From the IMG/VR virus record IMGVR_UViG_3300048586_000435, positions 1-36,672 of that record: a stretch of DNA of 36,672 nucleotides; one strand, given 5' to 3'. The position numbers and the translations under genes are program-made. How positions within the stretch are numbered: the stretch's first letter is position 1; each line of letters starts with the position of its first letter. The stretch is from a virus. Below are positions 1 to 36,672 of this stretch, piece after piece. Below the pieces are notes generated by a model. It had not been told where the DNA came from. It worked only from the letters and a program-made list of their open reading frames with translations, and ran no database searches.

Positions 1-93
1 GGGGGCGGCGGCCTTGGTGGGGGTGGCGGCCATGGTGAAGCCGGAGGTCAGGGCGAAGACTGCGGCCAGGCTCAGGGGGATCAGCTTGTTCAT
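1..93 (-). CDS. N-terminus of a secreted host protein (partial)
   Basis: The first 31 codons of a minus-strand gene run off the window edge. The translation starts MNKLIPLSLAAVFALTSG and continues to an Ala-rich stretch. This is a classic Sec signal peptide (basic n-region, hydrophobic core, likely AXA cleavage near TMAATP). An AGGAAC ribosome-binding site lies just upstream of the ATG at 93. It lies 54 nt downstream of rstB on the same strand, so it may be the last gene of the rst operon or have its own promoter. The mature protein is outside the window, so no function can be given. Confidence 0.7.
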   Translation of the reverse strand, partial: MNKLIPLSLAAVFALTSGFTMAATPTKAAAP

Positions 94-115
94 ATTCCAG
101 TTCCTCATTCGGGTT

Positions 116-147
116 GATGACATGGAGTGTTTCTCCATGACGTCATC
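116..147. other. Inverted repeat between rstB and the secreted-protein gene
   Basis: CATGGAG (121..127) and CTCCATG (133..139) form a perfect 7-bp stem with a 5-nt loop. GATGAC and GTCATC extend it on the outside with a 3-nt bulge. No T-run follows on the minus strand, so it looks less like a simple terminator and more like an intercistronic stabilising or attenuating hairpin, or a regulator site. Confidence 0.5.
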
Positions 148-1473
148 CTAGGGCCGTTCCGCTGGCGGTTCAGTGAGTGGCTGGTGACGGTTTGTATCCA
201 AATGTACAGGTAGCGTCAGGCAGAAGCGGGCGCCGACCGCGCTGGGCAGCAGCTGGACTTCACCGCCGTGGTGGCGGGCTATGCTGCGCACGATGGCGAG
301 GCCGAGGCCAGCGCCGCCGGTGCGGCGATCCCGGCTTTGATCCAGGCGCACGAAGGGTTCGAAGATCTGGGATGCCAGCGCCGGATCTATGCCGGGGCCG
401 TCATCGACCACCTCCAGCAGATAGTGATCCTGTTGCTGGCTCATGGCGAGGGTCACCCGGCTGGTGGCGTGGCGCAGGGCGTTGCCGATGAGGTTCTCCA
501 GCGCCCGGTCCAGCAGGCGGGGATCGCCGTGCCAGAGCAGGGGATGGGCGGGACGACTGAATTCGAGCCGGGTTTGTGGCCGCAGCGCTTGCCAGTCCGG
601 GAGGCGGCTGCCGGCCCAGCTGGTCAGCTCCAGTTCGCTGTATTGCAGCGGCAGCTCGGGGCGATCCAGCCTGGCGTAGGTGAGCATCTCCTCGATGAGG
701 GCGTCCAGTGCCCCCAGATCGCGTTCCAGCCCCTGTTGTTCCGCTGCCGATGGTTGCGGATCCAGCATGGCGAGCCGGTAGCGCAGCCTGACCAGCGGGG
801 TGCGCAGCTCGTGGGCGATGGCATCGGTCAGCTGTTTGCGAGTGGCCAGCATGGCTTGCAGCTGTTCCGTCATCTGATCGAAGGTGCGACCCACCCGGCC
901 CAGGCTGCTGCCGGCGGGCAGGCCGGTGCGGCTGGAGAGATCCCCGTCACCAACCCGGCGGGCGGTTTGTTCGAGCCGTTGCAGACCACGCCAGTGCGGG
1001 CGCAGCCAGAGCAGTAGGGGCAGACCGAGGGAGAGACCGATGGCCAGCAGTAGCCCCACATCGACCCAGTGCAGCTCGTGCAGATAGGAGAGATAGGGCA
1101 CGGGGCCGACGATCAGCACCTGATCGGTGCCCGGGATGCGCTGCAGGAAGGTGTCATCCTCCTCGACGATGACTATGTTGCCCGCCTCGAGAAAGGCCTG
1201 ATCCTCCTTGGCCAGCGGCTGGTTGGCGAGGGCGCCGATCTGCAGCGGCAGGGTGAGCTGGCGGCTCTGCTCCCCCATGCGCGCGGGCCAGTGCTCAGGC
1301 GGCAATCGCGCCAGTTCGCCGGTGAGCAGGCCGAGGGAGCCTTGCATCATCCGCTCCAGATAGCGGTCGCCCGCCCGCTCGGCGCTGATCTGATAGACAA
1401 AGCCGACCAGCAGTATGGCCAGGGTGAAACAGCCGATCAGCAGCAGGTAGAACTGGATAAACAGACGGCGCAT
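148..1473 (-). CDS. rstB: RstB sensor histidine kinase
   Basis: 441-residue inner-membrane sensor kinase of the RstAB two-component system; it phosphorylates RstA. The N-terminus (MRRLFIQFYLLL) and the TFLQRIP and VGPVPYL segments match enterobacterial RstB from memory. Membrane segments lie at about residues 8-28 and 139-157 and flank a periplasmic sensor. A HAMP region follows (about 158-210). The H-box AHELRTPL has the phospho-acceptor His221. The N-box is ENLIGNA (326-332), G1 is DDGPGI (357-362), the F-box is FEPF, and G2 is GAGLGLA (387-393), so it should be catalytically competent. The ATG at 1473 follows the rstA stop by 36 nt. Because rstA is split by the prophage, rstB is separated from the native operon promoter. 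Confidence 0.96.
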   Translation of the reverse strand: MRRLFIQFYLLLIGCFTLAILLVGFVYQISAERAGDRYLERMMQGSLGLLTGELARLPPEHWPARMGEQSRQLTLPLQIGALANQPLAKEDQAFLEAGNIVIVEEDDTFLQRIPGTDQVLIVGPVPYLSYLHELHWVDVGLLLAIGLSLGLPLLLWLRPHWRGLQRLEQTARRVGDGDLSSRTGLPAGSSLGRVGRTFDQMTEQLQAMLATRKQLTDAIAHELRTPLVRLRYRLAMLDPQPSAAEQQGLERDLGALDALIEEMLTYARLDRPELPLQYSELELTSWAGSRLPDWQALRPQTRLEFSRPAHPLLWHGDPRLLDRALENLIGNALRHATSRVTLAMSQQQDHYLLEVVDDGPGIDPALASQIFEPFVRLDQSRDRRTGGAGLGLAIVRSIARHHGGEVQLLPSAVGARFCLTLPVHLDTNRHQPLTEPPAERP

Positions 1474-1508
1474 TGGGTGTGCTCTCCCGTGGTCAGTGGC
1501 GGATGGCC

Positions 1509-2078
1509 CTATGATTCCCAGGCGTGGGGCACCAGCAGATAGCCCTTCTGGCGCACCGTCTTGATGCGAGTCGGGTTGTTGCTGTCATCTCCCAGCTTGC
1601 GGCGCAGGCGGGAGATGGCCACATCCATGCTGCGGTCCTGACCGTCGTAGTCGCGGCCACGCAGGTTGCGAAACAGCGCCTCCCGTCCCAGGATCTGGCC
1701 CGCATGGCAGGCCAGCTCCCACAAGAGGTCGAAGTCAGCGGTGGAGAGGGGGATGCTGTCGCCATCGAGGCGCACATCCCGACCCGGCCCGTCGATCTGC
1801 AGGCGACCGAACTGCAAGCGCTGGGGCGGCGTACTGGCCACGGCTGCTTGCGGTGCCTGTCCCTGCTGGCGAAACTGGACCCGCAGCCGGGCCAGCAGCA
1901 CAGGGGGCGGCGTTGTCTTGAGGATGTAGTCGTTGGCTCCCAGCTCCAGACTCAGGATCTGGTTCATGTCGCTGTCGAGGGAGGTGAGCATGACGATGGG
2001 GCCCTGGAAGCGTGGCCGCAGATCCCGGCACAGGGAGAGACCATCTTGCCCTGGCAGCATGATGTCGAGCAGCACCAG
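1509..2078 (-). pseudogene. rstA: rstA response regulator, 3' part (interrupted by prophage)
   Basis: This is the larger piece of the OmpR/PhoB-family regulator RstA. It starts at codon 48 (LVLLDIMLPG, keeping phospho-acceptor Asp52) and runs through the complete winged-helix DNA-binding domain to the stop. The first 48 codons are 34 kb away at 36300..36445. Joining the two at the duplicated ACCAG restores an uninterrupted frame of 236 codons, close to the 239 residues of E. coli RstA. The open frame continues upstream into phage DNA to a GTG at 2126. A hybrid protein with 16 phage-encoded residues could therefore be made, but it would lack the first half of the receiver domain. It is probably non-functional. 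Confidence 0.95.
2074..2078. repeat. 5-bp target-site duplication, low-coordinate copy (ACCAG)
   Basis: ACCAG abuts the phage terminus TGTAG. The same five bases follow the other terminus at 36300..36304. Removing one copy plus the phage restores the rstA frame. Mu-type transposition duplicates 5 bp. Confidence 0.96.
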
Positions 2079-2151
2079 TGTAGCGCCGCGAGCGTTTTGA
2101 TCACGAGGGGCTACTGTTTTGAGCACTGACGTTCGTGATCAAAACAGTAGC
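2079..2151 (-). promoter_or_regulatory. Phage right end (attR): three transposase-binding boxes
   Basis: Three copies of a GTTTTGATCACGA-like box are present. R1 is at 2094..2106 (exact). R2 is at 2116..2129 (GTTTTGAGCACTGA), exactly 22 bp further in. R3 is inverted at 2133..2145 (TCGTGATCAAAAC). R2 and R3 also form a 13-bp inverted pair (2110..2122 and 2139..2151). The box resembles the Mu consensus (GTTTCA...CGAAA). TTGATCAC occupies positions 19-26 from the terminus, the same distance as in the other phage end. These are inferred MuA-type sites; no binding data are available. Confidence 0.8.
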
Positions 2152-2174
2152 GTAAGAGCGAGTTAGGGGGCGTG

Positions 2175-3356
2175 TTACTGCTGGAGTGTCAGGAACCAGA
2201 CGTTACCGGAGCTTGAGTCAACCTGGCTCGCTAAAGCCTGGACACGGCCTAAGTCAACCAGGAGCTTACCAGTTGGGATCTTCATGACGGTCTCACCGCG
2301 CTGAAACGAAAATGCGGTCATGGCACCAGGTGTAACAACTCCATCATCTATGCGCCGGAATCGGATAGAGAACGATGTAGGGGTTACGGCAAATACAGAT
2401 ACGTTTACAGCCGTCGTGTCTGTGTAACTGATGGAAGAAACAGCATCATTGCCAAATGTAGTCGGGTGAGTAACCGTTAAAGTCTGGGTTGGCTGGTCCC
2501 ACGAAAAAGACACATCAGCTGGCACCCAGGGGGTTTTGGTTATCGTAAATACACCTCCAGGTGCTGTGATCAACCCTTTTGCAGAAGCAGCCAGAAAAAG
2601 CTTCGTCGCTACACCAAGGCCACCGCGAACATAGTGAGGCCTAAGCGGCTCTAAACTAAGTCCCTTCGTTGTGTGAGAGATAACTGGTAAAAAATTACTC
2701 TTAGAAGGAGGGTGCCCCAAGGTGACTTCACCAGTTGTTGCGACAGAAACAGAAAAACGCCCCGGGGAGAGGTATCTCTGATTTACTTCAACAGTCTGGT
2801 TGTCCAAATCAACGACATAGTTGCAGGGCACCCCGATTGATATATTGGTCGTACCACCACCGCCAGAACAACCAAGCGTGACTCCATCCAGCGCAAAGGT
2901 TTCATCCGTGACAGCCAAGGCAGATCCAACAGCACCGACCTCATGAGAAACCTGAAGGTCTGCTCCACCATTTGTCAGCGAAACCCCAGAAAAATTAACA
3001 GGAACATGAGAGCTGTTTTCAATAGCTGCCCAGTCCGGTGATAAAGCTGTATCCCGGCGCATAACAGCAGCGCACAAAAATCCTGGTGCTCCGGGGTTGC
3101 CAGAGATAAAGCCATTTCCTGCAAACATTTGAGATATTGCCTGTGCGAGCTGACCATCATCATTTTTGTCAGGGGTAATGCCAGCTGCTGCGAGTACATT
3201 GAGAAGCTCATTGGTGACCTGGTTGAACCAATCACCACCAGGAACAGTGGGAGGAACGCCCTCACCACCCTCAGTGAAATACTGACGAACTGCGGACGCA
3301 ACCGGTCTGCGGGCAGGTTCAGTAGGTACACCACTACCACGGTCAGGCCAAAACAT
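2175..3356 (-). CDS. Tail fibre / receptor-binding protein
   Basis: 393-residue last gene of the late operon, following gp48 by 2 nt, in the position of the Mu fibre gene S. The N-terminal 80 residues (PTEPARRPVASAV, GGDWFNQVTNELLNVLAAAG, LAQAISQMF) match the baseplate-attachment region typical of Mu- and P2-type fibres. The remainder is Gly/Ser/Thr-rich beta-type sequence with no family recognised, as expected for a host-range domain. The gene is visibly more AT-rich than its neighbours, suggesting recent exchange. No chaperone (U/tfa), invertase or alternative fibre follows: the phage end is only 96 bp away. Confidence 0.82.
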   Translation of the reverse strand: MFWPDRGSGVPTEPARRPVASAVRQYFTEGGEGVPPTVPGGDWFNQVTNELLNVLAAAGITPDKNDDGQLAQAISQMFAGNGFISGNPGAPGFLCAAVMRRDTALSPDWAAIENSSHVPVNFSGVSLTNGGADLQVSHEVGAVGSALAVTDETFALDGVTLGCSGGGGTTNISIGVPCNYVVDLDNQTVEVNQRYLSPGRFSVSVATTGEVTLGHPPSKSNFLPVISHTTKGLSLEPLRPHYVRGGLGVATKLFLAASAKGLITAPGGVFTITKTPWVPADVSFSWDQPTQTLTVTHPTTFGNDAVSSISYTDTTAVNVSVFAVTPTSFSIRFRRIDDGVVTPGAMTAFSFQRGETVMKIPTGKLLVDLGRVQALASQVDSSSGNVWFLTLQQ

Positions 3357-3358
3357 AG

Positions 3359-3940
3359 TTACACCTCATAGTTAAAGTCGTAGTAAAAACCAGCCAGTTT
3401 CAGGCGATTGAGCACGCATTCGAGCACCAGGGGTGCATTGCCCCGCAAAGGGGTCAGCACGTTGTCCAGCACGGTGAAGCGGTCTTCTGGCATGTCGAGC
3501 ACGTCCACGCGCAGCACGAAGCGCGTAGAGGCGGGATAGAGTGGATAGTTGACGTCTCTGAGCACGTGGTGGGGCCACTGCTCATAGACCTTGACGGTGA
3601 AGCCCAGGTCGGCGGCGATCTGCTCAATCATCCAGGTCTGCAGGCCGCCTTTGCGGTGGTATTTCTCGACCACTGCGGCGCGGCGGCGTTCGAACGATTG
3701 CTCGGCTGCCTCGCACTCCGGCAGCGCCAGATAGGCTTCCCACTCTGGCAACAGCAGGTTGGTAGTCTCGGGTCGCATCTCCAGCAGCAGCTGGTCAGCA
3801 CTGAGTTCCAGAGCGGCCAGGCGCTTGGCAAAGCCCATGACGTACTTCGGCAGGTCAGCATCGACGTCACGCGGCCATGCACGACCACGGGGCATCTGCT
3901 GCTGGAGTGATTCACCCCATTGCTCTACAGAGTGGGCCAC
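3359..3940 (-). CDS. Mu gp48-like baseplate/tail protein (DUF2313 family)
   Basis: 193 residues. In Mu the protein in this place (gp48) lies between the J-type baseplate wedge and the fibre and links the fibre to the wedge. Features seen are the N-terminal LQQQMPRGRAWPRD motif typical of the family, a central helical stretch, and the C-terminal GNAPLVLECVLNRLKLAGFYYDF. The start is a GTG at 3940 preceded by GGGGTG and overlaps the end of gp47 by 16 nt, implying translational coupling. Confidence 0.85.
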   Translation of the reverse strand: MAHSVEQWGESLQQQMPRGRAWPRDVDADLPKYVMGFAKRLAALELSADQLLLEMRPETTNLLLPEWEAYLALPECEAAEQSFERRRAAVVEKYHRKGGLQTWMIEQIAADLGFTVKVYEQWPHHVLRDVNYPLYPASTRFVLRVDVLDMPEDRFTVLDNVLTPLRGNAPLVLECVLNRLKLAGFYYDFNYEV

Positions 3941-4992
3941 GTGATCACCCCGATGACGTTCAATTCATCGATATCAGCCGGCACATCAGCAGCCAGATCA
4001 AGGGTGTAGTTTTTCACCCCGGCGGCGGTGCCAATGGCAGTACGGATTTTGGAAAGCAGCAGGGTGTCTCCCGGCTGCAGGGTGCGTTCGTAACCGTCCA
4101 GGTTGCGCTGGATAGCGGCGCGGATATCGGTACTGTCTGGCGTGGGAGTGATGGCTAGATCAGTGGTCTTGAGCAGCGGGCCGATAGGCACCGGCTCAAT
4201 GCCAGCAGGGCGCCCAACCAACACGCCAGTCGCAGGGTCAGCATGAAGGAACAGATAATTCTGCATCATGAACTGGTCGATAGGCGTTGGCAGGATGTCA
4301 GGTCGGTCATCATAAACCCAGCCGATCCCGACCGTTCCGCCGCCTTGCCATACGTCATAGGCCCATGCGCGGGTCACGCCTGCCACCTCACGCATCCAGG
4401 TGACGTAATCGGCCACCGCGCCCCCCATTGGCGGGTTGCGCTTGCGGAACAGCAGACGCTCCAGCAGCTGGTTGATGGGCTCGATATCTGCGCCGCCGCT
4501 GATGTCTTCGCTGACGCAGTTGGATTGCAGCCCGGGAACTGGGGTTACCAGTGCCAGCGGTTGGCCTGCGGCAAGGTTGCCTGCTGTGCCTGCTTCTATA
4601 GCCTGCACCTGCACTGCTACAACGCCGCCTATCGGGCTGTTGCTGCTGGTGACGGTGTATTGACGACCGTCACTGTGCTGCAGAACCGTGCCGACAGGAA
4701 CTGGCACGGTGCCGTTCAGGGTTGCGAGCCCAACAGCATAGGTCGCCTGTTTGCGGATCACCCCTTCAAACTGGGCCATTTCGATGATGGTCTGGTCATC
4801 CGACTCACTGGTCGGGATGATCTGACGGACGATCCACATCTGGTGATCGTAGAGGTCGCGCTGGCCAGCTGAAACGGCGGCATTGAGCGCCTGCTCGATG
4901 CCGAACTTTGGCAGCACAGTGCCAAGGCTTGATTCGATATCAAGCAGGCCGCTGGCGGTGATCTGGCGCAGGGTGGGGACGTTATAGGGCAT
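3925..4992 (-). CDS. Baseplate wedge protein gp47 (baseplate J family)
   Basis: 355 residues of the Baseplate_J family, the arm of the contractile-tail wedge (P2 gpJ / Mu gp47). Family hallmarks visible are the early IVRQIIPTSESDDQTIIEMAQFEGV segment, the VPVPVGTVLQHSDGRQYTV beta-domain and the PPMGGAVADYVTWMREVAGVTRAWAY stretch. The ATG at 4990..4992 lies inside the end of gp46 (11-nt overlap). It should assemble with gp46 and gp48 around the gp44/gp45 hub and spike. Confidence 0.93.
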   Translation of the reverse strand: MPYNVPTLRQITASGLLDIESSLGTVLPKFGIEQALNAAVSAGQRDLYDHQMWIVRQIIPTSESDDQTIIEMAQFEGVIRKQATYAVGLATLNGTVPVPVGTVLQHSDGRQYTVTSSNSPIGGVVAVQVQAIEAGTAGNLAAGQPLALVTPVPGLQSNCVSEDISGGADIEPINQLLERLLFRKRNPPMGGAVADYVTWMREVAGVTRAWAYDVWQGGGTVGIGWVYDDRPDILPTPIDQFMMQNYLFLHADPATGVLVGRPAGIEPVPIGPLLKTTDLAITPTPDSTDIRAAIQRNLDGYERTLQPGDTLLLSKIRTAIGTAAGVKNYTLDLAADVPADIDELNVIGVITWPTL

Positions 4993-5434
4993 TGGCTTGC
5001 GCCTCCCACCGCTTGTTGATGGTCATGGTGGTGTTGGTTCCGTCAGGGCGGGTGATGGCGATAGTGAGCTGCAGCAGCTGAAACTTGGGGATGGTGCCGG
5101 TCACCACGATATTGCTGGCGTAATCAGGCTTTAAATGGGCATCAAGGGCGGTTTGCGCATAGGTCACCGCCTTGTTGCGCACGTCGGTGGTTAGCTTGGA
5201 GCGATCGAGCAGCCAGAGCTTGCTGCCCCAAGGCTGCTCGGCAAAGGTATCGCCAATCCAGCCGCGCTTATCGCCGGTACCGTCTGGCAGCACGTCGGAG
5301 TCATCGGCGCGGGCGTCGGTGAACAGCACCTGCAGCACCAGGGTTTCGATGCCATCATCCTGACGCAAACCGGCCGAGGTGATTTCGATATCGCCCCGGC
5401 CGGTTTCGTTGTTCCAAATGATGGCTGTGGTCAT
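4982..5434 (-). CDS. Baseplate protein gp46 (Mu gp46 / gpW-like)
   Basis: 150 residues, Mu gp46 family, a small baseplate component related to T4 gp25/P2 gpW. The N-terminus has IIWNNETGRGDIEI and DDGIETLVLQVLFTDARADDSD, followed by RGWIGDTFAEQPWGSKLWLLDRSK, a strongly conserved segment of the family. The C-terminus carries the usual ITITRPDGT strand. The ATG is at 5434 and the stop overlaps gp47. Confidence 0.9.
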   Translation of the reverse strand: MTTAIIWNNETGRGDIEITSAGLRQDDGIETLVLQVLFTDARADDSDVLPDGTGDKRGWIGDTFAEQPWGSKLWLLDRSKLTTDVRNKAVTYAQTALDAHLKPDYASNIVVTGTIPKFQLLQLTIAITRPDGTNTTMTINKRWEAQANAL

Positions 5435-5440
5435 CGCCCC

Positions 5441-5995
5441 TCACACGGGGACGGATGTCTGCCCCCCACCTGATTGATTGTGTTTATGGCCATTGAGCGA
5501 TATGGCGCCGGTCTTCACATCCGTATCGGAGGTGATTTCACCAGTGACATGCAATGGGCCTTGAATCTCGTTATCAGGGGATATGATGGTGACTTTATCG
5601 TCGGCGGTGATACTGACGCTTTTCGCGCGGATTTCAGCTACGCCGTTCTTGCGAAGGATGATGATATGACCTTCAAGATGGTACATATAACTATCACCCT
5701 CTTCCAAGTCTTTAGGGCGAAACTCTTTGTGCTCAACAGCAATAGCTACCATCCCCGCACGGGCACCACCAAGCCCTAGCACGATGGCCTCTGACCCAAC
5801 TGGCGGAACAGATCCATGGCCGTAGTTCTGGAAGCGCTCGACATCATCAGCACCCTCGTCGGCAAGCACCTTGAGTTGCAGGTTCTGGCGCTGCAGGGAG
5901 TCATTTACCATGGTGACGATGGCGCGATCGGCAATCAGGCGCAGGCGGCGCTGCAGCGGGGCTAGCAGCTTCTGCACATCACGAATACTTACCAT
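5441..5995 (-). CDS. Baseplate spike gp45 (phage baseplate assembly protein V)
   Basis: 184 residues. Mu gp45/P2 gpV forms the trimeric needle that punctures the cell envelope. Visible are an N-terminal helical region, an OB-fold-like section (GSVPPVGSEAIVLGLGG, MVAIAVEHKEFRP), then the repetitive beta-helix stretch (IRAKSVSITADDKVTIISPDNEIQGPLHV). It ends in GHKHNQSGGGQTSVPV. The HxH near the tip fits the iron-binding apex described for these spikes. It overlaps gp44 by 7 nt. Confidence 0.93.
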   Translation of the reverse strand: MVSIRDVQKLLAPLQRRLRLIADRAIVTMVNDSLQRQNLQLKVLADEGADDVERFQNYGHGSVPPVGSEAIVLGLGGARAGMVAIAVEHKEFRPKDLEEGDSYMYHLEGHIIILRKNGVAEIRAKSVSITADDKVTIISPDNEIQGPLHVTGEITSDTDVKTGAISLNGHKHNQSGGGQTSVPV

Positions 5996-7068
5996 GTGGT
6001 TGCCTCTTTGGTCTGTTTCTTGGTCACTTCTGCGGGGATCAGCATCGCCTCGCGCGGGGTCAGGTTGATGATGGCCTCACGGCCTGCCTGGTCGTCTTCC
6101 ATCAGGGTCACCGAGACGATCAGCCAGTTCACATCCAGTCCCTGTATTTCGCACTTAACGGGGCACATCCGGTTGATGCGCCAGAGTGGGCCGCTGTCGC
6201 CTTCCATCCCCTGAGTGCGCCAGCCAGCGACGGTGATCTCGGTCTGGGTACCTTCGCCAATACTGCGCTGTTTCTGCCACTGGCCGCGCTTGCTGGCACC
6301 TGCCACGGTGGTGACATCTTCGGCGATGATGATGCGGGGGCGATAGCGCGGCACATCCGGATCGGTGATGGTGGCCTTCTGGCCGCCAATGGTAGACGTG
6401 GCCGTGTTATCCCATGTTGAACCGCCACCGTAGCTGCTGCCCTTGACGATCCACTCTGATGCCCGGTCGCGCATGCTGAAGTTGCCGCGCGCCGCCAGAA
6501 TATTCTCGCCCAGGATAAGGCTGGCGCCCATCGCCTGCTCGCTGGCCTGTGTCAGCACCAGCTGGCCTTTCTCGTTGGTGGTGAGCAGCACGGCCCGCTG
6601 CTTGGCATGACGGTCTAGAAACTCAAAACAGGTTTCTCCCTGCTCGATAGTTGGGCGAGGAAAAGGAGCGCCAAGGTCACACTCCACCACCACCTCGATA
6701 CCGAACGGGGCGCAGATATTGCGGGCCACCTGGTCGAGTTTGACGTTCTGCCATTGGCCGGTCTTGTAGATGGCCGAGCAGTCCACCAGATCGCTGGTCT
6801 TGCTGCGGCCGCTGACCACCCAGCTGACCTCTTTGGCGTCATAGCTGGGGGTGAAGTCGTCAACGTAGCCGGTCAATACCAGATCATTGCCAATATGCAC
6901 GGTGCAGGCGCTGCCTTCGCGGATGACCATCGCCTTGGCATCATCCCATTTGCGGGTCAGGTGCAGCTCGAAATCACCGGCAATATCGCGCAGGCTGCGG
7001 GTGATGCGCGACTTCTGCCAGCCGCTATAGAGCTGACCATCTACGCGCAGGGTTATGGGCTCAGCCAT
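5989..7068 (-). CDS. P: Baseplate hub protein gp44 (gpP)
   Basis: 359 residues. Mu gp44 (P) is the trimeric hub related to T4 gp27 and P2 gpD, sitting above the spike. Family features are the N-terminal LRVDGQLYSGWQKSRITRSL, the AGDFELHLTRKWDD strand, GYVDDFTPSYDA and the SGRSKTSDLVDCSA motif. The ATG at 7068 overlaps gp43 by 8 nt. The gene sits directly upstream of the spike gene, as in Mu. Confidence 0.93.
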   Translation of the reverse strand: MAEPITLRVDGQLYSGWQKSRITRSLRDIAGDFELHLTRKWDDAKAMVIREGSACTVHIGNDLVLTGYVDDFTPSYDAKEVSWVVSGRSKTSDLVDCSAIYKTGQWQNVKLDQVARNICAPFGIEVVVECDLGAPFPRPTIEQGETCFEFLDRHAKQRAVLLTTNEKGQLVLTQASEQAMGASLILGENILAARGNFSMRDRASEWIVKGSSYGGGSTWDNTATSTIGGQKATITDPDVPRYRPRIIIAEDVTTVAGASKRGQWQKQRSIGEGTQTEITVAGWRTQGMEGDSGPLWRINRMCPVKCEIQGLDVNWLIVSVTLMEDDQAGREAIINLTPREAMLIPAEVTKKQTKEATTW

Positions 7069-8467
7069 TGCTCACCTCGTCCACAACCTGAATGTTGGTG
7101 CTCGGGGTGATAAAGGCCGGATCGCGCAGCTTGTTGCCCATCACCAGCCGATCGCGGTACTCGGCATTGCCATACTGCTGCCACGCCAGCAGGGAAGATG
7201 CTGTGGTGGTGGTCAGGGTGATCTGACGGCGACGCGGCAGTTTGGCGCCACGTTCGCGGCTGTCGTTGAGCAGGGCAAGGCGCAGATCGCGCAGGGCACG
7301 CCACACATCGCTCTGCTCGGCCTCTACCGCATCCATGGCCAGCTCGGCCAATATGTTGGCCCAGTAGTTGGCCAGCTGTTCCAGATCGTCAGCGGTCAGC
7401 AGCAGATTGCGATCTGCCCCCACTACGCCATCCATGGTGACCGGACGACTGATCTGGTTGTTGACCTGATCGCCGGTCAGCGACTGGCCAATGGTCACCT
7501 GACCGCTCTGGTCAGGGGTAAAATCGCGGGTGGTACCGAGATCCGCACTGGCAATGGCACTGGCCGCCGCAGTGGCGGTGGCTCGGTCAATCAGCGCGGT
7601 GAAGGCCTTGCCGTTATCGAGCGCGGCATTCAGCTCGGTTGGGGTGTCGATAGTCGGTACCGACGATGCCACGCCGGTGGTCACATCGCTGTTGATGCTG
7701 GTCGGCAGCCCGCCCGTGATGGCCAGCTCGGCGCGCATCCCTTCCCAACGGCGGCTCACCTGGTCATAGACAGACAGGGCCCGGATGGGGTCAGTCACCA
7801 CGCCTTTGACATCCTCCACGATGCCGGTCACTTCGCGGGCCAGTTCGCCCGGGTAGGCCAGCAGCGAACCTACGCTATCCTTGGTGCGCATCAGGCGATC
7901 GGTCCACTCGCGGAACTGGTCAGGCAGGGAAGGCAGGCCACGAGTCAACTCGTCCAGATCGTCGAGGAAGGTATCGACCATCACGCCCATGTTATCGATG
8001 CCAGTGATAAACGAATCGAGGAATGATTGCTCGCTGGCGCCCTGCGCCGCGTCGGAGGCATTGCCCAGGGTGGCGGCGGTATCGATGGCGGCAGAGGGGA
8101 ACAGGTGCTTGCCTGCCTCCCATACCGTGAAGGTGACATAAGCGACGCCATCTTCTTCGTTATCGAGGCGGTGGCTGACTTCGCCGACCTGCACGGTGCG
8201 CACACCCCACCACGGGTGGATCATCTCGCCAGTGCCGGGTTCGTTCAGGGCACCAAGCAGGCTGCGCAGCTGGGTCAGACAATCCTTGCCGACCAGCTTG
8301 CCGGTGATCTGCTCGTTGGTGAGCACGGCGCCGTTGTCTTCGGTCCAGCCGCTTTCGCGCTTGGGGTATTCGCGGGGGATGGCACGGCGACCGCCTTTGC
8401 CTTCTACGGTATTAAGCAGGAATTCAACGCCCCGGATCGAGGCGGTCAAACGCTCTTCAAAGCTCAT
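7061..8467 (-). CDS. N: gpN (gp43), DNA circularisation/tail protein
   Basis: 468 residues. The N-terminus (RLTASIRGVEFLLNTVEGKGGRRAIPREYPKRE) is the conserved domain of Mu gpN, annotated as DNA circulation N-terminal family. It is structurally a baseplate/tail-tip protein (T4 gp53/LysM-like role inferred from position). The middle is long and helical with Ala-rich stretches. The gene lies between tape measure and hub, with an 11-nt gap containing GGAGGG before the ATG at 8467. Confidence 0.88.
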   Translation of the reverse strand: MSFEERLTASIRGVEFLLNTVEGKGGRRAIPREYPKRESGWTEDNGAVLTNEQITGKLVGKDCLTQLRSLLGALNEPGTGEMIHPWWGVRTVQVGEVSHRLDNEEDGVAYVTFTVWEAGKHLFPSAAIDTAATLGNASDAAQGASEQSFLDSFITGIDNMGVMVDTFLDDLDELTRGLPSLPDQFREWTDRLMRTKDSVGSLLAYPGELAREVTGIVEDVKGVVTDPIRALSVYDQVSRRWEGMRAELAITGGLPTSINSDVTTGVASSVPTIDTPTELNAALDNGKAFTALIDRATATAAASAIASADLGTTRDFTPDQSGQVTIGQSLTGDQVNNQISRPVTMDGVVGADRNLLLTADDLEQLANYWANILAELAMDAVEAEQSDVWRALRDLRLALLNDSRERGAKLPRRRQITLTTTTASSLLAWQQYGNAEYRDRLVMGNKLRDPAFITPSTNIQVVDEVSNG

Positions 8468-8478
8468 TCAAACCCTCC

Positions 8479-10242
8479 TTAAGGCATCAGTGAAGGGCCG
8501 TTATCGACGCGCACAGACAAGCCGGGGGCAGTGTCGCGAGTGCGGACGGTGATGCGGTCATCGCTGACCTTGATATCTAGGGAGGCATTGACCTGCTCAC
8601 GGCTGCGCGGGGTGACCCCTTCGCGGCTGAGCAGGTTCCAGGCATCACTGCCCAGGTCGCCCAGGGTGGTGTTCTTGGCCCACTGGCCGAACTTGGTATC
8701 CCCGATCAGCGATTCAGCGGTGTAGTCCACGGCGGGGTAGAGCATGGAAGCGGCCAGCACATTGGCAAACCCTGCTTTGAATTTACCCGGCTTTTTGCCG
8801 CCATCTGAGCCACCACTTCCGCCGCCACCAGGGAGATCCGCACCGCCGCCCATGCCACCCATACCACCACCAGGCATATTGACCACATAGACCGGCGTTG
8901 CGCCAAGATCGGCCATGGCACCGCCCGGCACACCGGAACCGCCCTTGCTGGGTTTTGCTGCATCCCATACGCCCTTAGTCCATTTGACCGCATCGATCCC
9001 TTTCTTGACGGCCACCAGACCGCCGACCACCAGGGCGATGTTCTTGCCGGTCTCCAGCCAGTTCTGCACCGCATCCGGTTCCAGGCTGTTGATGGCGTCG
9101 GCCAGCTCTGCGATCGGGGCTGCCAGCTGCTTGTTGGCAAACTGGTTCCAGCTGTTGCTGACCAGCTGCAGGCTGGCGGCAAAGTCGCTGGCGGCCACGG
9201 CGGCATCGTTCATGGTAGTGCTGCCATCCCCGGAGAGCTTGAGGAACTCGTCAAACGCCTTGACGTCACCGGTCTGGACGTACTCGGCGATCACCGGCTT
9301 GAGTGCCCGCTTGGCTTCGTCGGTCAGGTTGAGCATGGAGAGCTTGCTGGAGAGGCCGCCAGACTTGGTGACGATCTCTTCAATCAGCACCGGCAGGCTG
9401 CGCATCACCTCTTTGCCCTGCTTGAGCTTCTCGGGGTCGAACACCTCAATGCCACCCAGCTGTTTGAGCTTCTTGACGGTCTCCGGGCGGGTAATATCGC
9501 GGATGACGGATTCGAAGGCCGTCACCGCTTCGGCATCTGAGCCGACACCTTGACGGATGATCTGCAGGGCCGCGCCCAGTTCGGTGACCGCGCTGGCACC
9601 TTCTCGCCCGGTGACCGCATAGGCGGCGAAAATCTTGGGGCCCTCTTTGGCCATGTTGGCCAGGGTAAATGCACCCTGTTTACCCTGCAGGTTGAGAGTG
9701 TCGATGGCACGCATCGCCTCTTCGCTGGAGTCGATGGCCAGCTTCTTGAACTCGGTGAAGATGCCGCCCACTTCAAGGCCACCGGCACCAGTTCCCTGAA
9801 TCACGGCGGCAATATTTGGCAGGTTTCTCATTGCGTATTCGAGATCGCCGGTCTTGGTCAGGATCTCTTCGACGGCGGCGGTCGCTTCGTTCGGGTCGAT
9901 GCGAATGCCTTTGCTGTTACTGACGGCGTTTATCTCGTCCTTCAGCTCTTTGGCCTTGTCGCGGCTGATGGATGCAGAGATAGCGATGCGGGAGATCCGG
10001 CGATCAAGCTGGGCATAGCCACGAACGGCAGCACCGCCGACCATGGCGGTACCCAATGCCACGTAGCGGTTGCCCATCGAATCAATGCCACGGCCTGCGG
10101 CGGCGGTAGACATCTGGATCATATTCATGGCGCGCTGATTATTGGCGGCAAACTGGCTCATGCTCTGGCCATATTGCCGCGCTTTGGCGGCCAAGTTGCC
10201 AGCGAGGTTAATAACGATATCGGTGACAAGTTGCTTGGCCAT
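8479..10242 (-). CDS. Tape-measure protein (Mu gp42)
   Basis: 587 residues setting tail length. The N-terminus (VINLAGNLAAKARQYGQSMSQF, then a helical ANNQRAMNMIQMSTAAAGRG) and the TP901-type tape-measure core (KDEINAVSNSKGIRIDPNEATAAVEEI, QGTGAGGLEVGGIFTEFKKLAIDSSEEA) are recognisable. A Gly-rich hinge (GGGMGGMGGGADLPGGGGSGGSDGG, about residues 455-480) precedes a hydrophobic segment. The gene follows the frameshifted gp41 chaperone product by 11 nt with an AAGGAAA ribosome site, the standard chaperone/tape-measure arrangement. Confidence 0.92.
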   Translation of the reverse strand: MAKQLVTDIVINLAGNLAAKARQYGQSMSQFAANNQRAMNMIQMSTAAAGRGIDSMGNRYVALGTAMVGGAAVRGYAQLDRRISRIAISASISRDKAKELKDEINAVSNSKGIRIDPNEATAAVEEILTKTGDLEYAMRNLPNIAAVIQGTGAGGLEVGGIFTEFKKLAIDSSEEAMRAIDTLNLQGKQGAFTLANMAKEGPKIFAAYAVTGREGASAVTELGAALQIIRQGVGSDAEAVTAFESVIRDITRPETVKKLKQLGGIEVFDPEKLKQGKEVMRSLPVLIEEIVTKSGGLSSKLSMLNLTDEAKRALKPVIAEYVQTGDVKAFDEFLKLSGDGSTTMNDAAVAASDFAASLQLVSNSWNQFANKQLAAPIAELADAINSLEPDAVQNWLETGKNIALVVGGLVAVKKGIDAVKWTKGVWDAAKPSKGGSGVPGGAMADLGATPVYVVNMPGGGMGGMGGGADLPGGGGSGGSDGGKKPGKFKAGFANVLAASMLYPAVDYTAESLIGDTKFGQWAKNTTLGDLGSDAWNLLSREGVTPRSREQVNASLDIKVSDDRITVRTRDTAPGLSVRVDNGPSLMP

Positions 10243-10253
10243 GATATTTCCTT

Positions 10254-10752
10254 TTACTTCTTCGGCGTCAGCGCCTGTTTTAATTTATCGAAGCGAATAA
10301 ACAGATGGCGCAATGGCAAATTTTCCAGCTCGGATGTCGGTATATATTTGCTCATGGCAAACATTATCCCCATTGCACCATCAACCAGCTGAATTAGATC
10401 GCCCCCGTTCTGCCAACGCCTCCATCAAGGCACCATCCAATTCATTGGCTTTGGCTTGCAGCATACTGAAATCATCGACATGCAATTTTTCCAGCATCTT
10501 CAAAGAGAGCGGGCCTTTTATTTCACCGATATAGTCAACCTGACGGCAGAGCAAATTAAGGCCGTACATCACATCGCTGGTATAGGCAACCGCTTTGCCG
10601 TTTTGCACCACCACTTTTTCTGCATCGAGCTGGGCTTTAATCAGATCGGCAGTGGTCAGTTCACGCAGCCCGACTTCACGATAAAGGAGCGGCTCGTCGC
10701 CACTCCCTTTCGCTTCGATACCGTGCAGCAGTTCGAAGGTGATAAGGGCCAT
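10254..10752 (-). CDS. gp41 long form by -2 programmed frameshift (tail assembly chaperone, about 166 aa)
   Basis: gp41 is read normally to codon 117 (..E R G in CGG GGG). A slip back of two bases on GGGGGCGA (10406..10399) then opens a frame GGC GAT CTA ATT CAG that runs 49 codons to the TAA at 10254..10256. The added tail reads GDLIQLVDGAMGIMFAMSKY... and ends ALTPKK. This frame has no stop and its own protein-like composition, and without the shift the stretch would be an unexplained gap. The slippery sequence, the -2 direction and the position between tube and tape measure match those reported for phage Mu. The long form should bind the tape measure during tail assembly. Confidence 0.88.
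10381..10752 (-). CDS. gp41 tail assembly chaperone, short form
   Basis: 123 residues. Mu gp41-type chaperone expressed between tube and tape measure. The N-terminus is FELLHGIEAKGSGDEPLLYREVGLRELTTADL, a conserved tail-chaperone start. An internal CRQVDYIGEIKGPLSLKMLEKLHVDDF segment is also family-like. The zero-frame end (RSNSAG) comes a few codons after the slippery site, so a minor fraction is expected to continue as the long form. ATG at 10752, 2 nt after the tube gene. Confidence 0.9.
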   Translation of the reverse strand: MALITFELLHGIEAKGSGDEPLLYREVGLRELTTADLIKAQLDAEKVVVQNGKAVAYTSDVMYGLNLLCRQVDYIGEIKGPLSLKMLEKLHVDDFSMLQAKANELDGALMEALAERGRSNSAG

Positions 10753-10754
10753 GG

Positions 10755-11111
10755 TCAGATCCCCACTACCTTGTCACCGAAGAAGGTGGCCGCGATATCG
10801 CCAGACTCTTCACGCAGGGAGGCCGGTTCGTTGGTACTGGACTTGGTCATCATATAGCTGACGCCGTTGTCACCTTCCCAAGTCAGGGTCGCGTCTTCGA
10901 TGGCGTTGATTTCGATCACATCAACGTCTTCATCAGCGGCGATAACCACTTCAATGCTGGGCGGGGTGTACTTCTTGCTCTTTCCCCATGTCTTGCCGGG
11001 GCCGACATGCGGAGTGCGGGTATAGCCGCCCGGGTTGAGCACGGCACCACCTTTGGTCTTGAGCTGTTTGCCATTGGCGCGAATGGTCACTTCACCGAGG
11101 ATTTGTCCCAT
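10755..11111 (-). CDS. M: Tail tube protein gpM (Mu gp40)
   Basis: 118 residues, Mu tail-tube family: the inner tube polymerises beneath the sheath. Characteristic N-terminus GEVTIRANGKQLKTKGGAVLNPGGYTRTPH. The acidic beta-strand segment IEVVIAADEDVDVIEINAIEDATLTWEGDNG and the C-terminal ESGDIAATFFGDKV are also typical. It follows the sheath by 10 nt and precedes gp41 by 2 nt. Confidence 0.93.
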   Translation of the reverse strand: MGQILGEVTIRANGKQLKTKGGAVLNPGGYTRTPHVGPGKTWGKSKKYTPPSIEVVIAADEDVDVIEINAIEDATLTWEGDNGVSYMMTKSSTNEPASLREESGDIAATFFGDKVVGI

Positions 11112-11121
11112 GGTGTCCCCC

Positions 11122-12606
11122 TTAGAGTTTGAACTGGATCAGGGCTGCGAACACACGCAGCTGGTTGACGACATCCGGATGGCACACGCAGTTGAGGCGG
11201 TTGCGATCGGCGGTGTCGCGGTAGACGCTCAGCGTCTCTTTGAACAGGTCAAAGTTTTCCATCAGGCCAGCGGTCACCCAGTCGAGCGCCACTTCCAGAA
11301 TCGCCTGCTCCATCAATTTGGGCGTCACTACCGGCTGCGCCGGGTCAATCTGGGCCAGCACGTTGTCATCGGCCAGCTTATGGCGCGGGTAACGGTTGGT
11401 GACCATCACCTTGATGTCGTAACGCATCTTGCCCAGGGTAGCCGGGGTGGTGATGTCGAGATAGGACGGGTCCGGATCGCCAAAGGCGTTCTTCTGATAC
11501 ATCGACACTTCACGCTCGATGGCCACCACGTCACCTGGCTGCACCTGATAGGTGGCAATGCCGGATTTGAGCAGGTTGTTGCGCTCGTCAAAGGCAAAGC
11601 GGTCGGCCTTGGCCGGTGCCAGAATGCCTGGCAGCGCCAAGGTCTGCAGCGGCCGTGCCGGGTCGATGGCCAGCTGATAGGCCGCGATGCCGCAATAGCT
11701 GGCCGCAAATTCCCAGCTCGGGCTGGGTGATTTGCTGGTGCCCATGCAGGTCAGCAGGAAATCGTTGCGCGCTTCGCCGAAGGTGATGGTCTCGCCATAG
11801 GTGCCACGGAACGCGGTATAGGCGATCGCCTCGCTCATCTTGAGCGGGCCCCAGCGGGTCAGCAGTTCATCGCGCAGGGTGTTCAGGCTGGCGGTGTCGT
11901 TGAACGGCATCATCATGTGGTTGTACCACTCGTCCGGCATGGCGGCGATCATGGCGCCCATATCGGGAGCGCCAGCGCCGCCGGTCATGGCCACGGTGGT
12001 GATGGTCACGCCGTTCGGCAGCTGCTCGCCCGCGTAGTAACGCAGGTCGATATCGTTGCCGGTCAGGCCCTTCCATTTGGCGGTGATGTTGACCTTGGCG
12101 GTATCAGTGCCATCCACGACCGCTTTCACCGGCAGGTTCTTCACCGCATTGATAGCTGCCACGGCATTTGTAGCGATGTTGGCCGCAGTAGCGGCAGCCG
12201 CTACGCCAACTTGCACGGTTTGACCGGCGATCAGCAGCGAGAGGGTGCCCGCCACGGCAGCAGGGCCGCCGAAGGTGAATGAACCGGCGGCAGCAGCACC
12301 GGCGGCGATATCGCCACAGGCCAGCGCGAAGGTGCGAGTGTAGCTGTTGGCCTTGCGGTAGCGCTTGGCAGCCAGCGCCATCATGGAGCCGACGCCAAAC
12401 AGGGCATCAATGGCTGACTCGCTGACCGGCACTTCGGTGACCGTCAGCGGGCTGGCGGTGCCGGCATCGGCGCCAGTGTTGATCATCTGACCGAACAGCA
12501 TCACGTTCTGATCCTGGGCAATGTTGCCGCTCAGGGCCTGCGAGTTGTCGATCTCGATGTAGACGAGCGGCACGCGCACGTCATTGGGGATAGTTCCGAG
12601 AGCCAT
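11122..12606 (-). CDS. L: Contractile tail sheath protein gpL (Mu gp39)
   Basis: 494 residues from the ATG at 12606, which has AAGGAG 6 nt upstream (a GTG two codons earlier is less likely). It polymerises around the tube and contracts on infection. Family features are the N-terminal IPNDVRVPLVYIEIDNSQA, the central GGAGAPDMGAMIAAMPDEWYNHMMMPF and the ALPGILAP segment. C-terminal PRHKLADDN and DTADRNRLNCVCHPDVVNQLRVFAALIQF are the most conserved part of Mu-type sheaths. The sheath proves a contractile (myovirus) tail. Confidence 0.95.
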   Translation of the reverse strand: MALGTIPNDVRVPLVYIEIDNSQALSGNIAQDQNVMLFGQMINTGADAGTASPLTVTEVPVSESAIDALFGVGSMMALAAKRYRKANSYTRTFALACGDIAAGAAAAGSFTFGGPAAVAGTLSLLIAGQTVQVGVAAAATAANIATNAVAAINAVKNLPVKAVVDGTDTAKVNITAKWKGLTGNDIDLRYYAGEQLPNGVTITTVAMTGGAGAPDMGAMIAAMPDEWYNHMMMPFNDTASLNTLRDELLTRWGPLKMSEAIAYTAFRGTYGETITFGEARNDFLLTCMGTSKSPSPSWEFAASYCGIAAYQLAIDPARPLQTLALPGILAPAKADRFAFDERNNLLKSGIATYQVQPGDVVAIEREVSMYQKNAFGDPDPSYLDITTPATLGKMRYDIKVMVTNRYPRHKLADDNVLAQIDPAQPVVTPKLMEQAILEVALDWVTAGLMENFDLFKETLSVYRDTADRNRLNCVCHPDVVNQLRVFAALIQFKL

Positions 12607-12608
12607 GG

Positions 12609-12836
12609 TCACTCCTTCACTTGCGGTTTCTTGGTGGCCTTGGCGGCCGGTTTAACGTCTTCTTTGTCGGCCTGCGCTTCCTCTACCGGAAACACATCAC
12701 CATCTGCCAGCCGTTTCAGCCAGAAGCTGGTGCGCGGTACCTTTTCGCCATCGGCGGCCAGCTTGCTGCCATCCGGTTTTTTGATGACCAGCCCGGGGGC
12801 CGGTTGCAGATGCAGATTTTCGGTAACAGTCATCAT
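12609..12836 (-). CDS. Mu gp38-like small tail protein (DUF2635)
   Basis: 75 residues; the stop is 2 nt before the sheath start. The segment LHLQPAPGLVIKKPDGSKLAADGEKVPRTSFWLKRLADGDV is the diagnostic DUF2635 pattern. The C-terminus is a charged Lys/Ala tail. Two consecutive ATGs (12836, 12833) follow AGGAGC; the second has the better spacing. Its role is unknown. It always sits just upstream of the sheath. Confidence 0.9.
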   Translation of the reverse strand: MMTVTENLHLQPAPGLVIKKPDGSKLAADGEKVPRTSFWLKRLADGDVFPVEEAQADKEDVKPAAKATKKPQVKE

Positions 12837-12841
12837 TGCTC

Positions 12842-13456
12842 CTATGGGGTGGCGGCGGGCATGGTGATATCTGCCTCACAGACCGGGGCGCCATCGCCCT
12901 GTTCGGCGCGCCAGTTAAAGCGCAAGAAGTCATCGAGTGTGGCCGGGTCGATGGGGTTATCGAGTGGCCAGTCCTGCCGCCATGTCACCGACCAGATCGC
13001 CAGTCCCAGCTTGTCGATTCCAGCGGTGTAGAGGTTATCCATCCGCACCCCGTCAGGTGCCTTGCTGGCACCGGTTCCACGCCAGCCGCCAGTCAGCATC
13101 AAGGCGGTGGCCAAGCGACCGGCGATCACCTCGGCCCGCTGGTCTTTGGCATAGCCGAACTGGTCAGCGCAGAACACGAAGGCCGAGAACTCGATAGTGC
13201 CGATCAGGTTGCCTTCACGGCGCATCGATACCACCCGCATTGCGGCGATGCGGATGCCGCCATCGCGGTTACCCATCCAGCGCTTAATCTCATCCGGCTC
13301 GTTGAAGCGTCCGATGTGGCGCTCCACGGTTTGCACCCGGTCAATCACCCGATCCGCGCCGGGGCCGGTGGCCTCCAGATAGGGCTTGAGGTAGTTCACC
13401 ACCCCTTCGCAGGCGCTGACGGTGCTGCCGATGGTGCCAAAATCAGGGCGGCTCAT
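12842..13456 (-). CDS. Mu gp37-like tail terminator-region protein (DUF1834)
   Basis: 204 residues. Mu gp37/gp68 family, located between tail-completion protein and sheath; inferred to act at the head-tail joint or tail terminus. Motifs are VVNYLKPYLEATGPGADRVIDRVQTVERHIGRF, VSMRREGNLIGTIEFSAFVFC and the C-terminal IWSVTWRQDWPLD. Start and preceding stop overlap as ATGA. Confidence 0.87.
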   Translation of the reverse strand: MSRPDFGTIGSTVSACEGVVNYLKPYLEATGPGADRVIDRVQTVERHIGRFNEPDEIKRWMGNRDGGIRIAAMRVVSMRREGNLIGTIEFSAFVFCADQFGYAKDQRAEVIAGRLATALMLTGGWRGTGASKAPDGVRMDNLYTAGIDKLGLAIWSVTWRQDWPLDNPIDPATLDDFLRFNWRAEQGDGAPVCEADITMPAATP

Positions 13457-14010
13457 AGACCTGCCTCCTTCATGATGTCTTGCCAGAAGTCGCCAATCAC
13501 GGCGAGCAGCTCGGTCTGGTTGTCGCTGGAGAGGCCCAGATATTCGCGCTGGGGGATCTCCATCATTCGGGTAAAGCTGCCGACCGACTGATAGACCGGG
13601 AACTTGAGCGCCTTGCCAAACGCCTGGCTGATACGGCGAACGTGGGCAGGCACCTGCACCGAGCCGCTGAACCCGTTCTGATGCACTCCGGCATAGGCCA
13701 GCGGCGAGCCGACCCGCACGCTGTTGCGCTGCACCTGAGATTCGATGCTGTCGAGCAGATCGCCATCACCCTGCAGCAGGCTCTGGCCGCCGTGGCGGGT
13801 CTTGGCATAGGCATCTGACCAGGGCGCCCAGGGCGTACCATCCGGCGCGGTCTTCTCATCGCTGATGCGGCGGCGGGTCTGGCTTTCTACTACGGCGCCG
13901 ATGGTTTCAAGCAGTTCGGCCTTGTAGTCGTTGCGGCCCAGGGTATCGAGCAGGCGCTGATAACGCGCCAGCTCTTCGCCCCGGGTAGAGACCTGCACCG
14001 AGACGGCCAT
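13453..14010 (-). CDS. G: Virion morphogenesis / tail completion protein (Mu gpG, P2 gpS family)
   Basis: 185 residues. The pattern SQTRRRISDEKTAPDGTPWAPWSDAYAKTRHGGQSLLQGDGDLLDSI, then LAYAGVHQNGFSG and PQREYLGLS near the C-terminus, is the conserved phage virion morphogenesis (tail completion) family that includes Mu gpG and P2 gpS. In Mu, G lies next to F, before I. Here it sits downstream of gp36, as in some other Mu-like phages, so the module has moved relative to Mu. The ATG overlaps the gp36 stop by one base. Confidence 0.88.
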   Translation of the reverse strand: MAVSVQVSTRGEELARYQRLLDTLGRNDYKAELLETIGAVVESQTRRRISDEKTAPDGTPWAPWSDAYAKTRHGGQSLLQGDGDLLDSIESQVQRNSVRVGSPLAYAGVHQNGFSGSVQVPAHVRRISQAFGKALKFPVYQSVGSFTRMMEIPQREYLGLSSDNQTELLAVIGDFWQDIMKEAGL

Positions 14011-14444
14011 CAGAGCACCCCTTTCAGGCTATCGCGGGTGAACAGGCGCTCGTTCTCTTGCACCAGCTCGACCTTGCCGACGTTGCCCTCTGGCGGCATA
14101 TCTGGCGTGGGCAGGCCCAGATCCAACTTGCCAGCCGCAATCTCCTTGATTTTGGTGATGGCGCGGTCATAGCGTTCGCGCAGCAGGTCGGTGGCCTGAT
14201 TGTCACGGTCGGCCAGCCAGTAGAAGGCGATGACGATGGCGTTGCGCTTGAGCAGATCCGGCACGCTCGGCAGCGGCAGCACAAAGCGACGACTCAGGTA
14301 GCCATTGATTTCGTCATCGGCGGTGGCCAATGCCTCATCAATCCAGACATCGTTCAGGGTGTCGGTGCTGCGGTCGAGCGCGAAGTTGTAGAGCATCGAG
14401 CCGTCGCGGTCTTCCAGATCCTGCTTCGTCGCGTAGATGGCCAT
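14010..14444 (-). CDS. Mu gp36-like neck/connector protein (DUF1320)
   Basis: 144 residues. The N-terminus MAIYATKQDLEDRDG and the central TADDEINGYLSRRFVLPLPSVPDLLKRNAIVIAFYWLADRD are the hallmark of the DUF1320/gp36 family, a head-tail connector adaptor. The C-terminus has KIAAGKLDLGLP and SRDSLKGVL, also typical. It has a good ATG start, sits close to both neighbours and is on the late strand. Confidence 0.92.
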   Translation of the reverse strand: MAIYATKQDLEDRDGSMLYNFALDRSTDTLNDVWIDEALATADDEINGYLSRRFVLPLPSVPDLLKRNAIVIAFYWLADRDNQATDLLRERYDRAITKIKEIAAGKLDLGLPTPDMPPEGNVGKVELVQENERLFTRDSLKGVL

Positions 14445-14447
14445 GGG

Positions 14448-14954
14448 TTAGTCCTTGATCACTTCGCTATCGATAAGCACTTTCAGCCACGGATCGCCAT
14501 AGACGCGCTTGGCCTCTTCGGCGGTCAGGTAGTAGCACGGGATCTCGCAGTCGTGGCTTTCCGGCACATCGGCCTTGGCGGTCACTACAAACACGCGGGT
14601 CGCGCTGGAGTGCAGGAACTGGACGCCACAGCGCCAGAAACCGGCCGGTGACTTGGCCTTGACATCGAACTGGCCGAGCAGCCAGTCGGGCTGATTATCT
14701 TCAACGGCCATCACCAAGGCGGCATCGCTGATATCCACCTCTTCTTCGAGCTGTTGCTCGGCGACCTGATTGGATGTGGCCAGATTGGCGGCAATCAGAT
14801 CCACACCCTGCGCTTCGGCGGCTTGCTCCAGCGCTACGGATTTCAACGGTTCGGCTTGCGCCTGCACCAGCTCGGCACTTTGATCCACTGCTGCAGCTGC
14901 CAGCTGCTGGCTTTTGTCGTCACCGGTTGGGGTAACTTTCTTTTTCGGGGCCAT
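14448..14954 (-). CDS. FluMu HI1506-like protein
   Basis: 168 residues. The N-terminal half is low-complexity (MAPKKK then Ala/Gln/Glu-rich repeats). The C-terminal half contains GFWRCGVQFLHSSATRVFVV, then LTAEEAKRVYGDPWLKVLIDSE. These resemble the HI1506-type domain of Mu-like prophages, where a compact fold reads an incoming strand and ends on DP-L-V. Position between capsid/decoration genes and gp36 agrees. Function not established. ATG at 14954 with AAAGGAG. Confidence 0.65.
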   Translation of the reverse strand: MAPKKKVTPTGDDKSQQLAAAAVDQSAELVQAQAEPLKSVALEQAAEAQGVDLIAANLATSNQVAEQQLEEEVDISDAALVMAVEDNQPDWLLGQFDVKAKSPAGFWRCGVQFLHSSATRVFVVTAKADVPESHDCEIPCYYLTAEEAKRVYGDPWLKVLIDSEVIKD

Positions 14955-14988
14955 GTCAATGCTCCTTTAAACGGTCGTTACTGGCGGT

Positions 14989-15507
14989 TTACACCGCTGA
15001 AATGGTGGTCTGGCTGGTGACTTGCTCGGCAATCAGCAGCACGGCGGTCAGGTTGTAGGTGCCGCCGTTGGAGCGGATCACCGGCCTGGTGCCGTTGGTC
15101 ACGATGAAGCCACCGGCATCGATACTGAAGAACGTCGCCAGGGTGATGACATCGCTGGTCACCGCTACATCCCGGCTGGCCACTAAGCGGTTGCCGTTGG
15201 TGCCGATAAAATCGAGCTGCAGTGAGCGGTTGCTCGAACCGCCTGACCAACTGCCCACCAGATTCAACTTGAACGCCAGACTGGTGTTGTCGTTGAAGGC
15301 GTTGAGCTTGTTGCTGGTTGTATTGAAGAACGGGGCCAACGTGCCCGCTGCCGGTGCTGGCAGCCCTTTGAGCAGGACAATCAGATCGCGGTCGGTATCG
15401 GCTGGCAGGCTAACGCCGGTCAACCCAGCCCAGCGCACCTCGCTTTTCTTGCGGGTTGGCGTTGGGGCTACAGACCCTGGCAACAACAGAAAGCTGCGAC
15501 CGAACAT
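14989..15507 (-). CDS. Late structural protein of unknown function
   Basis: 172 residues, not recognised. Composition is beta-rich (FKLNLVGSWSGGSSNRSLQLDFIGTNGNRLVAS, DVITLATFFSIDAGGFIVTNGTRPVIRSNGGTYNLTAVL) with few charged residues. It lies among capsid and neck genes, so it may be a capsid decoration or accessory virion protein; this is inference from place and composition only. ATG at 15507. Confidence 0.7.
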   Translation of the reverse strand: MFGRSFLLLPGSVAPTPTRKKSEVRWAGLTGVSLPADTDRDLIVLLKGLPAPAAGTLAPFFNTTSNKLNAFNDNTSLAFKLNLVGSWSGGSSNRSLQLDFIGTNGNRLVASRDVAVTSDVITLATFFSIDAGGFIVTNGTRPVIRSNGGTYNLTAVLLIAEQVTSQTTISAV

Positions 15508-15510
15508 GGG

Positions 15511-15762
15511 TCAACCCTCGGTGACAATCAGGGGGCCACTGCCTATTGCAAGGCGGCCATAGAGGTTTTGCGCCGGTTCGAAGGCCCATGCCTCACTCGC
15601 TCCCCGCTCCAGAACGTGGCCAACGGTGACGGCGGGCAGTGGCAGGGCGGCATCGGTGCGAAACTTCACCAGCTGGCCGCTCTGGTTCTGCATGGTCCCT
15701 CTGGCTGCCGAGGAGATCAGCACCCAGGCTGTCGCGGTCAAGTCAACTTGTCTGGTCGCCAT
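15511..15762 (-). CDS. Small late protein downstream of the capsid gene
   Basis: 83 residues, no family recognised. The sequence (ATAWVLISSAARGTMQNQSG, ALPLPAVTVGHVLERGASEAWAF, LYGRLAIGSGPLIVTEG) looks like a small beta-barrel. A short protein at this position is common in Mu-like phages and may decorate or stabilise capsids. It ends 3 nt before the next gene, so the pair is probably co-translated. Confidence 0.7.
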   Translation of the reverse strand: MATRQVDLTATAWVLISSAARGTMQNQSGQLVKFRTDAALPLPAVTVGHVLERGASEAWAFEPAQNLYGRLAIGSGPLIVTEG

Positions 15763-15780
15763 TGTTCATCCTCTCGGTTG

Positions 15781-15805
15781 AAAGAGGCCCCGACAGTGCC
15801 GGGGC
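15781..15805 (-). terminator. Weak terminator or processing hairpin after the capsid gene
   Basis: GCCCCG (15787..15792) pairs with CGGGGC (15800..15805), and the minus strand continues CTCTTTC. The T-run is poor, so partial attenuation that raises capsid dosage over downstream genes is more likely than full termination. Confidence 0.5.
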
Positions 15806-15816
15806 GGTCTGATTGG

Positions 15817-16716
15817 TTAGGCGAGATACTCGCTGACCACGATCTCGACGTTGTTGTAGTAGATGTTGCTCTCCCCGTTTTCGAGGAACTCGCGCTTGAT
15901 CAGCTTGCGGGCAGCTGATTCATTGCTAACGCCTACTACCAGCACACGAGCTCTGATTCCGATGGGAGTGCCGTTGGACTTCTTCATGCTGGCCAGCTTG
16001 TTCTTGGCCGCTTCGAAGTTGGTTTCGTCCAGCGCGGCCTTGGAGCCGATGGCAGTCTGAGGAAGACCAAAGCCATAGCCATGGCGACCGTCAACACCCG
16101 CCGCAAACTTGTTGTTGAACCAGGTGTATTCGCTGGTTGCATTCATGGTCTGGAAGTCGAACGGACGGCGTTCCTGGAACACGACCGGCTTGACCACCTG
16201 CATATCGTCGATAAGAAACCATGCCGGACCGGTATCGGTTGCCGGGTCGCCCACCACGTTACTGAAGGTGCTGGCCGGGCTGGTATCGAGCGGGTGATCG
16301 GTATCGAAGAAGTTCTGGCCGTCATAGCAGAGGGTGGAGAAACCCGCAGCCAGCAAGCCATAGCTGTTCTGATCAGGAAACACAGCCGCTTCACGGCCGA
16401 AATTTTCGGCGTTCATGGCGTACTTGCCGATCTGATCGTCTTCCACGTCTTCGCGCTTGATGACGATAGAGGCTTCGAAAGTCTTGTTGAGGATCTGATA
16501 GCCATGGCTACCAAGCTCAACCAGCTGACGGTTGCCAATCCACTCCTTGATAGATGGAAGGTCTTTCAGCCAACCGTAGAAGTTACTGGACCCAGAACTA
16601 GGGATCTGAGTCGCAATGCGATTCCACTGCGGCGCAATGGTGCCAAGACCGCGAGTGTAGGCTGCTGACATGGAGACGGTCAGCGCCTCCAGAACTTGGG
16701 CTTCGGTAAATGCCAT
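15817..16716 (-). CDS. T: Major capsid protein gpT
   Basis: 299 residues, Mu-like major head subunit. Diagnostic stretches are the N-terminal SAAYTRGLGTIAPQWNRIATQIPSS, NFYGWLKDLPSIKEWIGNRQ, SHGYQILNKTFEASIVIKREDVEDDQIGKY and the YDGQNFFDTDHPLD motif. It ends with ARKLIKREFLENGESNIYYNNVEIVVSEYLA. The HK97-type fold is inferred from the family. ATG at 16716 with GGGGAG upstream, 6 nt after protease I. Confidence 0.95.
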   Translation of the reverse strand: MAFTEAQVLEALTVSMSAAYTRGLGTIAPQWNRIATQIPSSGSSNFYGWLKDLPSIKEWIGNRQLVELGSHGYQILNKTFEASIVIKREDVEDDQIGKYAMNAENFGREAAVFPDQNSYGLLAAGFSTLCYDGQNFFDTDHPLDTSPASTFSNVVGDPATDTGPAWFLIDDMQVVKPVVFQERRPFDFQTMNATSEYTWFNNKFAAGVDGRHGYGFGLPQTAIGSKAALDETNFEAAKNKLASMKKSNGTPIGIRARVLVVGVSNESAARKLIKREFLENGESNIYYNNVEIVVSEYLA

Positions 16717-16722
16717 GATGGA

Positions 16723-17670
16723 TTACTCCCCTTGTTTGGCTTTCATGGCTTGCTTGGCAGCCAGGAACTCTTCGGGCGTATGGCCCATCTTGCGGCACAG
16801 GGCCAGTTCGTCAGCGCTCAGCGCACCGCCCTGCGGCGGCTTGGTGGTGACCTTGCTGGCATCGGCGATGACCGGAGCACGACCGCACCATGCGGTGAAC
16901 TGCTCGCGGCCTGCTTCGGTACTGCAGAGGCCGGCATACATCGCCTTGTCAGCCGGAGCGACCTTTCCTTCGGCAATGGCAGCATCGACCAGCGCATTGA
17001 CCTTGGACTTTTCGATCTCGGCCAGCTTGGATTCCAGCTCCTGAGTGCGATTCAAGGCCAGCTGATGGGTGGCAGCAGGGACGAACTTGGTCGGGTCCTG
17101 CTGGGCGTTCAGTGCAATCTGTTGCTGCGCTTGCATGGCGTTGATGGCTGTCACGGCCTGTTCGGCAGTGGCATCCTCAGCCAGGCCCAGCAGCTGGGTC
17201 AGGACAAGGGGCAGTTTCACAGTGTGATCCTCTTGGTGGTTGAGAGCGGGGACATAGAGATTGGGCTTGTTGGTCAGGCCAGCGCTGAGCATCGCGAAGA
17301 CTTCGCGACTATCACTGAAGTAATCAAACGCTGGCGAATAGAAGCCGAACTTCTTCTCTTCCAGCAATTCGCTGCCTGCACCATTCCATTCCACACGGCC
17401 CCAGATTTCGCCTGTGCGGTTTTGCAGCTCGACAATCCAGCCGACCGCCTCGGTGTTGCCTTTGCGGGTTTCGGTGGCGTGTTCAACGTCGAATGGCAGC
17501 TTCATATCGAATTGAGCCACCACGCCATCTGGGTTGGAGTTATTCCAGCTACGACCATCTCGACCAGAGAATTGACCAGCCGGGATTAACGGCAGCCACA
17601 CTCCCTGCTCTTCTGCCACCATGCGGGACATGTCAAAGCAGATGGCCTTATGGATACGTTGGTGGTTCAT
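16723..17670 (-). CDS. I: Head maturation protease / scaffold gpI
   Basis: 315 residues from the ATG at 17670 (GGAGC upstream). Mu-like I protein: the N-terminal domain is a capsid maturation protease and the C-terminal half provides scaffold (Mu Z). Likely catalytic residues by family pattern are His64 (FDVEHAT) and Ser112 (FGFYSPAF). The C-terminal half is helical and Gln/Glu/Lys-rich (about 150-260). The C-terminal MGHTPEEFLAAKQAMKAKQ is a typical capsid-binding tail. Whether a separate Z start exists inside the frame was not resolved. Confidence 0.92.
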   Translation of the reverse strand: MNHQRIHKAICFDMSRMVAEEQGVWLPLIPAGQFSGRDGRSWNNSNPDGVVAQFDMKLPFDVEHATETRKGNTEAVGWIVELQNRTGEIWGRVEWNGAGSELLEEKKFGFYSPAFDYFSDSREVFAMLSAGLTNKPNLYVPALNHQEDHTVKLPLVLTQLLGLAEDATAEQAVTAINAMQAQQQIALNAQQDPTKFVPAATHQLALNRTQELESKLAEIEKSKVNALVDAAIAEGKVAPADKAMYAGLCSTEAGREQFTAWCGRAPVIADASKVTTKPPQGGALSADELALCRKMGHTPEEFLAAKQAMKAKQGE

Positions 17671-18045
17671 GATCGCTCCGTCACATAACAACCTCCCGCC
17701 TGGTGGCTTGGGTTGAATGGGTTTGTTTGGACGAATCGATAATGGGCCGGATTGGATGGCGGCCTGTAATGACGCTTTTCGCGCTAATCAGAGGGGGATG
17801 GCAGGGAGGCGGAGAGGGTTAACACGGTGATGACCGGTCATCACAGGATACAGATGGCGGGTCGGCTTGCCAATGTGATCGGGCAACGCTGACCCACCAC
17901 AATCATAAACGGGGTGATGGGGAGGATGGTGGAGCAGGCAGAAACCGGCACCTTCTACACCACCCCACACCATCTTTAAAACCGATTTAAATCGCCTCAG
18001 ATTCAAAAGCTGGGTAACTGTTCGTGCGATGGTAGCCAAAAACGC
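17671..18045. promoter_or_regulatory. Central 375-bp gap: candidate strong gyrase site region
   Basis: No convincing gene lies between F and I. The gap is about 1.3 kb from the exact centre of the prophage (about 19.2 kb). In Mu the strong gyrase site sits near the genome centre in the G/I gap. The gap holds an 18-bp perfect palindrome (17827..17844) and a TTTAAA-ACCGA-TTTAAA repeat (17975..17991). The assignment rests on position only. Confidence 0.5.
17827..17844. repeat. 18-bp perfect palindrome in the central gap
   Basis: GTGATGACCGGTCATCAC reads the same on both strands, with no spacer. It is near the centre of the prophage and outside any convincing gene. It could be a protein-binding site, or a landmark of the gyrase-site region. 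Confidence 0.9.
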
Positions 18046-18840
18046 CTATATCGGCTTAGAGAGCGTTTGGCGCAATGTTTGCTCCTTGGCTTTCAGGTCG
18101 TCTTGCAATGCCTGCTCGCGGCGCTTGCCCGGGTTGTAATCCCACCCCGGCTCGATGCCCTTTGGCAGCACCTCCGCTTCGCCGGTTCGCTTGTTCACCC
18201 ACTCGCTGGTGCCATCATTCGGTGCCGCAAACTTGAAGCCACTATCGCCTTCTTGCAACTTGGCGTATTCGAACTTGCTGATCTGGCGCACCCCGCAGGC
18301 GCAGCCCCAGCCGTTTGGCGGCATATGGGTTTGCCACCAGGGATCATCTATCGGCAGGGTGATGCCACGCCAGCTCAGGTGCAGGGCGCGGTGCTCCCGT
18401 GCCGGGCCGATGGTGTAGGTGAGATAGGGCATGGCCCGCTTGGTGCGCTCGATGCGCTGCCACTGGCCAGCGGCGCGGGCGGTGCGCATATTGGTGCGGT
18501 AAATGATCTTTAACCGCCCTTCACTGCCCAGTTGTACCGGCTTGGTTTCGCCGGTTAGCGGGTCATCCATCTGCTGAATACCCCACCAACCTGATTTGAC
18601 CAGCAGCGGTTTGAGCAGGTTGGCGAACTGCTGATAGGTCTGGCCCTGTTCCAGCGCCTGCTCGACCATAGCCCGCACCTCGACCAACAGATCGGCGTTG
18701 AGCATCTTGGCCACCGAGAAGGCGTTGCTGTGTTCCTCCTGCCAGACGTCGCGATAGTCAAAGCCGGGCTGCAGCCCCTTTTTCTTGAACCAGTCGAGCG
18801 CCTCTTTCGGCGGAAAGGCGGATGCTTTCGGCTCAGGCAT
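18046..18840 (-). CDS. F: Head morphogenesis protein gpF (Mu gp30)
   Basis: 264 residues from the ATG at 18840, which has GGGGG 9 nt upstream; an in-frame ATG at 18849 is possible. Phage head morphogenesis (SPP1 gp7-like/Mu F) family: RTNMRTARAAGQWQRIERTKRAMPYLTYTIG, REHRALHLSWRGITLPIDDPWW and MPPNGWGCACGVRQIS are diagnostic. The protein is a minor capsid component attached to the portal. It overlaps the portal stop by a few bases. Confidence 0.92.
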   Translation of the reverse strand: MPEPKASAFPPKEALDWFKKKGLQPGFDYRDVWQEEHSNAFSVAKMLNADLLVEVRAMVEQALEQGQTYQQFANLLKPLLVKSGWWGIQQMDDPLTGETKPVQLGSEGRLKIIYRTNMRTARAAGQWQRIERTKRAMPYLTYTIGPAREHRALHLSWRGITLPIDDPWWQTHMPPNGWGCACGVRQISKFEYAKLQEGDSGFKFAAPNDGTSEWVNKRTGEAEVLPKGIEPGWDYNPGKRREQALQDDLKAKEQTLRQTLSKPI

Positions 18841-20416
18841 CTTGAACATCCCCCATGCCGCGCATCCGGAACAGGTAATCGGCCAGCTGCGGGGTGAACT
18901 GCTCGGCGGTCAGGTTCTCTTGCAGCTTGAGCAGGCCATCGCTGAACTCGTCGAAGGTGGTGGCCTTGGCCGCCAGCTCGATGATCGGGTTCATAAAGTC
19001 ATCGCCGCCCACCTCTACCCAGTCGCTCATGGCTTCTTCGGTCAGCTGCTCGATGGCCTGTTCGTTCGGCTGCTGGATACGGTTGATGGCCAAGCGCTGG
19101 GGCTGCTGGCGCTGCTCACTTTTACGGTTCAGTGCCAGCGGCTGCACGGCGGCGGCCTCCATCACTGTCAGCGGTTTGAGCACCGCCTCATCGGTTTTCG
19201 GATCGGCAAAGCCGAACTTGTCCCGCATTTCGCTTTCGCTGATGCGCATGCCACGGTCAATCAGCGGCATCAAGCTTTCAACGGTGACCTTGAGGTCTTC
19301 CGGCTCCGGCACCCGGATGCAGACGCGCGGGTAAGTCTGCTGCACGCCCCAGTTGAGGATGATGAATGGCTTGACCAGGTATTCGTTAATAGTGGATTCG
19401 AGCTGGCGGGCATCCCACTTGGCAATATCCAGCCGCACCTCGTTATGCACCGTAGCCTGAGCGCGGCTGCTGCCATTCTCGGTGGTCATGGTCTGGCCGA
19501 GCGTAGCCTTGCTGATCTCTTCGTTGCACCAGCGCACCATGCTTTCGAACAGAGTATCGCCGCCGTTGCCCTTCGCGGTTTCGACCAGCTCGACCATCAT
19601 GCTATCTGGGATGATGGCGCCCGAGTCGCTGGCGATGGTGGCGATGGCGTTCTTGAGGGTGGCGATCTGATCAACAGTGGCGTTCGGACCGTACTTGCCC
19701 ACCCGAATGGGGATGCCGAACACCTCGGCAAAGGCCCACCAGTCGCGGATAGTGAACGACTTGAGCATATACATCACGGCGCACAGGCGGGTCAGGCCGT
19801 TGCGCCAGATGCTGCCAGACTTGGTGCGCGGCAGATGCACGATAAATTTATAGGGCTCCAGCGGTTTACCCTGGGGCGCATCGTCGCTAATCAGCAGGAT
19901 CTCGCTCAGGGTCTCGGCATCGGGGCGCAGATAGCGGGGGTCAACCCACTTGTAATCTTTCGGCACCCACGGGGTGCGGCTGGTATCCCACAGGATCTGA
20001 CATACCCCCATGCCCTTGCCAAGTCCATCAAGCAGGTCAAAGAACAGCTCTGGGATCTGGTCGCTATCCATCAGCTTGCGCACTTCATCCGCCATCTTCT
20101 GATCGGCGGCATCGTCGCTGGCTGCTTCCACGCTGGGGGGCTGGGCCGCTACCGCCAGCTTGCGGGTGCGCAGCACGCTGGCGTAATGAAGATCCCGCTC
20201 TTCGATCTCTTCGGCCAGCGTCATGTAGTCCTGCGGGTTATTGCCATCCACCACCGAGCGCAGCAGGCCAGCCAGCCGCATCGGGGTGATGGTGCTGGCC
20301 ACCGTGTTGGGGCGCGGGTTGCGCACGCTGGTAGTGTGAGCGAGCGCGATATCTTCGCTCAGCGCGGGCTTGTCGGGTTTTATTGGGTTGCCCCGTGCAT
20401 CGAGAATGGTGGTCAC
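18833..20416 (-). CDS. Portal protein gp29 (DUF935 family)
   Basis: 527 residues, Mu gp29 portal family: a dodecameric ring at one capsid vertex through which DNA is packed. Family segments are MTTILDARGNPIK at the N-terminus, EEIEERDLHYASVLRTRKLAV, LDGLGKGMGVCQILWD and DWWAFAEVFGIPIRVGKYG. SGAIIPDSMMVELVETAKGNGGDTLFESMVRWCNEEISKATLGQTMTTE is also conserved. The start is GTG (20414..20416), overlapping the terminase stop as GTGA, so translation is coupled. Confidence 0.95.
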   Translation of the reverse strand: MTTILDARGNPIKPDKPALSEDIALAHTTSVRNPRPNTVASTITPMRLAGLLRSVVDGNNPQDYMTLAEEIEERDLHYASVLRTRKLAVAAQPPSVEAASDDAADQKMADEVRKLMDSDQIPELFFDLLDGLGKGMGVCQILWDTSRTPWVPKDYKWVDPRYLRPDAETLSEILLISDDAPQGKPLEPYKFIVHLPRTKSGSIWRNGLTRLCAVMYMLKSFTIRDWWAFAEVFGIPIRVGKYGPNATVDQIATLKNAIATIASDSGAIIPDSMMVELVETAKGNGGDTLFESMVRWCNEEISKATLGQTMTTENGSSRAQATVHNEVRLDIAKWDARQLESTINEYLVKPFIILNWGVQQTYPRVCIRVPEPEDLKVTVESLMPLIDRGMRISESEMRDKFGFADPKTDEAVLKPLTVMEAAAVQPLALNRKSEQRQQPQRLAINRIQQPNEQAIEQLTEEAMSDWVEVGGDDFMNPIIELAAKATTFDEFSDGLLKLQENLTAEQFTPQLADYLFRMRGMGDVQDA

Positions 20417-22008
20417 AGTAATCCGCCTCCGTTACGCAGGCCACGGGTCAGGTTCATCTGCCGTTGGCCATCGTTGTCTTTTGCTGGCGCACCCACCTTG
20501 GCGATGCGGTGCAGCTCGTAAATCTGGTTTTCAGCACGGCTGGCCAGATAGGCCAGAAAGATGGCCACCGCCGAGTCGCCGTGACGCTTGTTGCCATCGC
20601 TGCCCTGGGTGCGGCTGTCGTCAATGCCGGGGGTGCCACGGTAGATCTGGATCTGCCCCAAGTCGGTGATGATGTCTTCGTGCTTGGGCAGCTCCAGCTC
20701 ATCATCTTCAAACGCCGCTTTGAAGCGCGGCATGTTCTCGCGGTAGAAGCCGACAGACAGCATCACCTGCACCACCTCTTGGCCGTAGCGATAGGCGGCC
20801 TGTTCGGCCAGATACTGGCCATTGCCACGGGCGTCGAGCCAGACGCCATCGCGGCGCGGCAGGCGATCGCAGATGAAATAAAGCGCTTGCTCCTGCTGTT
20901 TGAAAGGGGTGTTCTTGAGCTCGACGGTGAACGGTACCCGGCGGCGGGTATCCGGTAGCACCTCAATGGGGGCGAATACCGTCAGGTCACCCGAGCGGGC
21001 AAAGTCTTCGCCCAGGGCGTGGCGATGGCTGCGATCCAGCTTCATCAGTTCGGGGAACACGTCGGCCTCCAGCCACTCCTGCATCTCGCCGTTGCGCTCA
21101 GACTCGCTGGCGTTGTTGAAGGCGGCCGAGCCAGTAAAGCGCAGCACGGGGCCATCACCACAGGCGGCCCGCTCGCGCAGGCCACGGCTGATATAGGCAC
21201 CGCCGCCACTCTTTGGCTCGCAGTAGTACTCTTCCAGGGCGTCTTCTTCGGTGGCGCAGTCTGACAGCAGCTCTTCCAGCCACTTGCGCTCCCCCTCTTC
21301 GCTCCACTCCTCTTTCTTCTTGACCTGACAGATCCGCTTGTAAAGCCCTTCGTTACAGGCGGTTTCGATATCGATGCGGTGAACAGAGTAGCTTTTGCGC
21401 TTGCCTGCGCGGGTTTCTGTGATCAGGGTATTGAACAGGTTCTCGATACCGTTATGGGTCGAGATGATGCGCACCTTGCTACCCCACATCGTCAAGGCGT
21501 TGGCGGCTTTGAGGATAGCGGCAAGGTCTTTGTGAAAGGCCCCTTCATCGATCACCACGTTGCCCTGCATACCCCGCAAGTTGCTGGGGTTCGAGCTGAG
21601 CGCCTTGATCTTGAAGCCACTGGCGAAGTTGATGACATAGACCAGGATGTCTTTGTCTTCATCGACCAGCACCTCTTCGCCAATCTCGGTGGCGGCAAAG
21701 TCGTAGGCCTTGGTCCACATAGAGGCGGCCTCGATAAACTCGCGGGCCATGTCTTTGGTGGTGCCGACATAGAAGGTATCGCAGCCGCCAGCGGCAACGG
21801 ACATGGAGCCATTGAGTGCGGCATCTGCCGCCTCTGCCCAGGTCAGGCCGGTTCGCCGCGACTTCTCGGCAATCTTGATTTTTGCCTGGTCAGCGATCCA
21901 GCGCTTTTGATAGGGCAGCAGCACCTCGTTGGGATCGAACTGGCCGCCTATGATGGCGGCCGCTGACTGATTGCGAAGCTGGTTTTCTGCGGCGGTCAGG
22001 TGGTTCAT
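20413..22008 (-). CDS. Terminase large subunit gp28
   Basis: 531 residues from the ATG at 22008 (ATGA overlap with the small gene upstream). Packaging motor: the N-terminal ATPase has the Mu-type variant P-loop KSRRTGLTW (49-57) and Walker B VVIDEGAF (151-158). The C-terminal RNase-H-like nuclease has acidic positions in GEDFARSGD (333-341), LDARGNG (391-397) and RHGDSAVA (475-482). It cuts and packs headful DNA including flanking host sequence in Mu-type phages. Works with gp27. Confidence 0.95.
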   Translation of the reverse strand: MNHLTAAENQLRNQSAAAIIGGQFDPNEVLLPYQKRWIADQAKIKIAEKSRRTGLTWAEAADAALNGSMSVAAGGCDTFYVGTTKDMAREFIEAASMWTKAYDFAATEIGEEVLVDEDKDILVYVINFASGFKIKALSSNPSNLRGMQGNVVIDEGAFHKDLAAILKAANALTMWGSKVRIISTHNGIENLFNTLITETRAGKRKSYSVHRIDIETACNEGLYKRICQVKKKEEWSEEGERKWLEELLSDCATEEDALEEYYCEPKSGGGAYISRGLRERAACGDGPVLRFTGSAAFNNASESERNGEMQEWLEADVFPELMKLDRSHRHALGEDFARSGDLTVFAPIEVLPDTRRRVPFTVELKNTPFKQQEQALYFICDRLPRRDGVWLDARGNGQYLAEQAAYRYGQEVVQVMLSVGFYRENMPRFKAAFEDDELELPKHEDIITDLGQIQIYRGTPGIDDSRTQGSDGNKRHGDSAVAIFLAYLASRAENQIYELHRIAKVGAPAKDNDGQRQMNLTRGLRNGGGLL

Positions 22009-22169
22009 GGCATCTGGCTCCAGATCGCGAACACACAGGCAAAGAGAGTCCACCCTGACAACAACCCACTGGTAAACGCCTTCCACCACTCATCGTGCTG
22101 GCTCCATCGAATAAAGCCAACGGGGCCGATGAAGGCCATCCAGCACAGGAAAATATCAACGAGAGTCAT
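22005..22169 (-). CDS. Small two-helix membrane protein between terminase genes
   Basis: 54 residues, MTLVDIFLCWMAFIGPVGFI... ...FTSGLLSGWTLFACVFAIWSQMP. Two hydrophobic segments (about 3-20 and 35-50) flank a short polar HDEWWK turn. Its start overlaps the gp27 stop by one base and its stop overlaps the terminase ATG (ATGA), strong evidence for translation. No family recognised; holin-like or envelope function is possible but unproven. Confidence 0.75.
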   Translation of the reverse strand: MTLVDIFLCWMAFIGPVGFIRWSQHDEWWKAFTSGLLSGWTLFACVFAIWSQMP

Positions 22170-22750
22170 CACGCAATCCCCAAAATCTGGCGCCGGATCT
22201 CGGCAGCGGTCTCTGCAGTCAGCCCTGCCGACTTAACAATCTTCTCGGCAGCGGTGGCGGCCTCGGCGGCGAACGCGGCGCGGATCTCTTTCTCGACTTT
22301 GTGGCTGGTCATGGCCGCCTGCTCCACCCGCTGGATAACCAGCGCCAGCTGGCCAAGCGATTTCGGGTCAATCATCTTGCCCTCTTCGCCGTCGCTGGCA
22401 TCCATCATCTTCATGGATGTTTCGAACGCCATGGTGCGCACGAACTCCTGTAGCAGCTTGCCCACCTCTGAGGTGGGGGCCTGACCCAGCTTGGCCGTCC
22501 AGACCTCGGCCACTTCGCGGGCCTGCGCCATGCGGCTGCCTGCCTCTTCCATCCGTTTGGCAAACCGGTTCAGGCCGGTGCGGCTGATCTGCTCTTCCGG
22601 CGGCAGGCCGGATTCCACGATCAGCTGATTCACCTCGGCCAAAATATCCTTCTGCGACATCGAGCCAGAGCGCAGCATGGCCGCCAGCTGGCTGCGGATA
22701 TCGTCAGGCAGCTGCTGGATCTTGCTCTTGGTGTTCTTCTTGGTGGTCAT
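22169..22750 (-). CDS. gp27-like protein (DUF3486), likely terminase small subunit
   Basis: 193 residues. N-terminal KIQQLPDDIRSQLAAMLRSGSMSQKDILAEVN, then GLPPEEQISRTGLNRFAKRME, is the DUF3486/Mu gp27 signature: a helix-turn-helix-like DNA-recognition region. The rest is helical (EVAEVWTAKLGQAPTSEVGKLLQEFVRTMAF). Immediately upstream of terminase large subunit, as in Mu, so it probably recognises the packaging start at the phage left end. Confidence 0.9.
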   Translation of the reverse strand: MTTKKNTKSKIQQLPDDIRSQLAAMLRSGSMSQKDILAEVNQLIVESGLPPEEQISRTGLNRFAKRMEEAGSRMAQAREVAEVWTAKLGQAPTSEVGKLLQEFVRTMAFETSMKMMDASDGEEGKMIDPKSLGQLALVIQRVEQAAMTSHKVEKEIRAAFAAEAATAAEKIVKSAGLTAETAAEIRRQILGIA

Positions 22751-22752
22751 GG

Positions 22753-22881
22753 TTACCCCAGCAGCTTGTCAATCAGCGGGGCGGTGCAGCCCCACAATGC
22801 GGTGACCGGATCGCCAAACAGCAGCAGCGCCAGCAGGTAGCCGACGCCAATCATGGCGGTGATATCCAGCAGGCGGTTCAT
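22753..22881 (-). CDS. Small membrane protein (42 aa)
   Basis: MNRLLDITAMIGVGYLLALLLF... with a single strong hydrophobic helix (about residues 8-22) and a second mildly hydrophobic part. AAGGTG precedes the ATG at 22881. An in-frame ATG at 22899 overlaps the previous stop. Its stop lies 2 nt before gp27. It is in the lysis/packaging part of the late operon; no family recognised. Confidence 0.65.
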   Translation of the reverse strand: MNRLLDITAMIGVGYLLALLLFGDPVTALWGCTAPLIDKLLG

Positions 22882-22891
22882 GCTTGGCACC

Positions 22892-23140
22892 TTACGCATG
22901 GCCAAGCCGACGCGCGCGGCGCTGGGCGCGTTGCGCCTTGGCCTGACGATTGGCACGTTTGACAGAAGGCTGACGGCCGTTGAAGGCTGGCCGATATCCT
23001 CTATCGCGCCTGATATGGCGCACCGCCTCATCCATCTTCACATAATGCTGAGCCAAGTTATGAAGCGGTGGATTTCCGAAGAGATCACCAAACCAACCCA
23101 ATACGCCAAGCAGCAAGCTTTTCATCGTTCGATTCCCCAT
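22892..23140 (-). CDS. Small basic protein with hydrophobic N-terminus
   Basis: 82 residues, MGNRTMKSLLLGVLGWFGDLFGNPP followed by a very Arg/Lys/Gln-rich second half (SVKRANRQAKAQRAQRRARR). GGAGT precedes the ATG at 23140. The amphipathic N-terminus suggests membrane association, and the basic tail nucleic-acid or phospholipid contact. Not recognised; lies among lysis and packaging genes. Confidence 0.65.
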   Translation of the reverse strand: MGNRTMKSLLLGVLGWFGDLFGNPPLHNLAQHYVKMDEAVRHIRRDRGYRPAFNGRQPSVKRANRQAKAQRAQRRARRLGHA

Positions 23141-23142
23141 GA

Positions 23143-23436
23143 TTACTCCGGACGCGGTTTCTTGACACCCGGCACGGTGGCGGCGCCAGTGGCGACATCA
23201 ATCCCGCGGCCGGTGATTTTGGCGATCAGGGTATTGCCCAGTTCGCGTTGGGTGATCAGCCCCTGTTCGGCCAGCCAGCTGATGTGGGTGCGCACCGCAT
23301 CGCGGCTGATCTTGTGGCCGTACTGGTCGAGACAGGAATCGAGGATCGATTCGTTGGCCTCATAGCCCGGCATTTCATGGAGTGAGCGCAGCATGACCAG
23401 CCGCTGGTCTGCGGTAACAAGCTCTTTGAATGACAT
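23143..23436 (-). CDS. Mu gp26-like winged-helix protein (VpaChn25_0724 type)
   Basis: 97 residues. The sequence QRLVMLRSLHEMPGYEANESILDSCLDQYGHKISRDAVRTHISWLAEQGLI is a winged-helix fold; the middle-late position and sequence match the Mu gp26-type family. It ends with VPGVKKPRPE. It may be a regulator or packaging accessory; function unknown. The ATG at 23436 has GGGGG upstream. Confidence 0.8.
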   Translation of the reverse strand: MSFKELVTADQRLVMLRSLHEMPGYEANESILDSCLDQYGHKISRDAVRTHISWLAEQGLITQRELGNTLIAKITGRGIDVATGAATVPGVKKPRPE

Positions 23437-23447
23437 ATAACCCCCGT

Positions 23448-23771
23448 TTATTTTTCGTTTAAACGCTGCTCAAGCAGCAGCTGTGCGACGTGATTGACCG
23501 GGCGCAGGGCCTCATGCAGTGCTTTGATATCCCCCCGCATCTCGGCCATATCAAGGCGCAGCGCGTTGACTTCATCCCGCGTGGGCAGGGATTCGACTTT
23601 ATCTTCGAGAGCGGCGAGGCGGGTGCTGTGGTCAGCCATGGTCGTTTCCACCTTGTTCAAGTCCTCACGGCGGGCAAAGGTTTTGCTCAGCCACAGCATG
23701 GCGATGGTCGCCAGAATCGCTGCGGCCGTGGTAATCACCCCCCACCAACGCGGGATCCAGTCAAACTCCAT
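23448..23771 (-). CDS. DUF2730-family protein (Mu gp25-like)
   Basis: 107 residues from the ATG at 23771. One N-terminal membrane helix (about 9-28, WWGVITTAAAILATIAMLWL), then a coiled-coil/helical region with LAALEDKVESLPTRDEVNALRLDMAEMRGDIKALHEAL, which is the DUF2730 signature. Type II membrane orientation likely, possibly part of the lysis cassette (spanin-like role is only inference). Overlaps the zinc-finger gene by 11 nt. Confidence 0.85.
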   Translation of the reverse strand: MEFDWIPRWWGVITTAAAILATIAMLWLSKTFARREDLNKVETTMADHSTRLAALEDKVESLPTRDEVNALRLDMAEMRGDIKALHEALRPVNHVAQLLLEQRLNEK

Positions 23772-24000
23772 AGCGATGTCTCCCCGCTTTCTCGTTGTGG
23801 CTCTGGCACGGTACGCAGCGCACCGCATCCGGTTCGGCCTGCAGTCGCGCAGCGGCGATCTGCTCCCCACAGAACAGGCAATAGCGATTCCCGTGCTCGT
23901 CCTGATCCGGTTGTTCCTGGCGGTGGTGCCGCGCGTTGGCGATAGCCCGCTCGCGAAACTCCTGCTCTTGTTGTTGTGCGCGATCAAACAGGTCGGTCAT
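23761..24000 (-). CDS. DksA/TraR-type zinc-finger protein
   Basis: 79 residues from the ATG at 24000 (ATGA overlap with the holin gene). C41-x2-C44 and C62-x2-C65 form the four-Cys zinc finger (YCLFCGEQI ... VRCVPCQ) of the TraR/DksA family, preceded by a helical arm. TraR-like phage proteins bind the RNA-polymerase secondary channel and can shift host transcription; whether this copy does so is unknown. Confidence 0.88.
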   Translation of the reverse strand: MTDLFDRAQQQEQEFRERAIANARHHRQEQPDQDEHGNRYCLFCGEQIAAARLQAEPDAVRCVPCQSHNEKAGRHRYGV

Positions 24001-24605
24001 CTGGCCCTCGTCAGCAGCTTGGAGACAGTGCCGGTGATCACCGCGCCCACCTTCTGGCCGCTGGCCTTGGGATGGGGGGCGAAACCGTCGAGGGTGCGCA
24101 GGCCGAGATACGCCCAAGCGGGGGTGAGCAGCAGCAGCACCATGTCGAAATCAGCGCCGGTGCCATAGCCAAAGGCTTGGAGCACGCTGAACAGCACCAC
24201 GTAAATGGCCGAGACTTGCCAGCTCTGGCGCGCCATCAGCGGGCGGGTGTGGCGCACGTACTCGTCTTTGTTGGCATCCCCTTCACGGATGGTCTGTTGG
24301 GTGGTGGCCTGCTCGGCCTGCAGATCGGCGGTTTCCAGCTCGCGGCGGCGGTTCTGTTCTTTCTCCAGCTCTACCTTGATTTTTTGCAGCTCGACCAGGG
24401 CGGTGGGATCGGTGATGCGGTTGAGTTGGTCCTCAATGGATGCCTGCTGCTGGGCTGCAGTCAGGTTGATGCCAGATACCTGCTCGACCATATCGGCCAC
24501 CTTATTCGCGGTATCGCTGCCACCAAACAGGCTGGCGATACCCCGGATCATGGCTGGGCCCTGCTGCACCGCCAGCGCGGCCAGTGCGGGGATTAACGGG
24601 ATCAT
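23997..24605 (-). CDS. Holin (3TM family)
   Basis: 202 residues. Hydrophobic N-terminus (MIPLIPALAALAVQQGPAMIRGIASLFGG), a long charged helical middle (ELQKIKVELEKEQNRRRELETADLQAEQ), then RPLMARQSWQVSAIYVVLFSVLQAFG and FDMVLLLLTPAWAYLGLRTLDGF as membrane segments. This layout, with the HTRPLMAR motif before the last helices, is the 3TM holin family. It sits with the lysozyme gene and would form the membrane lesion at lysis. Confidence 0.82.
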   Translation of the reverse strand: MIPLIPALAALAVQQGPAMIRGIASLFGGSDTANKVADMVEQVSGINLTAAQQQASIEDQLNRITDPTALVELQKIKVELEKEQNRRRELETADLQAEQATTQQTIREGDANKDEYVRHTRPLMARQSWQVSAIYVVLFSVLQAFGYGTGADFDMVLLLLTPAWAYLGLRTLDGFAPHPKASGQKVGAVITGTVSKLLTRAR

Positions 24606-24895
24606 GATGCGTCCTTATTAAAGAGGGCCCGCAAGTTGGCGCAGTGCATCGCCACCTTTTCGTTGCAGGTCGTGAGGATCTTGAAGCGGTGCTTGTTGCG
24701 GGCCTGATAGACATCGGCCGGAGTGACCGAGCGCCAGCCCTTGGCGAACTGGCTTTGCATGGTGCCGTCATGGCTATGGAACGGCACACTGCGATCGACA
24801 TCGCACTCGGCAATGCCCTGTTCGGCCGCCTCGCGCTCCAATGTCAGCCGCTGCTCGCGGCCATGGTCAAAGCTCCACTGCCAGTTGCGGCCCAT
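24602..24895 (-). CDS. Unrecognised protein in the lysis cassette
   Basis: 97 residues without a membrane helix or signal peptide. Visible parts are RNWQWSFDHGREQRLTLEREAAEQG, VDRSVPFHSHDGTMQSQFAKGW and a C-terminal NEKVAMHCANLRALFNKD. It has tight stop/start spacing with the lysozyme and an ATGA overlap with the holin, so it is certainly within the operon. Function unknown. Confidence 0.7.
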   Translation of the reverse strand: MGRNWQWSFDHGREQRLTLEREAAEQGIAECDVDRSVPFHSHDGTMQSQFAKGWRSVTPADVYQARNKHRFKILTTCNEKVAMHCANLRALFNKDAS

Positions 24896-24896
24896 A

Positions 24897-25367
24897 TCAG
24901 CCCCCGTACACGCTGGCCCAGCGGCCGGTGCGCATCTGTTCGGCGTGGCGCTGTGCCCGCTTGGGAGTCTGCTTGGCCCAGCGACTATCTAGCATGCCGC
25001 TGGCGGCATGGTCCCAGTTGCCACGGGCGACGGCGGCAAGGGTGTTTTTGAAGTTGCCAAGCCCCTGCACCCCCAGCTGATAGGCCATGGATTGCAGCAC
25101 TGCAGTACGGGCAGGGTATGGCGCGCAAGCATCGAGCGCATCGGCCAGATGGGGGATGGTGCGCATCTCGCGTTCCATCTTCGCCAGATATTCATCCAGC
25201 CACGCTTCGCCAGCGGCCAGTGGCAAGGTGAATTGATAGAGCTTTATATCAGCGCCTTGCGGCCCGATACGAAAACCAAAGCCGACGGTGGGATAACCTT
25301 CGGTGCAGAGATAGGGCTTTTCGCGCCAACCCTCTTCGTATTTGATAAGTGCGTGGATGGAAGACAT
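24897..25367 (-). CDS. Endolysin, T4-type lysozyme (GH24)
   Basis: 156 residues, muramidase cutting the MurNAc-GlcNAc bond. The N-terminal active-site pattern IKYEEGWREKPYLCTEGYPTVGFG aligns with T4 lysozyme: Glu12 = E11, Thr27 = T26, and Cys21 at the place of Asp20. The E-8-C/D-5-T triad is known in this family, so activity is expected. The C-terminus (NFKNTLAAVARGNWDHAASGMLDSRWAKQTPKRAQRHAEQMRTG) is typical. No signal peptide, so release depends on the holin. First gene of the late operon. Confidence 0.92.
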   Translation of the reverse strand: MSSIHALIKYEEGWREKPYLCTEGYPTVGFGFRIGPQGADIKLYQFTLPLAAGEAWLDEYLAKMEREMRTIPHLADALDACAPYPARTAVLQSMAYQLGVQGLGNFKNTLAAVARGNWDHAASGMLDSRWAKQTPKRAQRHAEQMRTGRWASVYGG

Positions 25368-25454
25368 GGCACACCTGAGAAATAATGAATTTCATTGAGT
25401 GTGCTTTTTATTACTCAACTTCATGTAGCGACGAGCCTCGCCATATTTAATAAT
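25368..25454 (-). promoter_or_regulatory. Late promoter region with candidate Mor operator
   Basis: An AT-rich gap between the mor terminator and the first late gene. TTGAGT (25395..25400) and ACTCAA (25413..25418) form a perfect 6-bp dyad with a 12-bp spacer. Mor-family activators bind an imperfect dyad upstream of the -35 position of their promoter, so this is the best candidate site. The -35/-10 were not assigned. Confidence 0.5.
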
Positions 25455-25477
25455 AAAAAAGCGGCCTATCTGGCCGC
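25455..25477 (-). terminator. Rho-independent terminator downstream of mor
   Basis: Minus-strand hairpin GCGGCC/GGCCGC (25472..25477 with 25461..25466), 5-nt loop, followed by TTTTTT (25460..25455). It lies 25 nt after the mor stop, separating mor from late transcription. Confidence 0.85.
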
Positions 25478-25501
25478 CTTTATTTGCTATCGAATTGTCT
25501 T

Positions 25502-25975
25502 TTAATACGCCCGACCATTACGCCGACCATTGCCATCAGCAACCGGATCCAGTCCGGTGAACATATCCGGCTGGACTTTACGCAATTCACTGCGGCGCAT
25601 TCTTGCCAGCACAAATTGAATTTCCCGCACCGATACGCCGAATTTACGCGACAGCTCAAACTGATTCTTGCCGTTGAACTCCTTCCAGATCTGGATAGAG
25701 CGCAGCACGGTAGCCAGTGTCTTGCCGTTCGGCACGTAGAAGGGGGCCCCGCCGAAGGTGCGGCAGAACTCCGAGAGCATGAAGAACGACAGCATGGGGG
25801 AATCGCGGTGCGCCCCCACCACATGTTCGATGGTGTCGAACATGGCGCGCAGCTGCTCGCTCCAGCCCGGGGCGGTTTCATCGCTCAGCATGCGGTAGGT
25901 TTCAGGGTCGATGGCGTCCAGGTCAACGCCTACGCCAAACAGGTCAACGGATTGATGGTCGTGCGCATCTTTCAT
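25502..25975 (-). CDS. mor: Mor-family late transcription activator
   Basis: 157 residues. Mor/C family: N-terminal dimerisation part (WSEQLRAMFDTIEHVVG), the invariant strand FCRTFGGAPFYVPNGKTL and C-terminal helix-turn-helix NQFELSRKFGVSVREIQFVLARMR (about 103-128). In Mu, Mor activates the middle promoter and its relative C activates late genes; only one member was found here, so it probably does both jobs. It has its own transcript between two terminators. ATG at 25975 with GGGGG upstream. Confidence 0.93.
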   Translation of the reverse strand: MKDAHDHQSVDLFGVGVDLDAIDPETYRMLSDETAPGWSEQLRAMFDTIEHVVGAHRDSPMLSFFMLSEFCRTFGGAPFYVPNGKTLATVLRSIQIWKEFNGKNQFELSRKFGVSVREIQFVLARMRRSELRKVQPDMFTGLDPVADGNGRRNGRAY

Positions 25976-26011
25976 AGGGCCCCCAAGTGCAGTGCAAACG
26001 CCAGATAAAGC

Positions 26012-26035
26012 AACACCCGGACGATGCCGGGTGTT
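26012..26035 (-). terminator. Early-operon terminator upstream of mor
   Basis: AACACCCGG (26012..26020) pairs perfectly with CCGGGTGTT (26027..26035) over a 6-nt loop. The minus strand continues GCTTTATC. It ends the early transcript after the secreted-protein gene; leaky read-through may supply mor, as in Mu where mor is the last early gene. Confidence 0.75.
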
Positions 26036-26075
26036 TGTATGATACCGCAGTGGATCTGGGCGCCCAATTCACGGG

Positions 26076-26522
26076 CTACCCCACCTTGTTAGCCGAACAG
26101 TAGATGGTGTTTTCAACCCTGCCAAATGTGAATGACCAACCATTTATCACGCCGCTTCTGGTACTGCCTGACGCTAAATCGCCGGTGTATATCTTTGCCA
26201 GCGCCTGCTCGTCTGGGGTTTGCTCACTCCATGATGATGGCATTGCCAGTGGTGCCAGACCTGCAAGGCGCCAGCAGTACCCCTCTGACGTACCCATCTG
26301 ATCTGATTCAAGGTCAGTAAAATCAACCTTTACCGCACCGCTACTGGCAGAAAGCTTTACATTCAAAATCCGATATTTATCGGCATGGCTTGCCAGCTCA
26401 ACGCCATTATTGGTGGTCCAGCCATCTACATGCGATGCCTTGAAACTGGTCTTAACATCATCGACAGACGCTGATGCGCCGAATGATATAAGGGCCAAGG
26501 CCAATAACACGTTCAACTTCAT
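26076..26522 (-). CDS. Secreted protein of unknown function (probable moron)
   Basis: 148 residues with a clear Sec signal peptide (MKLNVLLALALISFGASA, cleavage near SAS-VDD) and a two-Cys mature part (YCWRLAG ... TIYCSANKVG) that could form a disulfide in the periplasm. No family recognised. It is AT-richer than neighbours, sits at the end of the early operon and has the same 16-bp start context as the next gene upstream. This points to a cargo gene, perhaps altering the envelope or phage exclusion; that is inference only. Confidence 0.75.
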   Translation of the reverse strand: MKLNVLLALALISFGASASVDDVKTSFKASHVDGWTTNNGVELASHADKYRILNVKLSASSGAVKVDFTDLESDQMGTSEGYCWRLAGLAPLAMPSSWSEQTPDEQALAKIYTGDLASGSTRSGVINGWSFTFGRVENTIYCSANKVG

Positions 26523-26537
26523 CTCAACTCTCCTTTG

Positions 26538-26732
26538 TTACAGCTGACTGGCATGCTGGAAGCTAATGGACTTTGCATCAGCAGATGCTTTCTCATTCAA
26601 AACAACGACTCTTACAAAACACCGTCTATTGCTTTTGTTCTTTTCAGCCAACTCAACAGAGTCATAGATACCGATTAATCTCGATGTTCCGTACTGTGGA
26701 GACTCTTCTTCAAACAACGCATAAACTTCCAT
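26538..26732 (-). CDS. Small protein of unknown function
   Basis: 64 residues from the ATG at 26732 with AAGGAGAG upstream. MEVYALFEEESPQYGTSRLIGIYDSVELAEKN... followed by a KSNRRCFVRVVVLNEKAS strand. It resembles short conserved phage/host proteins that report a property and its change (beta-alpha-beta), but no family is assigned. It shares a 16-bp start context with the secreted-protein gene downstream. Confidence 0.65.
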   Translation of the reverse strand: MEVYALFEEESPQYGTSRLIGIYDSVELAEKNKSNRRCFVRVVVLNEKASADAKSISFQHASQL

Positions 26733-26733
26733 C

Positions 26734-27366
26734 TCAACTCTCCTTCTGCTGTATTTCACTCACCGGCTTGCTGCCATCGATCACCATTATCTGCACTGGC
26801 CGCCAGCCGGGGTTGTCATAGGCTTGGCGGATCAGGTCGTAACCCGGCATCGCATCATCGCGGTGTCCGCGAGGCTCTGGCACCACATCCCCGCGCTCGA
26901 TAATGGCGGCTGTCATCAGGCGGATATGCCACTTCTTCAACGCCTCCAGCACCCGCTCGGCCTGCGCCGATGTGAGCCACTCCGGTCGGCTGATACCGGC
27001 GCCGCCGTTGGCGTTGGCGGTCATCCGCTTGATGTAGCTGCCCAGCGCATCGTCTGAGCCATCTCGCACGAAGCCGTCATTGTACATGGTGATCCAGATG
27101 GCGCGCACCTTGCGTACCTCCGGCGCCTGCACCTTGGCTGCACTGGGCGGGGAGCGGCGCCCAGCAACCTGGGCGCCCCCTTTGACCTTGAACCCCAGCC
27201 CCTTCATGGCGATGATGACGGCATCGAGTTTGGCCGCGCTCAGGCCCTTGGCAGAGCGGGCGCCGGTCACGGACTCCAGCAGGCAGCGGTAATCCTCCTC
27301 ATCCAGCCCCAGTTCGCGGCGACCGACTTGCACAATCTTGAGCAAGCGCTTGGCATCAGGCTGCAT
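26734..27366 (-). CDS. gemA: GemA / Mu gp16-like regulatory protein
   Basis: 210 residues. N-terminal LKIVQVGRRELGLDEEDYRCLLESVTGARSAKGLSAAKLDAVIIAMKGLGFK is the gp16/GemA family signature. In the middle are VRAIWITMYNDGFVRDGSDDALGSYIKRMT and a C-terminal RVLEALKKWHIRLM. In Mu, GemA affects host gene expression through DNA gyrase activity and lies just before mor, as here (after a two-gene insertion). ATG at 27366 with GGGGG. Confidence 0.93.
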   Translation of the reverse strand: MQPDAKRLLKIVQVGRRELGLDEEDYRCLLESVTGARSAKGLSAAKLDAVIIAMKGLGFKVKGGAQVAGRRSPPSAAKVQAPEVRKVRAIWITMYNDGFVRDGSDDALGSYIKRMTANANGGAGISRPEWLTSAQAERVLEALKKWHIRLMTAAIIERGDVVPEPRGHRDDAMPGYDLIRQAYDNPGWRPVQIMVIDGSKPVSEIQQKES

Positions 27367-27892
27367 GGCGACCCCCGTTCATTTTGCACGCCATAACAAA
27401 CCGCTCAAGATGATCGGGGTCAACCATGCTAATCGGAATGAAACTCAGCGGACTGTTCAGCTTTGGTCTTTTGCCTGGGCTCTGATGCTCGCAGATGATC
27501 AGATCTTCGCGAGCGAGTTCGAATCCGGCACTTTTCAAGTCTGCTATCAGCTCGCGCAGCTGGGCGCGTCTTGAGGTGGCACGGAACTGATTGGCCTCAC
27601 CATAGATCAGCGCGCAAACCTTATCGATATGCAGACCATGATGGTGGGTGGCCAGAATTTCACAGAGCTTGTGATAGCGGCGCATCATCAGCAGGGTGAT
27701 CGGGCTGGCCTGCTCGATTTCACCACGCGCCCGCAGCTCAGCCAGCGCGCCAGAGATGTACTGATTGTTATAGCCCAGTTCATCTGCCAGCTCTTTGCCG
27801 GTCATGTGCTGCCACAGCGGCACAGCCAGGATTTCACTCTTCATGCTGGCCAAGCGGGATTCAGTCATTTTGCAGCGAGATTTAATGTTCAT
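27356..27892 (-). CDS. Early protein with helix-turn-helix
   Basis: 178 residues from the ATG at 27892 (an in-frame ATG at 27907 is also usable). A winged-helix-like stretch WQHMTGKELADELGYNNQYISGALAELRARGEIEQ lies near residues 29-62. A second helical block is RATSRRAQLRELIADLKSAGFELAREDLIICEHQ. Probably a DNA-binding regulator of early genes. It overlaps gemA by 11 nt. No family assigned. Confidence 0.75.
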   Translation of the reverse strand: MNIKSRCKMTESRLASMKSEILAVPLWQHMTGKELADELGYNNQYISGALAELRARGEIEQASPITLLMMRRYHKLCEILATHHHGLHIDKVCALIYGEANQFRATSRRAQLRELIADLKSAGFELAREDLIICEHQSPGKRPKLNSPLSFIPISMVDPDHLERFVMACKMNGGRHAA

Positions 27893-28130
27893 TGTCTTCG
27901 TCCTCATCGTCCGCCGTGGCGGTCACAATCACTTTACGGCTCTTTGGTGGCTGGCCTTCACGCCAGCGCGGTACCGTTTTGTCTAACCAGCCGATGGCGA
28001 TGCCATCGGCCTGTTCATCCAGCTCATGCAGCTCGCTCTTGCTCATGCCCTTGTGGCGGCGCTTTGCGTAGCACTGCATGTTGGCTTTTACGTAGTTCAC
28101 CATCCTGCGCTGGTAGCGGGTCAGGGCCAT
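27882..28130 (-). CDS. Small early protein, basic with acidic C-terminus
   Basis: 82 residues. Start ATG at 28130 preceded by AAGGAG with ideal spacing. MALTRYQRRMVNYVKANMQCYAKRRHKGMSKSELHELDEQADGI is basic and helical; the end is DDEDEDNEH. It overlaps the zinc-ribbon gene by 107 nt in another frame and the HTH gene by 11 nt. Unrecognised. Confidence 0.75.
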   Translation of the reverse strand: MALTRYQRRMVNYVKANMQCYAKRRHKGMSKSELHELDEQADGIAIGWLDKTVPRWREGQPPKSRKVIVTATADDEDEDNEH

Positions 28131-28350
28131 GGCGTTTTCTCCTTCTTCGTTCCCGCCCGACCTCTTGCTCGCAGGCCTTGCAGTAGTGCTGTAGTCCGTC
28201 TAGTGACTTTTCACTTTTCCATTCAGACCAGAAGGTCGTATCTTGCGGCCAATACTCACCGCATCGATTGCATAGCTTTTCCAGCCCCATTTCTGGATCG
28301 ATTCTGGCTTTTCCGCTCTCTAGCCTCTTTTCAAGAAGACCAGGTTTCAT
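28024..28350 (-). CDS. Zinc-ribbon early protein
   Basis: 108 residues. CNRC (27-30) and CKAC (57-60) form a likely zinc site around WPQDTTFWSEWK, as in small phage zinc-ribbon/HNH-like proteins; no His-Asn-His catalytic triad was seen. The ATG at 28350 overlaps the preceding stop as ATGA; an ATG at 28374 with GGGGG is an alternative. The C-terminal 35 residues after RRRRKRHG are in the overlap with the next gene and may be unimportant. Confidence 0.75.
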   Translation of the reverse strand: MKPGLLEKRLESGKARIDPEMGLEKLCNRCGEYWPQDTTFWSEWKSEKSLDGLQHYCKACEQEVGRERRRRKRHGPDPLPAQDGELRKSQHAVLRKAPPQGHEQERAA

Positions 28351-28604
28351 TGGAGGAGTGTATTCACCGTGCATACGGCCCCCTTGCCATCCATCCGCTG
28401 CAGGCGTTCTGCCTCCAGCTCTGCCAGCAGTTGCTCGGCGCCGCGCAGGGCATCACCGGCAAGATCATGTGCGCGGTACTTTCTGGCGCCCCGCGACAGG
28501 GCGATAAAGCGGCGCTGCAGCACCAGCTTCTCTTTCCAATTCAGCGCTATGGTCATCTCGCCATAGAGCCGGTTTAACAGGTTGTTCAGCACTTCTCGGG
28601 TCAT
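28347..28604 (-). CDS. Early protein downstream of the ribozyme
   Basis: 85 residues, MTREVLNNLLNRLYGEMTIALNWKEKLVLQRRFIALSRGARKYRAHDLAGDALRGAEQLLAELEAERLQ... It is mostly helical and not recognised. Its GAGAGGAC ribosome site is 8 nt before the ATG at 28604. It is the first gene after the hammerhead cleavage site, so its mRNA would start with a 5'-OH end about 80 nt upstream. Confidence 0.75.
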   Translation of the reverse strand: MTREVLNNLLNRLYGEMTIALNWKEKLVLQRRFIALSRGARKYRAHDLAGDALRGAEQLLAELEAERLQRMDGKGAVCTVNTLLQ

Positions 28605-28635
28605 AGCGTCCTCTCTGTTTTCAGGAGTGGGTTAT

Positions 28636-28649
28636 GACCGGGCCCGGTC
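28636..28649. repeat. 14-bp GC-rich palindrome next to the ribozyme
   Basis: GACCGGGCCCGGTC is perfectly self-complementary and begins 5 bases after the ribozyme's conserved region. In RNA it may form a small hairpin or dimerise; in DNA it may be a binding site. Confidence 0.8.
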
Positions 28650-28653
28650 GGCT

Positions 28654-28718
28654 GCTCATCAGTGCCCAGCCACCACGCTGGGCAGACCATACCGAGCACC
28701 AGCTCGGCATGGTTTCGC
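28654..28718 (-). ncRNA. Type II hammerhead ribozyme
   Basis: On the minus strand, in order: G11.2 C11.1 (28718, 28717), GAAA (28716..28713), and stem III of 12 bp (ACCAUGCCGAGC with GCUCGGUAUGGU, one G-U) closed by UGGU. Then cleavage base C17 (28685) after U16.1, and stem I of 8 bp (UGCCCAGC with GCUGGGCA) with a 6-nt loop GUGGUG. CUGAUGA (28662..28656) follows, then G10.1 C10.2. All conserved core bases are present, and stem II is the open one (type II). Predicted cut between 28685 and 28684. Stem II is only 2 bp plus possible extension. The ribozyme begins right after the UAA of the upstream gene. Type II hammerheads are known from bacteria and phages. Confidence 0.88.
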
Positions 28719-28931
28719 TTACTTGTTCAGGCGTTTGCGCGCCTTATTGACGATGGTGGTCAGCATGGCCAACCGCGATTTGTGGTTCTCTTGTTCGCCC
28801 TGGTCGTTAATAAAGTCGATGGCGAGCTGGGCTTCTTGCTGCGCCTGCTCGGGGTTGTGCTCCATGATGCAATCGAAGGTAGATTTGGCATCTGTAACGC
28901 TGGTATTCAGCAGGTTGATGACGCGTTCCAT
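28719..28931 (-). CDS. Orphan early protein upstream of the ribozyme
   Basis: 70 residues, MERVINLLNTSVTDAKSTFDCIMEHNPEQAQQEAQLAIDFINDQGEQENHKSRLAMLTTIVNKARKRLNK. All-helical, amphipathic, with a basic C-terminus; no family recognised. AGGAT lies before the ATG at 28931. Its UAA (28721..28719) directly abuts the hammerhead, so cleavage would leave the coding region intact with a stable 3' hairpin (stem III). Confidence 0.75.
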   Translation of the reverse strand: MERVINLLNTSVTDAKSTFDCIMEHNPEQAQQEAQLAIDFINDQGEQENHKSRLAMLTTIVNKARKRLNK

Positions 28932-28940
28932 GACGTGATC

Positions 28941-29042
28941 CTATGCGTGTTTGACGAAGTGGACGGTGCCGACAATCAGCACGGCCCATACCAATCCCCA
29001 CATCACGGCGAGGACGCGAAAGGTGCGGCGGCTGATTTTCAT
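28941..29042 (-). CDS. 33-residue membrane peptide
   Basis: MKISRRTFRVLAVMWGLV... ends IVGTVHFVKHA. One membrane helix (about 9-29) with a basic N-terminus. The ATG overlaps the preceding stop (ATGA at 29042..29039), supporting translation. It is too short for a family assignment. Confidence 0.65.
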   Translation of the reverse strand: MKISRRTFRVLAVMWGLVWAVLIVGTVHFVKHA

Positions 29043-29503
29043 GCGGCCACCTCTTTCAGTTCGCTGACCAGCTCCAGCCCCTCGATCTTCTTGAACTGGC
29101 GCACCAGTGCGGTGCTGCTGCCGAAGTACGGGACAAGGTAGGTCCAGCCTTTTTTTTCTGGTTCTTCGCCAAACATCTCTTTCATGCGTTTGGCACCAAG
29201 GCGGCGTTTATGCTTGGCCATGGTTTCAAGCTCTTTCTTGCTATACATGGCTTTGAACTTGTGGAAGAAAACCTGCTTTGCCACCTTGTTCATAAAGTCG
29301 TCAGCTGGGTCAATGTTGCTGACCTGCGTAAACCATTTGCCTTCAATCACGCCATCGACATACACACCCAGCACCGTGGTGCTTTCACTCTTGCGGCAGC
29401 GGCGGATAGTGATTTCATGTCCATGCAGCCTGAAATTCATTGTCACCCATTGGCTCTTCAGCTCGGCCGCGATGGCCTGCCATTGCTCTTTGCTGATAGC
29501 CAT
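29039..29503 (-). CDS. Early protein of unknown function
   Basis: 154 residues from the ATG at 29503, which overlaps the ANR-gene stop. The N-terminal half (VTMNFRLHGHEITIRRCRKSESTTVLGVYVDGVIEGKWF) is beta-rich. The second half is basic and helical (FHKFKAMYSKKELETMAKHKRRLGAKRMKEMFG), with a C-terminal YFGSSTALVRQFKKIEGLELV. It may bind nucleic acid. Unrecognised. Confidence 0.75.
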   Translation of the reverse strand: MAISKEQWQAIAAELKSQWVTMNFRLHGHEITIRRCRKSESTTVLGVYVDGVIEGKWFTQVSNIDPADDFMNKVAKQVFFHKFKAMYSKKELETMAKHKRRLGAKRMKEMFGEEPEKKGWTYLVPYFGSSTALVRQFKKIEGLELVSELKEVAA

Positions 29504-29745
29504 CACGCAGCCCTCTTGCCAAAGCGGTGGATGCAGGTCAGGCAGAACGCGGCGCGCTGGCGGGCATACTCCACGTTGAGCTGGTTCTTGGCGGCCTTGG
29601 CGGCGGGCTTCCACATCTCCAGCGCGGCGGCATAACGCTCTTCACGCTCCAGCTGGGCGGCCTGGGTGGCCAGTGCCAGATAACCGTTCGGATTCTTTGC
29701 GACTTGGTGGGCGATCTCGTCGCCCTTCAACACTGCATTAGCCAT
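29503..29745 (-). CDS. ANR-family regulator
   Basis: 80 residues from the ATG at 29745 (AGGAG 7 nt upstream). YLALATQAAQLEREERYAAALEMWKPAAKAAKNQLNVEYARQRAAFC is the ANR family pattern (Y-LA--AA-LE---Y--A---W--A---A----N--Y---R--FC). ANR proteins bind AraC-type activators and dampen virulence regulons in enteric pathogens. A prophage copy could rewire host AraC-family regulators; that is inference. Confidence 0.85.
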   Translation of the reverse strand: MANAVLKGDEIAHQVAKNPNGYLALATQAAQLEREERYAAALEMWKPAAKAAKNQLNVEYARQRAAFCLTCIHRFGKRAA

Positions 29746-30022
29746 GGTGTAACTCCTGTTCAAATCTCGTTTGTTGCTTGTCGTACACGGTGACGATGGA
29801 GCCGTTCTTCAAGATGAAATAGGCATCGTCACATTCAAGGATCCGGCGCGGGCTCCATCCCGCCTCGCGCTGCCGGATCCGCCGCAGCTGGCGTTTGCTT
29901 GGGCGCCAAGCCCGTGACAGGGCGCCCAGCATCTCCAGTTCGCTGCGGCCGGTACGTTGCACCCAGCGCTCGATGGCGTGGCGGGTGACGTACAGCGGGC
30001 CATAGCGGGTTTCAAACTCCAT
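29738..30022 (-). CDS. Early protein, RelE-like size, unknown
   Basis: 94 residues. YVTRHAIERWVQRTGRSELEMLGALSRAWRPSKRQLRRIRQREAGWSPRRILECDDAYFILKNGSIVTVYD. The arrangement HAIERWVQR... ...AYFILKNGSIVTVY resembles phage-conserved nuclease-like or toxin-like domains but is not assigned. It overlaps the previous gene by 11 nt; the start ATG is at 30022. Confidence 0.7.
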   Translation of the reverse strand: MEFETRYGPLYVTRHAIERWVQRTGRSELEMLGALSRAWRPSKRQLRRIRQREAGWSPRRILECDDAYFILKNGSIVTVYDKQQTRFEQELHHG

Positions 30023-30260
30023 CGTCTATCCCGACAAGCCCAAGGCCTTCGGTCATGATGGCCAACTCTGCTTCGGTGACGGGCCACTCGGTCGGGTTAT
30101 ATGGCGGGTTATCGAGCAGCCCGCACATCCAGCCCAGGGCGTCGCGCACACCTTGCTCATAGGTGCCATCTTCAAACTCGGTGCCCTGGTCTTCACTCTG
30201 GTCTGCCAGCAGTTGGGCCAGCGCCAACTGCTTGATCACTTCGGGGGTCAGGTTCAACAC
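30012..30260 (-). CDS. Small acidic early protein
   Basis: 82 residues, MLNLTPEVIKQLALAQLLADQSEDQGTEFEDGTYEQGVRDALGWMCGLL... Start is a GTG at 30260 with GAGG upstream, chosen because the longer frame would run into the DUF3164 gene. Helical then acidic; no family recognised. Confidence 0.65.
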   Translation of the reverse strand: MLNLTPEVIKQLALAQLLADQSEDQGTEFEDGTYEQGVRDALGWMCGLLDNPPYNPTEWPVTEAELAIMTEGLGLVGIDDGV

Positions 30261-30268
30261 GGCGCACC

Positions 30269-30877
30269 TCACAGCTTTGCCCAGTCGAGGTTGATCGCCA
30301 CGTACTTGCCAGACGGCTCGCGCTGGTAGAGGCGGATGTATTCTTTCTTGCTGACGGTGGTGATGGCGTCGGCGATGGCATCCATAGCGGCCTTCCACTC
30401 GTCATCTTCGATAGCCAGATTGCGCAGGCTCAGTACCTGGTTGACATCGATACGGCCCTGTTTGTTGACGCGAAAAGCGTGGTCAACCATGGCCACCAGA
30501 TTGGCGCTTGCCCCCTCTGACCAGCGTTCGATGCAGGCGTCGATTTGCGCCTTGGCAGCCTGGATCCGTTCATCAAAAATCCGGTGCTCGCCGATGGCCC
30601 GCTCGACTTTCATTGAGCCGTCATAGCTGGTCAGTGTGATGTTGCCCTTGGCACCGCCGTAGGTGACGCCGTATTCCTGGGCGCTGAGGTCCAGATAGTC
30701 TTCCAGCTCCCGCTGCATCTGCACCTTGGCAGCGGCCATTTGCAGCTGCAGGGCTTGTGCCGCAGCGACTTGCTTGCGCACCACGCCATCACGGATCAGG
30801 TCAATGGTCTTGATCAGGCTTTCTGGTACCAGGTGGCCCTGGGCATTGCGGTGCAAGGTGTCGGTTTGGTTGGTCAT
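30269..30877 (-). CDS. DUF3164-family early protein
   Basis: 202 residues. N-terminal RNAQGHLVPESLIKTIDLIRDGVV, central QRELEDYLDLSAQEYGVTYGGAKGNITLTSYDGSMKVERAI and IDACIERWSEGASANLVAMVDHAFRVNKQGRIDVNQVLSLRNLAIEDDEWKAAMDAI form the DUF3164 signature. In other Mu-like phages this gene sits in the same place downstream of B, often beside a Gam nuclease inhibitor (not seen here). It may act in DNA replication or protection; function unproven. Confidence 0.88.
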   Translation of the reverse strand: MTNQTDTLHRNAQGHLVPESLIKTIDLIRDGVVRKQVAAAQALQLQMAAAKVQMQRELEDYLDLSAQEYGVTYGGAKGNITLTSYDGSMKVERAIGEHRIFDERIQAAKAQIDACIERWSEGASANLVAMVDHAFRVNKQGRIDVNQVLSLRNLAIEDDEWKAAMDAIADAITTVSKKEYIRLYQREPSGKYVAINLDWAKL

Positions 30878-30889
30878 TGCTGTGGTCCC

Positions 30890-31123
30890 TTATTGAATCG
30901 TTACTGCTGGTTGCACTGACATGCACATGGATTTGTCGGCGATGGCGGCTTCCAAAAAACCAGTCGTGACCTCATCGCCAGACAGAGTCCTCATCATTCC
31001 AATCAACATCGTCAGTTGAAGCTGAGTTGCTATGGCGAGGTCTTGACGGTCCTTGACAGACAGCAAACGCCGCATGTTCTGGTCGAGTACATCCATCACT
31101 TCATCAGATGGCTTAATGGTCAT
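30890..31123 (-). CDS. Small early protein
   Basis: 77 residues, MTIKPSDEVMDVLDQNMRRLLSVKDRQDLAIATQLQLTMLIGMMRTLSGDEVTTGFLEAAIADKS... GGAGCG precedes the ATG at 31123. All-helical, no family recognised. Confidence 0.7.
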   Translation of the reverse strand: MTIKPSDEVMDVLDQNMRRLLSVKDRQDLAIATQLQLTMLIGMMRTLSGDEVTTGFLEAAIADKSMCMSVQPAVTIQ

Positions 31124-31132
31124 AATTCGCTC

Positions 31133-31456
31133 CTAAGCGGGGAAACCGGCGGCACGGTGGTGCAGGTACTCGACGGCGGTCATGTTGCCTGTCAGCTCGA
31201 AGGCGTCTTGCTCTGGCTCGTCGTGCCAGTGCACGATGCAGCCACCGAGGCGAGCGACGTAGGCACGGCGGCGCAGGCCATCTACCCTCTCGGCGATCTC
31301 GATGGCATCGCGCTGCAGCTCGGGGCTGGGGTAGGCAATCTCGATCATGGGGCGTACCTGGGCGGCCTTGACGGCCAGCACTTGGCAGCCACTCTTGCGC
31401 AGGGTGGCGATGACACGCTGGGCAATCACGCCGATGCTGTTGGTGCGAATGTTCAT
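31133..31456 (-). CDS. Early protein of unknown function
   Basis: 107 residues. MNIRTNSIGVIAQRVIATLRKSGCQVLAVKAAQVRPMIEIAYPSPELQRDAIEIAERVDGLRRRAYVARLGGCIVHWHDEP. A beta-alpha-beta layout with a conserved-looking GGCIVHWHDE end suggests a small binding domain. AAGGAG upstream of the ATG at 31456. Homologues are expected in other Mu-like prophages, but no function is known to me. Confidence 0.75.
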   Translation of the reverse strand: MNIRTNSIGVIAQRVIATLRKSGCQVLAVKAAQVRPMIEIAYPSPELQRDAIEIAERVDGLRRRAYVARLGGCIVHWHDEPEQDAFELTGNMTAVEYLHHRAAGFPA

Positions 31457-31686
31457 GCTTGCTCTCCTTGTGAATCACTGTTCAGCGGCGCCCAGAACAG
31501 GTGCAGCTGGTCTTCGTCGTAGGCTTGCGCAAAGCCTTTCTCCAGGCCTTTCTCGCTCTGGATCACCACCTCGCCATCACTGCGGCTCACCTCGCGGCCT
31601 TTGATGCCGCTCAGCAGGTGGATGTGGGTCCAGTTCTGGTCGGTTGTGACGCCGTAGAAGGTCGTCGGTTGGGGTTTGGCGTTCAT
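31453..31686 (-). CDS. Small early protein
   Basis: 77 residues from the ATG at 31686, which overlaps the previous stop; a GTG one codon upstream is possible. MNAKPQPTTFYGVTTDQNWTHIHLLSGIKGREVSRSDGEVVIQSEKGLEKGFAQAYDEDQLHLFWAP. Beta-rich and unrecognised. GGAGAG lies 6-7 nt before the start. Confidence 0.7.
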   Translation of the reverse strand: MNAKPQPTTFYGVTTDQNWTHIHLLSGIKGREVSRSDGEVVIQSEKGLEKGFAQAYDEDQLHLFWAPLNSDSQGEQA

Positions 31687-31958
31687 CACACGCTCTCCAT
31701 GTGGTGCTTCACGCGGCAGTTGAACTTGATGAGCGCGTCATAGGCCGCGTTCATGTCTGCTGCTTCTGGAATGCCCGGCACCAGCAAGGTTTTGTTGTCA
31801 TAGGCATGGCGAGCCAGTACCCCAACGTTCTCCTTGAGGCGCTCTACCTCGGCAGGCTCTGCGCCGACGACGCAGTAGATGGGCAGGGCATCGTCAGGGG
31901 TCTCATCACCGAACCCGATCTGGCCGTTGGCATAGGCAAAACTGTGAAAGTTCTTCAT
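31686..31958 (-). CDS. Early protein following B
   Basis: 90 residues, MKNFHSFAYANGQIGFGDETPDDALPIYCVVGAEPAEVERLKENVGVLARHAYDNKTLLVPGIPEAADMNAAYDALIKF. Tight spacing after B and GGGGGAG before the ATG at 31958. Mu has a small gene (kil) after B; no sequence likeness was seen, so only position agrees. Unrecognised. Confidence 0.72.
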   Translation of the reverse strand: MKNFHSFAYANGQIGFGDETPDDALPIYCVVGAEPAEVERLKENVGVLARHAYDNKTLLVPGIPEAADMNAAYDALIKFNCRVKHHMESV

Positions 31959-31961
31959 GGC

Positions 31962-32897
31962 TTACTCCCCCTCCAGCTCGTTGTAGGCGTGGCGCAAGAT
32001 GGCCTCGGTCAGCGGCTCGCCGCCTGAGTACATCACCGCGAGTTTCAGATTCTTGCTGACCAGTCGCAGGGCACCTGGGCGCTCACTGATCCGCAGCAAC
32101 AGATCCCGCTCGGCCGCGCCGTCGATGTTCCAGGCATCCGCCACGGCCATCACGTCGGCTTTCTTGGCCTTGGTGAGGGCGCGCTTCTTGGCCACGCGGG
32201 AATAAAGGCGGGCGAAGTCCTCGGAGCGCTGGCCGCCAGTCAGTTGGGTGTAAACCCGGGAGTTGCCGACCAGCACCATGCCGACCTCGACCTCTTCCAC
32301 CAGGATGCGCAGCTCTTCGAGGGTGGCGCGGTCGAGGTGGTCGGCTTCGTCTACCACGATCAGGCCTTTGGTGTTGAGCAGGCGGCGGCGCAGGGCGCGG
32401 GCCAGCGGGCCACGCAGGCGGGGGGCGTTCTCCATCCCTAACTCCATCGCCAGCTCATACATGCACTCGGTCATGGTGGCGCGGCTCGGGCTGGTAGTGA
32501 TGACCCAGACGTTGTTGTTGTTGCGCTGGAACTCGCGCAGGGCGGTCGTTTTGCCCACGCCAGACGAGCCGTGAATGATGACGATGCTCTGAGTGGTCAG
32601 CGCATAGGTCATGTCTGCGCGGATCTGCTTGGCGGTTTCAGTCAGCACAAAGCCGGGGTCGCGGGGGGCATCGGCTCGCTGGTCGCGGGCGGTCAGCCAG
32701 TTGGCCAGCTTCTGCACCATGGCGGTGGAGTCGGCTTTGTAGTTGCCGTTCAGCAACTGGTTGATGGTGGTCGGGGATACCCCCACCTCTTTGGCGATCT
32801 GCGCCTGGGTAACCTTGCTCTGTTTCAGCAGGGCATTGACCCGGTCCAGTACATCCTGGCTGTTGCCGTTTTGGTCCAAAGTGACTACGTTTGTCAT
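31962..32897 (-). CDS. B: Transposition target-DNA ATPase B
   Basis: 311 residues from the ATG at 32897. Mu B-type AAA+ ATPase that binds target DNA, delivers it to the transposase and gives target immunity. N-terminal helix-turn-helix (about 24-50, KVTQAQIAKEVGVSPTTINQLLNG), Walker A HGSSGVGKT (109-117) and Walker B LIVVDEAD (179-186). A putative sensor-1 region (MVLVGNSRVYTQL) and arginines in RSEDFARLYSRV follow, then a C-terminal MuB-type domain. It is 28 nt after A with an intervening hairpin. Confidence 0.95.
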   Translation of the reverse strand: MTNVVTLDQNGNSQDVLDRVNALLKQSKVTQAQIAKEVGVSPTTINQLLNGNYKADSTAMVQKLANWLTARDQRADAPRDPGFVLTETAKQIRADMTYALTTQSIVIIHGSSGVGKTTALREFQRNNNNVWVITTSPSRATMTECMYELAMELGMENAPRLRGPLARALRRRLLNTKGLIVVDEADHLDRATLEELRILVEEVEVGMVLVGNSRVYTQLTGGQRSEDFARLYSRVAKKRALTKAKKADVMAVADAWNIDGAAERDLLLRISERPGALRLVSKNLKLAVMYSGGEPLTEAILRHAYNELEGE

Positions 32898-32916
32898 GTC
32901 AAGTAACTCCCTTATC

Positions 32917-32940
32917 GCGGCCCACAAGGCCGCTTTTTTT
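32917..32940 (+). terminator. Plus-strand terminator between A and B
   Basis: GCGGCC (32917..32922), loop CACAA, GGCCGC (32928..32933), then TTTTTTT (32934..32940). As a terminator it faces against the early operon and would stop antisense transcription entering A. On the mRNA strand the same hairpin sits just before the B ribosome site and may modulate B translation. Confidence 0.75.
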
Positions 32941-32956
32941 GTGGTTTAAAGGCCGG

Positions 32957-34969
32957 TTAAATCCGGTTTTTCTGTTTTTCAGCCATGGCTTCGGTGGCTG
33001 CTTGAAAGCGGGCCTCGAAGTCGATGACGGGTTCGGGTTGACTGCTGGGTGTGGGGGCAACATGGGCCACCGGTTGCACGGCCAGCGCGGCATTGCCGTG
33101 GCTGATCGGGCGCACCATTTCCACTACCTTGGTTTCGGGTGCTTCTTCGTCTGTGATGCTGGGCAGCAGGGCGGCAGCTTCGAGGGCTGACATGCCTTGC
33201 TTGGCCAGCGCGGCGGCCTTGTTCGATTTGACGAACTGGGTGCGCTTGCGCTTGTGCTCGCGGGCTTGCTGGGTATCGCCGAACGCGACTTTCTCCAGGC
33301 ACTCCGCATCGCAGATATGCAGGCCGTTGAGGGTGGTGACGACCACCGCCTCGTGCAGGCGCTGCGGGTCGAACCGAGCCACCACCTTCTGCCCGACGTA
33401 CTCGGCCAGATCGGCGTGAAAGTAACGGTTGCTGCGATTGGCGATGGCGCCGCCCGATTCCAGGGTGATGGTGCCGTGCTGGCTGACGCGGCAGGCCTCT
33501 GACTGCAACAGCATCATGGTGAGCTGTTCAGCGCTGGCCTTGCGGATCGTCGCTTGGCGGTAGCTCTGTTCGAATGCTTGGTCAAAGCTCATCACCCCAC
33601 GGCAGGCCTCGGTCTGGCGCCCTACCTTGGCGTTGTACATGGCGACCCCTTCGGCCACGATGCGCAGAAACTCGGCTGCATCCGCCGCCCGTTCACCATA
33701 ATTGTCGGGCTTGGCCATGGGGTTGGAGCCGGTGTAGCAGCCTCGCAAAGCAATGTGTTTGTCGATGTATTCCTCAAGCCCGCCATTACCAAAGGCGCGT
33801 TCGATCGGCTTGGCTTGACCGTGGCCCTTGCCCAGCAGCACGCTGGACCAGTGCAGCTTGATGCCAAGCATGGGGATCATGCCGAGCGGATCATCTGGCT
33901 TGACCTTGAAGCGGTAGCGGTTTGGCACGCCCCCGGTCATCCATTTGTTGGCAGCGGCGCGGGTGTTATCGATGGTGATCTCACGCGGGATGCCGTATTT
34001 GCTGCACACGTCCATCAGAGACAGGCGGATGCTGTCAGTGTTCTCACTGATATCAGTGCGCCAGCCCACGATCTTGCGGCTGTAGATGTCCTGCCAGAAC
34101 CATGTTTTCGGGCGCAGTACTTCACCGTTGAACCACTTCACGAAGACGTTGTGCAGGTAGCCGTCGCCGTTGATCCACTCCATGGCGTCCAGGTCTTCGA
34201 TGGTGCGTTCTTGCGGCGGGTAGAGCTGCATCATGGCGTGCTCACCTTGGCGCAGCATGACTTGCTGGGCGTGGGGCACTTCCAGATCCAGCCGGCGCAT
34301 CAGGCTATCCAGGCTTGGGTACGTCCAGCCGTGTTCCTTGGCTGCGACCTTGAGCCGTTCGTAGCAGCTGGCCGCGTTTGGCTGCTCACTGCGCAGATAA
34401 TCGACTTTGAAGAAATCCCAGGCTTGATCGCTGACGGCGGCCAGACGAACGGCGCGGCCTTCGGTGGCGGCTTGCTGCTGCTTGGGCACCAGCACGGCCA
34501 GCCAGTCGCTATCGTCAAAGCCTTTGACCATGGCGCAGTAGCGGCGCAGGGTCGGCAGGGCGATGTCGAACTCGTCGGATATGTGCTGGTAGGCCTGCAT
34601 CAGGGTGCTGCCGCTGGCAACCAGGGCATGCACCGCCTTGACGGCAGCCGCACGGGCCATGGCTTTGGCGTGCGCCTTTTCGTTGGCCTTCTTCCAGTTG
34701 GCCCACAGCTGATCTTTGCAGTAGCGCGGCGCCTGTGGCTTGGGCAGATCCAGCGTCATACCGCCGACCTTGACCTTGCCAGCCTTGCGCAGCAGGGCGG
34801 CTTGGACGGTGGGGGGAAGGCTTGATACTGCAAACTCCAGTGCCTTGCCTCTCACCCCTTCTTTGCGGCGGCTGACCCAGCCTTCACGCTTGGCCATCTT
34901 GTGAACGCCCATCACGGACGATGGAAGACCTGCAAGGCCGAGTACGTCGTTAATCGAGAACCATTCCAT
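32957..34969 (-). CDS. A: Mu-type DDE transposase A
   Basis: 670 residues (MuA has 663) from the ATG at 34969 with GGGAGG upstream. The N-terminal enhancer-binding domain (FSINDVLGLAGLPSSVMGVHKMAKREGW, 4-31) resembles the repressor's N-terminus. Two end-binding helical domains follow (about 80-245). Catalytic core: Asp269 (EWINGDGYLHN), Asp334 (EITIDNTRAA), Glu390 (GQAKPIERAFGNGG), almost the same numbering as MuA D269/D336/E392. Then a beta-barrel and an ERK-rich region, and a C-terminal domain with AMAEKQKNRI that may contact B and ClpX. Cuts and joins phage ends for lysogeny and replication. Confidence 0.97.
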   Translation of the reverse strand: MEWFSINDVLGLAGLPSSVMGVHKMAKREGWVSRRKEGVRGKALEFAVSSLPPTVQAALLRKAGKVKVGGMTLDLPKPQAPRYCKDQLWANWKKANEKAHAKAMARAAAVKAVHALVASGSTLMQAYQHISDEFDIALPTLRRYCAMVKGFDDSDWLAVLVPKQQQAATEGRAVRLAAVSDQAWDFFKVDYLRSEQPNAASCYERLKVAAKEHGWTYPSLDSLMRRLDLEVPHAQQVMLRQGEHAMMQLYPPQERTIEDLDAMEWINGDGYLHNVFVKWFNGEVLRPKTWFWQDIYSRKIVGWRTDISENTDSIRLSLMDVCSKYGIPREITIDNTRAAANKWMTGGVPNRYRFKVKPDDPLGMIPMLGIKLHWSSVLLGKGHGQAKPIERAFGNGGLEEYIDKHIALRGCYTGSNPMAKPDNYGERAADAAEFLRIVAEGVAMYNAKVGRQTEACRGVMSFDQAFEQSYRQATIRKASAEQLTMMLLQSEACRVSQHGTITLESGGAIANRSNRYFHADLAEYVGQKVVARFDPQRLHEAVVVTTLNGLHICDAECLEKVAFGDTQQAREHKRKRTQFVKSNKAAALAKQGMSALEAAALLPSITDEEAPETKVVEMVRPISHGNAALAVQPVAHVAPTPSSQPEPVIDFEARFQAATEAMAEKQKNRI

Positions 34970-34980
34970 GACAGCCTCCC

Positions 34981-35205
34981 TCAGACCGCTTCTTGCATTT
35001 CTGGGTAGCGGGAAGGCCAAATATCAGCAGGCTTGGCATCCAGAGCTTCAGCAATGATCCGCTCGCCTTTCGGCCAAGGGCGGGAAAACGCGTTGTAAAG
35101 GGTTCCGCTATCAAGCCCGTTCTCACGGGACAGGCGAGCCATGTTGGTCCCCCTCTTTTTCAGCGCCGAAATCACATCAGCCCTATGCCAATCTTTATTT
35201 TCCAT
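34981..35205 (-). CDS. ner: Ner-family negative regulator of early transcription
   Basis: 74 residues. Ner/SfsB family helix-turn-helix: DWHRADVISALKKRGTNMARLSRENGLDSGTLYNAFSRPWPKGERIIAEALDAKPADIWPSRYP. The C-terminal PADIWPSRY is typical. In Mu, Ner binds between c and ner and shuts off early and repressor promoters. First gene of the early operon, ending 11 nt before A. ATG at 35205. Confidence 0.95.
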   Translation of the reverse strand: MENKDWHRADVISALKKRGTNMARLSRENGLDSGTLYNAFSRPWPKGERIIAEALDAKPADIWPSRYPEMQEAV

Positions 35206-35397
35206 TTCATTAACCTCACTTCTGGCTTAGGATTCTTACCGGTTCTGATAACCGTTTCTGATTACTAGTTTATTGATAAACTAATCTGCCGCAAGTGGTT
35301 TATATCTAAAATCATCACGATTACGCATAAGGCATTGATTGGTATAGAAATAAACTTTCATTAGTTTAGATAAACTGAGTTTATGTGAGGAGAGTTT
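35206..35397. promoter_or_regulatory. Immunity/operator region between ner and repressor
   Basis: 192 bp, AT-rich. Palindromic half-site AGTTTA recurs: AGTTTATTGATAAACT (35267..35282), TAAACT (35351..35356) with AGTTTA (35363..35368), and AGTTTAGATAAACT (35363..35376). Two TTCTGAT direct repeats 13 bp apart (35243, 35256) lie nearer ner and may be Ner sites. The early promoter (minus) and repressor promoter (plus) must both lie here; -10/-35 boxes were not reliably assigned. It probably also acts as the transposition enhancer, as in Mu. Confidence 0.8.
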
Positions 35398-36054
35398 GTG
35401 ATAAACCAATGGATGTCAGCAAAAGAGATCGCTGCACTTCCTGGAATGCCCAGCACGATCCAGGGCGTACACAAGAAGGCGAGGCGTGATGGATGGCAGC
35501 AGCGCAAGCAGGCTGGTGTAAAAGGCCCCGGTGTTGAGTACCTGGTGGAAGTCAGCAGCGAGCAAATCTCTCAGCAAGAGCAGAGCGAGCGAGTTGAAGA
35601 GCCAGAGGCGGTTTATCTAAACCAGTTTATGGAAGAGTTTGCACTGATCCCTGGCTATCGGGTGCAGGTATCAGCAGGTCATGGCGCGCTAGCCCAAGTA
35701 GATGAGGCGCCATGCCGCCACCTGGCGTTCCGCCGCAAGTGGCTTAAGTGGCGCGGCTTTGCTGAGAAGGAGCTGGCGATTGTCTGGAGCAAAGGCGACA
35801 GCATGGAGCCCACAATCAGCAACAACGACACCCTGGTCGTGCACCTTGGCAGAACGCGCCCGGTTGATGGCCACATCTACGTGGTGCGCAATGATGACCA
35901 GCTATGGGTCAAGCGCCTGCAGGTGCTGCCGAGCGCCTGGCTGCTGCTGAGCGACAACAAGCACTATCAGCCGATAGAGGTACCGAAGGACGAGCAGCAC
36001 ACCTTCGAAGTGATTGGGCAGGTCGTCCATATCTCCCACGACGTAGGAGAGTGA
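35398..36054 (+). CDS. c: Phage repressor: MuA-type DNA-binding domain fused to S24 peptidase
   Basis: 218 residues from a GTG at 35398 (GAGGAGAG upstream). Residues 3-50 (WMSAKEIAALPGMPSTIQGVHKKARRDGW...) are a Mu DNA-binding domain resembling the A N-terminus. The C-terminal half is a LexA/S24 serine-lysine protease fold: candidate cleavage dipeptide Ala93-Gly94 (VSAGHGA), nucleophile Ser135 (KGDSMEPTI) and general-base Lys172 (LWVKRLQ). RecA-stimulated self-cleavage would make the prophage SOS-inducible, unlike Mu c. It is the only plus-strand phage gene. Confidence 0.94.
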   Translation: MINQWMSAKEIAALPGMPSTIQGVHKKARRDGWQQRKQAGVKGPGVEYLVEVSSEQISQQEQSERVEEPEAVYLNQFMEEFALIPGYRVQVSAGHGALAQVDEAPCRHLAFRRKWLKWRGFAEKELAIVWSKGDSMEPTISNNDTLVVHLGRTRPVDGHIYVVRNDDQLWVKRLQVLPSAWLLLSDNKHYQPIEVPKDEQHTFEVIGQVVHISHDVGE

Positions 36055-36063
36055 TGAAGCAGA

Positions 36064-36080
36064 TTTAAAGCCGGTTTAAA
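36064..36080. repeat. TTTAAA-NCCGG-TTTAAA motif after the repressor
   Basis: TTTAAAGCCGGTTTAAA, 10 bp after the repressor stop. The same 6-5-6 arrangement occurs at 17975..17991 (ACCGA core), with a close variant at 32945..32961 (A/B junction). Confidence 0.6.
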
Positions 36081-36100
36081 CGCCGCTTGCCGAAATCGCC

Positions 36101-36150
36101 ATTGATCAATTCAATCGCGATTTTCCGCCGCTTTTGGATCCATTGATCAT
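36101..36150 (-). promoter_or_regulatory. Inner left-end transposase sites (L2/L3 candidates)
   Basis: CATTGATCA occurs twice within 50 bp: 36100..36108 and 36141..36149, sharing the TTGATCA core with L1 and the right-end boxes. In Mu the left end also has three boxes with a wide L1-L2 gap. Less certain than L1. Confidence 0.6.
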
Positions 36151-36170
36151 TTTGTGGATCAGCACCAACG

Positions 36171-36207
36171 AAAACGGCCTGCAGAGTTTCGATTGCTCTA
36201 CAGGCCG
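36171..36207 (-). terminator. Inward-facing terminator at the phage left end
   Basis: A 12-bp stem, cggcctgcagag (36175..36186) with ctctacaggccg (36196..36207), has one mismatch that becomes G-U in minus-strand RNA. It is followed on the minus strand by TTTT (36174..36171). It would stop rstA transcription from entering the phage immunity region, and may also mark the 3' end of the repressor transcript. Confidence 0.72.
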
Positions 36208-36225
36208 CGCAGCTTCTGGTTTTCC

Positions 36226-36262
36226 GATCCCACTCATTCCCTCAAGATCCCACTTATTCCCT
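36226..36262. repeat. 17-bp direct repeat with 20-bp period
   Basis: GATCCCACTCATTCCCT (36226..36242) and GATCCCACTTATTCCCT (36246..36262) differ at one base and are spaced 20 bp, about two helical turns. They lie between the terminator and L1; possibly a protein-binding array at the left end. Confidence 0.75.
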
Positions 36263-36273
36263 AACCATTCCCA

Positions 36274-36299
36274 GTGATCAATCCACTAGAGCCTATACA
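36274..36299 (-). promoter_or_regulatory. Phage left end (attL) with transposase box L1
   Basis: The terminus reads inward TGTATAGGCTCTAGTGG then ATTGATCACTGG. TTGATCAC lies 19-26 bp from the end (36281..36274), the identical distance to that in R1 at the other end. TGTA and AG at positions 13-14 are also shared. Confidence 0.85.
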
Positions 36300-36304
36300 A
36301 CCAG
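36300..36304. repeat. 5-bp target-site duplication, high-coordinate copy (ACCAG)
   Basis: ACCAG directly follows the phage terminus ...TATACA and matches 2074..2078. Confidence 0.96.
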
Positions 36305-36445
36305 ATCGGGTTGCTCGGCTTCGATTCTGGCAAGTGCCATGTCGCCTCTGGGCTCCAGCAGCACCTCTATGTCGTGGCGGGCAAGCCAGCTGCTGATGAG
36401 CTGGCCTATTTCGGGATCATCTTCAACAAAAAGAATGCGTTGCAT
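36300..36445 (-). pseudogene. rstA: rstA response regulator, 5' part
   Basis: The start ATG is at 36445; MQRILFVEDDPEIGQLISSW continues to EQPDL and stops at the phage junction inside codon 49. It contains the acidic pocket Glu8-Asp9-Asp10 of the receiver domain but not the phospho-acceptor, which is in the other fragment. In frame it would read on into the phage terminus (V then TAG within TGTATAG), making only about 50 residues. Confidence 0.94.
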
Positions 36446-36532
36446 AGTGGCGTGACACCCAGGCTGTGGTGCGGATGCGCGTGCCGCCAGCATAATGGCT
36501 CCCGGCCCGGCGTGCACAGGGATAACTAATCA

Positions 36533-36554
36533 AACAGGGCCCGCAGGCCCTGTT
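36533..36554 (-). terminator. trmA terminator
   Basis: AACAGGGCC (36533..36541) and GGCCCTGTT (36546..36554) make a perfect 9-bp stem with a CGCA loop. The minus strand then reads TGATTAG, a short T-poor tail. It lies about 30 nt after the trmA stop. Confidence 0.65.
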
Positions 36555-36582
36555 GTCATGCTGGTCGTGGAGACCCGCCGAA

Positions 36583-36672
36583 TCAGCCTGCCTTGCGCTT
36601 CAAGTAGACCCCGGCTTCCATGTGATGAGTCCAGGGGAACTGGTCAAACAGGGCGAGGCGGGCGATCTCGTG
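36583..36672 (-). CDS. trmA: TrmA C-terminus (tRNA m5U54 methyltransferase), partial
   Basis: 29 codons at the window edge end in a TGA at 36585..36583. The translation (ARLALFDQFPWTHHMEAGVYL then KRKAG) matches the end of E. coli TrmA (LALFDQFPYTHHMQCGVLL), including the FDQFP-THHME motif near the family's catalytic glutamate region. Host gene on the same strand, upstream of rstA and separated from it by a terminator. Confidence 0.88.
   Translation of the reverse strand, partial: HEIARLALFDQFPWTHHMEAGVYLKRKAG

Follow-up and report, generated by a model that had tools for sequence, protein, structure and literature searches.

Type II hammerhead ribozymes in prophages are already published, and ribozymes have been linked to Mu-like phage genes as well. 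Hammerheads and twisters are the classes found enriched there (Roth 2014 and Weinberg 2015, as cited in PMC10085705). In type II hammerheads, loop I pairs with the 3' tail, and a stem II of two base pairs is common (PMC3088659). Self-cleavage in vitro is established for the class, and the phage hammerheads of A. tumefaciens also cleave themselves in E. coli (Perreault 2011, PMC3088659). Hammerhead clusters that flank small ORFs are known (PMC3088659, PMC6155905), and clustered phage hammerheads are thought to cut long transcripts into mRNAs of operon or gene length (PMC3088659). The role of hammerheads in phages is listed as an open question (PMC6155905).

The DNA analyzed here, referred to as the window, is a stretch of 36,672 bases from an IMG/VR virus record. 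The original prediction placed a type II hammerhead in the early operon of a Mu-like prophage. The gene content bears out this setting: MuA, MuB, DUF3164 and ANR are encoded upstream of the ribozyme, and a zinc-ribbon-like protein, GemA and Mor downstream, all on the minus strand. The genes and signals of this region are:

32957-35020, minus strand: MuA
31962..32927, minus strand: MuB-like transposition protein (PF09077), upstream of the ribozyme
30269..30877, minus strand: DUF3164 protein (PF11363), an early gene upstream of the ribozyme
29503-29763, minus strand: ANR regulator, upstream of the ribozyme
28719..28931, minus strand: upstream ORF, 70 aa, phrog_18491
28609..28615, minus strand: Shine-Dalgarno-like GAGAGGA of the 85-aa gene, from the sequence
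28347..28604, minus strand: downstream ORF, 85 aa; preceded by the ribozyme in 17 of 17 viral relatives
28024..28374, minus strand: zinc-ribbon / HNH-like small protein, phrog_3273
26734..27366, minus strand: GemA (PF06252)
25502..25975, minus strand: Mor transcription activator (PF08765)

The zinc-ribbon gene, gemA and mor had also been treated as one downstream early block. Their order is as described, but mor may not be on the same transcript: a terminator-like hairpin (26035-26012) lies between gemA and mor, so that mor may need read-through or a promoter of its own. On the ribozyme strand, no promoter-like site was called in the interval from the ribozyme to mor, and no terminator-like site was called near the ribozyme. 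A gene for a small protein of 148 aa (26076-26522, phrog_28288), the N-terminus of which resembles a signal peptide, is also located between gemA and mor. Elsewhere in the window (35398-36054), a repressor-like protein is encoded, which has a Mu DNA-binding domain and an S24 peptidase domain (LexA/CI-like).

Close relatives of the ribozyme are found on Aeromonas plasmids and in Aeromonas genomes. The host is thus probably Aeromonas or a near relative. One of the Aeromonas plasmids (NZ_CP077203, L131) carries a fragment of a Mu-like early region with a hammerhead, gemA and Mor. This fragment is interrupted by copies of ISAeme19, and it is adjoined by a Qnr family gene.

As judged from its sequence, the window RNA is a type II hammerhead, a new copy of a known family, in a setting that is also known. 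When the whole window was searched with Rfam cmscan, Hammerhead_II (RF02276) matched 28720..28646 on the minus strand over the full model length with 67 bits (E 5.5e-12), compared to an Rfam gathering cut-off of 37 bits. This covariance search had been proposed as a check of the hammerhead identity, which it upholds. Our own covariance model scores the window ribozyme at 72 bits. No other credible RNA was found in the window by cmscan; a candidate second hammerhead (22937..22868) was rejected as a chance match of 11 bits. The minus strand from 28724 to 28640, with a slash at the predicted cut, reads AAG TAA GC GAAA CCATGCCGAGC TGGT GCTCGGTATGGT C/TGCCCAGC GTGGTG GCTGGGCA CTGATGA GC AGCC GACCGGGCCCGGTC. 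Its elements are:

28646..28720, minus strand: type II hammerhead ribozyme (RF02276 and our own covariance model)
28719..28721, minus strand: TAA stop that ends the 70-aa gene, abutting stem II with gap 0, a pattern shared with relatives
G28718/C28717 with G28655/C28654, minus strand: stem II (GC/GC), invariant in 43 aligned ribozymes
28713..28716, minus strand: core strand GAAA (G12 A13 A14 A15.1)
28713-28702 with 28697-28686, minus strand: stem III, 12 bp with a 4-nt loop, including A15.1-U16.1 (folding, covariation)
28685 (C17) and 28684 (U1.1), minus strand: predicted cut between these two positions (alignment to RF02276, hammerhead chemistry)
28684-28677 with 28670-28663, minus strand: stem I, 8 bp with the 6-nt loop GUGGUG (folding, covariation)
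28656..28662, minus strand: core strand CUGAUGA
28649..28653, minus strand: 3' tail AGCCG, of which GCCG (28652-28649) pairs with loop I
28636..28649, minus strand: perfect palindrome of 14 nt, GACCGGGCCCGGTC, an RNA hairpin following the ribozyme tail

All conserved hammerhead positions had been reported as present, and the sequence and the alignment to RF02276 agree with this; the closing pairs G10.1-C11.1, U1.1-A2.1 and A15.1-U16.1 are all found. Stems I and III are closed by loops and stem II is open, as a type II hammerhead requires. The fold contains the expected stem III of 12 bp with its tetraloop and stem I of 8 bp, and the alignment to RF02276 supports the cut site between 28685 and 28684. 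MFE folding gives the hammerhead region a stability 5 SD above that of shuffled sequences (z -5.06). In the MFE fold, stem II is displaced: AGCG pairs instead with CGCU, which lies near the start codon. Stem II is missing from this fold because the method cannot score a pseudoknot.

This pseudoknot involves UGGU of loop I (28675-28672) and GCCG of the tail (28652-28649), which form two G-C and two G.U pairs. It is paired in 91% of the cells of a 43-sequence alignment. Double changes are seen in the L018 copies, where the tail GCGA is matched by the loop UCGC, and in the L058 copies, where tails with UGCC are opposite loops with GGCA. Stem II had been described as a short GC/GC stem that might be extended past an internal loop. 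The short stem stands and the extension does not: two G-C pairs are the norm in this family and the pairing of loop I with the tail braces the fold, so that an extension is not needed. The palindrome is restricted to the Aeromonas-type group. In relatives, GACCGGGCCCGGTC is replaced by GACCTGGGCCCAGGTC or GACCAGGGCCCTGGTC, in which paired bases have changed together (T-A or A-T). Both in the window and in its group, the palindrome is located between the tail and the Shine-Dalgarno sequence, and the start is shifted to 49 nt.

Relatives were collected with a degenerate pattern scan, which matched at least 120 viral and at least 119 genome stretches. Because parts of the core and tail were set in the scan patterns, the conservation of these letters is partly built in; the genome pattern left the stems free. 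After the scan, at least 4 pairs of stem III and at least 3 pairs of stem I were required at the core end. Among the matches listed, the pairing of stems I and III survives letter changes in nearly every one of 228 distinct ribozymes, compared to about half to three quarters at informative positions when the arms are shuffled. Pair 2 of stem I is G.U or U.G in 129 of these 228 ribozymes, but not in the window. In the 43-sequence alignment, 95.6% of the cells are paired, compared to 73.2% when shuffled and less than 46% when slid, and the covariation score is 0.579 (0.162 shuffled, ~0.1 slid). The hammerhead core is invariant in alignment A1.

A test free of scan bias started from viral loci retrieved with the downstream protein (17 loci) or the zinc-ribbon protein (19 loci), with many contigs being shared between these sets. 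An intact hammerhead is found just upstream of the fetched block in 17 of 17 and 19 of 19 loci, respectively. Related phages with a broken core but retained surrounding genes had been named as the case that would argue against a ribozyme; none is among these 17 and 19 loci, all of which keep an intact hammerhead, so that this objection fails. A search with 81 bases of the ribozyme retrieved 251 records, including a Pseudomonas group (confirmed in DMS3); the Mycobacterium records are raw matches. A blastn search of 401 bases around the ribozyme against phages gave no match, and a protein scan of genome contigs with DUF3164 gave no confirmed relatives.

The ribozyme lies between co-directional genes on the same strand and overlaps neither ORF. 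It had been noted to sit flush against a stop codon. This holds for the window, where the TAA abuts stem II with gap 0, and it is general among the relatives. Among the matches listed, an in-frame stop closing an ORF of 40 or more codons abuts GCGAAAC (offset 0, or +1 as TAG) in 81 of 145 hammerheads from viruses and 50 of 116 from genomes; most other offsets occur a handful of times each. When one ribozyme is counted per upstream gene family, 45% are flush with the stop and 91% are within 11 nt. In a compact genome, any intercistronic element would to some extent be expected to lie flush with a stop. On the other side of the ribozyme, the AGCC tail is directly followed by Shine-Dalgarno-like motifs, and the distance from GAGC to the start codon peaks at 13-19 nt. 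The cut had been predicted to damage neither protein. In the window, the predicted position lies past the stop of the 70-aa gene and leaves 80 nt to the start of the 85-aa gene, so that both ORFs would be spared.

The position relative to gemA was analyzed in 210 hammerhead loci, which are stretches of partial length, some of them from near-identical phages. In 178 of these, gemA is on the same strand as the hammerhead, while it is exclusively on the opposite strand in none. The hammerhead is upstream of gemA in 176 of the 178 loci, at a median distance of ~0.6 kb. Among named phages picked by GemA similarity, a hammerhead upstream of gemA is found in RcapMu, RS1, the Shewanella phages MuM16-1 and MuM16-2, and Vibrio phage 1.159.O. 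The same holds for DMS3, a widely used Pseudomonas laboratory phage, and in all six the preceding annotated CDS ends at most 4 nt from the ribozyme. In DMS3, the hammerhead is located between DMS3-16 and DMS3-17, ahead of GemA and the late activator. It is flush after DMS3-16 (8950-9021). An in-frame ATG is found a few nt past its tail, 114 nt upstream of the annotated start of DMS3-17, which suggests that the annotated start is wrong. In Rhodovulum phage RS1 (L344:2358), the annotated start of RHVG_00018 is inside the hammerhead and is probably wrong.

The association with gemA is not universal. No hammerhead was found in Mu and RR1-B, both of which carry gemA. Among gemA loci picked phylum-wide and regardless of ribozymes, about 10 of 30 have a hammerhead within ~1.5 kb, while for gemA loci of the genus Aeromonas the figure is 8 of 11. 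In the hammerhead-free gemA loci, no other Rfam ribozyme class was found within ~1.5 kb at gathering thresholds. Because Mu and RR1-B are devoid of a hammerhead and about two thirds of the gemA loci sampled phylum-wide have none within ~1.5 kb, its function is dispensable or replaced in other phages.

Some relatives carry arrays. IMGVR_UViG_3300017605_000570 (L288/L018) has 24 hammerheads within 7.6 kb (record 9932-17520), all on one strand, and most of them fit without a gap between small ORFs that follow each other. Nine hammerheads each are found in a second viral contig and in Streptomyces sp. NRRL F-5123.

Self-cleavage of the window ribozyme is very likely. We consider it reasonably probable that a functional hammerhead cuts the early mRNA between two genes during transcription and so uncouples the gemA-mor part from the transposition and accessory genes. 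Splitting of the early mRNA for separate control of its halves is the best-supported of the proposed roles, and it is strengthened by the stop-ribozyme-start rule and by the position upstream of gemA. The RNA of the early operon would be cut co-transcriptionally between 28685 and 28684, leaving two messages. On the upstream mRNA, the 3' end would be formed by the stem III hairpin and carry a 2',3'-cyclic phosphate. The message downstream of the cut, with the 85-aa gene, the zinc-ribbon gene, gemA and possibly mor, would begin with a 5'-OH and the stem I hairpin; in the Aeromonas-type group, the palindrome would provide a second hairpin at this 5' end. Work on T4 showed that RNases E and G favor 5'-monophosphate ends and that PNPase requires a 3'-OH (PMC3014915). 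Unless repaired, the 5'-OH end would be a poor target for RNase E/G, and the cyclic-phosphate end a poor target for PNPase. As such ends should slow decay, the two halves of the mRNA would decay and be translated independently. We infer that the window copy is cleaved in its host with effects on mRNA stability, and the benefit to the phage may lie in independent, probably more stable mRNAs.

A broader proposal is tentative, and we lean somewhat against it: hammerheads may be a general punctuation of Mu-like early operons, freeing genes or blocks as 5'-OH mRNAs with lifetimes of their own, possibly gated by ribosomes. The gemA-mor block, which leads to the late switch, would be the chief unit separated, and one contig would be punctuated at 24 junctions. 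If gating by ribosomes were the main function, a ribosome terminating at the flush stop or a 30S subunit on the neighboring start region would cover one strand of the catalytic core, and the RNA would be cut only when the junction is ribosome-free, so that the ribozyme would report translation of the early operon. This would fit with the stop codon and the GC-GAAA strand meeting exactly in roughly half of the matches listed, with the Shine-Dalgarno sequence directly following the pseudoknot tail in most relatives, and with both core strands being within ribosome cover according to known footprint sizes. The spacing may, however, simply reflect compactness, hammerheads fold and cut fast during transcription, and the Shine-Dalgarno sequence of the window is ~30 nt farther away than usual; we regard gating as unlikely. 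The ribozyme could also act as a modular joint, with its conserved 3' half being a homology seam for swaps of small genes and cleavage merely making insertions harmless. Across 20 related loci, the gene immediately upstream belongs to about ten different families, whereas the downstream gene stays the same; several loci (L129/L265, L252, L253, L267) have an extra gene together with an extra hammerhead, and the 24-copy array would also be accounted for. A seam needs sequence, however, and not catalysis, and this leaves the intact catalytic core and the covarying stem III unexplained. A joint is quite unlikely as the primary role.

The ends left by a hammerhead, a 2',3'-cyclic phosphate and a 5'-OH, are substrates of the ligase RtcB, and many relatives have at least two copies. 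Joining of these ends by a host RtcB into circular or spliced phage RNAs is nevertheless very improbable. For the window, circles are rejected because a single copy cannot release an internal fragment, and circular and spliced products were sought by Perreault 2011, but none were found (PMC3088659). The strong GC-rich hairpins might instead be taken for an intrinsic terminator or attenuator with an incidental hammerhead match. A full-length Rfam match of 67 bits with an invariant core speaks so clearly against this that its probability is close to nil. The terminator candidate was rejected, as neither stem III nor stem I nor the palindrome is followed by a T run, and no terminator was called there.

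If the amounts of GemA and Mor depend on the ribozyme, lytic timing in transposable phages would involve an element made of RNA alone, one which the textbook phage Mu lacks. DMS3 and RcapMu share the geometry and the position, so that point mutants of tractable phages can be used to test its role. The flush stop/start geometry and the upstream-of-gemA rule, as well as arrays of the 24-copy size, were not found in the searchable literature, which is mostly outside subscription journals. The geometry and the gemA rule come from our own measurements, and Roth 2014 or Weinberg 2015 may already describe them. No priority is claimed for the geometry, the gemA rule or the 24-copy array.

The RF02276 hammerheads described previously (PMC3088659) share with the window the core, the open stem II of 2 bp, the closed stems I and III, the pseudoknot and the location in a prophage operon. 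The catalytic unit is thus the same, while the Aeromonas-type group adds a palindromic hairpin after the tail. The A. tumefaciens triple and the phage hammerheads of C. scindens and A. caulinodans are likewise intercistronic (PMC3088659). In contrast to the clustered phage hammerheads, the window has a single copy, located upstream of the gemA-mor module. A functional parallel is the RegB endonuclease of phage T4, which cuts early mRNAs between genes and leaves a 5'-OH and a 2',3'-cyclic phosphate (PMC3014915). RegB, however, is a protein which cuts within Shine-Dalgarno sequences and inactivates early genes (PMC3014915), whereas the window RNA is predicted to cut itself and would spare both ORFs and the Shine-Dalgarno sequence.
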